Shown: positions 1 to 64,000 of the stretch, in pieces
Layout: each line of letters begins with the position of its first letter
How positions within the stretch are numbered: the first letter of the stretch is position 1
Origin: Allacma fusca
Taxonomy: Eukaryota > Arthropoda > Collembola > Symphypleona > Sminthuridae
Direction of reading: 5' to 3'
DNA length: 64,000 nt
Assembly: GCA_947179485.1 (NCBI GenBank)
Contig: OX359245.1
Location: 43,883,067 to 43,947,066, forward strand
The notes under the pieces: generated by a model
What the model was told of the DNA's origin: nothing
What the model saw: only the letters and a program-made list of their open reading frames with translations
The model's database searches: none
Program-made: the position numbers and the translations under genes

Positions 1-690
1 CAAAAACTGCAAAACTTATGACGCAAACCACGTACATTTTTCCATCCTAGGACTGCAAATACTAACCTAGACGAGTCAAAATTGTTTTAAAATTAACAAC
101 GATTATATCCTACACAAACTAGGTAGGGTCGATTGCAGCATGGAACAACAGACCGTAGCCATGGGTAAATCTCCAAAATCCCTCTCCAACCTTCCTGACA
201 TTCTTAGAATTTCGGGAAGGCATTTTCAGGTGAGTAGGCAAACCCGAACTGCATTAACAATTTTGCAGCTCTGCAGGGAATTCCAGAATAGAGTAACGGG
301 ACCCGACTTTGAGGTTATTACATATTTCCCCCACGAGTTTCCCCACCAATTTTCAGGAATTAAATTAATGTTGAGGTGAATAATATGCTCATTAAATCAC
401 ACGAATTGACGGTAAGAAAATTATTTTTAAAACAACAAAATGGTTCTAATCCTCGCTTCCTTGAGGAAATAAATGCTAAAAGTTAATATGCAGCGGTTAA
501 CGATTAGAGGGGCATTAATGTTTTTGCTCTAATTTTATCAGACCGGGGCAGATCATTTTGAAAAGGCTTGAGATTATATGTTACGAAAAAAGGGCCAAAT
601 TCCTTGTGTATGTTATATTTATAACGGGTACATTTTTACAATAGGTAATCCCGTATTACAATTACCGGGATTGGAATTAGTGTTTCTGAA
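1..690. other. Unassigned DNA left of the first repeat unit
   Basis: AT-rich sequence that does not match the corresponding part of the later units. The shared unit sequence begins near 690-700, at the stretch around 'acatacgtgcatataagaaa' that recurs near 39725 and 59440. A 79-codon open frame at 140-379 has no recognisable motif, and a donor-like 'caggtgagta' lies inside it near 228. I cannot assign a gene. Confidence 0.4.
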
Positions 691-699
691 CGGTAACAA

Positions 700-1367
700 A
701 ACATGTACATACGTGCATATAAGAAAGGAGTACTTACTATCTTATGGAACAGAATTACATATTATTGTTACAGCCACGTTAAGATTTAAGTCCTGTATAA
801 ATGCTTGCATTTTCTTTGTATTATTATTAAGGCTCAAATCATTACAGTGAGAATCTTCTGACACGAGTCTAACTGTATGCTAAAATGTTCCGTAAACTTT
901 CCGTAAAAAATATATTACGGAAAATGACGAAAACTTTGGAAATGACGTACAGCCACGCTCGAAGAAGAAATATAGTACATTGTAAGGTTGTACATACTCG
1001 TTTCAATACTATTCTTAACTGAGTGATTTAAAAACCTGTAGTTTCAAAGTGGCATGTAAATTGTATACCTACGACACACTAATGGGATAAATGCAGCATA
1101 TTATGCATATACGAATGCAGTTACACAGTTTCCCAAGTTAAACCTAATATGAAAATTCATGAATAATTATATAGAATTTTGAAATCCAGAATTCAATGTA
1201 AAAAAATTACAGGGAACCAAGCTAGGAGGGCAGGAACCATTTTCATGTTGCGGGAAACAAATACCTAAAATTTCAGGTCTGGGTTGGATTCAGACGCGGC
1301 TCCTGATACTTTATTACATGACACCAGCTTTGGTGCTAATACGGAAATTACAATATCCATCTAATCT
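700..1367. other. Spacer / 3' flank of kinase copy A
   Basis: No gene seen. This is the segment between the possible F-box region of one unit and the stop codon of the next kinase copy; it is repeated near 13340-13994, 39720-40486 and 59430-60206. It probably includes the kinase 3' untranslated region. Confidence 0.5.
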
Positions 1368-1497
1368 CTACACACTTATATCGCAGTAGTCGGGCGAGGA
1401 AGGAAATTGGAAGAGAGTCCGCAGCATATCTTTGATGTGTTTGAAATCAGGACGCATTTCTGGATCGAATTCCCAACAACGCATCATGATCTTATAG
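1368..1497 (-). CDS. Kinase last exon, copy A
   Basis: Reads YKIMMRCWEFDPEMRPDF and ends ...DYCDISV before a TAG. CWxxDPxxRP is the subdomain XI signature of tyrosine kinases. The acceptor AG is at 1499-1498. The first base joins the two left over from the exon at 1591-1802, so the phase is consistent. The same exon occurs at 13995-14124, 40487-40616 and 60207-60336. Confidence 0.8.
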
Positions 1498-1590
1498 CTA
1501 CATAAAATTAAAAAGCACTTATTCTTCAAGGTCTTTACTACGAAAATTCACATGTCAGTACGTGAGAACATAGTTTAAAAAAATAAATAC

Positions 1591-1802
1591 ATTTCTTCTG
1601 AAGCAAATTTTGGTCCCGACAGTCTCAAATTTTGTTCCAAGTAATCAATAAATTCAGTAGTCCAGCCCATGCCCGGGTATGGAATCAGACCCAAGGAGAA
1701 GATTTCCCATAATGTAACTCCATAGGACCAAACATCAGATTTGTGGGTAAATATCATAGATTTTAACGATTCTAACGCTAACCAGTGCCTCGGAAGCTTT
1801 TC
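1591..1802 (-). CDS. Kinase C-lobe exon (subdomains VIII-X), copy A
   Basis: Starts [13 protein letters not shown], matching the end of the activation loop (LPxRWxAxESL), then [19 protein letters not shown] and PYPGM, the subdomain IX-X core of receptor tyrosine kinases. Bounded by acceptor TTAG and donor GTATTT. Paralogous exons lie at 14213-14424 and 61090-61301; the exon is absent from copy C. Confidence 0.85.
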
Positions 1803-2047
1803 CTAAGAAAGTATAAGTATTTGCGGAATTTGTAATCCTATAGATTACATTACAATATACGTAATTATCTGTAAGCTAAAACATCAGCCTGCTGTTACAA
1901 TTGTAGATGAAAAATTTCTACTGAATAAAAATTCTACTTTACCTCCAAATGACACAAAAGGGCGGATTCATGTATTATTTATGGAGCGTGTGCATGAAAA
2001 TAAAAATGTATTACTTCTACGTACCTGAGACTTTTTAACATAATTGT

Positions 2048-3372
2048 CGGGTTGGTCAAATTAAAGGTTGGTTTGATATTGCCTGATGACTTCATAACAT
2101 CCTTCTTCAAGGGCCTCCAATTAGATTCTATGGTCTGTGTGTTCGCACCGGTAAAGGGATCTACGAAATTGTGAGCGTGCTCTACGTCATAATGTGCGTA
2201 TTCATGAATCAAGTCGCCCGTACGCTTTCCAACCGTCGGTAACAATGGTGGTACCTCTGGCCACGTGCTTCTGGATGAGTGGAATCAGAACCTCTGCGGT
2301 CCTCTTGTTGTCAGGCAATATTTCCAACCTGAAGCGGCCACGTTTGTTACCGTCCGGACCTGTTTGTATCTCAATCATTCCGAGCACCCAACTACCCTCA
2401 ACTAGACTTCCTGCAAGTCAGTAAAACATTTGTATTTAATTGTGAACGATTTGAAAACCTAATAAATAATTGATGTTTTTGTACCTCGATTGTATTTCCT
2501 CTTGCCCATCAGAGTTTCGTCAATTTCTACCGTCACGCCTTCTCCTCCAAGTTGGTAATCTTCATTCATCTTCATATCCAGCCACGCAAAACAGATTTCT
2601 CGACTGTAGTTTAACCAATCTGCAATAGTCTGGTGGGATGTTGATTCAGTGTCCGAAATTTCACGGGCCAAGAAATTGTAGCTTGTCTGATTATGTGCGA
2701 AGAAATAAAAAATTCGTAATACTTTGTCGAAGTACACATGGGTGCCATCAAAAACTGCAGATGTCGTTATGGAGTAACTGTAGGCATTTTTGTCACCGTG
2801 TTTTCTTCGCAGCGTACAAATCCAGCGAGGGTTGCCATCTTTTCTAAATTGAAGTGACATCTGTGATTGGCATTTCTGGCACTGCTTTCCATCTCGAAGT
2901 AACCGTTTGCCCTGTAGAAATTTTATAATTGCCTCTTCTCCTTCATCAAGAAGAGCCTGGAAGGTAGAATGCAATTTACTAAAATTAATATGTTAATTAT
3001 TACATGTGTTACTTTGTAAGAATTGTGTATTGAAGCTTGTGAAACGTACCCCAAAAAATTCAAGGGTTTGGGAGCAGGAGGTTCATCCTCTACGTCGTCT
3101 TCTGGTCTGTGAATCGGTGGGCTCGGGCATGCGGATTCCGAAACGGTGGTTGTGGAAGGAAGTGACTCCGCTACAGTCCTCGAGGTTGATGGAGTACTAG
3201 TTGTTGGACTTCCTGATGGATTTTCTGGTGACCCAGTACACAAACGCTTAGATCCAGAGCCGTAGTTGTCCTCTATCGTAGTTTGCCTCGAAGCTTTGGG
3301 ATGCGGTAGTAGTTTGGGGCCATCTTCGTTGAACCGTTGATGGCGCTGGATAGAACCCTTCTTTGCACCCAT
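2048..3372 (-). pseudogene. Merlin-type (IS1595/ISXO2-like) DDE transposase
   Basis: Exon 1 (3372-3050) begins MGAKKGSIQRHQRF and is Ser/Thr/Pro-rich. Exon 2 (about 2978-2485) carries a CxxC zinc-finger-like pair (CQKCQ), the usual N-terminal region of the family, and the motif VEIDETLMGKRKYNRG with the first catalytic Asp. Exon 3 (2410-2048) continues WVLGMIEI and IVTDGWKAY with the second Asp, then changes frame by one base near 2215 before YDVEHAHNFVDP and the acidic residue in QTIESNWR. GT-AG junctions are plausible at each exon edge. The frameshift and the missing 3' end make it non-functional. Confidence 0.75.
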
Positions 3373-3693
3373 GGTAAATTCGAAGTAGAGGTAAAATCTG
3401 GACGAAGGCTGGTGTAATAACCTAATGGGACCTTCTAGCTTAAGGCAGCTCCATTGAGCATCCAGAATTAAGTTCATGATGCCCAAATTGGGGTATATAC
3501 CCACTGACCCGACATAGCTCCGCCCGAAAATATTTGACGTTTTGGAAACGTTGCTACTAAAATTATTTGAGAGCTGACCTTTCCACTAGTTTGGGTACTT
3601 TTCCATTGATCTGATTGGCTGAAATGTACTGGGGTATTGTTGCCCTATATTACTCCCCACACACGCCATGTTTTCCCATGGTTAGTTATTACT

Positions 3694-4100
3694 CATTGTT
3701 AGCACCAGTTTTCGTTTAATCAATACAAAGTATATTCTCCGTGGAGTCAAAATATACTTGGTAGTACGTACGTAAATATTCATTGTCAGTACCAGTTTTT
3801 CTTCAATTAACACTAATTATATTCCCGATGGAATGAAAATATACTTGGTAGTACTTACGTAAATATTCATTGTCAGTACCAGTTTTTCTTCAATTAACAC
3901 CAGATATATTCCCGGTGGACTGAAAATATACTTGGTAGTACTTACGTAAATATTCATTGTTGAATTAATACCAAGTATATTCCTGGTGGAGTCAAAATAT
4001 ACTTGGTATTCCTTTCGTGAATGGTTATTGTAAGTACCAGTTTTCCTTCAATTAATACCAACTATATTCTTGGTTCAGTAAGTGTCTGGTAGTAAAGTAG
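3694..4100. repeat. 87-bp minisatellite inside the Merlin-like block
   Basis: The word 'cattgtcagtaccagttttt' recurs at 3781 and 3868, and 'cattgt' again at 3955, an exact 87-base period. Two more degenerate, partly shortened units follow to about 4100. Each unit contains 'aaaatatacttggtagtac'. No coding potential. Confidence 0.8.
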
Positions 4101-4651
4101 TGTACCAGGTAATTTTCCTGGTATTAGAACAGGAGTTTTGTATAGTGTGAACCAGCATAGCCACACCAGGTATATATTCGGGGGCGAATACCAGGTAGTG
4201 AAGTATATCCCTTTGGGCTTGGTTGTTTTTACTGCAATGTTTTCAGTATTGGAATTTCTAGCCAACTTTCCTTTAAATACAATTCCAAACGCTCCTTCTC
4301 CAAGTTTTTGGTCTTCTGCAGGGTAAACAATAATCAAGTAATAATTTTAGACAACCGGACATTCAAAGCAATATTGAGCGCTCAGAAAGCTGTATGTTCG
4401 TACAATCTAAATTTTCAAAGGAATTAACCTACAATTAATAAATCTTTCCACTTTATCTCAAACTCTTGGTTGTAAGGTATAAACTGGGCGTTCTCGTGAG
4501 CAAATTGACCTGCTCTGATTTGATTTCCATCTCCATTCTTAAACAAATCAATTTCCAAGGCAGTGAGTAGATCCTAACATCAAAAATGTCTCAATGAATA
4601 ATCCGTGCTTGTTTATTGGCGTCAGCAGTTAAAATGAGTAATTTTAATTAC

Positions 4652-5792
4652 ACTTCTTTGCCGGTACTTCCTATACAAAATAATCAATGGTATCCCTAAA
4701 ATGATGACGATTCCCAAAAGGCTGTACCAGTATGGAGCCAGGGTTCCAGTATTTGTTTCAAGAGTTTCATTTAAAGTGTCCCTTTCATCGGAGCCATCGC
4801 TGCAATGAGTTACACCATCAAAATAAAAATGCCCAGGAATGCATCCAATCTTATCATGACACTCAAACTCCGACCAATGACAACGACTTCCGTTGTCGCA
4901 ACGTTCTTCATCAGAGTCATCACTGCAATCATTCCATCCATCACTGATGTAGCTCCTTGGAATGCATTTGGTTCTATTTGGGCATGCGAAATGTGTCCAG
5001 TAGCATGCGGACCCACGCAGACAATTTTGTTCATCAGACCCATCCTCGCAATCTATAACACCATCGCATTTTTGCTCACCAGAAATGCATCTTTTGCTAA
5101 GACGGCAAGAAAATTGTGTCCAGAGGCACCCGTGTTTGCCTCTCTGACAGTTTTCCTCGTCGGATCCATCGAATACACCGCAATCATAGATGCCATCACA
5201 AATGTCGGTCAAGCCATATTTTTTATTTGACACTTTGCACATAATTGGTCCGTGGGTTCTCTCGGTACTGGTGCAATTTTTTTCGTCTGATCCATCTCTA
5301 CAATGAATCTTTTGATCGCACAATTCTATTTTAGGGATGCATTTATTTCCTTTATGACACGCAAATTGGGTTGGATGACAACCATCTAAATCTCTACAAT
5401 TTTCTTCATCTGAAGTATCGGTAAAACCACAATCATTGGCACCATTGCACACATCCTTCAGAGAAATGCAAATCGTGGTGACATTGCAGAAAAACTGGCT
5501 CTCAAAGCAATTTTCCATACTGTACGTGTTTCTGGATCTGGGACAATTCTCTTCATCGGAAGCGTCTTTGCAATCTAATTTTCCATCGCACTTCAGGTGC
5601 CCAGGAATACATTGATTCCCCTTGCGACATCCGTGCTGAGACCAATGACACCCGTTTACATCTTTACAATTTTCGTCATCCGAGTTGTCCCCACTTCCAC
5701 AATCATTTCGTCCATCGCAAACTAGTTTTTGATGAATACATACATTGGATATATTGCATTGGAACTCGTGTTTTTGGCAGAAGTTTGTGGTT
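4652..5792 (-). CDS. LDLa array plus transmembrane exon, copy A
   Basis: One open exon encodes eight LDLa modules (Cys spacing with DGxxDCxxxSDExxC), the fifth degenerate (CKVSNKKYG) and the last missing its final Cys pair. A single hydrophobic span (WYSLLGIVIILGIPLIILY) follows, then a basic stop-transfer RKYRQR. Splice acceptor TATAG and donor AGT|GTAATT. The first codon is shared with the preceding S1 exon in the correct phase. It has four fewer repeats than copy B. Confidence 0.85.
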
Positions 5793-5930
5793 CTATACAC
5801 AATAATTTTTTAAACGGGATAAGAATATAGGATTTTGAATAATGAGTTATATGAAGCGTGTATTTATATCTATGATATTACGATAATGACAACAATCTTT
5901 TAGTTGTTTACGGCTGAACGAAAATATTAC

Positions 5931-6348
5931 CCGAGTTTCATAACGCTTGCATGTATCCATCCAATGCTTGACTGGATATTGGTAAATAACGTTGGTCTCT
6001 CTTCAATATAATTATTTCCAATGGAAATGATTCCGCACAAGTAATCATTCCAGTAGTATTTGTCAGTGCATACTAAAAATCCGTCACAATCGTTCAGATA
6101 ACGGCGATCTCGATTTGCAGCGCACATGTGCTTGTCCGTAATGGCAGGGTACGCTTTCTTGCACACTATTTTCAAAAATAGTAGTGCATTCCTTATTGAG
6201 AAAATAATTAGTGGTGAATGCATCCAATGGTGATTTTCGGTTCGCCCAATTTACAAAAAGGCCAGTGACTACATATTTGGCTAGAAAATCATTTATTTTA
6301 GACTCCCGGAACGAAGGTAAAAATTTTATATCAAAATAAACAGTTACC
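5931..6348 (-). CDS. Trypsin-fold domain remnants (exon 6268-5931), copy A
   Basis: The exon at 6268-5931 encodes the S1 carboxy half: LFVNWANRKS (at the GWG position), HMCAANR, then LNDCDGFLVC where trypsins have GDSGGPxxC, then YLCGIIS and the terminal helix WIHASVMKLG. A 2-base deletion near 6170 relative to copy B breaks the frame. The donor of the previous exon is at 6348. Confidence 0.7.
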
Positions 6349-6611
6349 TATATAATTTGTATTTCGCTTGGGAAGTGAAACTGAAAATTCTTTGCTATGA
6401 ATGTCCAGGCCTTCTGTTAGGACTAGAAGTGCAATATCGTTTTCAAATGTGCCGTCAATGAAGTTGTCGTGAATGATTACTTGTTTCACATTCTGGGTCT
6501 GATTTTTTCCACTTGACATGTGATGCTATGCTGATGTTACCTGGAGACAGTCCAATAATGCAATGGGCGGATGTTAGAGCAAGAATTGTGGTCAGTAGAG
6601 CCGCACTGCAT

Positions 6612-7306
6612 TAGTGCATCGCATGGGTTCAAAACAGTCGAACCTGTACCTGAACCTGGACCCAAACTTTGGGTACCTCAAAAGCGTGAACCTGTACCTG
6701 AAAATGTACCCATTTCACAGGTTCAAATTTTTCGATCCTGAACCTGACCCAATTGCGTTTTTGTAGTACCCGCACCTGATTAGTACCTGAATCCGAAAAA
6801 GTACCCAAAAGACGACCTGAACCCGGGTATTTTTGGACCGGACCTGAATATGTTTGGGTACTTGAGAATCCAAACTTTTTTAAATTTTATCTTGTATTAA
6901 AAGTACAATTGGGTATTTGTAGTACAAAATATATTTAAAATGCATAAGCATGAAAGTTCACTGGTTCCTGGGACACCCTGCCATTGCTTTTGCGATGGAA
7001 ATCATTTGAGAAGCTTGAATCCTCCGGCCTTTAACTTTCAATCAATGAACCCAAACATTTCAGGTCTTTTGCGATCAGGTTCAGGTCTTTTATGTGTTGC
7101 ACCTGGTCCTGACAGGTAAAATCAAAACGGGTTTTTCTCTGTACCTGGTCCTGAACCTGAACCTGTACCCAATTTTACGGGTATAAAATATTGTACCCAG
7201 AAAGGACCCAAAATTATTGGGTCCAAAATAAATGAACCCATACTGAACCTGAACCTGGACCTGAACCCAAATACCCGGGTGCGACCTGAACCCATGCGAT
7301 GCACTA
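6612..7306. mobile_element. hAT-type non-autonomous element in S1 exon of copy A
   Basis: Inverted ends 'tagtgcatcgcatgggttca' and its complement at 7287-7306. It is flanked by an exact 8-base duplication, cactgcat, at 6604-6611 and 7307-7314; copy B has the empty site near 18375. The interior is largely degenerate repeats of 'gtacctgaacctg', probably subterminal binding repeats, with no transposase. TAGTG ends and an 8-base duplication point to the hAT superfamily. Confidence 0.88.
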
Positions 7307-7618
7307 CACTGCATCGGCAGGTACCTGGCGGGCTTTCCAGCCGAACAAAGTGGACATCGAAACTAGGGGAGGCAACATCGTCTAAAAATGATTTTGTAAA
7401 TTCTAAATATTTTAAAACATCAGAGCCAAGAACATCAACCAAAGTTTATACACAAGAAAATAGTTGAAAACAAAACGAATTATCTGTTGTGCATTTGCAT
7501 TGAATACGGCCCTGTAATTTATGGTATATTGCAATTCAAATAAAAAATTACATACCGTAAACAGCAGGAAAACTAATCATGATGGCTGTGCACAACTCCT
7601 GTGTTGAGGACTGTACAA

Positions 7619-8765
7619 TAGTGCCCCGCATGGGTACAAAAATGTTGTACCTGGACCTGAACCTGTACCGGAATCACGGGTACATGGATTTTTTGAACCT
7701 ATACCTGTACCTGAATACCTTGGTTCAATTTTCCTGAACCTGTACCTGTACTCAAACTAAATCAGGAGTACCTGTACCTGAAAAGTACCTGTACCCGGGT
7801 ATATTTTAAAAGTACCTGAACCTACCCGAGTATTTTCCATTGTACTAATTTAAAGGATTCCCAAATATTTTACACGAAATAAAAAATTAAAATTTCTGCG
7901 ATCAAGACATTTTGACTTGATAAAATTATTTATCAGAGTAGATAAATTTTTATTATTTATTCTTCGAAAAAATGACTATGTACTGGAATTATCAGTGGCT
8001 CTAAATGATTACATACAGGTTGAAAAGGATAATCGATAGCAAAATCTACGATATGAATAAGTTCAATCCAACAATACAAATGCAGTGTTATATTTTCTAA
8101 ACGTTCAATAATGGCGAGAAATTAAACGATTAAGAATTTATTTTGCACCCTGCAATTGCTTTTGCAATGGAAAACATTTTTATGATTCAAACTCCTCAGA
8201 TATTAACTTCAGCCAAGCTTTGAAACAAAAACATTTCCTACCGTAACTCCACTCTTATATAAGCGTTTATGGGTCAGAAGATCTGGGCCATAGGAGAAGG
8301 CTCGCTCAATCTTAATCTCTGTTCTTTAGCAGTTCCAGGAACTGATAAAAATTCTCTGGTCATTCCAGCTAATGCTGGGTAACTAGCCACGTGTTCCTAT
8401 ATGGTATAAATTTTAATGTAAAATGTTTCAAGGTCAAAAATTCGGAGGAGTTTTTAAAGCTCAACAACACCTTTACAGGCGTTACTTGGAAATTATTATT
8501 GACTGAGAAGTACCTGAAAGTTCAGGTATTTTACATTCAGGTTCAGGTATTTACCCAGTGCGTACCCGTACCTGATGGGTTTATACCCAAAAGATTGCTT
8601 TTTGTACCTGTACCCATACCTGAACCTGAATTTTCAGGTATCTAACGACTGAACCTGAACCTCTACCCAAATTGGATGGGTACAAGAAGTATGTACCTGA
8701 TAGGTACCTGTACCTGAACCTGTACCCAAATACCCGGGTAAAACCTGTACCCATGAGGGGCACTA
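7619..8765. mobile_element. hAT-type non-autonomous element near 5' end of copy A
   Basis: Inverted ends 'tagtgccccgcatgggtac' and, at the right, the complement of 'tagtgcccctcatgggtac'. Exact 8-base duplication ctgtacaa at 7611-7618 and 8766-8773. Empty site in copy B near 18683. Both flanks contain degenerate 'acctgtacctgaa' repeats around a unique AT-rich core. The ends are related to those of the element at 6612, so this is the same family or a sister. Confidence 0.88.
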
Positions 8766-8773
8766 CTGTACAA

Positions 8774-10550
8774 GCTCAGAATTACTACTATAATAAACTA
8801 ATGGGATTGTTTGAAGGGGTGCGTATGTGCAAACTTACAATTAATGATGTTAACTTTAATAATAAACGATACGTAGATGTTCGTCGGAAATATTTACTCA
8901 AACGCGTTTTGAAGGAATGTTTTATAGGAAATGGACGTGCAGAAAACTTGCCACAAATGCACGACGGACAATTTGGTAGTTAAAAGTGCTACTGTATAGA
9001 ATTGAAGTATGAAAAATTCTATATTCTATACACCTAGGAGGATCAACCAATATTATTGTCCCCCTACTTTTTATGCCCATAATAAGTCCCATAAAATACA
9101 GTGTTTATCTCTGGCAATCTATTATTATGCTTATAAGATGCGGTTAGTCCGTTCAATTTTCCCTGGGTATTGAAGAACATATTCTTGGATTATTTGTACG
9201 TTCAGTACAGCCACTGCAAAATATGCGGTTGTAATGTAAGAAATTATCCCGTAAATAAATGCAAGCTCGAAAATAAAAACATTAAGCATTTATTTTTGAG
9301 TTGAAAAATTATTCCACCACTTTTTTCATTCAATTATTTGGGGAATTGTGTCTTATTCCGTGATTGTTCGGGGGCTCAACATTTATTTGCACAGTTAATC
9401 AGATGATGCCCAGTTGAAGCAGGCATTACTTTTCCGTTATTTTATTACGAAAGAGTTGTTTTATTTACAACCGCAAAACGTGGCATTGTCTAACATGCAA
9501 ATAATCACTGACCAACAATTTTAAAGCGATTTGTATTGGGCACATTTACCGATAAGTACGCTAATTTTTTTTATTGCTGTAAAGCGTACATGAAATGGAA
9601 ATACAAATCGGTTTATTATTTTTGGAAACTTATTTTTAGAATATTTCCATGCTTCAGGGGTGTTTTTGTTTTAATTTTATGAAAAAGGATCTTCATAGGA
9701 TGTTCATAATAAAGGCGTATATGTAACCAATGAAGGTCGATTTGTCAACCCTAAAATGCTCACTTTGAATAACCAATAGAAATAACCCGTTTTAAGAACG
9801 GTCTTAACAGCAGTATGAAATTATCACCAGCTGGATTTTATTTTCCCTTGCCAGGTTTCAGCACCGAGACGGATCAAAAATGCTTCGAGTTTAATATCTC
9901 TAGCAAATAAATTCCGCTAAAACGATGTAAATTAGATGTAAGTATTTTGGAGGTACTTATATTCCACCGCAAAAACATGAAATTTTAATTCTTTCATTTG
10001 CTCACAAATATTCTATTATTAATTTGATTGGTTTGACTTGGATTCAACCTTAAATGCAGTTTGGGTATAGCTCGACCTATTATTAAAATTCCCGGGAATA
10101 ATTTTAACCAAACTAGTGTAGTACAATTTGTTAGGCAAATATCGATTCTCGAAAAAGAAGCATCATTACAAATTTAGCTACCATTGTATACTCATTTTTA
10201 AGAGTCCTAATTTTTTAAAGGGTTTTCCCGAATAATTGCTTGTAAAAACAATTTTTAGGTTACAAGAACATCTATCTAAGAGCAGGTGATTAAAAAGTGC
10301 AACACGATTTTCAGCACTGCTATTAATGATCAGTTTAATTACAATTTAGTTCAGTACTTAGAACCACCTTTTTACTTCAATGGGTTCCAGCTACACGTCT
10401 TGTTGAAAATATGCAAAATCTAATGACAATCCCTTTGACACTCATTTCAAACAAGGACTATTCTTTTGTGATACTTTTTAATATATATTGCTCACTTTGG
10501 AAGTTTATTTAGAGAACTACACTTCAGTAGCCAGGGAAAACATTTAAGCA
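8774..10550. other. Intergenic spacer, unit 1
   Basis: No gene seen. 8774-8990 is the upstream flank of receptor kinase copy A (repeated near 18690 and 63000). From 9060 it matches 47727-48990 and 63350-64000, including 'gggtattgaagaa' and 'aaccgcaaaacgtggcattg'. Promoter signals for the minus-strand kinase and plus-strand IR should lie here, but I cannot define them. Confidence 0.5.
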
Positions 10551-10552
10551 AA

Positions 10553-11797
10553 ATGAATTCAAATTTGAGCGTTCGAAATTTCTGGCCAACAAATATTCTT
10601 AAAACAATACTATTTACGCTGGTACTTTTTAAAATTGCTACAAAGTCCGAACCCCTTTTAAATTCTCCCAAATCCACAACTCTTGATTTGCAAGAATTAT
10701 TACCCTCTTTAATAAACTGTTTCGTTCGAATTTTTGATCTGGGCGTCACCTTCGACTACTCCACACTGACCGTTCCTTTTCTTCTGACAAATGTCAAAAA
10801 CTACCCACGTTTCCAGCAATTTTTCGATTGTGATTTCGATGACGATTATATTAAATGGGAAAAACTAGTAGAGAAACTTCTGACTCTAAAACTGTCCTCA
10901 ATTAAATGCTTCGCGGGTATAATCCTACAGGAAAATATGGTTTAAATTCTGATGACCCAACGGAGGCCAACAATATCGAGTGCCTGTTTAGAATTTTGGG
11001 GTACGAATCTTCCCTCAGATATTTCAAGACAGTCAAGGACGAAGTATTCGACGAAAAAAAGCTGTTAATTTTCCCAAGAATGTTTTTCCTTTATACAAAT
11101 GACCCCATTTCAAACCAAGATCTTAATTCTGGTTTGGATGACAAAATTTTAACGTCTGCCTTTTGTAATGAAGATAAATTTACGTATTTCAAAGTAATTT
11201 ATAGCACATCCATTCAATCGAATGTCCCCGGCCCGGAGTACTCAAGTCGAGCTATATTACATGTATGCTAAATATGTACATCATGAGTTCTTCCCAGTAA
11301 AATGTGCTCATTTGGATGATCAGACGGTTTTGGATTCATTCCTGTTTTGTTACGAAAATGTGACACAAAATGGAAGATTATATTTTATGTGTGCGACAAT
11401 CAAAATTGGTAACAATGAGTATATCTATTGTGAAGAAAGTGTTCTGAATTATTACATTGATCCATTTAGTATCCAAACAGTCACGGGAATTTTCCTCAGG
11501 GAATATTACAACCATACTTTGAAAACAGAAACTTGCTCAAGCGGAGCTCCAAAACTATTACCCTTTTATGTAATAACACGGAGCAGGAATGATGACTACA
11601 TTTCAACGGTTGCATTTTACGTTGGATTTCATGTTATCTAGCAGTTACAAAAGTTTCCACAAATCCGATTTTACCATATCAACACCCATCACAACGAACT
11701 GGGCAGGATTGAAGGAACTGGTTTTTTTATTAAGATTTTTGAATAAAGCATTTGAGCAGGGATTACAATTAGGAAATATCCCTGAGTATGAGTGAGC
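10553..11797 (+). pseudogene. Divergent ionotropic receptor (IR)-like chemoreceptor, copy 1
   Basis: ATG at 10553 is followed by a basic start and a hydrophobic signal-like segment (ILKTILFTLVLFKIA). The extracellular part continues in three frames: a one-base deletion near 10937 and a one-base insertion near 11247, each judged against copies 2 and 3. A deletion after 11630 ('ggatttcatgttatcta') removes the M1 helix and pore region present in copy 3. The last part, FHKSDFTISTPITTNWAGLKELV, matches the region after M3 in IRs. Non-functional. The IR assignment rests on the M1-pore-M3-S2 layout of copy 3 and is not certain. Confidence 0.6.
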
Positions 11798-12412
11798 GGT
11801 AATTTTTATTGAGTTTTTTGTTTTCAGCTGATTTGTGCATGTACGTACATAGATACATATATATAGAACATTTGAACTTTTACATTTTCCACAATACATG
11901 CGCTCTGCTATTAAAAATTAGTTTCCTCAAATACTCTACTCCAACAAGTCCAATTTATTGATATTCAATTTACCACGGTACAGTGTAGCTTCCAACTTTA
12001 ATAATTTAGAATCATACTAATTTGGCATAAATCTTACACAAACAAGAACTTTTGCTAATATTTATTTTGCCAGCAAAATATAGGTTTTCCATTCGCAGCT
12101 GTACGTCAGTTAAAAAACTTGTGCGCTAAACGTTTACGTTGTCAGGAATCAACACTGAGAAACCATTGATCCAATAATATTTATCATATTGAAGTAGGAA
12201 TAAGAGAAGCCACAGATGCAATAAAGTTCTTAATAGCAAAAACTTTAAAAAAAAATAAAACGCAGATATGCATAGCTGTCAAAACGACAATCAAATATAC
12301 GGTGTAAACTTATTGGACTGTACCCTGTATAAGAAATGACTTAACGAATGAATATTACAAGCAAGTATGGTATGAATTTTGGAAAAAATATTTGCGTCAA
12401 CCACCATTTTCC
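11798..12412. other. IR copy 1 downstream region
   Basis: Repeated in units 2 (37756-38480) and 3 (50555-50713, then 56395-57230). It contains 'gttttccattcgcagctgtacg' near 12085, which resembles a polypyrimidine-AG acceptor and may lead to a further IR exon. Frames are not consistent between copies, so I do not call an exon. Confidence 0.35.
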
Positions 12413-13045
12413 CTATAAATAATTTTCTGCAAAAGATTTTGCCACTACAGCAATCGGGCTTAGCTGCAGTAGTGGACTGTGCACTGTAAATACTCTTAAC
12501 ATCTGTACCATGCTAAAGCTGTAAGCAGTATCAATTTTGTAGCCAGTCATCCTCAAGTGAGTTTGTATCTGGTGAGAGAGCGTGGTAGCTAAGCATTCCA
12601 AGAAACGAACAAATATTTCAGCTTCTTCCTGGTTTATGTCAAACGTTATATGTAATGTACATATGTACCAGAAACTGTCAGAACACACTGACACTTGTTA
12701 TGAAGCTCGATCACTAGATCATTATGTTCCTGAAATTGAATGTCCAGGGATTCTTCGAATGTCAGCTACGGCTTTTCCGTAGCATTCAGAATTCCATTAT
12801 CAATGTGTGTGCACCATGTACTAAATTTCTTTCGTTCATTTTTCAGCAGATTTTTGCCTAATGAATGGAAATTTTGTGTACTTCCAAACCATGTTTGTAC
12901 ACTGCTACTTTACTATTGGTATGTTTCTTCATTGGCATGCGTGAATCTTCGGTAAGTTTGTGTAGACCAAGTAGTCGAAAACATCTTCAGTAATTTAATC
13001 AGAAGTCCTGCCAAACATGGGTCACCTTCTTATTTGTATGACCAG
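12413..13045 (-). pseudogene. Conserved minus-strand coding segment, copy 1 (possible F-box gene)
   Basis: Read from high to low coordinates, the unit encodes MFGRTSD.ITEDVFDYL (near 13017-12965), then TFEESLDIQFQEHNDL (about 12770-12720), then TFDINQEEAEIFVRFLECL in another frame (about 12645-12585). DVFDYL resembles the F-box IFxYL core. Stops and a deletion relative to unit 2 (its 38905-39228) show decay. A plus-strand frame over the same bases is also open, so strand and family are uncertain. Confidence 0.3.
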
Positions 13046-13994
13046 CAAAATATCAAATCGCCAGTCAAGTTATCAACTTCTCTGTCTGACAACTGGCAGA
13101 GGAATTGCAATTTTAGAACCTTAATGTTGTCTGCAATATCCATGTTGAATTTATTTCTAATTTTGCCAAAACGAAGGCTATACTTGAAAAAAATGCTACA
13201 GAAAATTCTTTCATAAATTATAAATCATTTAAAGGTCAGTATTTTCTACAGAATAAATCCTGGTTTTACGTTGTTTTTATTAACAAAGAATATTACTTAA
13301 TATATACCAACTTTAAATAATTATTTATAGACTGGAAGATTTAAATCCTGTATAAATGCTTGATTTTCTTTGTATTATTGTAAAGGTTCAAATCATTGTA
13401 GTGAGAATCTTTTGACACGAGTCTAACTTATGCTAAAATCTTAGCAAGCTCTAAAATATGAAATAAACTAACATAGCAAAAAGAGCTCAAAAGTTAAAAA
13501 CAAGTTCTCTGGCAAATACTGTCAAATGAATTCCGTATAAATACAGCAGTGAAAAGGACAAAAACTTTTGAAATGGCGTAAAGCCACGCTCGAAGGAGAA
13601 ATATAATATGTTGTAACGTTGTACTCATTTCAGTACTATACTTAACTGAGTGTTTAAAAAACCTGTAGTTTCAAAGTGGCATGTAAATTGTATACCTACG
13701 ATACACTTATGAGGTAATTACATCATTTTATACACATACGATTGCAGTGACTTTGTTTCCGAAGTCAAACCTAATATGAACGTACAAGAATAATTATTAT
13801 AGAATTTTGAAATTCAGAATTCAATGTAAAACAATTACATTAAATCAAGCAAGGAGGGCAGGAACCAATTTCGTGTTGCGGGAAAAAATACCTAAAATTT
13901 CAGGTCTGGGTTGGGTCCAGACGCGTCTCCTGATTCTTTATTACATGACACCAGCTCTGGTGCTAATACGGAAATTAAAATATCCATCGAATCT

Positions 13995-14124
13995 CTACAC
14001 ACTTATATCGCAGTAGTCCGATGAGGATGGAAATTGGAAGAGAGTCCGTAGCACATCTTCGATGTGTTTGAAATCAGGACGCATTTCTGGATCGAATTCC
14101 CAACAACGCATCATGACCTTATAG
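13995..14124 (-). CDS. Kinase last exon, copy B
   Basis: Encodes YKVMMRCWEFDPEMRPDF...DYCDISV and the stop. Carries the subdomain XI Arg in the CWxxDPxxRP signature. Acceptor AG at 14126-14125. Confidence 0.8.
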
Positions 14125-14212
14125 CTACATAAAATTAATAACCACTTATTCTTAAAGGTATTTTCTACGAAAATTCACATGTGAGTATATCGTTTTTAAA
14201 TATAATTATTAC

Positions 14213-14424
14213 ATTTCTTCTGAAGCAAATTTTGGTCGCGAGAGCCTAAGATTTTGTTCCAAGTAATCAACAAATTCAGTAGTCCAGCCCATGCCCGGGT
14301 ATGGAATCAGACCCAAGGAGAAGATTTCCCATAATGTAACTCCATAGGACCAAACATCAGATTTGTGAGTGAACACCATAGATTTTAACGTTTCGATCGC
14401 TAGCCAGCGCCATGGAAGCTTTGT
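14213..14424 (-). CDS. Kinase C-lobe exon, copy B
   Basis: [15 protein letters not shown] then [16 protein letters not shown] and PYPGMGW: end of activation loop and subdomains IX-X. Fully open; it would be in frame with the kinase were it not for the upstream 5-base deletion. Confidence 0.85.
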
Positions 14425-14647
14425 CTAAGAAAGTATAAGTATTTGCGGAATTTGTAATCTCTTAGATCACATTACAATATATATGTAATTATCTGTAAGC
14501 TTAAACATAAGCCTGCTGTTATAATTGTATGTGAAAAAAGTTTACTGAATAAAATTCTACTTTACCTCCAAATGACACAAAAAGGGGGAATCATGTATTA
14601 TTTATGGAGCATATGAATTAAAATAAAATTATATTACTTCAACGTAC

Positions 14648-14765
14648 CTGCGACTGTTTAACATAATTGTCATAATTCAGAAGCTGGCGAGATAGTCCGA
14701 AATCCGTTATTTTGACGTGGTTTTCGCTGTACAAAAGAACTAGTGGCTAAGTCCCCATGGATAAC
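14648..14765 (-). pseudogene. Kinase catalytic-loop exon with 5-base deletion, copy B
   Basis: Reads VIHGDLAT and then loses frame; copy C reads IHGDLATRNVLLYSENH then ITDFGLSRQL. Copy B lacks five bases between 'ctagt' and 'tctttt' (near 14740 on the plus strand). The missing bases encode the catalytic-loop Arg-Asn, and the shift removes DFG. The HGD triplet replaces the usual HRD. Confidence 0.85.
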
Positions 14766-14855
14766 CTAAGTTTTATGTTAACAAAGCATACATTGTAGAC
14801 AACTTTTAAAATAAATACACATTTATTTTGTAAATTTTAAAATGAAACCAGACAC

Positions 14856-15073
14856 CCTCTTGCTTTCCAAGTGTTGCATTCCTCGTGCAATTTGAACAGC
14901 CCAATTCACAAAAACGTTCCCACTCAATGAATCGATTGTCCCAGGGATTTCCTGATTTGTAATTGTTTGTTCATTTATTGAAACCAAATTGTCAAGTTTT
15001 GTCCTCACAGTCGTTCGAAGGTGCAAATCCAAGCTTCCCAAAGGGCAGTACTCGACCAATACATAAACTCTTC
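14856..15073 (-). CDS. Kinase hinge and alphaE exon, copy B
   Basis: Encodes RVYVLVEYCPLGSLDLHLR, the hinge of tyrosine kinases, then a kinase-insert-like stretch (LDNLVSINEQ) and WAVQIARGMQHLESKR, which leads directly into VIHGD in the next exon. The insert places the kinase near the split-kinase/FGFR-like receptor group. Paralogue at 42570-42787. Confidence 0.85.
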
Positions 15074-15297
15074 CTGAAAACAATTAAAATGAATTACACT
15101 CCATTATATTTAATGCATAGGAATACATTATAATTTCGCAGATTGAATGATGTTTGGCGAAGGTATGTATTCTTATTATTGGGCCTGACATGTACATAGA
15201 CCACTATGACTACGTGCAATAGTGATGTTGTAACTTTTGAAAATTCGAAATATCGAAACAACACGTATGTATGTAAGTAACTTATTGTAAATCTAAC

Positions 15298-15516
15298 CTT
15301 CTCTCAAAAATTCTGTGCATGCCCCGAGTAATTGTACAATATTTTCGTGCATTTCCAGGTGAATCATGACTTTCAGCTCGGACATAAGAGCCAGTAGAAT
15401 GGATCTGTCAACTTTGGGCTTGGTTGTTTTCACTGCAATGTTGTCAGTATTGGAATGTCCAGCCAACTGTCCTTTAAATACAATACCAAAAGCTCCTTCT
15501 CCAAGTTTTTGGTCTT
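15298..15516 (-). CDS. Kinase N-lobe exon, copy B
   Basis: DQKLGEGAFGIVFKGQL (glycine-rich loop), IAVKTTKPK (ATP-binding Lys), LMSELKVMIHL (alphaC Glu), HENIVQLLGAC (beta4). All canonical N-lobe residues are present. Paralogues at 43003-43221 (intact) and 4207-4315 (truncated). Confidence 0.88.
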
Positions 15517-15630
15517 CTGCCGGGTAAACAATGAATAAAGTAATAATTCTAGAGAACAGGACATTCAAAGCAATATTGAGCGCTCAGAAAGCGGTAAGTT
15601 CGTACAATATAAATTTTCAAAGGAATTAAC

Positions 15631-15775
15631 CTAAAATTGTAAAATCTTCCCACTTTATCTCAAACTCTTGGTTGTAAGGTATGAACTGGGCGTTCTCGTG
15701 AGCAAACTGGCCAGCTCTGATCTGATTTCCATCTCCTTTCTCAAATAACTCTATTTCCATAGAAGTCAGTAGATC
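15631..15775 (-). CDS. Juxtamembrane exon, copy B
   Basis: Encodes DLLTSMEIELFEKGDGNQ then IPYNQEFEIKWEDFTIL. The PYxxxxEIKxEDF pattern is the usual lead-in to receptor tyrosine kinase domains. Joins in phase to the transmembrane exon and the N-lobe exon. Paralogues at 4429-4573 and 43336-43480. Confidence 0.8.
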
Positions 15776-15855
15776 CTAACATCAAAAATTTTGCAATGAT
15801 TGATCCATACGCTTGTTTATTGCCATTAATAGTTGACATGAGTAATTTTAATTAC

Positions 15856-17524
15856 GCTTCTTCGCCGGTACTTCCTGTACAAAATAATGAATGGTATCCC
15901 TAAAATGATGACGATTCCCAAAAGGCTGTACCAGTATGGAGCCAGGGTTCCCGTATTTGTTTCAAGAGTATCATTTAAAGTGTCTCTTTCATCGGAGCCA
16001 TCGCTGCAATGAGTTACACCATCAAAATAAAAATGTCCAGGAATGCATCCACTCTTATCATGGCACTCAAACTCCGACCAATGACAACGACTTCCGTCGT
16101 CGCAACGTTTTTCGTCAGAGCCATCTCTGCAGTCATTGCGTCCATTACAGATGTACCTCCTTGGAAAGCATTCGGTGCTATTTGGGCATGCGAAATGTGT
16201 CCAGTAGCATGAGGATCCGTCTAGACAATTTTCTTCATCTGACCCATCATCACAATCTCTTTTTCCATCGCATTTCTCATCACCGGAAAGGCATCGTTTG
16301 CTAATACGACAAGGAAATTGTGTCCAGAGGCATCCGTGTTTGCCTTGCTGACAGTTTTCCTCATCGGATCCATCGAATTCACCGCAGTCACGGTAGCCAT
16401 CACAAATGTTGTACAAGTAATATTTTTTATTTGACACTTTGCACCTAAGTGGTCCGTTGGTTCTCTCGGTACTGGTACATTTTTTTTCGTCTGATCCATC
16501 TCTACAGTGGTTCTGTTGATCGCACATTTTTACCTTAGGTATGCATTTATTTCCCTTATGGCACGCAAATTGGGTCGGATGACAACCATCTAAATCTCTA
16601 CAATTTTCTTCGTCGGAAGTATCCGTAATACCACAATCATTAGCACCATTGCACACACTTGTCTCATCAATACAAATTTTGGAAATGTTGCAAGTAAACT
16701 GTTCTGAATTACAGTTGCGCCATGCTCTATATGAACAATTTTCCTCATCGGAACCATCGCTGCAGTCTTCCACACCGTCACAAACAGCACTTCTCAGAAT
16801 GCATTTATTGCCTAGGCGGCACGCATGCTGGGTCCAATGACAACCGTTGACCTGCCTGCAATCTTCTTCATCAGAGCCATCAATGTCTCCGCAATCTTTA
16901 ATTCCATTGCATACATCGCTCAGGGAAATGCAAATCATGGTGACATTGCAAAGAAACCCTTTTTCAGAGCAGCTTACCATCCGGTCTCTGTTTCTGGATG
17001 TGAGACAATGTTCCTCATCCGACCCATCTTCGCAGTTTTTCTTACCATCACAAATTTGGCTTCTCGGAATGCATTTATTACCCAGGCGGCAGGAATGCTG
17101 AGTCCAATGGCAACCATTGACCTGCCTGCAATCTCTTTCATCCGAGTCATCAATCCCTCCACCATCGTTAATTCCATTGCACACACTCTCCAGAGAAATG
17201 CAAATCGTGGTGACATTGCAGGAAAACTCGCTGTCAGCGCAGCTTTCCATACTGTACATGTTTCTGGATCTGTGACAGTTCTCTTCATCGGAACCGTCTT
17301 TGCAATCTAATTTTCCATCGCACTTAAGGTGCCCAGGAATACATTGATTCCCCTTGCGACATCCGTGCTGAGACCAATGACACCCGTTTACATCTTTACA
17401 ATTTTCTTCGTCGGAGTTGTCCCCACTTCCACAATCATTGCGTCCATCACAAACTAGTTTTTGACGAATACATGCATTGGATATGTTGCATTGGAACTCG
17501 TGTTTTTGGCAGCTGCTTATGTTT
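15856..17524 (-). CDS. LDLa x12 plus transmembrane exon, copy B
   Basis: A single 1.67 kb open exon with twelve LDLa modules. Odd- and even-numbered modules alternate between two subtypes (CNVTTICISL... and CHWTQHxCRLGNKCI...), so the array grew by two-repeat units. Module 9 is degenerate at its first Cys and module 12 lacks its last Cys. Several N-x-S/T sites. After module 12: linker, a membrane span (WYSLLGIVIILGIPFIILY) and RKYRRR. Calcium-binding acidic residues (D-x-SDE) are kept in most modules. LDLa arrays normally bind ligands or lipoproteins outside the cell. Confidence 0.9.
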
Positions 17525-17663
17525 CTACACACATTAATTTTTTTAAACGGCATAATAATGTAGGATTCTGAATAATGAGTTATAGAAAGCGTGTATTTAT
17601 ATCTATGAAATTACGGTATTGACAACAATATTTTAGTATTTTACGGCTGTACAAAAATATTAC

Positions 17664-18000
17664 CCGAGTTTCATAATGCTTGCATGTATCCATTCGATGC
17701 TTGACTGGATATTGGTAAATAACGTCATTGTCTCGTGAATATAATTATTTCCAATAGAAATGATTCCGCACAAGTAACCATCCAAGTATTTGTCATAGCA
17801 CATTAAAAATCCATTACAATCTTCACGCATACGTAGACCTCGAGTTGAAGCGCACATGTGCTTACCCGTAATGGTAGGGAACGCTTTCTTGCACACTCTA
17901 TTTTCAAAAAGATTAGTGCGCTTCTTAATGAGATAATAATTAGTGGTTAATGCATCCAGTTTTGATTTCCCGTTCACCCAAGTTACAAAATCGACTGCGT
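17664..18000 (-). CDS. S1 pseudoprotease carboxy-half exon, copy B
   Basis: Reads DFVTWVNGKS, NRVCKKAFP, KHMCAST, MREDCNGFLMC, YLCGIISIGNN, LFTNIQSSIEWIHASIMKLG. The order matches trypsin from the GWG region to the terminal helix (YTNVxxxxxWI). Aligned without gaps, GDSGGPxxC becomes EDCNGFLMC, so Ser195 is Cys. Open and in phase with both neighbours. Confidence 0.8.
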
Positions 18001-18107
18001 CTGTTTGGATAGAAAACCATTTTTATTTAGACCCGCGGAACGAAGGTTAAAATATTGTAAATTTTACGTGTACGGACAAAACATGCTTTATGTGAGTACA
18101 CCCTTAC

Positions 18108-18469
18108 CTATATAATTTGTATTTCGCTTGGGAAGTAAAACTGAATATTTTTCGTTATCTATGTCCAGACCTTCTGTTAGGACTAGAAGTGCGATATCAT
18201 TTTCAAATGTGCCCTGAATGAAGTTGTCGTGAATGATTACTTGTTTCACATTCTGGTTCTGATTTTTTACATTTTCGTACTTGTCATGTGATGCTATGCT
18301 GATGTTAACTGGAGACAGTCCAATAATGCAATGGGCGGATGTAAGAGCAACAAATGTGGTCAATAGAGCGGCAGTGCATTGGCAGGTACCTGGCGGGCTT
18401 TCTAGCCAACCAAAGTAGGCATCAAAATTAGGGGAGGTAACATCGTCTAAAAATGATTTTATGTAAATT
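18108..18469 (-). CDS. S1 pseudoprotease amino-half exon, copy B
   Basis: Contains VALTSAHCIIG (His57 motif), FENDIALLVLTEGL (Asp102 motif) and VLLPKRNTNYI. The usual IVGG start corresponds to FLDDVTSPNF, so no zymogen-activation site. Two extra bases near the 5' end (plus-strand 'atgtaaatt' near 18461) create a stop in the expected phase; copies A and D lack them. Confidence 0.7.
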
Positions 18470-18689
18470 CTAACTATTTTAAAACACCATAGCCAAGAAC
18501 ATCAACTAATGTTTGTACACAAGAAAATAGTAGCAAACGAAACGAATACAGATAGGCTGTTGTGCATTTGCAGTTAATACGGCCCTGTAATTTATGGTAT
18601 ATTGCAAATCAAATAAAAAATTACATACCGTACACAGCAGGAAAAGTAGTCATGATGACTGTGCACAACTCCTGTGTTGAGGACTGTAC

Positions 18690-18960
18690 AAGCTCAGCAT
18701 CACTACTATAATAAACTAATGGTATTGTTTGAAAGGGGCGCGTATTTGCAAACTTAGTGATGTTAACTTTAATAATAAACGATACGTAGTTGTTCGTCGG
18801 AAATATTTACTCAAACGCGTGTTGAAGGAAAGTTTTAGTGGAAGTGGACGTGCAGAAAACTGACCACAAATGCACGACGGACAATTTTGTGGTTAAAAGT
18901 TTTAATGTACACAATTGAAGTATGAGAAGTTCTCACATCCTTATTTCTAAAATGCTAGCG
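18690..18960. other. Upstream flank of kinase copy B
   Basis: Conserved with 8774-8990 and 62960-63230. No gene; probably includes the promoter and 5' untranslated region of the receptor kinase. Confidence 0.4.
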
Positions 18961-19104
18961 TTATATGCAAAAGAAGCAAAATAAATAGGAGAGAAACGTT
19001 GTCATTAACAGGGACTGTATGGCCTAACTGTACGAAATATTGAATAATTCTATGTTCTCTATATTTTGCTGCAATATCAAATTGTTGATTGTCTTTATTA
19101 TCAT

Positions 19105-20837
19105 TTAGATCACGGGTTTATATAGCGTATAATCTGGTTCAAGTTTACAATAATTTGGAGTAGCATCTAAATAAAGTCTAAATAACAAAAGGAAATTCCA
19201 TGAGGCAAATATTGTGTTACAAATCTTATAGGTTCTTAAAACTACAGGCTTAAGTTGGTCTTCAGTCCCGAGAGTTTTAATACTGTCAAAACTATCAATA
19301 TGTAGTGTCACCAAAGTCCAATGCGTTGCATCCTCGCGGTCAAGTTTACTCTTTTTACTCATGACATTCATACATGATAAATTCTTTGTACATGACAAAA
19401 TCATTCTTACAATTAGTCAATCTTATTTCTTAAATGTTTTACTTAAATAATTTCAACATCCTCCGTAATTAATTTTCTAGTATAACTATTCTTTGTATGT
19501 ATATATACCGAAAATTATCGCGCATCTTTCAGTTGTAAAAATTATTTTCTGCGATGTCTTGAAGATGAATTGTTTCTTCGTGCTTCTCTTCATCTTTTGC
19601 TGATTCGTCCTTGTCTTTGAGACTTAAACTTCTTGATGCATTTTCTTGCTGCAAATAAAAGTGCAATTTTTCCAGATATGCATGAACTTATAATTAGCCC
19701 AACTTCAGTTGAAGTCCATGAGTTATTGAAATACTGAAATACAATCAAGTTTCTCACTTCTCTTTGAATCTCTAGCTCACTCTTCTTCCAATCCTGATCA
19801 ATCTCGGCTGTCTGATTATTCCAATTAATCTTCGAGTTTAAATGGTAATTGGTTTGCTCAATTAACAAAGGTTCTTCTTTCTCTCTGTAAATAATCTTGA
19901 GTAATGATTATTTATATTCTATCCCGTTCAAGGTGAACGTGGCGGATAAGGGTAGTGTGAGCACATGGAGTGGACACAAAATGTTTCTCCTTCCAATTAC
20001 ATAACTGCTTCCAGGGCAGTATATATTATATAGGTCGTTGAAGAGTTTAACCTGTACAAACTCCTTCTCATCTTCTTCTCTGGAGATTTGGCATCTCTCA
20101 GTTTTGAAATAAGTTCCATCTTCAAATGTGGAACTGTTTGAGCAGTTCAATGACACGTCTAGTGACAATTGTCTGGGTTCCTCTAGGAATTTTGTGCTGT
20201 ATACACAGTCTTCATCTGCTGATATGGTCACTAAAATAGGACCGGCGTATTTCAATCTGCAACATTATTCCTTTTCGTCATAATGTAAATGGCATCTGCT
20301 TGAACTCTGACAAGGCTCCTATTAACGAATGGAATGGAAAAGTCAATTGTTATAGCCTTTTGGTTCTCGTCCATCACACAGCTTTGGAATGTTCCATTTT
20401 CCACACGGTAATGTGATGTTAAGGGAATCGAACAACTCTGTGGAAATTTTCTTTTTCCTCCAAGTTTTGCCACTGATTTGTAAAATCTTTTTGCCCTCTA
20501 ACAGTCGTCTTGTGAGGTGGGAAATTACATATTGCAGATCGATTACTTTCTGCTTGAATGACATCAGATCAGCTTCCAATGTATCCAATCTGGAGTTTAC
20601 AATGCGCATCTCCATTTGAAATGTCTTCATCCTTTTGTTAGCTGTTAAAACATCTCTTTCCAAAGTCCAAATCAATTTTGGCCTTTTCGTGTACAGTATT
20701 ATGCTGCACAAAGCTCTGCGCTTTACAGGTGCTTCTAAATCCTTCCCTTCCTGAGCAAATGACACATGCTCACTTTTCGGTGAGGAAAGTGAAATACATG
20801 TCAGTCGTTTGCTCAAAAAACCAGGGATACCATTCAT
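19105..20837 (-). pseudogene. Decayed envelope-like glycoprotein (possible endogenous viral or retroelement env)
   Basis: Several minus-strand frames follow one another (20837-20343, 20473-20252, 20255-19908, 19868-19590, 19404-19105). The first has a heptad-like coiled-coil stretch near 20640-20500. The next two are rich in Cys and N-x-S/T sites. The fourth ends with a hydrophobic span near 19700-19640 and a basic tail (KCIKKFKSQRQ). This is the layout of a class of membrane fusion glycoproteins. At least two frameshifts and several stops separate the parts, so it is dead. It lies in the opposite direction to the neighbouring Ty3/gypsy element. Family not identified; a non-viral surface protein is not excluded. 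Confidence 0.4.
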
Positions 20838-20950
20838 GGTGAATAGGAAAATCCAGGAAATAATGTTAACGCAAACTAATGTAGTACAATTCGTTAGGTA
20901 AATATCGATTCTCGAAAAAGCATTACAAATTTAGCTACCATTCTGTACTC

Positions 20951-21331
20951 TGTGAAGTATAATATTAACGTACACATATACTATTCCATGATGCAATGCT
21001 ATATGCTTGTTATAAAGAAACATTCATGTATTTTATGTGTGAAACAAATCTAGCGTATGAAAATATAAGGAGGCTGAAGTCATGAATTCAGCCTCCCTAT
21101 AAACTTGTATCACCATATGAAATGTAACAAGCAGCAAGAAGGAGATAAGGAGACAGAATCGCAGACGAATAAACGAGACATAGAGAATCATCATTGGTAT
21201 ACATACGCACTTGTTTGTATAGACTTCGCGACAGTTCCTCTCACACAAGCTCTAAAAAGATAAATATCTCTCCCCTTTTGTTCATATCAACATCTTCATA
21301 TAATTCTCCAATCCACTATAAGTACTTAACA
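20951..21331 (+). repeat. 5' LTR of Ty3/gypsy-like element
   Basis: Begins TGTGAAGTATAATATTAACG and is taken to end ...ACTTAACA. The first 146 bases recur at 33835-33980. It contains a perfect 10-base inverted repeat, ggaggctgaa...ttcagcctcc, near 21070, and a TATA-like 'ctataagta' near 21317. 'tggtggaggtgc' just after the end could be a primer-binding site. Left flank matches unit 1 near 10190. Confidence 0.65.
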
Positions 21332-21536
21332 TGGTGGAGGTGCTACGTTCCTCGTCCTCTCTCCTGTGCTACTAAGACATCCTCTTTGTTTTCAAAATTC
21401 CACTTGGTAGCGTCAGCCAAGGCTCTGCTCGAAATTTCTACCTTCGGTTTTCCACATCACCCCCATATCCCGCGAAATCTGCCTTTTACGTGTCGTACAG
21501 CTTCATACTAGCCGTGAGTACGTTCAGTTCAAAGGC

Positions 21537-23841
21537 GTGAACTATATTGCTATTCGTCAAAGTGACGCTAATTTAGTGGAATTAACCCCTGAAGAACAAC
21601 AATGCGCCTGCGCAAAATACTCCCAATTAACCATCGAGAAAGCAATCTGTCAATACCGTTTCTATAAATTATTCAAGGCTAAGTTGTCCCAATATCAAAA
21701 TTCTGCCATTCAACCTCAAAAAATTGCCGAAGCCGACTTTGTTGTGCTACATAAACGCCAAACACGGATACCACGTTCGACACTTTCAACCTCGCACGCG
21801 CCAGACGCACCTGTCACTTCCGCGGGCCGGCCCTCTCCGGTACCGTCAACCTTCGACGAGGACAACACTGAAGGTCCTACTCCAGAACCTAGTACTGCCG
21901 TTGGTTGATTCCACAACTTCCTCCCTGCCAGGACATCGACTCCAGCCGTCGTCACAGACACCGCTGATGCTACTTCGGATACTGTAGGCTCAAATTTACA
22001 TTTTTCTCTGGAGTCTACAATTGTAGGCGCATCACCCTCCACAACTCTCACCAGTTCTTCTCCCGGTCCCTCTGACATCCGTACCAATCTCGAAGTCATA
22101 TCCCACGAATACGTCAACAGGATCTGTCAGAAACATCTCCGTGACTCAACCGGAACCAGCATCGTGACGTATCCCTACTACTTTCAATTGTTACAAGATC
22201 TACAACACGCATCTGCTTTATTCCCTGACGGTATCGACTACACATCTCGTTCTGGGTTTCCGCGTGTCGTTACCCGTGTCCTCCGACTCTTTGGTAATTC
22301 GCAACCTCCTAATACAACCAATCTGACTATCATTGAAGAACTCCGTGAAATTGCGGATTCGCTAATCATCAGTCACAATACCTTCGCTGCACCTTCCACT
22401 ACACTCAGTCCCGCGACGTCATTTCCAGCTATCACTTCTTCAACCACTACCACAGCTACGCCAGTATTCACTACGACCGGCCCACATTTATCTACCTTTT
22501 CCATACAAACTGAAAGTTTAACCTCTGTAGTTACATCTTGGAACTCTATGCTTCAGTCCTCCCAGACATCAGGACAAGACGTATCCCCATTACTCCGATT
22601 CCCCTACTCTCTAGGTTTGATACATGCGTTTCAATTTAATGATAAATACACACATTCACAATATCCCTTTTGCTCCCAACAGGCTTACCGCGAAGCCCTG
22701 GCATTACTGGACAACGAATTCCTTACACTATAGCCGTTACTGACAACCCTTGTCTTCTCCCATTGCGACTAACCCCAATGGACATACTGCTTGATCGCAC
22801 CACGTACTTTGACCTGACCACCACCATCAATCCGAACGTTGACCCCACACTCTTAGCTGATCCAACCAACCTCTTTCAGGGTCTGGACATTTTCGAACCC
22901 GTAAAACCCGACTCCTACGCCTCTTCACCATTCAACGCAGCCTCCAACAGTCTTGCCTCATCACGAGAAACCTCTCCGCGTCCACACGGTCCTCACACCG
23001 CTACTATAGATCCTTGGCGTTTCTTATTTGATAAACCTAAATTCCCTTCCCATGAAACTTCAACGGAACACATCCGTACATTCATTAATCGCTGCGATGA
23101 ATTCTTGGCAACCTTCAACACCGCCGATAATGACATGAAGAAGGCTTACATTTATACACAGATTTCCGACGCTTCCAAAACTGGCAAGGACTTTCTATCC
23201 TACTACTGCACCCTCCCGTCCACCTCCTAATTTTGTGACGCGCTCAATTTTGTGACGACATCCTCAATCAGATGCCACGGGACATTCCAGATCGAAAAAG
23301 CAAGCTCATAGACCCTCTCTCGATGTAGCCATATCCTAATGAAATGCCTACCATGTTCGCCCTTCGTGTACGTTCTGCTGCTAGTACTGACTGGAAGTCT
23401 TTGCCTGAAAAGACGGCCGTCGACTCCATCCGATCCAAGCTACTCTCCACGCTCAATATATTTTTACAGTCCTGGAACGACCGTATACGCAACTTCGCCC
23501 ATTTGCTCGATGGGCGAAGTGCATGCCCTACTCCATCCGCAACTCTTTCTGTAGCCTTGGACAAGAAGCTAGACACTGTCTCAGAACGCCTTGAAAAACT
23601 GGAATCTAAAGAAACTGCGATTATGGCAGTCCCACCTTATCATCGTCCTCCGAACCCATGTGAAAATTATTATCACCCTCCTTCTACCGGAGCCCCACGA
23701 CCCGTCGCTTGTTGGTCTTGTGGTAAGTCACTGCATATCTCGAGAGTCTGTCGCTCCACTCCTCGGAATTATTCCAACCAACAGAATCGGTCATTCACCC
23801 CTGTGTGGTCGGTGTTACAAACACAACCATCACGTCAATGA
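21537..23841 (+). pseudogene. Gag-like protein with zinc knuckle
   Basis: Frames at 21537-21908, 22164-22733, 22670-23230 and 23344-23841 carry Pro/Ser/Thr-rich and capsid-like sequence (FINRCDEFLATFNTADNDMK). Near 23709-23760 the motif CWSCGKSLHISRVC is a CCHC-type knuckle, with a second Cys/His cluster (CGRCYKHNHHVNDC) in another frame at about 23800. Several frameshifts. Confidence 0.65.
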
Positions 23842-24270
23842 TTGTCGACACCCAAGACCAGTGTACTCCCAAACCTGGAATCCCCAACGATTTCCATCAC
23901 GACCACCAGGTTTAAACTCCCACGGGCTGCCCGGTCGCGGACCAACTCAACTGCCGGCCGTTCAATCCCTCGACATTCCCTAATACCAGGACAAAACCGA
24001 TATCCTGGACTAATGGTTAAATCCATCTTCCTACACAACCCCGCCACGATACAAATTTCATCCCTTTCCTGCTCCCTCAAAATCATCATCCAAATACAAA
24101 ACCGACACCATCTGTGCCTTGTGGACACAGGTGCAGCCGCATCCCTCAACAATCAAATCTACGTTCCTCCCGAAACTCCCATTGCAAAATCCACTAATAC
24201 ACAACTAATAGATGCATCTGGCAATCCCATGCCTAATCAGGGCCTCGCACACATAAAATTCATCTCCTAA
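23842..24270 (+). pseudogene. Retroviral-type aspartic protease
   Basis: Contains CLVDTGAAASLNNQIY: the D-T-G-A active-site triplet followed by the ASL typical of retropepsins, then the IDASGNPM flap region. It lies between the zinc knuckles and the reverse transcriptase, as expected for pol order. Confidence 0.75.
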
Positions 24271-24497
24271 CTCTGTGTGTCACACACCAGCCATCATGGA
24301 CTCATTCGAACCGTAGGATCCCAGAATTCACGACGTTGCCATATAACTATACCCATTCATCAAACAGAATCAGCTTCAACCCCGCTAGATTTTGAACCCC
24401 AGGATTCACTATATGCCCAGTATTATTTATTAGCATCCCATGCCATTGTATCCCCCACCGCTAATTTTATGCAACAATCCTGACAAACCCAACGACC

Positions 24498-25260
24498 ATG
24501 CCTATAATTCGGCCCGACGGATTAGGCCTTGAGAAAGTTACATCATTCTTGGCTGATGATATGTCAATGCTTACCGTCCCTGTGAATACCATTGAGGTCC
24601 ATGACACCAATCTCCAGAAGGAAATAAACTCCTTCAAAATTAATCCGCAACTTGAACCCGCCGATCAACACAAAATCCGTCAACTCCTTACGGAATTCCG
24701 ACCGTCATTTGCATTTACTCCTCAAGAATTAGGGAAATGTTTCATTCTGCCCTTTAAAATCGATTTAGTCAGTGGTGACATTATTGCTCACCGGGCCTAC
24801 AGAACGTCTGCGTATCAAGACAACCTCATTGATACCGAGGTCCAGAAACTATTAGCCAATGATATAATCGAACCATCAACCTCTCCCTACACAAGCCCCG
24901 TCATAGTAGTATTGAAGAAACCTAATGATCAAGGCATCCAAAAGCCACGAATGGTCGTGGACCTCCGATTTTTTAATGCCATTACAATATTCATGTACTG
25001 TCCTTTGCCCAATGTGTATGAAATTTTACGCCGGCTGCGAAATCAAAAGTACTTTAGTACTCTTGATCTCGCACAGGGCTTCCATCAGGTTGCTGTGGAC
25101 GCCGCCTCACGTGAAAAACTCTTCTAGTTTTATTTTTTAGAATGGTTAATATCAGTATCAAATGATGCCTTTTGGTGCCCAGAATTCGCCGTCCCATTTC
25201 TGCCGTGTCATTGATGTCATCCTCAGTGATCTTAAATACCCCCAAAATAGTCCCTATGCT
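24498..25260 (+). pseudogene. Reverse transcriptase, N-terminal half
   Basis: Frame 24498-25127 has the Ty3/gypsy fingers: LLANDIIEPSTSPYTSPVIV, KPRMVVDLRFFNAIT, YFSTLDLAQGFHQVAV. After a stop, MMPFGAQNSPSHFCRVID continues in another frame near 25160-25215. The YxDD catalytic box is missing. Confidence 0.85.
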
Positions 25261-25743
25261 ATAAGTATTATATAACAAAGCATTACACATGCACATGCAT
25301 ACGCTACTAAATCCATAATTTGTCCCACCTTAACATACGAAATAGTTATTAACACTCACATTCACTATATGCGCGCATAGCTTCAAAAATATTTTCCGTT
25401 TTCTACTGATGCCGGCCCAAACTGATCACTTAGACTTGTATCTATATACTCCCCATTCGAGCCCTGGGACAATCCAAATTTTCTTTATTACTATTACTTC
25501 ACCGCTTACGACAAAATATGGTTATGGTAATTTTCACATTTAAATTCCAATGTTATGATATCGCGAAATTATACTCACCCTGTATGTTTCCATTCACATT
25601 GTTGTAATTGACACTTTTGCTGATTATAAACTTACAATTCTGGGACAGAATTTTCTTCGCCCCGGAAAAGTTATACCACATATTGTAGCATCAGTAGCAA
25701 ATATATAATCAATTTTGCCCTAACATAATTCACTAGTACGTAC
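25261..25743. other. Non-coding remainder of the LTR element
   Basis: AT-rich sequence between the truncated reverse transcriptase and the nested hAT element. No motif recognised. Confidence 0.4.
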
Positions 25744-25799
25744 CAGGGGTCGGATTTATGTAGGAAGACGGGAAGAATCTTCCCAGGGAAAAACAATTT

Positions 25800-26090
25800 C
25801 AGCAGGGAAATTCTCAAACGGGATTACAAGCAGGGTTGAAATTGTTGAGGGGTTTGACGGAAATCATTTTTGGTCAGCAGGGATTTTCAAATTTGTTGAC
25901 CTTTTTTTCAGCAGGGATTTTCGAAATTGTTGAGGTGATTTACGGAAATAGGTTTTGTCAGCTGGGATTTTCACATTTGTTAACCTTTCTTCAGCAAAGC
26001 TTTCTAGAATCCAAAATTGTTCTGGCGTTTTACGGAGGACAATTTTACCCTTCTAGATTCTTAAAATTGTTGCCGGGTTTTATTGCCACG
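25800..26090. repeat. Left subterminal repeat array of the hAT element
   Basis: Three to five degenerate copies of a 90-base pattern containing 'tcagcagggattttcaaatt' and 'gttgaggtgatttacggaaa'. Matches the right array at 33060-33540 in the same orientation. Likely transposase-binding repeats. Confidence 0.75.
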
Positions 26091-27403
26091 TTCGTTTGAC
26101 AGTATGGAATTTTAAAGTCGATGGTTTACGTTCAATTTGCGTTTTTTATACTGTTGACGTCATTTTTAGCCTTAAAAATGGTTTGCAGGTATTTTCGAAT
26201 TATTGTTTTTATAGACGAATTTTGTGCACATACATTTGAAACTTTGGTGAGGGTTTCAACATGAATTTTGATTTAAATTGATCTTTCCTTCAGGAAATAA
26301 TTATTCGCGTTGTCTGGCAAGAATTTCTGCCATCAGCAAGCAACTTGGAATTCTTACATATATAACTACAGGTGCGTTTCGTAAACACAAGCGAATTATT
26401 ATGAGTGTTGCGGATGTACACCATGCAGAAAAAAAAGCATTAATGTACGAATACATTGGTATGAAGTGTGAGGTCGTGAGCAGCAGCTATTGTCATTTAT
26501 AATAAACAATTAATCAGTTCCAATTATGGCTGATATTCCCAAGTAAATTTACTAGTAATACGGGATATTCGAGGTTAATTAATAAATTCATTACTAGTAA
26601 ACTAAGTTACACGAGCAAATTCTTGTTAATGGATCTAATAAGAATTTCTGTTAAAACCTGTAGTTAGATCACCTTTCTATAATAAAATTATTACGGGTTG
26701 AAGTATCCAAATAATGTAGTTAGCAACCAGGTTTCAGATAATCATGTATCAAGTTCAATGTTTTTATTGAAAATTGCGTACAAGGTGATGACAGTTCTTG
26801 GGTATGAAACACTTATTTTATATCTAGTTGTAACTATTTATGTATTTTGAAAATACGATAGTACAATTCTGAAATTTATAGTGCATGAAAAATATTCTGA
26901 ACAACTTGAACAATGGAATCAAACAATGCAAGTATCATTTAAGGAGTTAAAATACAATCTTAAACTAAGTCTCACAAAAGTTTACAGCTTTAACGTTTAC
27001 AAAAATAATGTGAGTACAGTGAATATGTTTCTTAAACAATCCAACTACACTGTGAACAAGCACGGGCAATCTTATTAAAACCTAGAAATACGTACTAGAA
27101 ACCTAGAGTGTAAACAATACATTTAAGGATACTTTTAGACATAAAATTTCAAAAACACCCTCAAACAATCATCTTTGCGATTGAAATTCACGCTTAGGTT
27201 TCTTTTAATTATCACCATAATTAATTCATGTGTGCTTTTTAGCAGATTGATGTACCCTGTCAATCACTTGCGAAACAAAATATGGTTTTAGCCTGGAACA
27301 ATCCGAAATCCGATGAAAATTCCATTCACTACTTCGATGTTCCGCAAAATAGGGTAAGGGCATCACGGATTAAATTACTGGCAATTTCGGGCTCAGGCCC
27401 GTT

Positions 27404-30400
27404 CTAGTCGATAAAGCTCTCGTTTCTTAAGTTTTCATGACACAAAGCTCTACCCTGAGAATGACGACCAATAACACTGCCAATACTTTTCGCTGCGGAC
27501 TCACAATGAGTTCTTACCATTGCAGTAAAAAGTAAATGAACCACGTCTTCAATATTACCAGTATTAGTACTACCTACTAGCAAGCAATACACATAGCTTT
27601 CAAGCTCCCATGGTTTATCCCTATCAAATTTGTTTTGGTATTTATCGCATAAATCAAATATTAATGTAGCCATCACTTGGTACTGACGTTTAATTTCAGT
27701 CTCGCTTACATGAGAATAAACATGACCAAATTTTCTTGCTAGCTGTTCATATGTCAAAAATTCTGAAGGAATAACATTGCTAGAATGTGCGTTGAGAATT
27801 TTATCCAAACGAAAAGACTCCTCAATAATAATCATCAGACCAGGTTTTGATTTACTGATTCTAGCCTTTAAATTCAAAATGAAAGAATCAGCGAATGTCT
27901 TTACACAATGAAGTACATTACTCGCGCAGTTTTTAATCGAATCTCAAACCAGATGTTCGCCAACATCTTGTCGAGTAGTGGTAACCTGCCGTTTCAAAAG
28001 TAATGGCTTTTCACGGTAGCGCAGACTGTTGGGATTCACGTAAAAGTCATTCAATGTTTCATTGAATGCAATCAAGAGTTCACAGTTTGCATAACTGGAA
28101 GTTTGAATTGCGGCTGATATTTTATCCAACTTCGAAATACAAGAATCAATTTAATTATAGAGTCGCCAAGGAAAAATATTCACCTTTTGACAATTCAGTG
28201 ACATGCTGCTAATAGTTCGAAATACATCAATAAGAGCTTGCAATGACAAAATAAATACAACGTTATTGATTTGACCTAAGTCATCATCATTATAAGCGTC
28301 AAGACTTTCATAAAAATATTCGTAGTTATGTCTGAAATTCAGAAGCACTCGCAAATTGTAAGCTGCAAACCTCGTGGTTGAAAATGAATCCGGAATTCTA
28401 AAATTGCCTCCCGCGTCTTCTTTAATTTCACCAAATCGTTTAACATACGAATAAGAAGCATTTATTGATGAAATGATTCCAAAAATATAACAGATGTCAT
28501 TTGCATTATTCGGTCTGACGGTATTTCTGGGAAGATTTTTCGTGGATCCAAACAATGCAGTGCCTACGCACAATTCAATTTGATGTGCTGGATCCCATTG
28601 GCAAGTGACCCAATTACAACCATCTGGAGCATATCCCAAACCACTAGTCCCAAGCAACTTATTGTGGACTGTTTTTTGAAAATATTCTCCGTCCAAAGCA
28701 AATCCGAGCACCCTGCAGGCAATAAATCATAATAATATTATATGAATGACTGCATGGAACATTTTTTAAGCAGCATTAGAACATATTGTAGCAAAAATGT
28801 GTTTCATGCAACAGAGTTTTTCAGTAGCAAATTTTAGTGATTTTCCTTACCAAGCAAATTTATCTATAAATTTGCACGTTTTGGTGATTTTGTTAATGAG
28901 AATATAAATGTCTAAAGGATATTCTGATAGCTACCAGTATCATAAAATTAACATGAGAGTCGCGAAATTAAACTTTTGAGGTCGTATTATGTTACGAATA
29001 CAGGTATGTAATTTTAGTGCCAATCCGTCAAAATATTGGGACACCTTTAGCATTTAGTTGGACCCTAAACGCTATGTTCCCGTAGACGCAATAATTTACT
29101 TACAAAGTTGGTGTTGGTGTCTGACTACAAGAAATCGCAAAAGTATTCAGAAATGAAACTTTAATTCATAATTAAAAATGCATTTGTCGATAACATTAAG
29201 CTTTTTGACCATTTTCTTTTCACAGGTTGTTTTTTTCCGAACCTTGCTATTATGCTTTCATTCTAAAGTTAACATAACCCTCGAATTACTGAACTTTCGA
29301 TTGCCAAGAACAGCAAATGCAGGTTTTCTACAATGAAGTCAAATTTTGACTGTGACGATGCTACTTTTAAAAATCCTTATATTTTTCTCACATAACCAGA
29401 AATAAAATAAATTAAACGGAGGTGTCAAATATTTGACGTAAATATTCCTTCAATATGCTATTGCAAGAGGGTCCCTCTATTCTGTACACACGGTTTTTTA
29501 GCAAAAAAAAACATGGAACAAAAATTACAAATAATCCTATAATTAAGCTGCTGTTTTTAATCCACCCCTGTAATTTCCCAGATTTCAATTAAATGTTAAC
29601 GTAACTGTAACTAATTAAACACTGGCAAGGAAATTTCCGCGGTATTAAAGCAATGTGTGTACTATATTATCTACCAATTTCAGTTTAAAGCGTCCTAATA
29701 GAAGATGTTTCCAAATATGTTTAAGAACAACTTCCTCACTTGTTCCTAGTTTTACAGATGTGTAACATATTACCGGTTTTTCGTAGTCTCGCTAAACATT
29801 TGTTGGACTGATTCAAGGATGTTTGCAGCTAGTCCTTCTGAGCTATGGTCTGTAACTGGGTTAAAATCCAAAAACATGACATCAAGCCTGTTGTGTACAA
29901 ATCGTTACCAAGCCGATCACCTGAGCGGTGGAGCGGCGCGGAGTGTATTTGTCTGCAATCACTGAAACAGGTGCAGCTCTTCCGGTTCCCGGGAGTGGTG
30001 TCAGTAAATCGGTTTCCATACGCTGCTTAAGGCATCGATACAGGCAGCTTGCGAATTTGCTACAAAGGTTAGAGCCATGATTTGTATCCCCAACATCCCT
30101 TCCATTTGCGTGCTCAATTGCCATGTATTTTTCGTATCGTAAAATGTTTGCATCGGATTTGATTGCTAGGTACGCCTTTCGACCGCATATCATTCCACTC
30201 TGATAATTCTTCGACTTTTTTACACTTGTCTCTGTTGATAGTTTTTTTTGCTCCGTAGATTTCCTCTGGTGGAAACTTTGAATGAGATGTCGTTTGATGC
30301 TTCGTTTAAAGTTATAAAAAGAATCGTTTTTTCGATTGATGGTGTTTGCACATTCTTTAAATTTAAATGTGCATTCTAAATAAATTCTAATTTTTAAGTT

Positions 30401-30442
30401 TTGACAGAAACCCGGGTTTTGTAATACCAGGGTTTCTGTCAA
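27404..30442 (-). pseudogene. hAT-like transposase in three parts
   Basis: Part 1 (30442 to about 29905) has an H/H-containing segment like half a BED/C2H2 finger (FKRSIKRHLIQSFHQ) and PVSVIADKYTPRRSTAQVIG, likely the first catalytic Asp. Part 2 (28712-28151) starts at an acceptor CTGCAG and reads FALDGEYFQ and WDPAHQIELCVG (second Asp and its helix), then STTRFAAYNLRVLLNF. Part 3 (28129-27404) ends HCESAAKSIGSVIGRHSQGR, like the C-terminal dimerisation region; one in-frame TGA lies near 27943. The 1.2 kb between parts 1 and 2 would be an intron. Confidence 0.6.
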
Positions 30443-33059
30443 TTGTATTTGTATTTGATGTTATACCCGGTAACCCAATGTGCCTTTCATCTCTGTAACC
30501 CACCGATCTATGAACGAGTATAAATATTTATTTATAGAATATGTTGATAGCTCCTGCTTTAAAATTTTCCATTGGACAGCCTGGTAATAGGTTAGGATGC
30601 TATGTACCAAAAAAAAGCTTGGGAGGCATCAGGTGAATATAACAAATAAACCATTATATTACATGATTACTGCTATGATAGTTAACTTGAATTTTAACTG
30701 TTAAAAACGATTGGATGGCTGGAAGAGTTGCAGTTTCATATCCAGCAGATGGAACAACGGGCGAAAATACAAAAATGTTCGTAAACACACTGTAAGATGA
30801 ATCAAAATGTGGATTAGGGAAACTTCTTTTAACATTAATTATTACAATTAATGCAACTGACCAGAAATAGCGTCATCGACCATTGCCCCAGCCATTAGTG
30901 TTTCTGTGTAAATATAATGCCTCAGTCCCGTGTGAAAAGATTCAAATAGAGCCTTGCTGGAAATAATTGTCAATCTACTCATCCTTCTTATGAATATATT
31001 TATTTCTTTACATATAAATTGATTCTAATAATAATAAGAAAATAACGATTCTATTATGTGACGGTTTTATCATACAAAATTTTTTTAAAGAATTTATAAA
31101 ATAAGTGAAGAGTTTTTTATAACTATATTATTTACGCAGGTTTTGTTCAATTTTCAAAGTTTTTATCTGTGAATATTTTTGATTTTTAAGAGAGCTAAGC
31201 AGTATAGTTAATGTAGTATTTTAAAGTACGAATATTGGCACCCAAGGTATTTGTTATTTAACATTTACAGACAGTATAAGTACGAAAGTATTTCGTACTT
31301 CGTATTCGATAAGACTGATAGTCGATAACGTATTTCATCAAAATCATTATAACCATGAAAGTACTATCTGTCATTACAAAAATCCATTTAAATAAAATTC
31401 AAGCAGAAGTATTTGGTGTTTAAAATACTGCGTTATAAACGTAAATTACTGTACTGTATAGTTCCATTTTCGTATTTTGAATGGTTCAAAATGTATTGTT
31501 TTAAATTTCATTTTGACAATATACTCAAAAACATGTTACTTGGTAATTTGTATTGCCGTGTTTTAATTGGTGTTTAATTTTTTGGGAAAATATATTCTCC
31601 ATGATAATCTGTATTTTGACTGTTTTGGATTGTAGATATTTTATTTCGGGTTTTTTGGTGAAAAGGGATCTGTTTTATCTATGTATATGTAACGACTCTC
31701 TAGCGTTATTTCTACTCATTCAGCGGATCATTGAGGACATCCATTGAATTAATATGACTAAAAATGACCAATGGTTTAGCCTCAAATAGTTTTCACACAA
31801 TAATAATGATATTAGTGTGCTAATATACATGTTTCAATTATGCTCCAAATTATTTAAGGTCTGCAAAAAGGTTTTGAGATACACTGCAGGTTATAATATT
31901 TTAATGACTGCCGTAGTAATGCTGCATTTTATCCATGGCAAATTAATAAATTCATGACAAGACAGAGAAGAATATCGTCAAAAGTGGCAACAGGGTCTAT
32001 ATACTGTACAAAGACATGATCATATAGAACATTTGGTCTCATTAGCGACGATATACTTGTGATCAATTCGGAGTTATTGTTGAAGTTGAGCATTTTAATT
32101 CAATCACTACATTACATGGAACATATTAATTGTCAAGAATTAGTCAGGTTTTAAAAATGATAACATATTTGGGATCCTTAATATTTCAAGGTGTTGAACA
32201 CATCAAGCACGTAAAAACATTTAATTCTAGCGATTTAGTCTTTTAATTTAATAACTTTTCACATATCATGCAAATCAGTTTTGTAGGAAAGCTTGAATTT
32301 TTATCACTGAATGACCTAGAAGTTGCTGCAAATAAATTCTGCTAAGTATCGAATTTCAAACCTTATAAAACTCAAATAGCAGTACAAATCAAGCATGATT
32401 TTAATCTCATGTATCTAACTAATTTTAGGTACAGTTTTGCCAGTTTACAGTTTTAAAATGGAAAGCGACAATCAGGTTGTCACCTGTTTTAACTATGTGA
32501 AAGCGCAGTTAACTCTTACCTGATTCAGTGGATTATTTCTCTACACAACTATAAGTGATACTTACTTTTTGAAAGAATTATGTTTGGTCCACTCATCTAA
32601 TTATTAATCTAGTAGTAAACGTGTGTTCCCTAGCACGGGCTATAGAGCGGTTTACCAGCAAATATATCCCTGATTAAATTACAGGGAGATAATAGTATTG
32701 AATTGGCTATCAGTCTTTGTAAAGTTTGTACAGCATTTCATTATGGAATTTTCAAATATTATGTTACTATGGAAAATATTTTGTCAACGCTACCTTTAGT
32801 CATTTTTTGTGAATGAACGTAGGATTCAGAAACAAAATTCTACAAAAATTATCTTCAAGGGGTCTTACAAGAGTTCGAACCCAGCGTTACGATTACCATT
32901 GCAATGTATGATCGCCACAGTGGAGTACCAAATTGTTGTAATTCAAATGTTTTAGATGTACACAGAGTTTTAACTCTGACGTTTATCGACAAGGATGTTT
33001 TCCAGCAGCGATTGTTGATTTTTTTAAAGAATTTTAATGAAATCAATGACTAAAATTAG
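30443..33059. other. Long non-coding stretch inside the hAT element
   Basis: 2.6 kb of AT-rich sequence upstream of the transposase start, without open frames longer than about 65 codons. It belongs to the hAT element because it lies between its inverted ends. It could hold the element's promoter or an older unrecognised insertion. Confidence 0.45.
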
Positions 33060-33545
33060 GGGTCGCAAAACTTGTCGACTTTTTTGCAGCATAAAAAACA
33101 GACTTGGTCAACAGGGATCTTTATTTGTTGACCTTTTCCCGCAGCGATTTTCAAAATCGTATTTTACGGAAATAATTTTTTTCAGCAGGGATTTTTGAAA
33201 TTGTTGAGGTGTTTGACGGAAATCAGTTTTGTCAGCAGGGATTTTCAAATTTGTTGACCTTGCTCTGGGCAGGGATTTTTGAAATTGTTGAGGGGTCTGA
33301 CGGAAATCATTTTTGTCAGCAGGGATTTTCAAATCTGTTGACCATTTTTGGGCAGGGATTTTTGAAATTGTTGAAGGGTTTGACGGAAATCATTTTTGTA
33401 AGCAGGGATTTTCAAATTGGTTGACCTTTTCTTCAGCAGGGATTTTTGAATTTGTTGAGGTGTATTATGGAAATTTTTTTGTCAACAGGGAATTTTCACC
33501 TTAGTTCGAACAGGGACTTCTTACCCAGCAGGAAAAATCAAAAAA
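33060..33545. repeat. Right subterminal repeat array of the hAT element
   Basis: About five copies of a roughly 90-base unit: 'gtcagcagggattttcaaat', 'ttgttgacc', 'cagggatttttgaaattgtt', 'gaggtgtttgacggaaatca'. Same orientation as the left array. The open frames within it are translations of the repeat. Confidence 0.8.
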
Positions 33546-33587
33546 TCTTCCAGGGAGATTTACAAAAATCCGACCCCTGGTACGTAC

Positions 33588-33834
33588 ATAGAATACAGAA
33601 ACCTTATATTTAAAAACAAGATTTTCTCCTGCTAACACACTGCGAAAGAATTGTTCCGAAATACTCACAAGTCAACACGACAAGAAGAAAACTCCCGACA
33701 TCCAATCTCCAAGGCAGCAGACTGAAGTCACCATCGTAACAGCACGAAAATGTAATAAAAAATGGCACAACAAATAAATATGCTATTCTTGTATAGTTGT
33801 AAATGCTGGGACATCGTTTCAAATGCCCGTGGAA
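33588..33834. other. LTR-element sequence downstream of the nested hAT
   Basis: Short non-coding stretch between the hAT target duplication and the 3' LTR fragment. By position it is the 3' end of the gypsy-like element. No gene. Confidence 0.4.
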
Positions 33835-33980
33835 TGTTAAGTATAATATTAACGTGCATATATACTATTCCATGATGCAATGCTATATAAATGTTATAAA
33901 GAAACATTCATGTCTTTTATGTGTGAAACAAATCTAGCGTATGAAAATGTAAGGAGTCTGAAGTCATGAATTCAGCCTCC
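33835..33980 (+). repeat. Truncated 3' LTR
   Basis: Begins TGTTAAGTATAATATTAACG and matches 20951-21098, including the inverted repeat ending 'ttcagcctcc'. It then breaks into unit sequence ('taagaacatccaactaagagcagg', equivalent to unit 1 near 10264). The rest of this LTR has been lost. Confidence 0.75.
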
Positions 33981-34329
33981 TAAGAACATCCAACTAAGAG
34001 CAGGTGATTAGAAAGTGCAACACGATTTTCAACACTGCTATTAATGATCAGTTTAATTACAATTTAATGCAGTACTTAGAACCACCTTTTTACTTCAATG
34101 GGTTCCAGTTACACATCTTGTTGAAAAAATGCAAAATGTAATGACAATCCCAAGTTTGACACTCATTTCAAACAAGGACTAATCTTCTGTGATACTTGTT
34201 AATATACATTGCTCACTTTGGAAGTGTATTTCGTCGGCTAAACTTCCTAACCGGCTATAATTTAAAATGCCTAAAATGAAAACCGGCTATAGCGCTTCCG
34301 CTAGAAACTCTAAAGTGAAACCCGGCCAT

Positions 34330-34975
34330 AATTCCCCTTTGCAGTGTATCATGTAAGTGGAGTAGAGTTTACCTCCACTATCCCACAATTCCCCTCCACT
34401 TCCAGTCCACTTCGAAACCACTACCCTTAACTTCCCTCCACTACCCCCCACTTCGCCTCCTCTTCCCCTCCACTTCCCCTTCAAATACTCAACCCCTCCA
34501 CTTCCCCTTCAAATACTCAACCCCTCCACTTTCTTACCACTTCCCCTTCAAATACTCAACCCCTCCACTTTCTTACCACTTCCATTTCAAATACATAACC
34601 CCACCACTTTTCCTCCACTTTCCCTCCACATCCATTTCAAATATATAACCCCACCTCTTTTCCTCCCCTTTCCCTCCACTTCCCCTTTAAATGCTCAACC
34701 CCTCCACTTCCATTTCAAATACATAACCCCACCACTTTTCCTCAACTTTCCGTCCAGTTCCCCTTTAAATACTCAACCCCTCCACTTACCCTCCACTTCC
34801 ATTTCAAATACATAACCCCACCACTTTTCATCCACTTTCCCTCCACTTCCCTTTTAAATACTCAACCCCTCCATTTACCCTCCACTTCTATTTCAAATAC
34901 ATAACCCCACCACTTTTCCTCCACTTCCCCTTTAAATACTCAACCCCTCCACTTCCCCTCCACTTCTCCTCTCAG
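34330..34975. repeat. Left, pyrimidine-rich minisatellite arm of foldback element
   Basis: Irregular units of about 55-85 bases built on 'ccccttcaaatactcaaccc', 'ctccacttcc' and 'atttcaaatacataacccca'. It is complementary in character to the right arm but less regular. Confidence 0.75.
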
Positions 34976-34984
34976 TATTTAAAT

Positions 34985-35620
34985 GAAGGGGAAGTGGAGG
35001 GAAAGTGGAGGGGTATGTAATTGTAGGTTAAGTGGAGGGAAAGTGGAGGGGTATGTAATTGTAGGTTAAGTGGAGGGAAAGTGGAGGGGTATGTAATTGT
35101 AGGTTAAGTGGAGGGAAAGTGGAGGGGTATGTAATTGTAGGTTAAGTGGAGGGAAAGTGGAGGGGTATGTAATTGTAGGTTAAGTGGAGGGAAAGTGGAG
35201 GGGTATGTAATTGTAGGTTAAGTGGAGGGAAAGTGGAGGGGTATGTAATTGTAGGTTAAGTGGAGGGAAAGTGGAGGGGTATGTAATTGTAGGTTCAGTG
35301 GAGGGAAAGTGGAGGGGTATGTAATTGTAGGTTAAGTGGAGGGAAAGTGGAGGGGTATGTAATTGTAGGTTAAGTGGAGGGAAAGTGGAGGGGTATGTAA
35401 TTGTAGGTTAAGTGGCGTGAAAGTGGAGGGGTATGTAATTGTAGGTTGAGTGGAGGGAAAGTGGAGGGGTATGTAATTGTAGGTTGAGTGGAGGGAAAGT
35501 GGAGGGGTATGTAATTGTAGGTTGAGTGGAGGGAAAGTGGAGGGGTATGTAATTGTAGGTTGAGTGGAGGGAAAGTGGAGGGGTATGTAATTGTAGGTTA
35601 AGTGGAGGGGTATATAATTG
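34985..35620. repeat. 38-bp minisatellite, right arm of foldback element
   Basis: About seventeen near-perfect direct copies of a 38-base unit containing 'agtggagggaaagtggaggg' followed by 'gtatgtaattgtaggtta'. The period of exactly 38 was checked at 35051 and 35089. Two variants (ggttaag, ggttgag) occur in blocks, indicating recent local expansion. Degenerate variants continue to about 35960. Confidence 0.9.
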
Positions 35621-36211
35621 AAGGGGAAGTGGAGGGAAAGTGGAGGGAAGTTGAGGGAAAATGGAAAGAAAGTGGAGGGGTATGTAATTGTAGGTTAAGT
35701 GGAGGGGTATATAATTGAAGGGGAAGTGGAGGGAAAGTGGAGGGAAGTTGAGGGAAAATGGAAAGAAAGTGGAGGGGAATGTAATTGAAGGGTAAGCGGA
35801 CGGGAAGTGGAGGGGAATGTAATTGAAGGGCAAGTGGAGGGGAATGTAATTGAGGGGTAAGCGGAGGGTAAGTGGTGGGGAGTGTAATATAATGTGAGGT
35901 GGAGGTTAAGTGGTGTGGAAATGGAGGGGAAAGGAAGTGGGCTGGAGGTGGAGGGGAAGTGGAGGGGAAATAATGGGATGGAGAGTATAGATGTAGTACG
36001 TATGGTAGTACGTACGTGGGAGTAGTGTAAGGGGAGCGGAAGGTGTGGTCAAGTTAAGGGAAATGGGGGAATTATGGCTGTTGTGAGTATTAAGCGACAG
36101 CGCTAAATAGCCGGTCTGTATTCTAAGCATTTTTTATTTTAGCCGGTTAGGAAGTTTCACCGACGATTTAGAGAACTACAATTCAGTAGCCAGGGAAAAC
36201 ATTTAAGCAAA

Positions 36212-37752
36212 ATGAATTCAAATTTGAGCGATCGAAATTTCTGGCCAACAAATGTTCTTAAAACAATACTATTTACGCTGGCACTTTTTAAAAATGCTTC
36301 AAAGTCCGAACCCCTTTTGAATCCTCCCAAATTCACAACAATTGATTTGCAAGAATTATTACCCTCTTTAATCAACTGTTTCGTTCGAATATTTGATCTC
36401 GGCGTCACCTTCGACTACTTCACATTGACCATTCCTTTTGTTCTGACAAAAGTCAAAATCTACCCATGTTTCCAACAATTTTCCGATTGTGATTTCGATG
36501 ACGATTTTATTAAGTCGGAAAAGCTAGTGGAGAAACTTCTGACTCCAAAACTGTCCTCAATTAAATGCTTCGCGGGTATAATCCTACACGAAAATAATGG
36601 TTTAAATTCTGATGACCCACCTGGAGGCGAACAATATCGTGTGCCTGTTTAGAATCTTGGGATATGAATCTTCCCTCAGATATTTCAAGACAGTGAACGA
36701 CGAAAAAAAGCTATTAATTTTCCCACCGATGTTTTTCCTTTATACAAATGACCCTATTTCAAACCCAGATCTAAATTCTGGTTTGACAAAATTTTAACGC
36801 CTGCATTTTATCATGAAGATAAATTTACGTATTTCAAAGTAATCTATAGCACATCCATTCAATCTAATGTCCAGGCCCGGAGTTCTCAAACGAGCTATAT
36901 TACATGTATGCTAAATGTGTACACCATGAGTTCTTCCCAGTAAAATGTGCTCATTTGGAAGATCACACGGTTTTGAATTCATTCCTGTTTTGTTACTAAA
37001 ATGTGACACAAAATTGGAAATTATATTTTATGTGTGCGACAATCGAGATTGGTAACAATGACTATATCTATTGTGAATAAAGTGTTCTGAATTATTATAT
37101 TGATCCATTTAGTATCCAAACAGTCAAGGGAATTTTCCAGTCAGGGAATATTACAACCACACTTTGAAAACAGAAACTTTGCTAAAGCGGAGCTCCAAAA
37201 CCATTACCCTTTTATGTAATAATACAGAGCTGGAATGATTACTACATTTCAACTTTTGCGTAATATATTGCGTATTGGCCATAATAACGAGCTTAATTTC
37301 TTTACGGCGGATGGGATCTCCGAAACCCAAAACACATTTACGTATTTTCTGACACCTTTCGGTGAAAATGTTCGAATTGCTGCAGTTGTTACGTTCCTCA
37401 TAATTGCTCTTGTACTAACGGGTCTTATTTCACATTGCAAAAAATTTTCGGAATACTTTTCCACAATTCTTCCCGAATTTTTAGTATTATAATGGAACAA
37501 GGCATAGAATCTCTCCCTCAAAATCTACCAAGCCAATTTTGGTTACAGCTAACAACATTATAATGATTGTACTAATCCCAGCTGCGTTTATGTTATCTAC
37601 TACTTACAAAAGTTTCCTCAAATCCGATTTTACCATATCAACACCCATCACAACGAATTGGGCAGGATTGAAGGAACTGGTTTTTTTATTAAAATTTTTA
37701 AATAAAGCATTTGAGCAGGGAATACAATTAGGAAGTATCCCTGAGTACGAGT
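36212..37752 (+). pseudogene. Divergent ionotropic receptor (IR)-like, copy 2
   Basis: ATG at 36212 (MNSNLSDRNFWPTNVLKT) with a hydrophobic leader, as in copies 1 and 3. The frame breaks near 36620 and at several later points, with stops within the ligand-binding part near 37000-37080. The channel region is kept: FLTPFGENVRIAAVVTFLI (M1), then a pore-like stretch, then a hydrophobic M3 (IIMIVLIPAAFML) and KSDFTISTPITTNWAGLKELV. A GTGAGC donor-like site follows 37751. Decayed; its upstream region is interrupted by the foldback element. Confidence 0.6.
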
Positions 37753-37755
37753 GAG

Positions 37756-38480
37756 CGGTAATTTTTATTGAGTTTTTTTGTTTTCAGTAGATTTGTGCAT
37801 GTACGTACATACATATAGAACATTCGAACTTTGAAATCCACAATACATGCGCTCTGCTATTAAAAATTGGTTTCCTCAAATACGCTACTCCAACAAGTCC
37901 AATTTAGTGATATTCAATTTACCACGCTACAGTGTAGCTTCCAACTTTAATAATTTAAAATCATACTAATTTGGCATAAATCTTACATAAACAAGAACGT
38001 TTGCTAATATTTATATTGCCAGCAAAATATAGGTTTTCCATTCGCAGCTGTACGTCAGTTTAAGAGCTTGTGCGCTAAACGTTTACATTGTCAGGAATCA
38101 ACACTGAGAAACCATTGTCGATAGTTCATCCAATAATATTTATCACATTGAAGTAGGAATAAAAGAAGCCACAGATGCAATAAAGTTCTTAATAGCAAAA
38201 ATTGTGAAAAAAATAAAACGCAGATATGCATAGCTGTCAAAACGACAATAAAATATACAGTGTAAACTTACTGGGCTGTACCCTGTATAAGATATGACTT
38301 AACGATCGAATATTACAAGCAAGTAGAGTATAGAAATCCGTTGGTAATTACTAGAGTCAATCTGCTATGAATTTTGGAAAAAATATTTGCGTCAACCACC
38401 ATATTTTCCCCACCAATAATTTTCTGCAAAAGATTTTGCCACTACAGAAATCAGGCTTAGCTGCAGTAGTAGACTTCAGT
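37756..38480. other. IR copy 2 downstream region
   Basis: Equivalent to 11798-12412. The acceptor-like 'ttttccattcgcag' is at about 38034. The region 'aatatttatattgccagc' near 38010 is the empty site for the TA-flanked MITE of unit 3. No consistent exon can be read. Confidence 0.35.
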
Positions 38481-38482
38481 CT

Positions 38483-39360
38483 TCAGTAGACACTGTGCAG
38501 TGTAAATACTGTTAACATCTGTACCTTACTAAAACTGTAAGCAGTATCAATTTTGTAGCCAGTCATCCTCAAGTGAGTTTGTACCTGGTGAGAGAGCGTG
38601 GTAGCTAAGCATTCCAAGAAACGAACAAATATTTCCGCTTCTTCTTGCTTTATGTCAAACGTTATATGTAATGTACATATGTACCAGGATCTGTCAGAAC
38701 ACACTTACACTTGTTATGACGCTCGATTGCTAGATCATTATGTTCCTGACATTGAATGTCCAGAGATTCTTCGAATGTCAGATACTGCTTTTCCATAGCC
38801 ATCAAAATTCCATTATCAGTGTGTGCACCATGTACTAAATTCCTTCAGTTCATTTTTCTGCAGAATTTTGTCTAATGTATGGAAATTTTGGGTAGTTCCA
38901 AACCATGTTCGAAGTTCGAACTGGTATCGCAAACAACGGGACAAATACGTTGTTGTTTCCGAAGTGACAAAAGGGAAAGATTTCATGTCCTCAATAATGT
39001 CAAACCTAACAAAAATGTATTCTTCTTGAAACCTTTCACAGATTTCGTTCTCTCATAGGGATGGTCTTTCAGAGAATTTATGCTAGAGAATTCAAACATC
39101 CACATCATTTGGAGAAGACTACCCAAATTTTTATAAAAGCTTCATATTGACCATTTCCTCAAAGTTTTTCTGCAAATATCGAAGAGACGAAACACATTGT
39201 TAAAATATGTCAAGTACACTTATACTTTACTATTGGTATGTTTCTTCATTGGCATGCGTGAATCTTCGGTAAGTTTGTGTAGTCCAAGTAGTGGAAAACA
39301 TCTTCAATAATTTGATCAGAAGTCCTGCCAAACATGGGTCACCTTCTTATTTGTATGAGC
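38483..39360 (-). pseudogene. Conserved minus-strand coding segment, copy 2 (possible F-box gene)
   Basis: The most complete of the three copies. From high to low coordinates: MFGRTSDQIIEDVFHYLDYTNLP (start near 39339, F-box-like first half), a gap, then a long open stretch from about 39028 to 38690 (FQEEYIFVRFDIIEDMKSFP, TTYLSRCLRYQFELRTWFG, LDKILQKNELKEFSTWCTH, LTFEESLDIQCQEHNDLAI), then a frame change into FDIKQEEAEIFVRFLECLATT (about 38665-38600). Protein-like composition supports the minus strand. No known full-length family match. Confidence 0.4.
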
Positions 39361-40870
39361 AGCAAAATATCAAATCGCCAGTCAAGTTATCGACTTCTCT
39401 GTCTGACAACTGGCAGAGGAATTGAAATTCTAGAACCATAATGTTGTCTGCAATGTCCACGTTGAATTTATTTTTAATTTTGTCAAAACGAAGGCCAAGC
39501 TTGGAAAACATGCTACAGAAAATTCTTTCACAAATTACAAATAATTTAAAGGTCAGTATTTTCCACAGAATAAATTCTGGTTTTTACGTTGTTTTTATAA
39601 ACAACGAATATTACTTAATATATACCAACTTTAAATTATTATCGATAGACTGGAAAGTTCAGTGAAAGTCCAATTTCTGCAAAACAATTTATACAGGCAC
39701 AGTATTTTCTAAAAGTCTATGTACATACGTGCATATAAGAAAGGAGTTTAAGGAGTACTTGCTATCTTATGGAACAGAATTACATGTTATTGTTACAGTC
39801 ACGTTAAGATTTAAGTCCTGTATAAATGCTTGATTTTCTTTGTATTACTATTAAGGCTCAAATCATTACAGTGAGAATCTTCTGACACGAGTCTAACTGT
39901 ATGCTAAAATGTTCACAAGTTCCAAAATATGAAATAAATTCATACCAAAAAGAGCTAAAAACGAGCTTTTGCGCCCTCAAAAGTTAAAAACAGGGTTCTC
40001 TGGCAAATACTGTCAACTTTCCGTAAAAAATACATTACGGAAAAGGACGAAAACTTTGGAAATGGCGTACAGCCACGCTCGAAGGAGAAATGTAGTACAT
40101 TTTCACGTTGCACATACTCGTTTCAATACTATTCTTAACTGAGTGCTTTGAAAACCTTTAGTTTCAAAGTGGCATGTAATTTGTATACCAACGACACACT
40201 AATGAGATAATTGCATCATATTATTATTACGATTGCAGTGACTTTGTTTCCCAAGTCAAACTTAATATGAACGTACGCGAATAATTATTATAGAATTTCA
40301 AAATTCAGAATTCAATGTAAAACAATTACATCGAACCAAGCAAGGAGGACAGGAACCACTTTCGTGTTGCGGGAAAAAAATACCTATAATTTCAGGTCTG
40401 GGTTGGGTTCTGACGCGTCTCCCGATTCTTTATTAGATGACACCAGCTCTGGTGCTAATACGGAAATTAAAATATCCATCTAATCTCTACACACTTATAT
40501 CGCAGTAGTCGGACGAGGAAGGAAATTGGAAGAGAGTCCGCAGCATATCTTCGATGTGTTTGAAATCAGGACGCATTTCTGGATCGAATTCCCAACAACG
40601 CATTATGATCTTATAGCTACATAAAATTAATAAGCACTTATTCTTAAAGGTCTTTTCTACGACAATTCACATGTGAGTACGTGAGAATATAGTTTTCAAA
40701 AAAATGTAAAAATAAATTGTATTTTTTAAAAAACGTATTACTTCTACGTACCTGAGACTTTTTAACATAATTGTCATAATTCAGAAGCTGGCGAGATAGC
40801 CCAAAATCAGTTATTTTGATGTGGTTTTCACTGTACAAAAGAACGTTTCTAGTGGCTAAGTCCCCATGGA

Positions 40871-42465
40871 TAGTGCTGTAATATTGTACTCGTTTAGTAT
40901 TGTACTTTTGTATTGTTTTTGTCTTTGGTACAAAACTAAACAAACAATATCCATTTTCGAGATACAAAACTAAAACAAAAACAAAACAGGAATTGAAAAA
41001 AACAATACAATCCAAATTGTATTGTTTCAAGGTTCTAGAGACGCTAGAAATTTACTAAAGTGATTGTTGTAATAGATTTCTAGAGCACATAGGAATTGAT
41101 TTGTGTAATTGGAATCGTGAAAAAACACGTCAAAGCACAAAAACTGGGCATTGACTAATTATTGGTAGATTCGCCTATTATCGCCCATATAAAATATACA
41201 CTTACATTGAGTATGTCATTCTAGTGTAATGTGACTATTAATGCGCCAATAAAGTCAATCATAGGTGATTTACTACTAGTTACCAAGTTTCATTATAGGT
41301 CATGCGCCCCTTAAAACCGTAATCTGTCATTAGACTATTGGTGACCCAATAAGGTCAATTTGAGGTCACATGACCTTACTGTGTCACTAGTAGTCACATG
41401 ACCTCAGATTGACCTTACTGTGTCACTAGTAGTCACATGACCTCAGATTGACCTTACTGTGTCACTAATAGTCACATGACCTCAGATTGACCTTACTGTG
41501 TCACTAATAGTCACATGACCTCAGATTGACCTTACTGTGTCACTAATAGTCACTTTGACTGTTATCATATTGATTATTAAAGGTTGTAACGGCTGAGGCC
41601 ACTATATCAACCAATAAAACCCTATTATTATTATTATTATATTGATTATTAGACGCCACCGATAATATGTACTAGTTGTAGGTTACATTTAATGTGGATT
41701 GGTAAGACGTCATGAAAAAGGTCACGAATTAAATCAACACTGGCTAATGACAATTCAATGGCATCAGATATGATACCAATGAATCGGTACTGATCAATAA
41801 AATTGGCTAACCGTATGGTTTAAATGTTGACCTGGATAAATCTAGTCTGTGTCTAACAAAGACAAAAGACGTAGTCTAACAAACGAACTATGCGATTTGT
41901 AAATGTAGTCCACGCATAGGGGACATTTCTACATCGATGAAATAGGTGGTAAAAGCCAACGGCTGAGCAAATTGAAAATATAGATATCTGAGCCCAAGCG
42001 TCTACTCTATCCATTCTTATTTTAAGCAATGGTAGTGAATATTGTTTATGAAATTATGTTCTTCTGGAAATTACAATGTGGTTATTACAGGGATTATTCA
42101 CAAATAGGTTGGTGCCACAGAATTGCACCCTTCAAAATTCGACCGTCAACAGATTCAATGCATTTTATATGGGAGATTCGTCAATGACTGGTTTTTTGAT
42201 CTTTTACGTAATTTTTAAACAACTAAATTGCACAAATCAATTCCTACGTGCTCTAGAACTCAGATACAACTATCACTTTAGCAAATTTCTAGCGTCTTCT
42301 AGAACCTTAGAACAATACAATACAGATTGTACAAAAACAAAAACAATCTGATAGAAGTACAAAACAAAAACAAAACTCGGTGTACAAAACAATATCTTAG
42401 TTGTACTACTTTTGTACTTTTCGCCAAAGTACAATACAATACTAAAAGGACAAATTACAGCACTA
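40871..42465. mobile_element. hAT-type foldback-like element in catalytic-loop exon
   Basis: Inverted ends 'tagtgctgtaat' and complement; exact 8-base duplication cccatgga (40863-40870, 42466-42473); empty site in copy B near 14760. The inverted repeats extend inward at least 240 bases (for example 'ctagaaatttactaaagtg' near 41043 pairs with 'cactttagcaaatttctag' near 42275). The centre holds a 39-base minisatellite and unique DNA. No transposase. Confidence 0.88.
41383..41555. repeat. 39-bp minisatellite inside the hAT-type element
   Basis: 'gtcactagta/gtcactaata' recurs at 41383, 41422, 41461, 41500 and 41539, an exact 39-base period. Each unit contains 'gtcacatgacctcagattga'. Confidence 0.85.
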
Positions 42466-42569
42466 CCCATGGATAACCTAATTTTTATGCAAACAAAGCA
42501 TACATAGTAAACAATTTCTTTTAAATAAATACACGTTTATTTTTTAAATTTTAAAATGAAACCAGACAC

Positions 42570-42787
42570 CCTCTTGCTTTCCAAGTGTTGCATTCCTCGT
42601 GCAATTTGAACAGCCCAATTCACAAAAACGTTCCCAGTCAAGGAATCGATTGTCCCAGGGATTTCCTGATTTGTAATTCCTTGTTCATTTATTGAAACCA
42701 AATTGTCAAGTTTTGTCCTCACAGTCGTTCGAAGGTACGTATCCAAGCTTCCCAAAGGGCAGTACTCGACCAATACATAAACTCTTC
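42570..42787 (-). CDS. Kinase hinge and alphaE exon, copy C
   Basis: VLVEYCPLGSLDTYLR, insert segment, WAVQIARGMQHLESKR. Open; same splice phases as 14856-15073. Confidence 0.8.
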
Positions 42788-43002
42788 CTGAAAAAATTAA
42801 AACTAATTACACTCCATTATATTTAATATATAGGAATACATTATAATTTCGCAGATTGAATGGTATTTGACGAACGTATTCTTAATATTGGGCCTGACAT
42901 GCACATAGGCCACTATGACTTAGTGCAATAGTAATGTTGTAACTTTTGAAAATACGGACTATCGAAACAACACGTTTGTTTGTAACTTATTGTAAACCTA
43001 AC

Positions 43003-43221
43003 CTTCTCTCAAAAATTCTGTGCATGCCCCGAGTAATTGTACAATATTTTCGTGCATTTCCAAATAAATCATGACTTTCAGCTCGGACATAAGAGCCAGT
43101 AGAATGGTTCTGTCAACTTTGGGCTTGGTTGTTTTCACTGCAATGTTTTCTGTATTGGAATGTCCAGCTAACTGTCCTTTAAATACAATGCCAAACGCCC
43201 CTTCTCCAAGTTTTTGGTCTT
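43003..43221 (-). CDS. Kinase N-lobe exon, copy C
   Basis: LGEGAFGIVFKGQLAG, AVKTTKPK, SELKVMIYL, HENIVQLLGAC: glycine loop, ATP-binding Lys and alphaC Glu intact. Open. Confidence 0.82.
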
Positions 43222-43335
43222 CTGCCGGGTAAACAATGAATCAAGTAATAATTTTAGAGTGCAGGACATTCAAAGCAATATTGAGCGCTCAGAAAGCTGT
43301 AAGTTCGTACAATATAAATTTTCAAAGGAATTAAC

Positions 43336-43480
43336 CTAAAATTATTAAATCTTTCCACTTTATCTCAAACTCTTGGTTGTAAGGTATGAACTGGGCGTTC
43401 TCGTGAGCAAATTGGCCAGCTCTGATCTGATTTCCATCTCCTTTCTCAAACAACTCTATTTCCATAGAAGTCAGTAGATC
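43336..43480 (-). CDS. Juxtamembrane exon, copy C
   Basis: Equivalent to 15631-15775, with the IPYNQEFEIKWKDL-type lead-in to the kinase. GT-AG bounded. Confidence 0.75.
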
Positions 43481-43560
43481 CTAACATCAAAAATGTCGCA
43501 ATGATTGATCCATATGCTTGTTTATTGCTATTTATAATTAACATGAGTAATTTTAATTAC

Positions 43561-44857
43561 GCTTCTTCGCCGGTTCTTCCTGTACAAAATAATCAATGGT
43601 ATCCCTAAAATGATGACGATTCCCAAAAGGCTGTACCAGTATGGAGCCAGGGTTCCAGTATTTGTTTCAAGAGTTTCATTTAAAGTGTCCCTTTCATCGG
43701 AGCCATCGCTGCATTGAGTTACACCATCAAAATAAAAATGTCCAGGAATGCATCCACTCTTATCATGGCACTCAAACTCCGACCAATGACAACGACTTCC
43801 GTCGTCGCAACGTTCTTCATCAGAGCCATCTCTGCAGTCATTGCCTCCATCACAGATGTAGCTCCTTGGAATGCATTGGGTTCTATTTGGGCATGCGAAA
43901 TGTGTCCAGTAGCATGCGGTTCCATCCAGACAATTTTGTTCATCAGATCCATCCTTGCAATTTACCACACCATCGCATTTTTGCTCACCTAAAATGCAAC
44001 TTTTGCTAAGACGGCAAGAAAATTCTTTCCAGTGGCACCCGCGTTTGCCTTCCTGACAGTTTTCCTCATCGGACTCATCGAATTCACCGCAGTCACGGAT
44101 GCCATCACAAATATTGTCCAAGTCGTAGTTTCTATTTGACATTTTGCACATAAGTGGTCCGTTGGTTCCATCGGCACTGGTACAATTTTTTTCGTCTGAT
44201 CCATCTATACAGTGGTTCTTTTGATCGCACATTTTTACTTTAGGTATGCATTCATTTCCCGTATGGCACGCGAATTGGGTCCGATGACAAAAATCTAAAT
44301 CCAAACAATTTTCTTCGTCGGAAGTATCCGTAATACCACAATCATTAGCACCATCGCACAAACTTTCTGCATGAATACAAATTTTGGAAATCCTGCAAGG
44401 AAACTGTTCTAAATTACAGTTGGGCCATGCTCTATTTGAACAATTTCCCTCATCGGAACCATCGCTGCAGTCATCCACACCGTCACAAACAGCAGTTCTC
44501 AGAATGCATTCATTGCCTAGGTGGCACGCATGCTGGGTCCAATAACAAACATTGACCTGCCTGCAATCAGTTTTATCCGAGTCATCAATCCCTCCACAAT
44601 CGTTAATTCCATTGCACACATGCTCCAGAGAAATGCAAATCGTGGTTACATTGCAGAAAAACTCGCTCTCAGCGCAACGTTTCTTACTGTACCTGTTTAT
44701 GAATGTGTGACAATTCTCTTCATCGGAACCGTCTTTGCAATCTAATTTTCCATCGCACTTCAGGTGCCCAGGAATACATTGATTCCCCTTGCGACATCCG
44801 TGCTGAGACCAATGACACCCGTTTACATCTTTACAATTTTCTTCATCCGAGTTGTCC
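43561..44857 (-). CDS. LDLa array plus transmembrane exon, copy C
   Basis: Nine full LDLa modules plus the end of module 1 (SDEENC). The start of the exon is missing: at about 44857 'gagttgtcc' is joined to intron sequence 'tatctatgatatt', a deletion of about 270-300 bases compared with copy B. Membrane span and basic RKNRRR as in the other copies. Two repeats fewer than copy B. Confidence 0.82.
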
Positions 44858-44921
44858 TATCTATGATATTACGGTATTGACAACAATATTTTAGTTGTTT
44901 ACGGCTGTAAAAAAATATTAC

Positions 44922-45258
44922 CCGAGTTTCATAATGCTTGCATGTATCCATCCAATACTTGACTGGATATTGGTAAATAACGTCGGTCTCGCTTCACTAT
45001 AACTATTTTGAATAGAAATGATTCCGCACAAGTAATTATTCCAGTATTTGTCATAGCATACTAAAATACCGTCACAATCGTTCGGATAAGGTTGACCTCG
45101 ATTTGCAGCACACATGTGCTTGTCCATAATAGAAGGGTACGCTTTCTTGCACACTCTATTTTCAAAAAGAGTAGTGCCTTCCATATTGAGAAAATAATTA
45201 GTGGTGAATGCATCCAATGGTGATTTCCGGTTCGCCCAATTTACAAAAACGCCATTGT
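44922..45258 (-). CDS. S1 pseudoprotease carboxy-half exon, copy C
   Basis: FVNWANRKSPLD, NRVCKKAYPS, KHMCAANRG, YPNDCDGILVC, YLCGIISIQN, WIHASIMKLG. Open. Again Cys at the Ser195 position and a Cys in LCGIIS. Confidence 0.78.
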
Positions 45259-45395
45259 CTATGTTTGGTTAGAAAATCCTTTTTTAGACTCCCGGAACGA
45301 AAGTCAATATATTATATCAAAAAAACAGTTACCTATATAATTTGTATTTCGCTTGGGAAGTGCAACTGAATATTCTTTGCTATATATGTCCAGAC

Positions 45396-47727
45396 CTTCC
45401 CGTGTAAAAATCTAAAGCCGAATTGGGTCTAATTATGCTTTAGAAAAGCGCATAACATGTTATGCAGAAACGAACGCAGCTAAATGCAGACAAACTTGCC
45501 TAAACTTTATGCACATTTGGATTGCACTGTATCTTACCATAAATAATATTTGGTAGATGGTGCATTCGAATTTGCGAAAGCAAAATTAAGCTGTGAAACA
45601 ATATTTTTAATATAACAACAAATAACACAAGTTACGCACATAACTAAAAACAATACTAAAAATACAATCGTAGTGAAGTTCTGTAATATTAGGCAATTGA
45701 TAAACAAATGAGAGACTACTGTTTTCAGAAAATACAAGGATGAATTTTTTTAGACCAAAAATTTTTTCTGCTGGTCGTATCATTTTGGGCGTTTCAGAAA
45801 TGCTCGTTACTTTGAATACATTTACAGAAGTTCCATTAGAGATATGGTTGATTTTACACAAAAGAAAAATAATTTCAGGCGAACGTGCGAAATTTTGGAT
45901 AACCAAAAAACCCCTTATAAGGTAAATATCTTTATCAATTTCCATAACATAATCACCAAATCGTTTACAACTGAATTTATAAGTATCAAAAATCAACGAT
46001 TTGTAGACGTTTTTGAAACAAGTCGCGTCTTCAATTCCCATTATATTTATACTCTCCAATTTGCGTAACTCGTCCGAACTAAAGTAGTACTTTGTTGAGG
46101 GTCCCACAAACACAAAATCATGAATTTTAATAGCTTTACTAAAATATTTCTGGTTATTTAACAACGAATAAAAGTATTCCTTGGTGGAAGAACTGGAAAA
46201 TGTTTCTTCAGCTATCTTTTTCAATGCAGTTTCTTCTGCTATTTTTTAGCGAGTTCTACCGCAATCACTTTTGTTCCATTTAATAGTCTGAGTAATCGTC
46301 CATTTTCATTTTCAAATTGAAATGTTGAGTAGCACCACAACGGACCCCACCGTTGCACTACTAATGGGGCATGTAAACTTGTTTGTAAATTAAAGGTTAA
46401 AAACCGTTTCCCATACAGTCCAGCCACAGCTGAAGAGAATTCCTGTCGCATTTTATTAGCGCTCTGAATATGTTCCAAGGACACCGAATCTCCCAAGAGG
46501 AGCAGAAACGCATTACAGAACTTAGCAAAATGTACCCTGTATTGTTCCGGCAGAATATTTTTCAAAAGTAATGGTCCCACAACGATCCAGACCTTCCATT
46601 CACTGGCCTTCCAATAACTTATCTGCGATATTTTCCTCAAAGGACGGCTGAACGTACTTGGTACAGTTACGTACTTCACAATATTATCCATGGTATTTAC
46701 ATGAGTTCCAATATAAAAAGCGTCCGAATTGTTCCTGGAATCAAACCATGCAGTTGTAAAGTACCAAACAACTCCAAGAAGTGACGTATGCATGTAGTCA
46801 TAAACTGGTCCTTCGCAAATGTCAAATGAGTTTAAGAGAAGAAGCTGCGATGCCGCCTGTATACCCAGATGAGATTTAGCATTACTAGAATTAAGCATAT
46901 TGCGTAATTCACGAAGTGTTGACAAAAATGTTTCCTTGGTTCTTATTTCTGCTCCATGTCGTAAATGAGGCATGATGGTCTTGTGACTGTTCTCAGAGGC
47001 CCAAAATGTTTCGCCAGGATGTAGACAGAATGGACAACTATACATTCCATTATGCTGTGTCATTCCAAGCACTGAACTTCTGGCAGGCGAGTCGCAAACT
47101 AGTATTGGGAAACGTATTTTGCTGGTCAGAGTTTCTCCATGAAAATTCCATTGCAGTCCTGACTTCGACAGTTTGTTGAATATTTTTACGACTGGATTTA
47201 AGAAACTGGACATCTTCGGTTTAGATTCACCAAACCATACAGCAACTAAAATATCATTTTGCTGACGTATTTTGTATGGAATTTCGTAAATAGATATAAG
47301 GAAGGGCCATATTTGATGAAGCGATGACTTAAAAGGAGACATTCCGTCGGTATTCAATGAACATGTGAAGTCGGTTGTCGCTTTTACAATTCGCTTGTAC
47401 GATTGCCCATCGGTTATTTCTGTAAACGTTGAATCTGCTTGTTGGCTATTGGAAAATTTGATCCATTTTGTATTCCTTTCAAGAACATCAACTATTGCCT
47501 CTTTGAAATTAAACAGCAAAAAGTAGTTTTCTTTTGCTTTGCTTGCTGATGTGGTTTCTGTAGGAATACATGATCACAAACAGTGGCTGCTGGAGAAATT
47601 CCTAAATAGCATAAACAATTATTGCAGTAATAATGGCGCTCCGTTGAGGTTTTTCTAGATATTAGGACCTTCTTAATCTTGTATTTAGTCTTCGGCAGCT
47701 GTATGGTTACAGGAGTATGAAATTCCG
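45396..47727 (-). mobile_element. CMC/EnSpm-like DNA transposon remnant
   Basis: Unit-3-specific DNA between the truncated S1 exon of copy C and spacer sequence that resumes at 47727 ('gttcaattttcactgggtat'). Encodes a transposase on the minus strand. Left edge starts 'cccgtgtaaaaatctaaagc'; no matching inverted end at the right, so one end or both are lost. It replaced the 5' part of receptor copy C. Confidence 0.6.
45607..47519 (-). pseudogene. CMC/tnp2-like transposase
   Basis: Main frame 47519-46239 (426 codons) has CSLNTDGMSPFKSSLHQIWP, ILVAVWFGESKPKMSSFL, LVCDSPARSSVLGMTQHNG, CPFCLHPGE and EGPVYDYMHTSLLGVV. The three Asp contexts (NTDG, CDSPAR, YDYMH) and the CPFC pair are typical of tnp2/CMC-type transposases of animals. 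A 1-base slip in an A-run near 46243 moves the frame into 46224-45607, which is the expected C-terminal part. A Cys-rich N-terminal stretch (HYYCNNCLCYLG) lies upstream near 47630 in another frame. Confidence 0.65.
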
Positions 47728-48997
47728 TTCAATTTTCACTGGGTATTGAAGAAAATATTCTTGGATTATTTGTACGTTTAGTAAAGCCACTGCAAAATAG
47801 GCGGTTGTAATGTAAGAAATTATTCCGTAATTAAATGCAAGCTCGAAAATGAAAACTTTAAGCATTTATTTTTGAGCTGAAAAATTATTCCACATTATTA
47901 TTGTTTTATTTACAACCGCAAAACGTGGCATTGTCTAACATGCAAATAATCACTGAACAACAATTTTAAAGCGATTTTTATTTTGCACATTTACAGATAA
48001 ATACGCTAATTTTTTTTATTCAGTTAAAGCGTACATATAATGGAAATATAAACCGGTTTATTATTTTTGGAAACTTATTTTAAGACTATTTGCATGCTTC
48101 ACGGGTGTTTTTGTCTTAATTTTATAAAAAAGGATCTTTATAGGATGTTCGTAGTAAAGGCGTAATTATATGTAACCAATGAAGATCCATTTGCCAACCC
48201 GAAAATCCTCGCTTTGAATAACCAGCAGAGCTAACCCGTTTTAAGAACGGCCTTAACAGCAGTGTGAATGTGTGAAATGATCACCAGCTGGATTTTATTT
48301 TCCCTTGCCAGCTTTCAGCACCGAGACGGATCAAAAATGCTTTATTAAGTTTAGTATCTCTAGCAAATAAATTCCGCTAAAACGATGTAAAGTAGATGTA
48401 GGTGTTTTAGAGGTACTTATATTCCACCACAAAAACATTTTAATTCTTTCGTTTGCTCACAAATAATCGATTATTAAGTGGATTGGTTTGACATGTATTC
48501 AATCTTAAATGCAGTTTGGGTTTCTCGACCTATTATTAAAAATCCATGGAATAATGTTAACGCAAACTAATGTAGTACAATTCGTTAGGCAAATATCGAT
48601 TCTCGAAAAAGAAGCATCATTACAAATTTAGCTACCATTGTGTACTCATTTTTAAGAGTCCTAATTTTTTAAAGGGTTGTCCCGAATAATTGCTTGCAAA
48701 TTGAAATGGACATAGAACTAAGAGCAGGTGATTAAAAAGTGCAACACGATTTTCAACACTGCTATTAATGATCAGTTTAATTACAATTTAATGCAGTACT
48801 TAGAACCACCTTTTTACTTCAATGGGTTCCAGTTACACATCTTGTTGAAAAAATGGAAAATGTAATGACAATCCCAAGTTTGACACTCATTTCAAACAAG
48901 GACTATTCTTTTGTGATACTTTTTAATATATATTGCTCACGTTGGAAGTTTATTTAGAGAACTACAATTCAGTAGCCAGGGAAAACATTTAAGCATA
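47727..48997. other. Intergenic spacer, unit 3
   Basis: Matches 9150-10552 of unit 1 and 63470-64000 of unit 4. No gene seen; probably contains the IR copy 3 promoter. Confidence 0.5.
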
Positions 48998-50550
48998 ATG
49001 AATTCAAATTTGAGCGTTCGAAATTTCTGGCCAACAAATATTCTTAAAACAATACTATTTACGCTGGTACTTTTTAAAATTGCTACAAAGTTCGAACCCC
49101 TTTTAAATTCTCCCAAATCCACAACTCTTGATTTGCAAGGATTATTACCCTCTTTTAAAAACTGTTTCGTTCGAATATGTGATCTCGGCGTCACCTTCGA
49201 CTACTCCACACTGAACGTTCCTTTTGTTCTGACAAATGCCAAAAACTATACACGTTTCCAGCAATTTTCCGATTATGATTTCGATGGCGATTATAAAATG
49301 GGAAAACCTAGTAGAGAAACTTCTGACTCTAAAACTGTCCTCAATTAAATGCTTCGCGGGTATAAACCTACACGAAAATAATGGTTTAAATTCTGATGAC
49401 CCAACGGAGGCCAACAATATCGTGTGCCTGTTTAGAATCTTGGGATATGAATCTTCCCTCAGATATTTCAAGACAGTGAACGACGAAAAAAGCTGCTATT
49501 TTCCCACGAATGTTTTTCCTTTATACAAATGACCCCATTTCAAACCAAGATCTTAATTCTGGTTTGGATGACAAAATTTTAACGTCTGCCTTTAATCCTG
49601 AAGATAAATTTAAGTATTTCAAAGTAATCTATAGGACATCCATTCAATCGAATGTCCCAGGTCCGGAGTACTCAAACGAGCTATATTACATGTATGCTAA
49701 ATGTGTACACCATGAGTTCTTCCCAGTAAAATGTGCTCATTTGGAAGATCAGACGGTTTTGGATTCATTCATGTTTGGTTACGAAAATGTGACACAAAAT
49801 GGAAGATTATATTTTATGTGTGCGACAATCGAGATTGGTAACAATGACTACTGTATATCTATTGTGCAGAAAGTGTTCTGAATTACTATATCGATCCATT
49901 TAGTATCGAAACAGTCACGGGAATTTTCCTCAGGGAATATTACAACCACACTTTGAAAACAGAAACTTGCTCAAGTGGATCTCGAAAACCACTACCCTTT
50001 TATGTAATAACACGGAGCAGGAATGATGACTACATTTCAACGGTTGCATTTTACGTTGGATTTCAATTTTACCCGGTTGGCCATAATAACGAGCTTAATT
50101 TCTTTACTACGGATGGGGTTTCCAAAGCCCAAAACACATTTACGGATTTTCTGACACCTTTCGGTGAAAACGTTCGAATTGCTGCAGTTGTTACGTTCCT
50201 CATAATTGCTCTTGTATTAACGGGTCTTTCTTCACATTGCAAAAATTTCCTCGCAATACTTTTCCACAATAATTTCCAAATTTTTAGTATTATAATGGAA
50301 CAAGGTACAGAAATCTCTCCCTCTAAATCTACCAAGCCAATTTTGGTTACAGCTAACAACATCATAATGATTGTACTAATCCCAGCTGCGTTTATGTTAT
50401 CTAACAGGTACTAAAATTTCCTTAAATCCGATTTTACCATATCAACACCCATCACAACGAATTGGGCAGGATTGAAGGAACTGGTTTTTTATTAAAATAA
50501 TAAAGCATTTGAGCAGGGATTACAACTAGGAAATATACCTGAGTATGAGT
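48998..50550 (+). pseudogene. Divergent ionotropic receptor (IR)-like, copy 3
   Basis: ATG at 48998: MNSNLSVRNFWPTN, hydrophobic leader (ILKTILFTLVLFKIA). The ligand-binding part runs through 48998-49348, 49236-49532, 49510-49881 with frame changes near 49290, 49490 and 49850. The frame 49953-50414 holds the channel: FLTPFGENVRIAAVVTFLII (M1 with the IR-type PF motif), pore-like IFSIIMEQG, M3 (NNIIMIVLIPAAFML). SDFTISTPITTNWAGLKELV follows in another frame. At least four frameshifts. Tentative IR assignment. Confidence 0.6.
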
Positions 50551-50728
50551 GAGCGGTAATTTTTATTGAGTTTTTTGTTTTCAGGTGATTTGTGCATGTA
50601 CGTACATACATATAGAACATTCGAACTTTTAAATCCACAATACATGAGCTCTGCTATTAAAAATTAGTTTCCTCAAATACTCTACTCCAACAAGTCCAAT
50701 TTATTGATATTCAATTTACCAAGCTACA

Positions 50729-51522
50729 TAAACGCAAGGATACAAAGTAGAAACAGTGTAGCAGAGCTGTGAAGTGAAGTGACCACGCAAGTACATACGG
50801 CAACTCAAACATACAACAGTCCTATGCACAAGCCTGTCGGAAGTCACGTGACCAATAGAAGGCGGCCCAACGGAACACACAACTAGGGCTACAACCCAAC
50901 AGCGGCAGTAGTAACTAGTCGACAACTAACTATAGGAGTCAAGTTTAGCCGACAATTAACACTACCACACACAAAATCGCCGATTATCGCTACACAGTAC
51001 TTTTAAACGGCACACTAACTGCTGTAACAGTAATATTACAATCAAATACCCCGATATACTGAGAAAACGATCGAGAAACAATACCAAACGCAACAATTAA
51101 CCGCTACGAGAGTGCAAGGGTCGCGCTGAAACCTGGCATTTGGTTCCCCTGCACCAACACTAAGCAACCCATGCTGTCTGAAAGACCCGACAAAGAGCGT
51201 CTACCTCAACCGAAGCACTCGAAGACTATCGCAAAGCTAAAAACAACCAGACCAACTGTCATAACAGTGTACGGGTCGCGCTGTAACCAGGAATTTGGAC
51301 CCCGTACACCAACCCAAGTAAAAACTCGGGATTGTGAAGAACGTGCCTCTGGTAACTGAAGCTAGAGGTACCCGAGAATCTTAACGGGAATAGCAATAAC
51401 CCAAACTAATAAAAGGCCGGGATTGTGTAGAACGCGCCCCTTGCAACTAGTACGCTAAGGGGTACCCGGCCGCCAAGGAACCCTGATAGCTAACGAGCGC
51501 TACCCCCACATCAAAATACCAC
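50729..51522 (+). promoter_or_regulatory. LINE 5' untranslated region
   Basis: No long open frame. Internal near-repeats: 'gggtcgcgctg.aacc.gg' near 51118 and 51271, and 'cgggattgtg.agaacg' near 51329 and 51420. Such repeats at the 5' end of LINEs are usually part of the internal promoter; that role is inferred. Confidence 0.5.
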
Positions 51523-52548
51523 ATGAATACCAGTAATCAGGGCAACGAAGAATTCCTAACACCAACGAAAGGAGCACAGGCAATTTTCAGAAGGTCACTA
51601 TTGTTGAAACGATCTCCTTCAAAACCTACCTCTTCGACTGAGACTCAACAAACATCATCTACGAACATAAAACAGGCAGAGAGTGAGAACTTGCAACACA
51701 GAGCACACGACAGTGAGACATTAGACAGAGTAGAGTGCAGAAAAAGAAAACCAGAAGCAGAAGATATAACGCCACGAATAAGACAAAAGATAGGCCAAAG
51801 CGAACAAGCTGAACAAGAACAAACTGAAACAAAGATGGGACTTGATGAAGAAACGAAGCTTTTCTTTGCGAACCTCCTACAAGCAAACTTGAAGAAAATC
51901 GAGGATGGACAAAGCGCCGCAAAAGCAAACATGGAAACGGTTAAGCAATCGCTGTCAAGACTCGAAGGGCAAGTGGTGCCGGCAATGAAGGAGCTCCAAA
52001 CGAAAACTGCTACGCTGGAGAAAAAAGTAACCGTACTCGAAAGGGAAAACGAAGTGCTTCATAGAATGATAAGACGTAACAACCTCTTGTTCTCCGGCAT
52101 CCCAGAGGAACCGATAAACGAAACTTAGAAGGATCTGCCACAGAAGAATATTAACACGCTTATGGTCCATGCGGTAACTTCTACACCAGCAAATATCGAC
52201 CTCGCGTTCCGCATCGGCAAATACCAGCCTGGTAAGACGAGACCCATCAAAGTTCGATTCCTATACCAATCCCAAGCAGATGACATACTTACAAAAAGCC
52301 ATGAGAAGAACGGGTCCCTCCGAAGATCCAAGATATTTGTCAACGAAGATGTATCGGCCATCGAAAGTCACAACAGATACTTGATAAGGAAAGAGGCTAC
52401 CGCTGCAAAACGTGCAGGAGGTACAGTAGAGCAATGGAAATCTTGTACTGTAACAATCAATGGAGTTCATTTGGAGGCTAAGGGAGGAATTCTCTACAGA
52501 GATGGAAAACCGGACGAACCCCCCAAAACAGATGATCGTACCTTTTGA
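51523..52548 (+). pseudogene. LINE ORF1 (coiled-coil/RRM-type nucleic-acid-binding protein)
   Basis: Starts MNTSNQGNEEFLTPTK. Residues about 110-190 are a heptad coiled coil (MKELQTKTATLEKKVTVLE). It is followed by RRNNLLFSGIPEE and IDLAFRIGKYQPGKTRPIKV, matching the RRM region of L1-type ORF1 proteins (NLLFxGIPE, RxG). An in-frame TAG at 52126-52128 interrupts it; the frame then continues to a TGA at 52546. Confidence 0.78.
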
Positions 52549-55500
52549 AAAACCGGCCGCCCGCAACCTACTACAATCGCAGCAAGCATTTTATTTTGGA
52601 ACGTCAATGGAATCAAGAGAAACCTTTCTTTAATTACTAACTTTTTAAATCATATTAAACCAAACATATTCTGTCTCGCCGAAACTTGGACAAAGGACAA
52701 CCCGATAGCTGAGAAGCTGCTACAGAATTACAAATGCACAACGGTGAGTGCAACATTTAACACTAAAGGCGGGAGACCAAGTGGAGGCACGCTTGTCGGC
52801 GTCAAGACCGAAATTTTAAAATTCACAAAAATAATTTTTAGCAGTAATAACTACGTAGAATTAAGAATAGAAGAAGACAATAAGCTTACCATATATTTTA
52901 CATATTTCGAACCACAACAAGGAAGCGATGAGTTAGTGGAAGACTTCCTATGCAACATAACCAACAGAAATGTCATCATAATGGGAGATCTAAACGCGAG
53001 AATAGGCACTACTCAATCAGATAATATACCAGTTACTAATACGCGAATACAATCCAACCGAAGATCAAGAGACAGTGTAACAAATCGTAGAGGAAAGAAA
53101 ATAAATCCACAGATAAAAAGCCATGAACTAACAATAATTAACGGAAGAACAGAATCAGACTCTGATGGTGACCACACATATTTATCTACAAATGGTAAAT
53201 CTACAATTGATCTATGTCTGACCGACAACGAAGCCATGAATAAGGTACACGACTTCGATGTGTTAGAAACTCACGAATCGGATCACTTGCCAATCCTACT
53301 AACAAGAGAGCAGCAGGTAACATCCGAGACCAAAGGCATCATCGTCAACAGGATCAGTTGGAACTCCGACCGAAAACAGAACTTCGTAAACATAATAAAA
53401 GCTAACCATGAAGAAATCAAAACGAGAGTAAATGGCGACATCGAAGAACTAACAAAAGAGCTATACAAATGCGCACAACAAAGTGGACTACAGGTAGTAA
53501 GACGGCTTGGCGGGAACCGAAATACCGCGCCAACATGGTTTAACCAAGAATGTAGAACTCTAAAAAAGAAATGTAACAAAAAACTGAAAATATTAAGGAA
53601 AGACTCGGGCAATAACCAACATATACTAAACTACGTCAACGCTAGAAACCAGTATAAGATATGTACCAAAAATACAAAACTTAATTATTACGAAGTACTA
53701 CGAAATAATATAATTACCTCAAAAAACTCAACAGAATTTTGGAAAAGTTTAAATGTCTACAGAGATAATAAGAGAAGAAACGATGCAAGCAACCCAATAA
53801 CAAATGAGATTTGGGAAGCCCATTACAGAGAGTTATTCGAAGGAGTAAAAAGCTCGCTGACTAAAAATCGGTCCTCGGAATATATCCCATATAGCTTACA
53901 CGAACTACGTGAGGCAATGAAAAAGCTGTCCAACAACAAAAGCCCAGGTACCGACGGAATACCTAACGAAGTCTGGAAATATCTACCACAAGAAATTCAA
54001 CCGTGCCTATTACAGTGCTTGAACAACTGCCTCTTAGACTCCATACCCCAGAAATGGGGAGAAATCATCATAGCGCCAATATATAAGAAAGGCGACAAAA
54101 ACTCCCCGGGTAACTACAGACCAATCTCCTTAGTGAACACAATAGTAAAGCTGTTCACCATACTTCTATCAAACCGACTTCACACCTGGATTGAAAATAA
54201 CAACATATTATCAGAATCCCAAGCGGCATACAGAAAACGAAGGAGCTGTGTAGACCATCTTTTTGTACTAAATACGCTAATCCAGAACGCACTGGCCAAT
54301 AAGAAGAAGCTTTACTGTTGATTTGTGGACTTGTCAAAGGCATTCGACTCAATTCGGAGGAATCGGCTATGGGAAAGGCTGAACACTATATGGATACCTG
54401 CTTACCTCCTGGAGAAAATACAGGAGATATACAGTCAAGCAAAGGCCAAGATCCAAACAACAACGGGCTACACTAATTTCATGGACATTTCGAACGGAGT
54501 ACTACAAGGAGAAACGCTCAGTCCGACGTTATTTACACTATTCATCGACGAAATCACCGAAATATTCGCCAACTCCAACATCAGAGGAGCAAAACTACTT
54601 ACTACAGAAGTAACGATCCTTCTCTATGCTGACGATATTGTTTTAACAGCAGACACCCCAGAGAACCTACAAACACAGATTGGGATACTAAGTAGATTCT
54701 TCAGTACAAATGACCTGATTATTAATCTGGACAAAACAAAGGTCGTCATATTTGGAAAAGGTCCAATCCCTACCAAAAGGAACAAAGTGATGCCCATGGA
54801 ATTCTACTATGAAGGAAAGAATATAGAAATCGTCAACACCTACCGATATCTAGGAGTAGAGTTCCACCGAAACGGAAGATTTATACACCACTATCGACAA
54901 GTCCTAATAAAAACCAACGCCGCTGTGGAGGTACTGCTGAATACTATCAAGACAACAAAATTAAACAACATAGACATCATTATGAGACTCTTTAATGCTC
55001 TAGTTATTACAATTCCGCTTTACGGTTTTCCAATATGGGGCATGGACTTTGTTGAAGAAATCGAGAGAATCCAGACTAAATTTCTCCGAAGAATTACCGG
55101 GACATGTAATCTCACTCCAGGATACGTTCTAAGGCTTGAAACTGGTTGTACATCAATGCGTGGACTTATCGTAAAAGCTGTCACTACAACCATGTACAAC
55201 TCAATTATCTCGGAGTATGCAACAACAACGGCCAAGGAGTGCTACCAACTTCAGTTAACCTCAGAAAAAGAACAACACAACACTTCACAATGGAAAGAAC
55301 TGTTTAAATCCATAAACCTAGAAGATGAGTTTACAAAATTATCCAAAGAATACCTCCAAACAAAAAGCACCAAATTATGGGAAAAGATAAATCTTAATAC
55401 CACAAACAAGGATGTCGAAGATATGCTCAGAACAGAAAATCCTCAATATATAGGTCTGAAATCTCACGTATGGACGGAAACCTTTTACAGAAGAGGATAT

Positions 55501-55848
55501 AGCTGGACACTTATTAAGTTCATTCAGAACTTAAGACTTAACAAACCAAGAGTAAATGTTCAAAACAGAAGCATAAATCTAAAGGCAATAATGTACAGAT
55601 GGAAACCTAACTGCGGACCAAATGATGTCATTTGTTCATGTCTCAAAGAACCAGAAGATTGTTTCCACATAATGTGTGAATGCGAAATCTACAACAACAT
55701 CCGATCAAAGTACATCCCAGAGGCCAGTAACCTAAATCGACTGAACTTTATACAATTCTTCCTCGATGCGGACAACAAGGAGCCAGGTTGCATAAAACGG
55801 GCATACCTATTTTGGAAGGAAGCAATCAAACTAAGAAATGCAGCATAA
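52549..55848 (+). pseudogene. LINE ORF2: endonuclease and reverse transcriptase
   Basis: In the same frame as ORF1 directly after its TGA. Endonuclease begins SILFWNVNGIKRN (about 52585) with the catalytic-site context LAETW and IIMGDLNARIG, THESDHLPI. RT: GTDGIPNEVWKY, PIYKKGDKNSPGNYRPISL, FVDLSKAFDSI, GVLQGETLSPTLF, LLYADDIVL (YADD). C-terminal Cys/His cluster CSCLKEPEDCFHIMCEC. A TGA at 54319-54321 breaks it between YC and FVDL. The first ATG in frame is only at 52744, inside the endonuclease. Apart from the stop, all RT motifs are intact. Clade not decided (Jockey/CR1/I-like). Confidence 0.88.
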
Positions 55849-55889
55849 AACCAGGCAGAAAGTACACTGACCAACGGTACCGTAAGTTT

Positions 55890-55995
55890 GTACCCACTCA
55901 CGAGATTGGTACGTAAATGTAAGCTGAAAGGAAGTGTACGCCCATCAGCCCACCAGCAGCCTTAACAAAATGGTACCAATCCCGAGGGTGGGTAC
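55890..55995 (+). other. LINE 3' UTR hairpin
   Basis: 55890-55912 and 55973-55995 are complementary at 20 of 23 positions (arm begins gtacccactcacgagattgg). Loop of 60 bases. It lies between the ORF2 stop and the (TCTA)n tail. In other LINEs the RT recognises a 3' stem-loop; that use here is inferred. Confidence 0.65.
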
Positions 55996-56359
55996 CTAAT
56001 TATATCTAGTTAAAACGGGGGCTGTTGGTTTGCTGATTGGCTGAATTAGAGAACACACGACCTGACAGCGTTCCATCCAAAGTTATAAATATCTATATAT
56101 TTTTATATTTGTAAGGAAGCAATGTCACTTCAATCACATAAATGTACGATGTATATTAGAAACTAAAATGAAAAGATGTGTACGGTTTTTTGACGGCCCT
56201 TGTTATAGCTGGGAACCTTTTTTTACCTACACCAGTGCCATCCATTTACTAATGTTTTTTATCTTATTATTTATGAATTCCATGTCTTATAAAACGTATA
56301 TGTACTAACTGCGATAATCAGTGGGTTGTAAGGGCTAAGGCCATATCGACCTTTAATAA

Positions 56360-56379
56360 ATCTATCTATCTATCTATCT
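56360..56379 (+). repeat. (TCTA)n tail of LINE
   Basis: 'tctatctatctatctatcta' directly before the 3' target duplication. Short tandem tails of this kind are made during target-primed reverse transcription. Confidence 0.85.
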
Positions 56380-56394
56380 ATTTACCAAGCTACA

Positions 56395-57051
56395 GTGTAT
56401 ATAGCTTCCAACTTTAATAATTTGGAATCATACTAATTTGGCATAAATCTTACACAAACAAGAACGTTTGCTAATATTTACTGTCGGGGCATTTGGAAAT
56501 GAGACTTGGCCAATTAAGGACAGGTGTGTTACAAACGCCTCTCTTGCCTCTGATAGGCCGATGATTTTTCATGACTTTCCGCGCGAAATAAAAGCATGTA
56601 TGCAGATGCAATGTAAATCTCCTGCAACCGGATTAACAATTGAAACTCGATGGTTGACTCACACAGATTACCATATTACAGATAAAGAGTCAATCTATGG
56701 TTGACAAGTAATCGATGACTGATAGGCACTCTATGGTAACAAGTACAAGCCTATCGGAGGCAAGAGAGGCGTGCGTAACACACCTGTCCTTAATTGGCCA
56801 AGTCTCATTTCCAAATGCCCCGACAGTATATTGCCAGCAAAATATAGGTTTTCCATTCGCAGCTGTACGTCAGTTTAAGAGCTTGTGCGCTAAACGTTTA
56901 CATTGTCAGGAATCAACACTGAGAAACCATTGTCGATAGTTCATCCAATAATATTTATCACATTGAAGTAGGAATAAAAGAAGCCACAGATGCAATAAAG
57001 TTCTTAAAAGCAAAAAATCTCAAAAAAATAAAACGCAGATACGCATAGCTG
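56395..57051. other. IR copy 3 downstream region, resumed
   Basis: Continues unit sequence after the LINE and is interrupted by the MITE. Acceptor-like 'ttttccattcgcag' near 56850. The open frame GFPFAAVRQFKSLCAKRLHC (about 56845-56905) is shared with units 1 and 2 and could be a piece of the IR ligand-binding lobe, but phases do not join. Not called as an exon. Confidence 0.35.
56481..56826. mobile_element. TA-flanked MITE
   Basis: 346 bases, ends 'ctgtcggggcatttggaaat' and complement. The inverted repeats are about 78 bases with only two or three mismatches. Flanked by TA on both sides; the empty site in unit 2 (near 38015) has a single TA. Suggests a Tc1/mariner-type mobiliser. High arm identity implies recent insertion. 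Confidence 0.85.
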
Positions 57052-58110
57052 TCAAAACGACAACCAAATACGCAGTGTAAACTTACTGGACTGTACCCTG
57101 TATAAAAAATGACTTAACGAATGAATATTACAAGCAAGTTTGGTATGAATTTTGGAAAAAATATTTGCGTCAACCACCATTTTCCCCATAAATAATTTTC
57201 TGCAAAAGATTTTGCCACTGCAATGGGGCTTAGCTGCAGTAGTAGACTTCAGTAGACACTGTGCAGTGTAAATACTGTTAACATCTGTACCTTGCTGAAA
57301 CTGTAAGCAGTACCAATTTTGTAGCCAGTCATCCTCAAGTGAGTTTGTATGTATCAGGTGAAAGAGCGTGGTAGCTAAGCATTCCAAGAAACGAACGAAT
57401 ATTTCAGCTTCTTCCTGGTTTATGTCATACGTTATATGTAATGTACATATGTACCACGATCTGTCAGAACACACTGACACTTGTTACGAAGCTCGATCAC
57501 TAGATCATTATGTTCCTGAAATTGAATGTCCCGGGATTCTTCGAATGTCAGCTACTGCTTTTGCGTAGCTTTCAGAATTCCATTATCAATGTGTGCAACA
57601 TGTACTAAATTCCTTCAGTTCATTTTTCAGCAGATTTGGCCTAATGAATGGAAATTTTGTGTACTTCCAAATCATGTTCGAATTTCGAACTGGTATCGCA
57701 AACAACGGTACAAATACGTTGTTGTTTCAGAAGTGACAAAAGGGAACGATTACATGTCCTCAATAATGTCAAACATAACAACAATGTATTCTTCTTGAAA
57801 CATGTCAGATTTCGTACTCTAATAGTGCTGGTCTTTTAGAGAATTTATGCTAGGGAATTCAAACATTCACATCATTTGGAGAAGACTACCCAAGTTTTTA
57901 TAAAAGACGAAACACATTTGTTAAAATATGTCAAATACACTGCTCCTTTACTATTAGTATGTTTCTTCATTGGCATGTGTGAATATTATCGGTAAGTTTT
58001 TGTAGTCCAAGTAGTCGAAAACATCTTCAGTAATTTGATCAGAAGTCCTGCCAAACATGGGCCACCTTCTTATTTGTATGACCAAAAAAATACCAAATCG
58101 CCAGTCAAGT
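57052..58110 (-). pseudogene. Conserved minus-strand coding segment, copy 3 (possible F-box gene)
   Basis: Near 58062 MFGRTSDQITEDVFDYLDYKNL reads open on the minus strand, preceded by RRWP; DVFDYLDYKNL fits the F-box IFxYLdxxdL core. Downstream FQEEYIVVMFDIIEDM hits a stop (57755 area) where copy 2 continues. The IFVRFLECLATT part is kept at about 57425-57370. Decayed; function unknown. Confidence 0.35.
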
Positions 58111-58288
58111 TATCAACGTCTCTGTCTGACAACTGGCAGAGGAATGCCAATATTAGAACCTTAATGTCGTCTGCAATATCCATGTTGAATTTATTTTCAA
58201 TTTTGCCAAAACGAAGGCAAAGCTTGGAAAAAATGCTGAAGAAAATTCTTTCACAAATTAGAAATAATTTAAAGGTCAGTATTTTACC

Positions 58289-59260
58289 CAGTGCTCGGCA
58301 CGGGTATGGGTAATACTCGGGTAAACGGGTACGGGTACGGGTATGGGTACTACCCGGGTACCGATTTTGTGTACCCGACCAATTTCGGGTACTACCCGGG
58401 TACACTTTGGTCGGCTCGAAATTTCGGGTACGGATACGGGTATGGGTACGGGTACAAGGATTTCAAAATGGGTATATACCCACCGGGTACGGGTATAATG
58501 GGGTAATTTACTCGTACCCACGACCATTGTACCCGAGTATTTGGATACGTTGAGAATTAAGACATTTTGATGAATTGTATACCATCATGCTCATACGTTG
58601 GAAACTTCTGTCCGTATATTTAGTGTTTCTAGAGTGCATATAGCTTAGTGGTAATACTCTTGACCATAACACATAAAGTAAATGTATTTTAGACTGTGTA
58701 GCTAAAATATATGCTTTTAGGGAAACAGGTTTTAGGAAATGTAAATAAATAAACACAAACGAGGAATAATAACAAAATAGAAGAAATGGAGAATATGATT
58801 CAGCTAAATTTTGTACGATTGGTAATATTTCAATGAATATGCAAGTTAATTTTATTTCTAATCAAAAACGCTTCTAGTTTTTCTACTCTTCAATGAAAAC
58901 ATACAATATCAAATACCGCTCTAGCTAGTCAAAATTACACACTAAGCTGTCATACATTATTATACACAACGTACTATGTACTTCATTTAGATAAATCTGG
59001 ATATAAAGTATCCGGGTACGAGTACGGGTACGACACTGAGATACCCGAGTATGGGTACAATTTTCGAGTATTTTTCGGGTACGGGTACAATGCGGGTACA
59101 GGTACATGGTTTGAGATTACATTGCGGGTACGGGTATGAAAAATTTGTACCCGGATACTCGGGTATGGGTACGGGTATAGATACCAGATATTGCAATACC
59201 CGCACTTCGGGTACGGATACGGGTACGGGTACCGATTTTTCGTACCCGTGCCGAGCACTG
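58289..59260. mobile_element. hAT-type non-autonomous element
   Basis: Inverted ends 'cagtgctcggcacgggta' and complement at 59243-59260. Exact 8-base duplication attttacc (58281-58288, 59261-59268). Empty site in units 1 (13236) and 2 (39554). Both ends carry arrays of 'acgggtacgggt' hexamer-like repeats around a unique AT-rich core (58550-58980). No transposase. Different end sequence from the TAGTGC elements of unit 1. Confidence 0.9.
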
Positions 59261-60349
59261 ATTTTACCTACAGAATAAATCCTGGTTTTTACGCTGTTTT
59301 TATTAACAAAGAATATTACTTAATATATACCAACTTTAAATTATTATTGATAGACTGGAAAGTTCAGTGACAGTCCAATTTCTGCAAAACAATTTATAAA
59401 GGCACAACAGTTTCTAAAAATCTAACTATGTACATACATACGTGCATATAAGAAAGGAGTAAGGAGTACTTGCTATCTTATGGAACAGAATTACATTTTA
59501 TTGTTACAGTCACGTTAAGATTTAAGTCCTGTATAAATGCTTGATTTTCTTTGTATTATTATTAAGGCTCAAATCATTACAGTGAGAATCTTCTGACACG
59601 AGTCTAACGTCTAACTGTATGCTAAAATGTTCACAAGTTCTAAAAAATGAAATAAATTAATGCCAAAAAGAGCTAAAAACGAGCTTTTGCGCCTTCAAAA
59701 GTTAAAAACAAGTTCTCTGGCAAATACTGTCAACTGAATTTCGTAAAAAATACATTCCGGAAAAGGACGAAAACTTTGGAAAAGGCGTACAGCCATGCTC
59801 GAAGGAGAAATATAGTACATTGTAACGTTGTGCATACTCGTTTCAATACTATTCTTAACTGAGTGCTTTAAAAACCTGTAGTTTCAAAGTGGCATGTAAT
59901 TTGTATACCAACGACACACTAATGAGATAATTGCATCATATTATTATTACGATTGCAGTGACTTTGTTTCCCAAGTCAAACCTAATATGAACGTACGCGA
60001 ATAATTATTATAGAATTTCAAAATTCAGAATTCAATGTAAAACAATTACATCGAACCAAGCAAGGAGGACAGGAACCAATTTCGTGTTGCGGGAAAAAAA
60101 TACCTAAAATTTCAGGTCTGGGTTGGGCTCAGACGCGTCTCCTGATTCTTTATTACATGACACCAGCTCTGGTGCTAATACGGAAATTAAAATATCCATC
60201 TAATCTCTACACACTTATTTCGCAGTAGTCGGGCGAGGAAGGAAATTGGAAGAGAGTCCGCAGCATATCTTCGATGTGTTTGAAATCAGGACGCATTTCT
60301 GGTTCGAATTCCCAACAACGCATCATGATCTTATAGCTACATAAAATTA

Positions 60350-61002
60350 GGTTGCTACAGGACTGTCGAGAGGTGAGGTTGTGCTCATCTGAGCTCCCTT
60401 ATCTTTTGGCAGATCTGCATAAAAACTTTGAGACACATAATTCTTTTTTTTTTTGTCTCCACCACCCGAGTCTCTCTGCTTGGAGAGTTGTGATCCCTGC
60501 TGTCAAGTGTCTACCGGGCGAGCGTCTTGCACCATAACGCTACCTTGTGCTGTTAGTGATTTGTCACCACCGAATCAGCACTTGATTCCCGGGTAGTTTG
60601 CACCCATAGGCTTTTGTGACATTTTGATTTAGCAGTGATTACCACGAATCCACGTCATTGCCTTGAGGTATTGACTTGGGGGTGAGTGTCCCAATATCTG
60701 GCACATTCCTCAGGTTCTGCATAAAGTGCAGAGGCTCACCTGCATTTTACTCTTGGTAGAATAGCAGCCGGAGCCCCTGAAATAACTTGAGTAGATTGCA
60801 TATCTTAGTGAAGCAGTTGCCCAAATAGCAACTTAGGGATACGAAATCGGATAAGCAAATTCAGGAAAGTGGACATCCCATGCTCACTCTTCCAATGCTA
60901 TTCGTAAATTAACATGTTCGACAGGGTAATCTGCAATGGGCCCACTGATGGCCTGAGCAGTGTCCCATAACTTTGGTTGTGGGACCCCCTAAAATACATA
61001 CA
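60350..61002 (+). mobile_element. SINE-like / truncated non-LTR insertion in last intron of copy D
   Basis: 653 bases flanked by the duplication tacataaaatta (60338-60349, 61003-61014). Ends in a short (TACA)n-type tail, so it was probably copied by target-primed reverse transcription. No RT motif and no clear tRNA promoter boxes. Either a SINE or the 3' part of a LINE. Confidence 0.7.
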
Positions 61003-61089
61003 TACATAAAATTAATAACCGCTTATTCTTAAAGGTCTTTTCTACGAAAATTCACATGTGAGTATATCGTTTTTAAATATAATTATTAC

Positions 61090-61301
61090 ATTTCTTCTGA
61101 AGCAAATTTTGGTCGCGAGAGTCTAAGATTTTGTTCCAAGTAATCAACAAATTCAGTAGTCCAGCCCATGCCCGGGTATGGAATCAGACCCAAGGAGAAG
61201 ATTTCCCATAACGTAACTCCATAGGACCAAACATCTGATTTGTGAGTGAATACCATAGATTTTAACGATTCGATCGCTAGCCAGCGCCATGGAAGCTTTG
61301 T
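61090..61301 (-). CDS. Kinase C-lobe exon, copy D
   Basis: [20 protein letters not shown], then [15 protein letters not shown]. Open; closest to copy B. Confidence 0.82.
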
Positions 61302-61530
61302 CTAAGAAAGTAATTATACGTATTTGCGAAATTTGCAATCTTATAGATTACATTACAATATATGTAATTATCTGTAAGCTAAAACATCAACCTGCTGTTA
61401 CAATTGTATATGAAAAATTTCTAATGAATAAAAATTCTACACTTTACACTCCTAATGAAGCAAAAGGGCGGAATCATGTTTTATTTATAGAGCGTATACA
61501 TGAAAATAAAAATTTATTGTTTCAACGTAC

Positions 61531-61848
61531 CTGAGACTGTTTAACATAATTGTCATAATTTAGAAGCTTTTTATACTGTACGTGTTTCTGGATCTGTGAC
61601 AGTTCTCTTCATCGGAACCGTCTTTGCAATCTAAGTTTCCATTGCACTTCAGGTGCCCAGGAATACATTGATTCCCCTTGCGACATCCGTGCTGAGACCA
61701 ATGACACCCGTTTACATCTTTACAATTTTCTTCATCCGAGTTGTCCCTACTTCCACAATCATTGCGTCCATCACAAACTAGTTTTTGACGAATACATGCA
61801 TTGGATATGTTGCATTGAAACCCATCTTTTCTGCAGGGGTTTTGAGTT
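61531..61848 (-). pseudogene. LDLa 1-2 fused to kinase activation-segment remnant, copy D
   Basis: Two LDLa modules (CNISNACIRQKLVCDG; CHWSQHGCRKGNQCIPGH), then at about 61570 the sequence passes within a few bases to the end of the catalytic-loop exon. The junction 'agaagcttt' contains shared bases (agct) of both parents, typical of end joining at microhomology. More than 2.5 kb compared with copy B is gone. Confidence 0.82.
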
Positions 61849-61992
61849 CTATACACATTAAATTTTTTAAGAAAAAGTGTATAAGAATTTAGGATTTTGA
61901 ATAATGAGTTATAGAAAGCGTGTATTTATATCAATGATATTACTATAGTGACAACAATATTTTAGTAATTTACGGCTGTACGAAAGTATTAC

Positions 61993-62329
61993 CTGAGTTT
62001 CATAATGCTTGCATGTATCCATCCCATGCTTGACTGGACATTGGTAAATAACGTCATTGTCTCGTGAATATAATTATTTCCAACAGAAATGATTCCGCAC
62101 AAGTAATCATCCAAGTATTTGTCATAGCATATTAAAAATCCATTACAATCGCCACGAAAACGTAGACCTCGAGTGTTAGCGCACACGTGCTTGTCCGTAA
62201 TGGCAGGGTACGCTTTCTTGCACACTCTATTATCAAAAAGATTGGTGCGCCTCATATTGAGAAAATTAATAGTGGTGAATGGATCCAAATTTGATATCCC
62301 GATCACCCAATTTACAAACTCAACTGTGT
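61993..62329 (-). CDS. S1 pseudoprotease carboxy-half exon, copy D
   Basis: FVNWVIGISNLDPF, NRVCKKAYPAI, KHVCANTRGLRFRGDCNGFLIC, YLCGIISVGNN, LFTNVQSSMGWIHASIMKLR. GDCNGFLIC aligns gap-free to GDSGGPxxC and retains the Gly-Asp before the substituted Ser. Open. Confidence 0.82.
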
Positions 62330-62404
62330 CTGTTTGGATAGAAAACCATTTTTTTAGACCCGCGGAACGAAGGTCAAAATATTGTATCAAAATAAACAGT
62401 ATAC

Positions 62405-62764
62405 CTATATAATTTGTATTTCGCTTGGGAAGTAAAACTGAATATTTGTCGTTATCTCTGTCCAGACCTTCTGTAAGGACTAGAAGCGCAATATCATTTT
62501 CAAATGTGCCCTCAATGAAGTTGTCGTGAATGATTACTTGTTTCACATTCTGGGTCTTATTTTGTCCATTTTCGTACTTGTCATGTGATGCTATGCTGAT
62601 GTTAACTAGAGACAGTCCAATAATGCAATGGGCGGATGTTAGAGCAACAAATGCGGTCAGTAGAGCCGCAGAACATCTGCAGGTACCTGGTGGGCTTTCT
62701 AGCCGAACAAAGTAGGCATCAAAACTAGGGGAGGTAACACCGTCTAAAAATGATTTGGTAAATT
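62405..62764 (-). CDS. S1 pseudoprotease amino-half exon, copy D
   Basis: EFTKSFLDGVTSPSFDAYF corresponds to the IVGG region, with FLDG in place of IVGG. GTCRCSAALLTAFVALTSAHC has the Cys42-Cys58 pair and His57. NDIALLVLTEG has Asp102. Ends LPKRNTNYI at donor GTATAC. Intact. Confidence 0.78.
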
Positions 62765-63115
62765 CTAAATCATTATTTTAAAAAATCAAAGCCAAGAACA
62801 TCAACCAAAGTTTATACACAAGAAAATAGTTGCAAACGAAACGATTAGGCTGTTAAGCATTTGCATTGAATACGGCCCTGTAATTTATGGTATAGTGCAA
62901 ATCAAATAAAAAAATTACATACCGTACACAGCAGGAAAACAAGTCATGATGACTGTGCACAACTCCTGTGTTGAGGACTTTACAAGCTCAGCATTACTAC
63001 TATAATAAACCAATAACCAATGGTATTGTTTAAAAGGGATGCGTATGTGCAAACTTAATGATGTTAACTTTAATAATAAACGATACGTAGTTGTTCGTCG
63101 GAAATATTTACTCAA

Positions 63116-64000
63116 ACGCGTTTTGAAGGAAAGTTTTATCAGAAATTGACGTGCAGAAAACTTGCCACAAATGCACGACGGACAATTTTGTGGTTAAAAG
63201 TTCTAATGTATAGAATTGAAGTATGAGAAATTCTCATATCCTTATTTCTAAAATGCTGACGTTATATGCACATGAAGCAGAAAAAGTAGGAGACAAACGT
63301 TGTCATTAACAGGGAACTGTATCGCATAACATTGCCCCATCCCCCAATTTTACACCTAGGAGGAACGACCAGTGGTATTATCCCCCTACTTTTTATGCCC
63401 ATAATAATTCCCATAGAATATAGTGTTTATCTCTGGCTATCTTTTATTATTGCTTATAAGATGCGGATAGTTCGTTCAATTTTCACTGGGTATTGAAGAA
63501 CATATTCTAGGATTATTTGTACGTTCAGTAAAGCCACTGCAAAATAGGCGGTTGTAATGTACGAAATTATCCCGTAATTAAGTGCAAGCTCGAAAATGCA
63601 AATATTAAGGTTTATTTTTGAGTTGAAAAATTATTCTACAACTTTTTTCATTCAATTATTTACGGAATCGTGTCCTATTCCGTGATTGTTCGGGAGCTCA
63701 ATATTTATTTGCATAGTTAATCAGATGATGCCCAGTTGAAGCAGGCATTACTTTTCCGTTATTTTATTACGAAAGAGTTATATTTACAACCGCAAAACGT
63801 GGCATTGTCTAACATGTATGTAAATAATCACTGAACAACAATTTTAAAGCGATTTGTATTTTGGGTACATTTACAGATAAATTCGCTAATTTTTTTTATT
63901 GAGGTAAAGCGTACATATAATGGAAATATAAACCGATTTATTGTTTTTGGAAACTTATTTTAAGAATATTTGGACGCTTCACGGGTGTTTTTGTCTTAAT
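63116..64000. other. Upstream flank and spacer, unit 4
   Basis: Equivalent to 8880-9700 and 47727-48120. No gene before the window ends. Confidence 0.5.

Follow-up and report, generated by a model that had tools for sequence, protein, structure and literature searches.

A candidate PVR/VEGFR-class receptor tyrosine kinase of the springtail Allacma fusca with a degenerate trypsin-like domain and an LDLa array

Families of receptor tyrosine kinases are commonly regarded as old, with an outer architecture that is rather fixed within animals. ALK has a MAM domain. HGF is an S1 homologue, and in HGF and MSP the S1 domain lies within a soluble ligand, together with kringles. Insect serine protease homologues (SPHs) are soluble proteins, often with clip domains, whose S1 fold has an altered catalytic residue. 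SPHs are described as being without activity (PMC4676143), ALK family receptor kinases carry LDLa (PMC8662651) and ALK is placed in the insulin-receptor superfamily (PMC7486895).

Here we describe a locus in a 64,000-nucleotide stretch of Allacma fusca DNA (the window), together with public gene models from the same species. The combination of a degenerate trypsin-like domain and a row of LDLa on a receptor kinase was absent from the literature matches listed, and none of these describes a receptor kinase with an external S1 domain, in agreement with the initial annotation. Like HGF/MSP with MET/RON, the locus links a receptor kinase with a pseudo-protease of S1 fold; in contrast to HGF/MSP, the Allacma S1 domain lies within the receptor chain, no kringle was found and the kinase is a different one. 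An S1 fold with an altered catalytic residue is also shared with SPHs, but the Allacma domain is membrane-bound on a kinase and has Cys at the Ser position. LDLa and a tyrosine kinase also occur in one protein in P0021 (psyllid) and P0040 (crinoid), whose kinases lie outside the arthropod PVR/Collembola group and in which no S1 is named. Kinase grouping is shared with arthropod PVR and vertebrate VEGFR-PDGFR, and an Ig domain is present in the close relatives P0006 and P0008; the Allacma proteins differ from this class in the S1 domain and LDLa array outside and in a kinase insert that is shorter than in the PVR rows, the kinase being matched as one piece. Pfam gave no Ig match in the one unit of the window with the full exon set (unit B) or in the gene models P0001–P0003, and no MAM match was found in P0001–P0003.

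Unit B comprises ten exons linked by nine GT-AG introns (Table 1), which provide, in order, a candidate signal peptide, two S1 exons, 12 LDLa, one membrane span, a juxtamembrane region and a kinase, with a reading frame that is open from the signal-peptide exon through kinase exon 2. The places initially assigned to the S1, LDLa, membrane-span and kinase exons were confirmed on the minus strand by Pfam and exon mapping, and both junctions named there, 17664/17524 and 15856/15775, are exact. Pfam matched Trypsin (E 5.7e-15), LDLa (2.4e-88, 11 stretches) and PK_Tyr (7.1e-80) in hand-joined pieces of unit B, the kinase query being read through a damaged exon; these values rule out chance as the source of the domains. 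The membrane span corresponds to a hydropathy peak in P0001, which is near-identical to unit B. In kinase exon 3 a small deletion causes a frameshift within the catalytic loop, after which the frame runs into a stop. There are two candidates for the 5′ end: the exon at 18567, whose counterpart is open in unit D and has a stop in unit A, and MTTFPAVY from 18653, the start used by the public models. A stretch similar to MTTFPAVY is found at the model start or inside the model in P0002/P0003. Rfam and tRNA scans across the window returned no matches.

Table 1. Features of the receptor kinase cluster, in window coordinates.
Feature	Unit	Position	Strand	Remarks
Candidate signal-peptide exon	B	18507..18567	-	MHNSLSVFVSFATIFLCTNI; donor GTTGAT, phase 1; directly upstream of S1
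Exon-like stretch MTTFPAVY, upstream	B	18629..18653	-	First residues of public model P0001
S1 exon a	B	18108..18446	-	His57 in SAHC, Asp102 in NDIALL
S1 exon b	B	17664..18000	-	EDCNGFLMC, Cys at Ser195 position; in-frame TAA overlapped by donor
LDLa array and membrane span	B	15856..17524	-	12 SDE motifs
Juxtamembrane exon	B	15631..15775	-	Exon mapping
Kinase exon 1	B	15298..15516	-	Glycine loop GEGAFG, VK lysine
Kinase exon 2	B	14856..15073	-	Exon mapping
Kinase exon 3	B	14648..14765	-	Catalytic loop HGD, DFG; frameshifted in window; intact in P0001
Kinase exon 4	B	14213..14424	-	Exon mapping
Kinase exon 5 and stop	B	13997..14124	-	Exon mapping
Unit A, damaged	A	1371..7580	-	S1a interrupted; annotated elsewhere as P0121
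Unit C, damaged	C	40490..45399	-	Annotated elsewhere as P0005, joined to unrelated sequence
Unit D, damaged	D	60210..62947	-	S1 open, only two LDLa repeats, then end of kinase exon 3

The S1, LDLa and kinase exons have homologues in all four units (A–D), which lie within a larger repeated block; the full set is present in B alone. Domain order and strand are identical in the four, and a unit-specific order was therefore rejected. In unit A, kinase exon 1 is truncated, exon 2 is unmatched and only the end of exon 3 is present; in unit C, no match was obtained for most of S1a, for the beginning of the LDLa array including its acceptor, or for kinase exon 4; in unit D, a large internal deletion has removed the rest of the LDLa array, the membrane span, the juxtamembrane region and kinase exons 1–2. 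The window thus holds no complete intact copy, and the idea of an intact receptor here is not supported, all four copies being damaged and unit B frameshifted. The claim that the four-unit layout predates the duplications stands in part: it holds for an age before the recent tandem duplication only, and better evidence of age comes from P0002/P0003, whose two S1 halves share 41–59% identity with those of P0001.

P0001 is unit B in another record, and P0002 and P0003 are diverged paralogues; all three gene models join S1, LDLa, membrane span and kinase. An extracellular part, a single membrane span and an intracellular tyrosine kinase are therefore found in one chain in these models, as in the exon chain of unit B, which supports the proposal of a single gene, P0121 adding support for its S1–LDLa part. 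The domain search was positive for S1, LDLa and PK_Tyr in one protein for P0002 and P0003 (Trypsin 5.8e-26 and 2.2e-25, respectively). P0001, whose model is without the S1 start, gave no Pfam Trypsin match; its S1 shares 52% identity with the S1 of P0003 across 91% of that region. The P0001 model is also without part of kinase exon 4, and its catalytic loop is intact. P0002 and P0003 retain the kinase motifs GxGxxG, VK, HGDLAxRN and DFG, the P0002 model stopping before the last exon. A further Allacma model, P0004, has 12 LDLa, a membrane span and a tyrosine kinase. By eye, its LDLa show the alternation seen in the S1-bearing receptors, and its kinase falls in the same group; S1 is missing from the model, whose 5′ end may be cut because the contig is only 4184 bases long. 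A common LDLa origin with the S1-bearing receptors was not rejected (AU p 0.48). The sections available from PMC9630974 give no detail of the annotation method of the older assembly, and those from PMC10427803 state that RNA-seq-based annotation was planned. One other model, P0126, has kelch repeats ahead of an Ig kinase and looks like fused neighbours.

The kinase tree was built from 56 rows hand-chosen from 234 proteins; of 59 chosen proteins, P0131, P0133 (collembolan) and P0143 were omitted. P0001–P0003 group together (100/99) within a clade restricted to Allacma (100/100), which also contains Ig receptors and the LDLa-only P0004. This clade in turn belongs to a larger one that comprises all 39 collembolan rows tested (100/100). 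The Collembola unite with the PVR-type rows of arthropods (100/99) and are separate from the rows for vertebrate VEGFR1, PDGFR, CSF1R and FLT3. On these 56 chosen rows, phylogeny assigns the kinase to the PVR/VEGFR/PDGFR class. A kinase of ALK or MET type seems unlikely, since the nearest matches and the neighbours in this tree, which has no ALK or MET rows, are VEGFR/PVR-type. For other members of the collembolan clade, the predicted ectodomains are of Ig, PAN, plexin-like (P0130), lysozyme or crystallin type, and the extracellular architecture of the springtail receptor-kinase branch has apparently been altered several times. A word search for 'kinase' gave no mention in the Folsomia and Holacanthella genome papers.

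The trypsin fold is indicated by PDB sequence matches (1.2e-9 for unit B, 2.2e-16 for P0002); an AlphaFold2 model of P0003 from a 5-row alignment reached a pLDDT of 31, and the fold assignment therefore rests on these matches and on the Pfam match of unit B. As judged from their residues, the window copies have lost the standard protease apparatus: the Ser195 position is Cys in all four units, His and Asp being kept in unit B. The label of pseudoprotease is accordingly supported in part: it fits the window units, but P0002/P0003 keep Ser195 with His57, Asp102 and the 191–220 cysteine pair. In these two paralogues S1 might be a working protease, the receptor cutting its ligand or itself to signal. 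We regard this as quite improbable, because both have Asp at oxyanion Gly193 and Gly196 and Arg at position 189, the activation site R/IVGG was not seen in unit B or P0001–P0003, and the window copies have Cys195. A different reading of the gene models is that they merge two neighbours, one being a secreted S1 homologue that would stop at an in-frame TAA behind WIHASIMKLG and the other an LDLa receptor kinase. In all four units such a TAA directly follows the end of the S1 domain, the same annotation apparently fuses other neighbours (P0005 and P0126), and P0004 provides a receptor kinase model without S1. However, the TAA sits inside the donor (CAG/GTAATA in D), and the spliced S1–LDLa frame is open in three of the four units (B, D and A), across introns of 139, 144 and 138 nucleotides that contained neither AATAAA nor ATTAAA (3/3 units checked). 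On visual inspection, a signal peptide is missing from the LDLa frame, as the initial annotation had also noted, and the LDLa exon was therefore rejected as an independent first exon. P0121, the unit A model, couples S1 to LDLa at the same junction as unit B, and in the diverged P0002/P0003 the two parts also meet at this position (ELRT, ELGV). A merger of neighbours is thus very improbable.

Rates of change between the copies bear on two further alternatives. Pooled dN/dS was 0.93 for S1 against 0.18 for kinase/juxtamembrane in the B–D comparison, 1.06 (S1b) against 0.27 in B–C and 0.80 (S1) against 0.25 in B–A, and the excess of amino-acid change in S1b over the kinase gave p = 0.0035 (B–D) and 0.006 (B–C). 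Over six pairs S1b ranged from 0.55 to 1.53, with point values above 1 in four; none of the six intervals excludes 1, and positive selection on S1b is therefore not claimed. S1a gave 0.53–0.68 with wide intervals, and juxtamembrane/kinase 0.07–0.31 in eight of nine comparisons, the exception being TK2 in B–C (1.76 on 7 changes). By these values, S1b, the second half of the domain, evolves at close to the neutral rate, and the kinase is under constraint. Relaxed constraint may also account for the S1 values, given the S1b intervals spanning 1, the TK2 exception and the likeness of P0002 and P0003 in S1a (0.85), which is no lower than in the N-terminal half of the kinase (0.80). S1 could be a decaying passenger that drifts without a role on a functional receptor made of kinase and LDLa array, as might be indicated by the S1b rates and the interruption of S1 in unit A, and because P0001 has lost the 191–220 cysteine pair and the window copies Ser195. 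We consider this unlikely: S1 is open end to end in units B and D and complete in P0002/P0003, the S1a values, wide as their intervals are, lie below 1, and S1a identity among paralogues is 57–85%. It is also conceivable, if rather doubtful, that the entire window cluster is a dead array of pseudogenes of historical interest only. The damage to every unit favours this, but the single small deletion is the only break found in unit B, the catalytic loop is intact in the other record of that unit, the juxtamembrane/kinase values between copies are low in eight of nine comparisons, and P0002/P0003 would be left untouched by such a reading.

The best explanation, which we hold to be probable, is that the cluster represents tandem, recently duplicated receptor tyrosine kinase genes of Allacma fusca, and that these belong to a lineage-specific receptor kinase in which a former protease domain serves as a fast-evolving binding module. 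The ancestral layout would have been signal peptide, S1, about 9 to 12 LDLa, membrane span, juxtamembrane region and a PVR/VEGFR-lineage kinase, and may have arisen when a collembolan Ig-type receptor kinase gained the LDLa array and then, in this presumed order, the N-terminal S1. S1 would bind an extracellular partner instead of cutting it, the LDLa array may act as a calcium-dependent stalk or co-binding surface, and partner binding would cluster the receptors, so that the kinase signals like PVR/VEGFR kinases. That S1b changes at a near-neutral rate, in a family that is clustered and so far Allacma-only, suggests a fast-changing partner; candidates are a microbial or parasite protein, a host protease or serpin, or a reproductive protein. 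The fast change of S1 is compatible with the role first proposed for the receptor, that of a sensor for proteases, lipoproteins or pathogens.

A broader and highly speculative extension, drawn by analogy, is that Collembola evolved 'integrated decoy' kinases, a PVR-like module being joined repeatedly to extracellular domains, among them degenerate defence enzymes. Integrated decoys work likewise in plant immune receptors. The disabled trypsin domain of the Allacma locus might bait microbial protease inhibitors, the C-type lysozyme of Orchesella dallaii P0167, in which the catalytic Asp position is changed, might bait lysozyme inhibitors, and an attack on host enzymes would then switch on the kinase.

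A PVR/VEGFR-type kinase that appears to bear a trypsin-fold domain and LDLa thus stands beside springtail relatives of the same clade for which plexin-like, lysozyme, PAN or crystallin domains are predicted. If this holds true in transcripts, Collembola would be a natural experiment in which growth-factor-type kinases were rewired to new inputs, and may offer a possible animal example of enzyme decoys within signalling receptors.

Unit B, the fullest of the four tandem copies, has its exons in the order signal peptide, S1a (His57 and Asp102), S1b (Ser195 position), LDLa-TM, juxtamembrane and five kinase exons, with a reading frame that is open from the signal peptide to kinase exon 2. Its hand-joined pieces matched Trypsin (5.7e-15), LDLa (2.4e-88, 11 stretches) and tyrosine kinase (7.1e-80) in Pfam, and the S1b-LDLa (17664/17524) and LDLa-TM/juxtamembrane (15856/15775) junctions fall exactly where the initial annotation had placed them. 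The candidate signal-peptide exon reads open in units B and D, whereas that of unit A has a stop. It is flanked by S1a and, upstream, by an exon-like stretch (18653) that opens P0001, the public predicted protein for unit B from another record; since P0001 begins there, the 5' end of the unit B gene is doubtful. The intron between the LDLa-TM and juxtamembrane exons (15855-15776) contains an in-frame stop and then AATAAA in all three units that have it (B, A and C), from which a kinase-less short isoform is possible.

Features of the window and their positions
Feature	Position	Strand	Remarks
Unit B gene	18567-13997	minus	ten exons, nine GT-AG introns of 60-224 bases
Candidate signal-peptide exon, unit B	18567-18507	minus	overlooked in the initial annotation
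Repeated ORFs	10472-11638, 36143-37138, 48917-50411	plus	ionotropic-receptor-type, divergent, by eye
LINE-type element	52549-55845	plus	endonuclease and sub-threshold reverse-transcriptase match in 52549-54318
Retroelement-like ORFs	21909-25124	plus	
Retroelement-like ORFs	19593-20930	minus	
38-base tandem repeat array	34861-36000		19 register copies of 300-base reference

Four pieces of the ionotropic-receptor-like ORFs were scanned against Pfam and matched nothing. Within the retroelement-like region, 24465-25124 gave a weak reverse-transcriptase match below the Pfam cut-off; some ORFs there resemble envelope proteins by eye only, and the two run against Pfam matched nothing.

In the window the kinase of unit B is not intact, as exon 3 has a small deletion inside the catalytic loop and the frame downstream runs to a stop. 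In unit A, S1a is interrupted and much of the kinase is absent; in unit C the LDLa acceptor, kinase exon 4 and the greater part of S1a are missing, and unit D is without most LDLa repeats, the TM, the juxtamembrane exon, kinase exons 1-2 and most of exon 3. All units sit within a larger repeated block, and their common layout therefore represents one event, not four.

Two separate genes, an S1 homologue and an LDLa receptor kinase, might have been merged in the models. In each of the four units the S1 end carries an in-frame TAA, and the chief reason for care is that the annotation behind these models has apparently fused other neighbours (P0005, P0126). However, the TAA overlaps the splice donor (CAG/GTAATA in unit D), and use of this donor keeps the reading frame continuous in B, D and A. 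The intron measures 139 bases in B, as had been claimed, 144 in D and 138 in A, and lacks AATAAA and ATTAAA in the three units checked; in unit C no acceptor was found. Moreover, the paralogues P0002 and P0003, whose S1 halves share 41-59% identity with those of P0001, are joined at the same place. The continuous frame and this shared joining place support the earlier claim of one gene, and a merger of two is improbable.

The protein search scored 7978 candidates and returned 2175 matches, and among the best 120 of these, which were examined, Allacma fusca models stood at the top. P0001 (1075 aa) comes from a 26,342-base contig, hence separate from the 64-kb window, and differs little from unit B (95% identity across 97% of the query). 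Its catalytic loop is intact, and part of kinase exon 4 is omitted from the model; it gave no Pfam match to Trypsin at 0.001, the start of S1 being missing from the model, and its S1 is 52% identical to that of P0003. The co-occurrence of S1, LDLa and kinase in one protein was recovered in the diverged paralogues P0002 (1002 aa) and P0003 (1062 aa), each with Trypsin, nine LDLa stretches and tyrosine kinase in Pfam. P0121 corresponds to unit A, with an S1-LDLa junction identical to that of unit B, and P0005 is unit C fused to unrelated sequence. By reading, S1 sequence was present in five of six LDLa-bearing Allacma proteins examined (P0001-P0003, P0005, P0121) and absent from P0004. The S1 part of P0003 alone was compared with 1437 candidates measuring 0.55-1.75 times the query length, and the four proteins retrieved were all from Allacma; within reach of this search, the S1 type is known on a long protein only there. 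These protein matches are the basis for assigning the window to Allacma fusca. Sequence and gene models together make the S1-LDLa-kinase architecture well supported.

Factor XI is among the S1 proteases to which the S1 domain of unit B aligns (best value 1.2e-9), and the P0002 domain aligns to crayfish trypsin (2.2e-16). Chymotrypsin numbers were assigned by alignment in the present analysis. His57 and Asp102 are retained, and the Ser195 position is Cys in the translations of all four window copies. No R/IVGG start was seen in unit B or P0001-P0003. The earlier term pseudoprotease fits the window copies in these two respects, but P0002 and P0003 keep Ser at 195. These two also have the 191-220 cysteine pair, both members of which are absent from P0001, and by alignment carry Asp193, Asp196 and Arg189. 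Given the missing R/IVGG, Asp193/Asp196, Arg189 and the Cys195 of the window copies, proteolysis of the usual type is unlikely; activity of the window copies with a Cys nucleophile is conceivable.

Pairwise Nei-Gojobori dN/dS between window copies (own script) was 0.93 (B-D) and 0.80 (B-A) for S1 and 1.06 (B-C) for S1b, 0.26-0.65 for LDLa, and 0.18 (B-D), 0.27 (B-C) and 0.25 (B-A) for the kinase and juxtamembrane sequence shared by the two copies compared. Amino-acid versus silent changes differed between S1b and kinase (p 0.0035, B-D; 0.006, B-C) and between whole S1 and kinase (p 0.021, B-D), but not significantly between S1b and S1a (p 0.11, B-D). S1b dN (0.125) lies within the B-D divergence of three introns (0.10-0.14). 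Thus S1b evolves at about the neutral rate while its frame stays open, and the kinase exons are held. Against this trend, kinase exon 2 has six amino-acid changes and one silent change between B and C, and no S1b dN/dS interval excluded 1. Identities between P0002 and P0003 (S1a 0.85, S1b 0.69, LDLa 0.81, kinase halves 0.80 and 0.94) indicate that S1b alone stands out in that pair.

In a kinase tree of 56 chosen rows (three of 59 were removed beforehand, one of them collembolan), all 39 collembolan rows formed one clade (100/100) next to decapod PVR rows (88/89), and the arthropod rows of PVR type all grouped together (100/99). Within an Allacma-only clade of eight (100/100), P0001-P0003 make up a clade of their own (100/99); the other members are the Ig receptors P0006, P0008, P0124 and P0126 and the LDLa-only P0004. 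P0006 is nearer the S1 group than is P0004 (98/83); a clade of P0004 with the S1 group was not rejected (AU p 0.48), and a single LDLa gain is therefore allowed there. P0021 (psyllid Cyamophila willieti) and P0040 (crinoid Antedon mediterranea) are LDLa receptor kinases with kinase domains that do not fall in the PVR group, which suggests that LDLa was added to receptor kinases on more than one occasion.

Predicted proteins of the Collembola clade carry other ectodomains. P0130 (Allacma) combines a plexin-A-like Sema-PSI-TIG ectodomain (Plexin A, 415 bits) with a TM peak and a kinase of PVR/PDGFR type in one chain, and its model starts without a signal peptide; it is possibly a convergent MET-like receptor. 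P0167 (Orchesella dallaii) has a predicted hydrophobic start, a C-type lysozyme domain (1e-17), a TM peak and a PDGFR-like tyrosine kinase; at the positions we take to be the catalytic Asp and Glu, the HMMER alignment has Gln for Asp and keeps Glu. PAN domains occur in P0196 (Folsomia candida) and beta/gamma-crystallin domains in P0160 and P0161 (O. dallaii), all on kinases of this clade; ten of ten further collembolan rows scanned gave no ectodomain match in Pfam at E 0.01.

Among the literature matches listed, from a coverage that excludes most subscription papers and preprints, none described a receptor kinase that bears an S1 domain, nor this collembolan radiation. PMC8662651 deals at a general level with how tyrosine kinase ectodomains are shuffled and names LDLa for ALK; trypsin has 0 mentions there. 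Judged from sequence, the genes most likely encode a clustered, lineage-specific receptor kinase in which a disabled protease fold and the LDLa array would serve as a binding surface.
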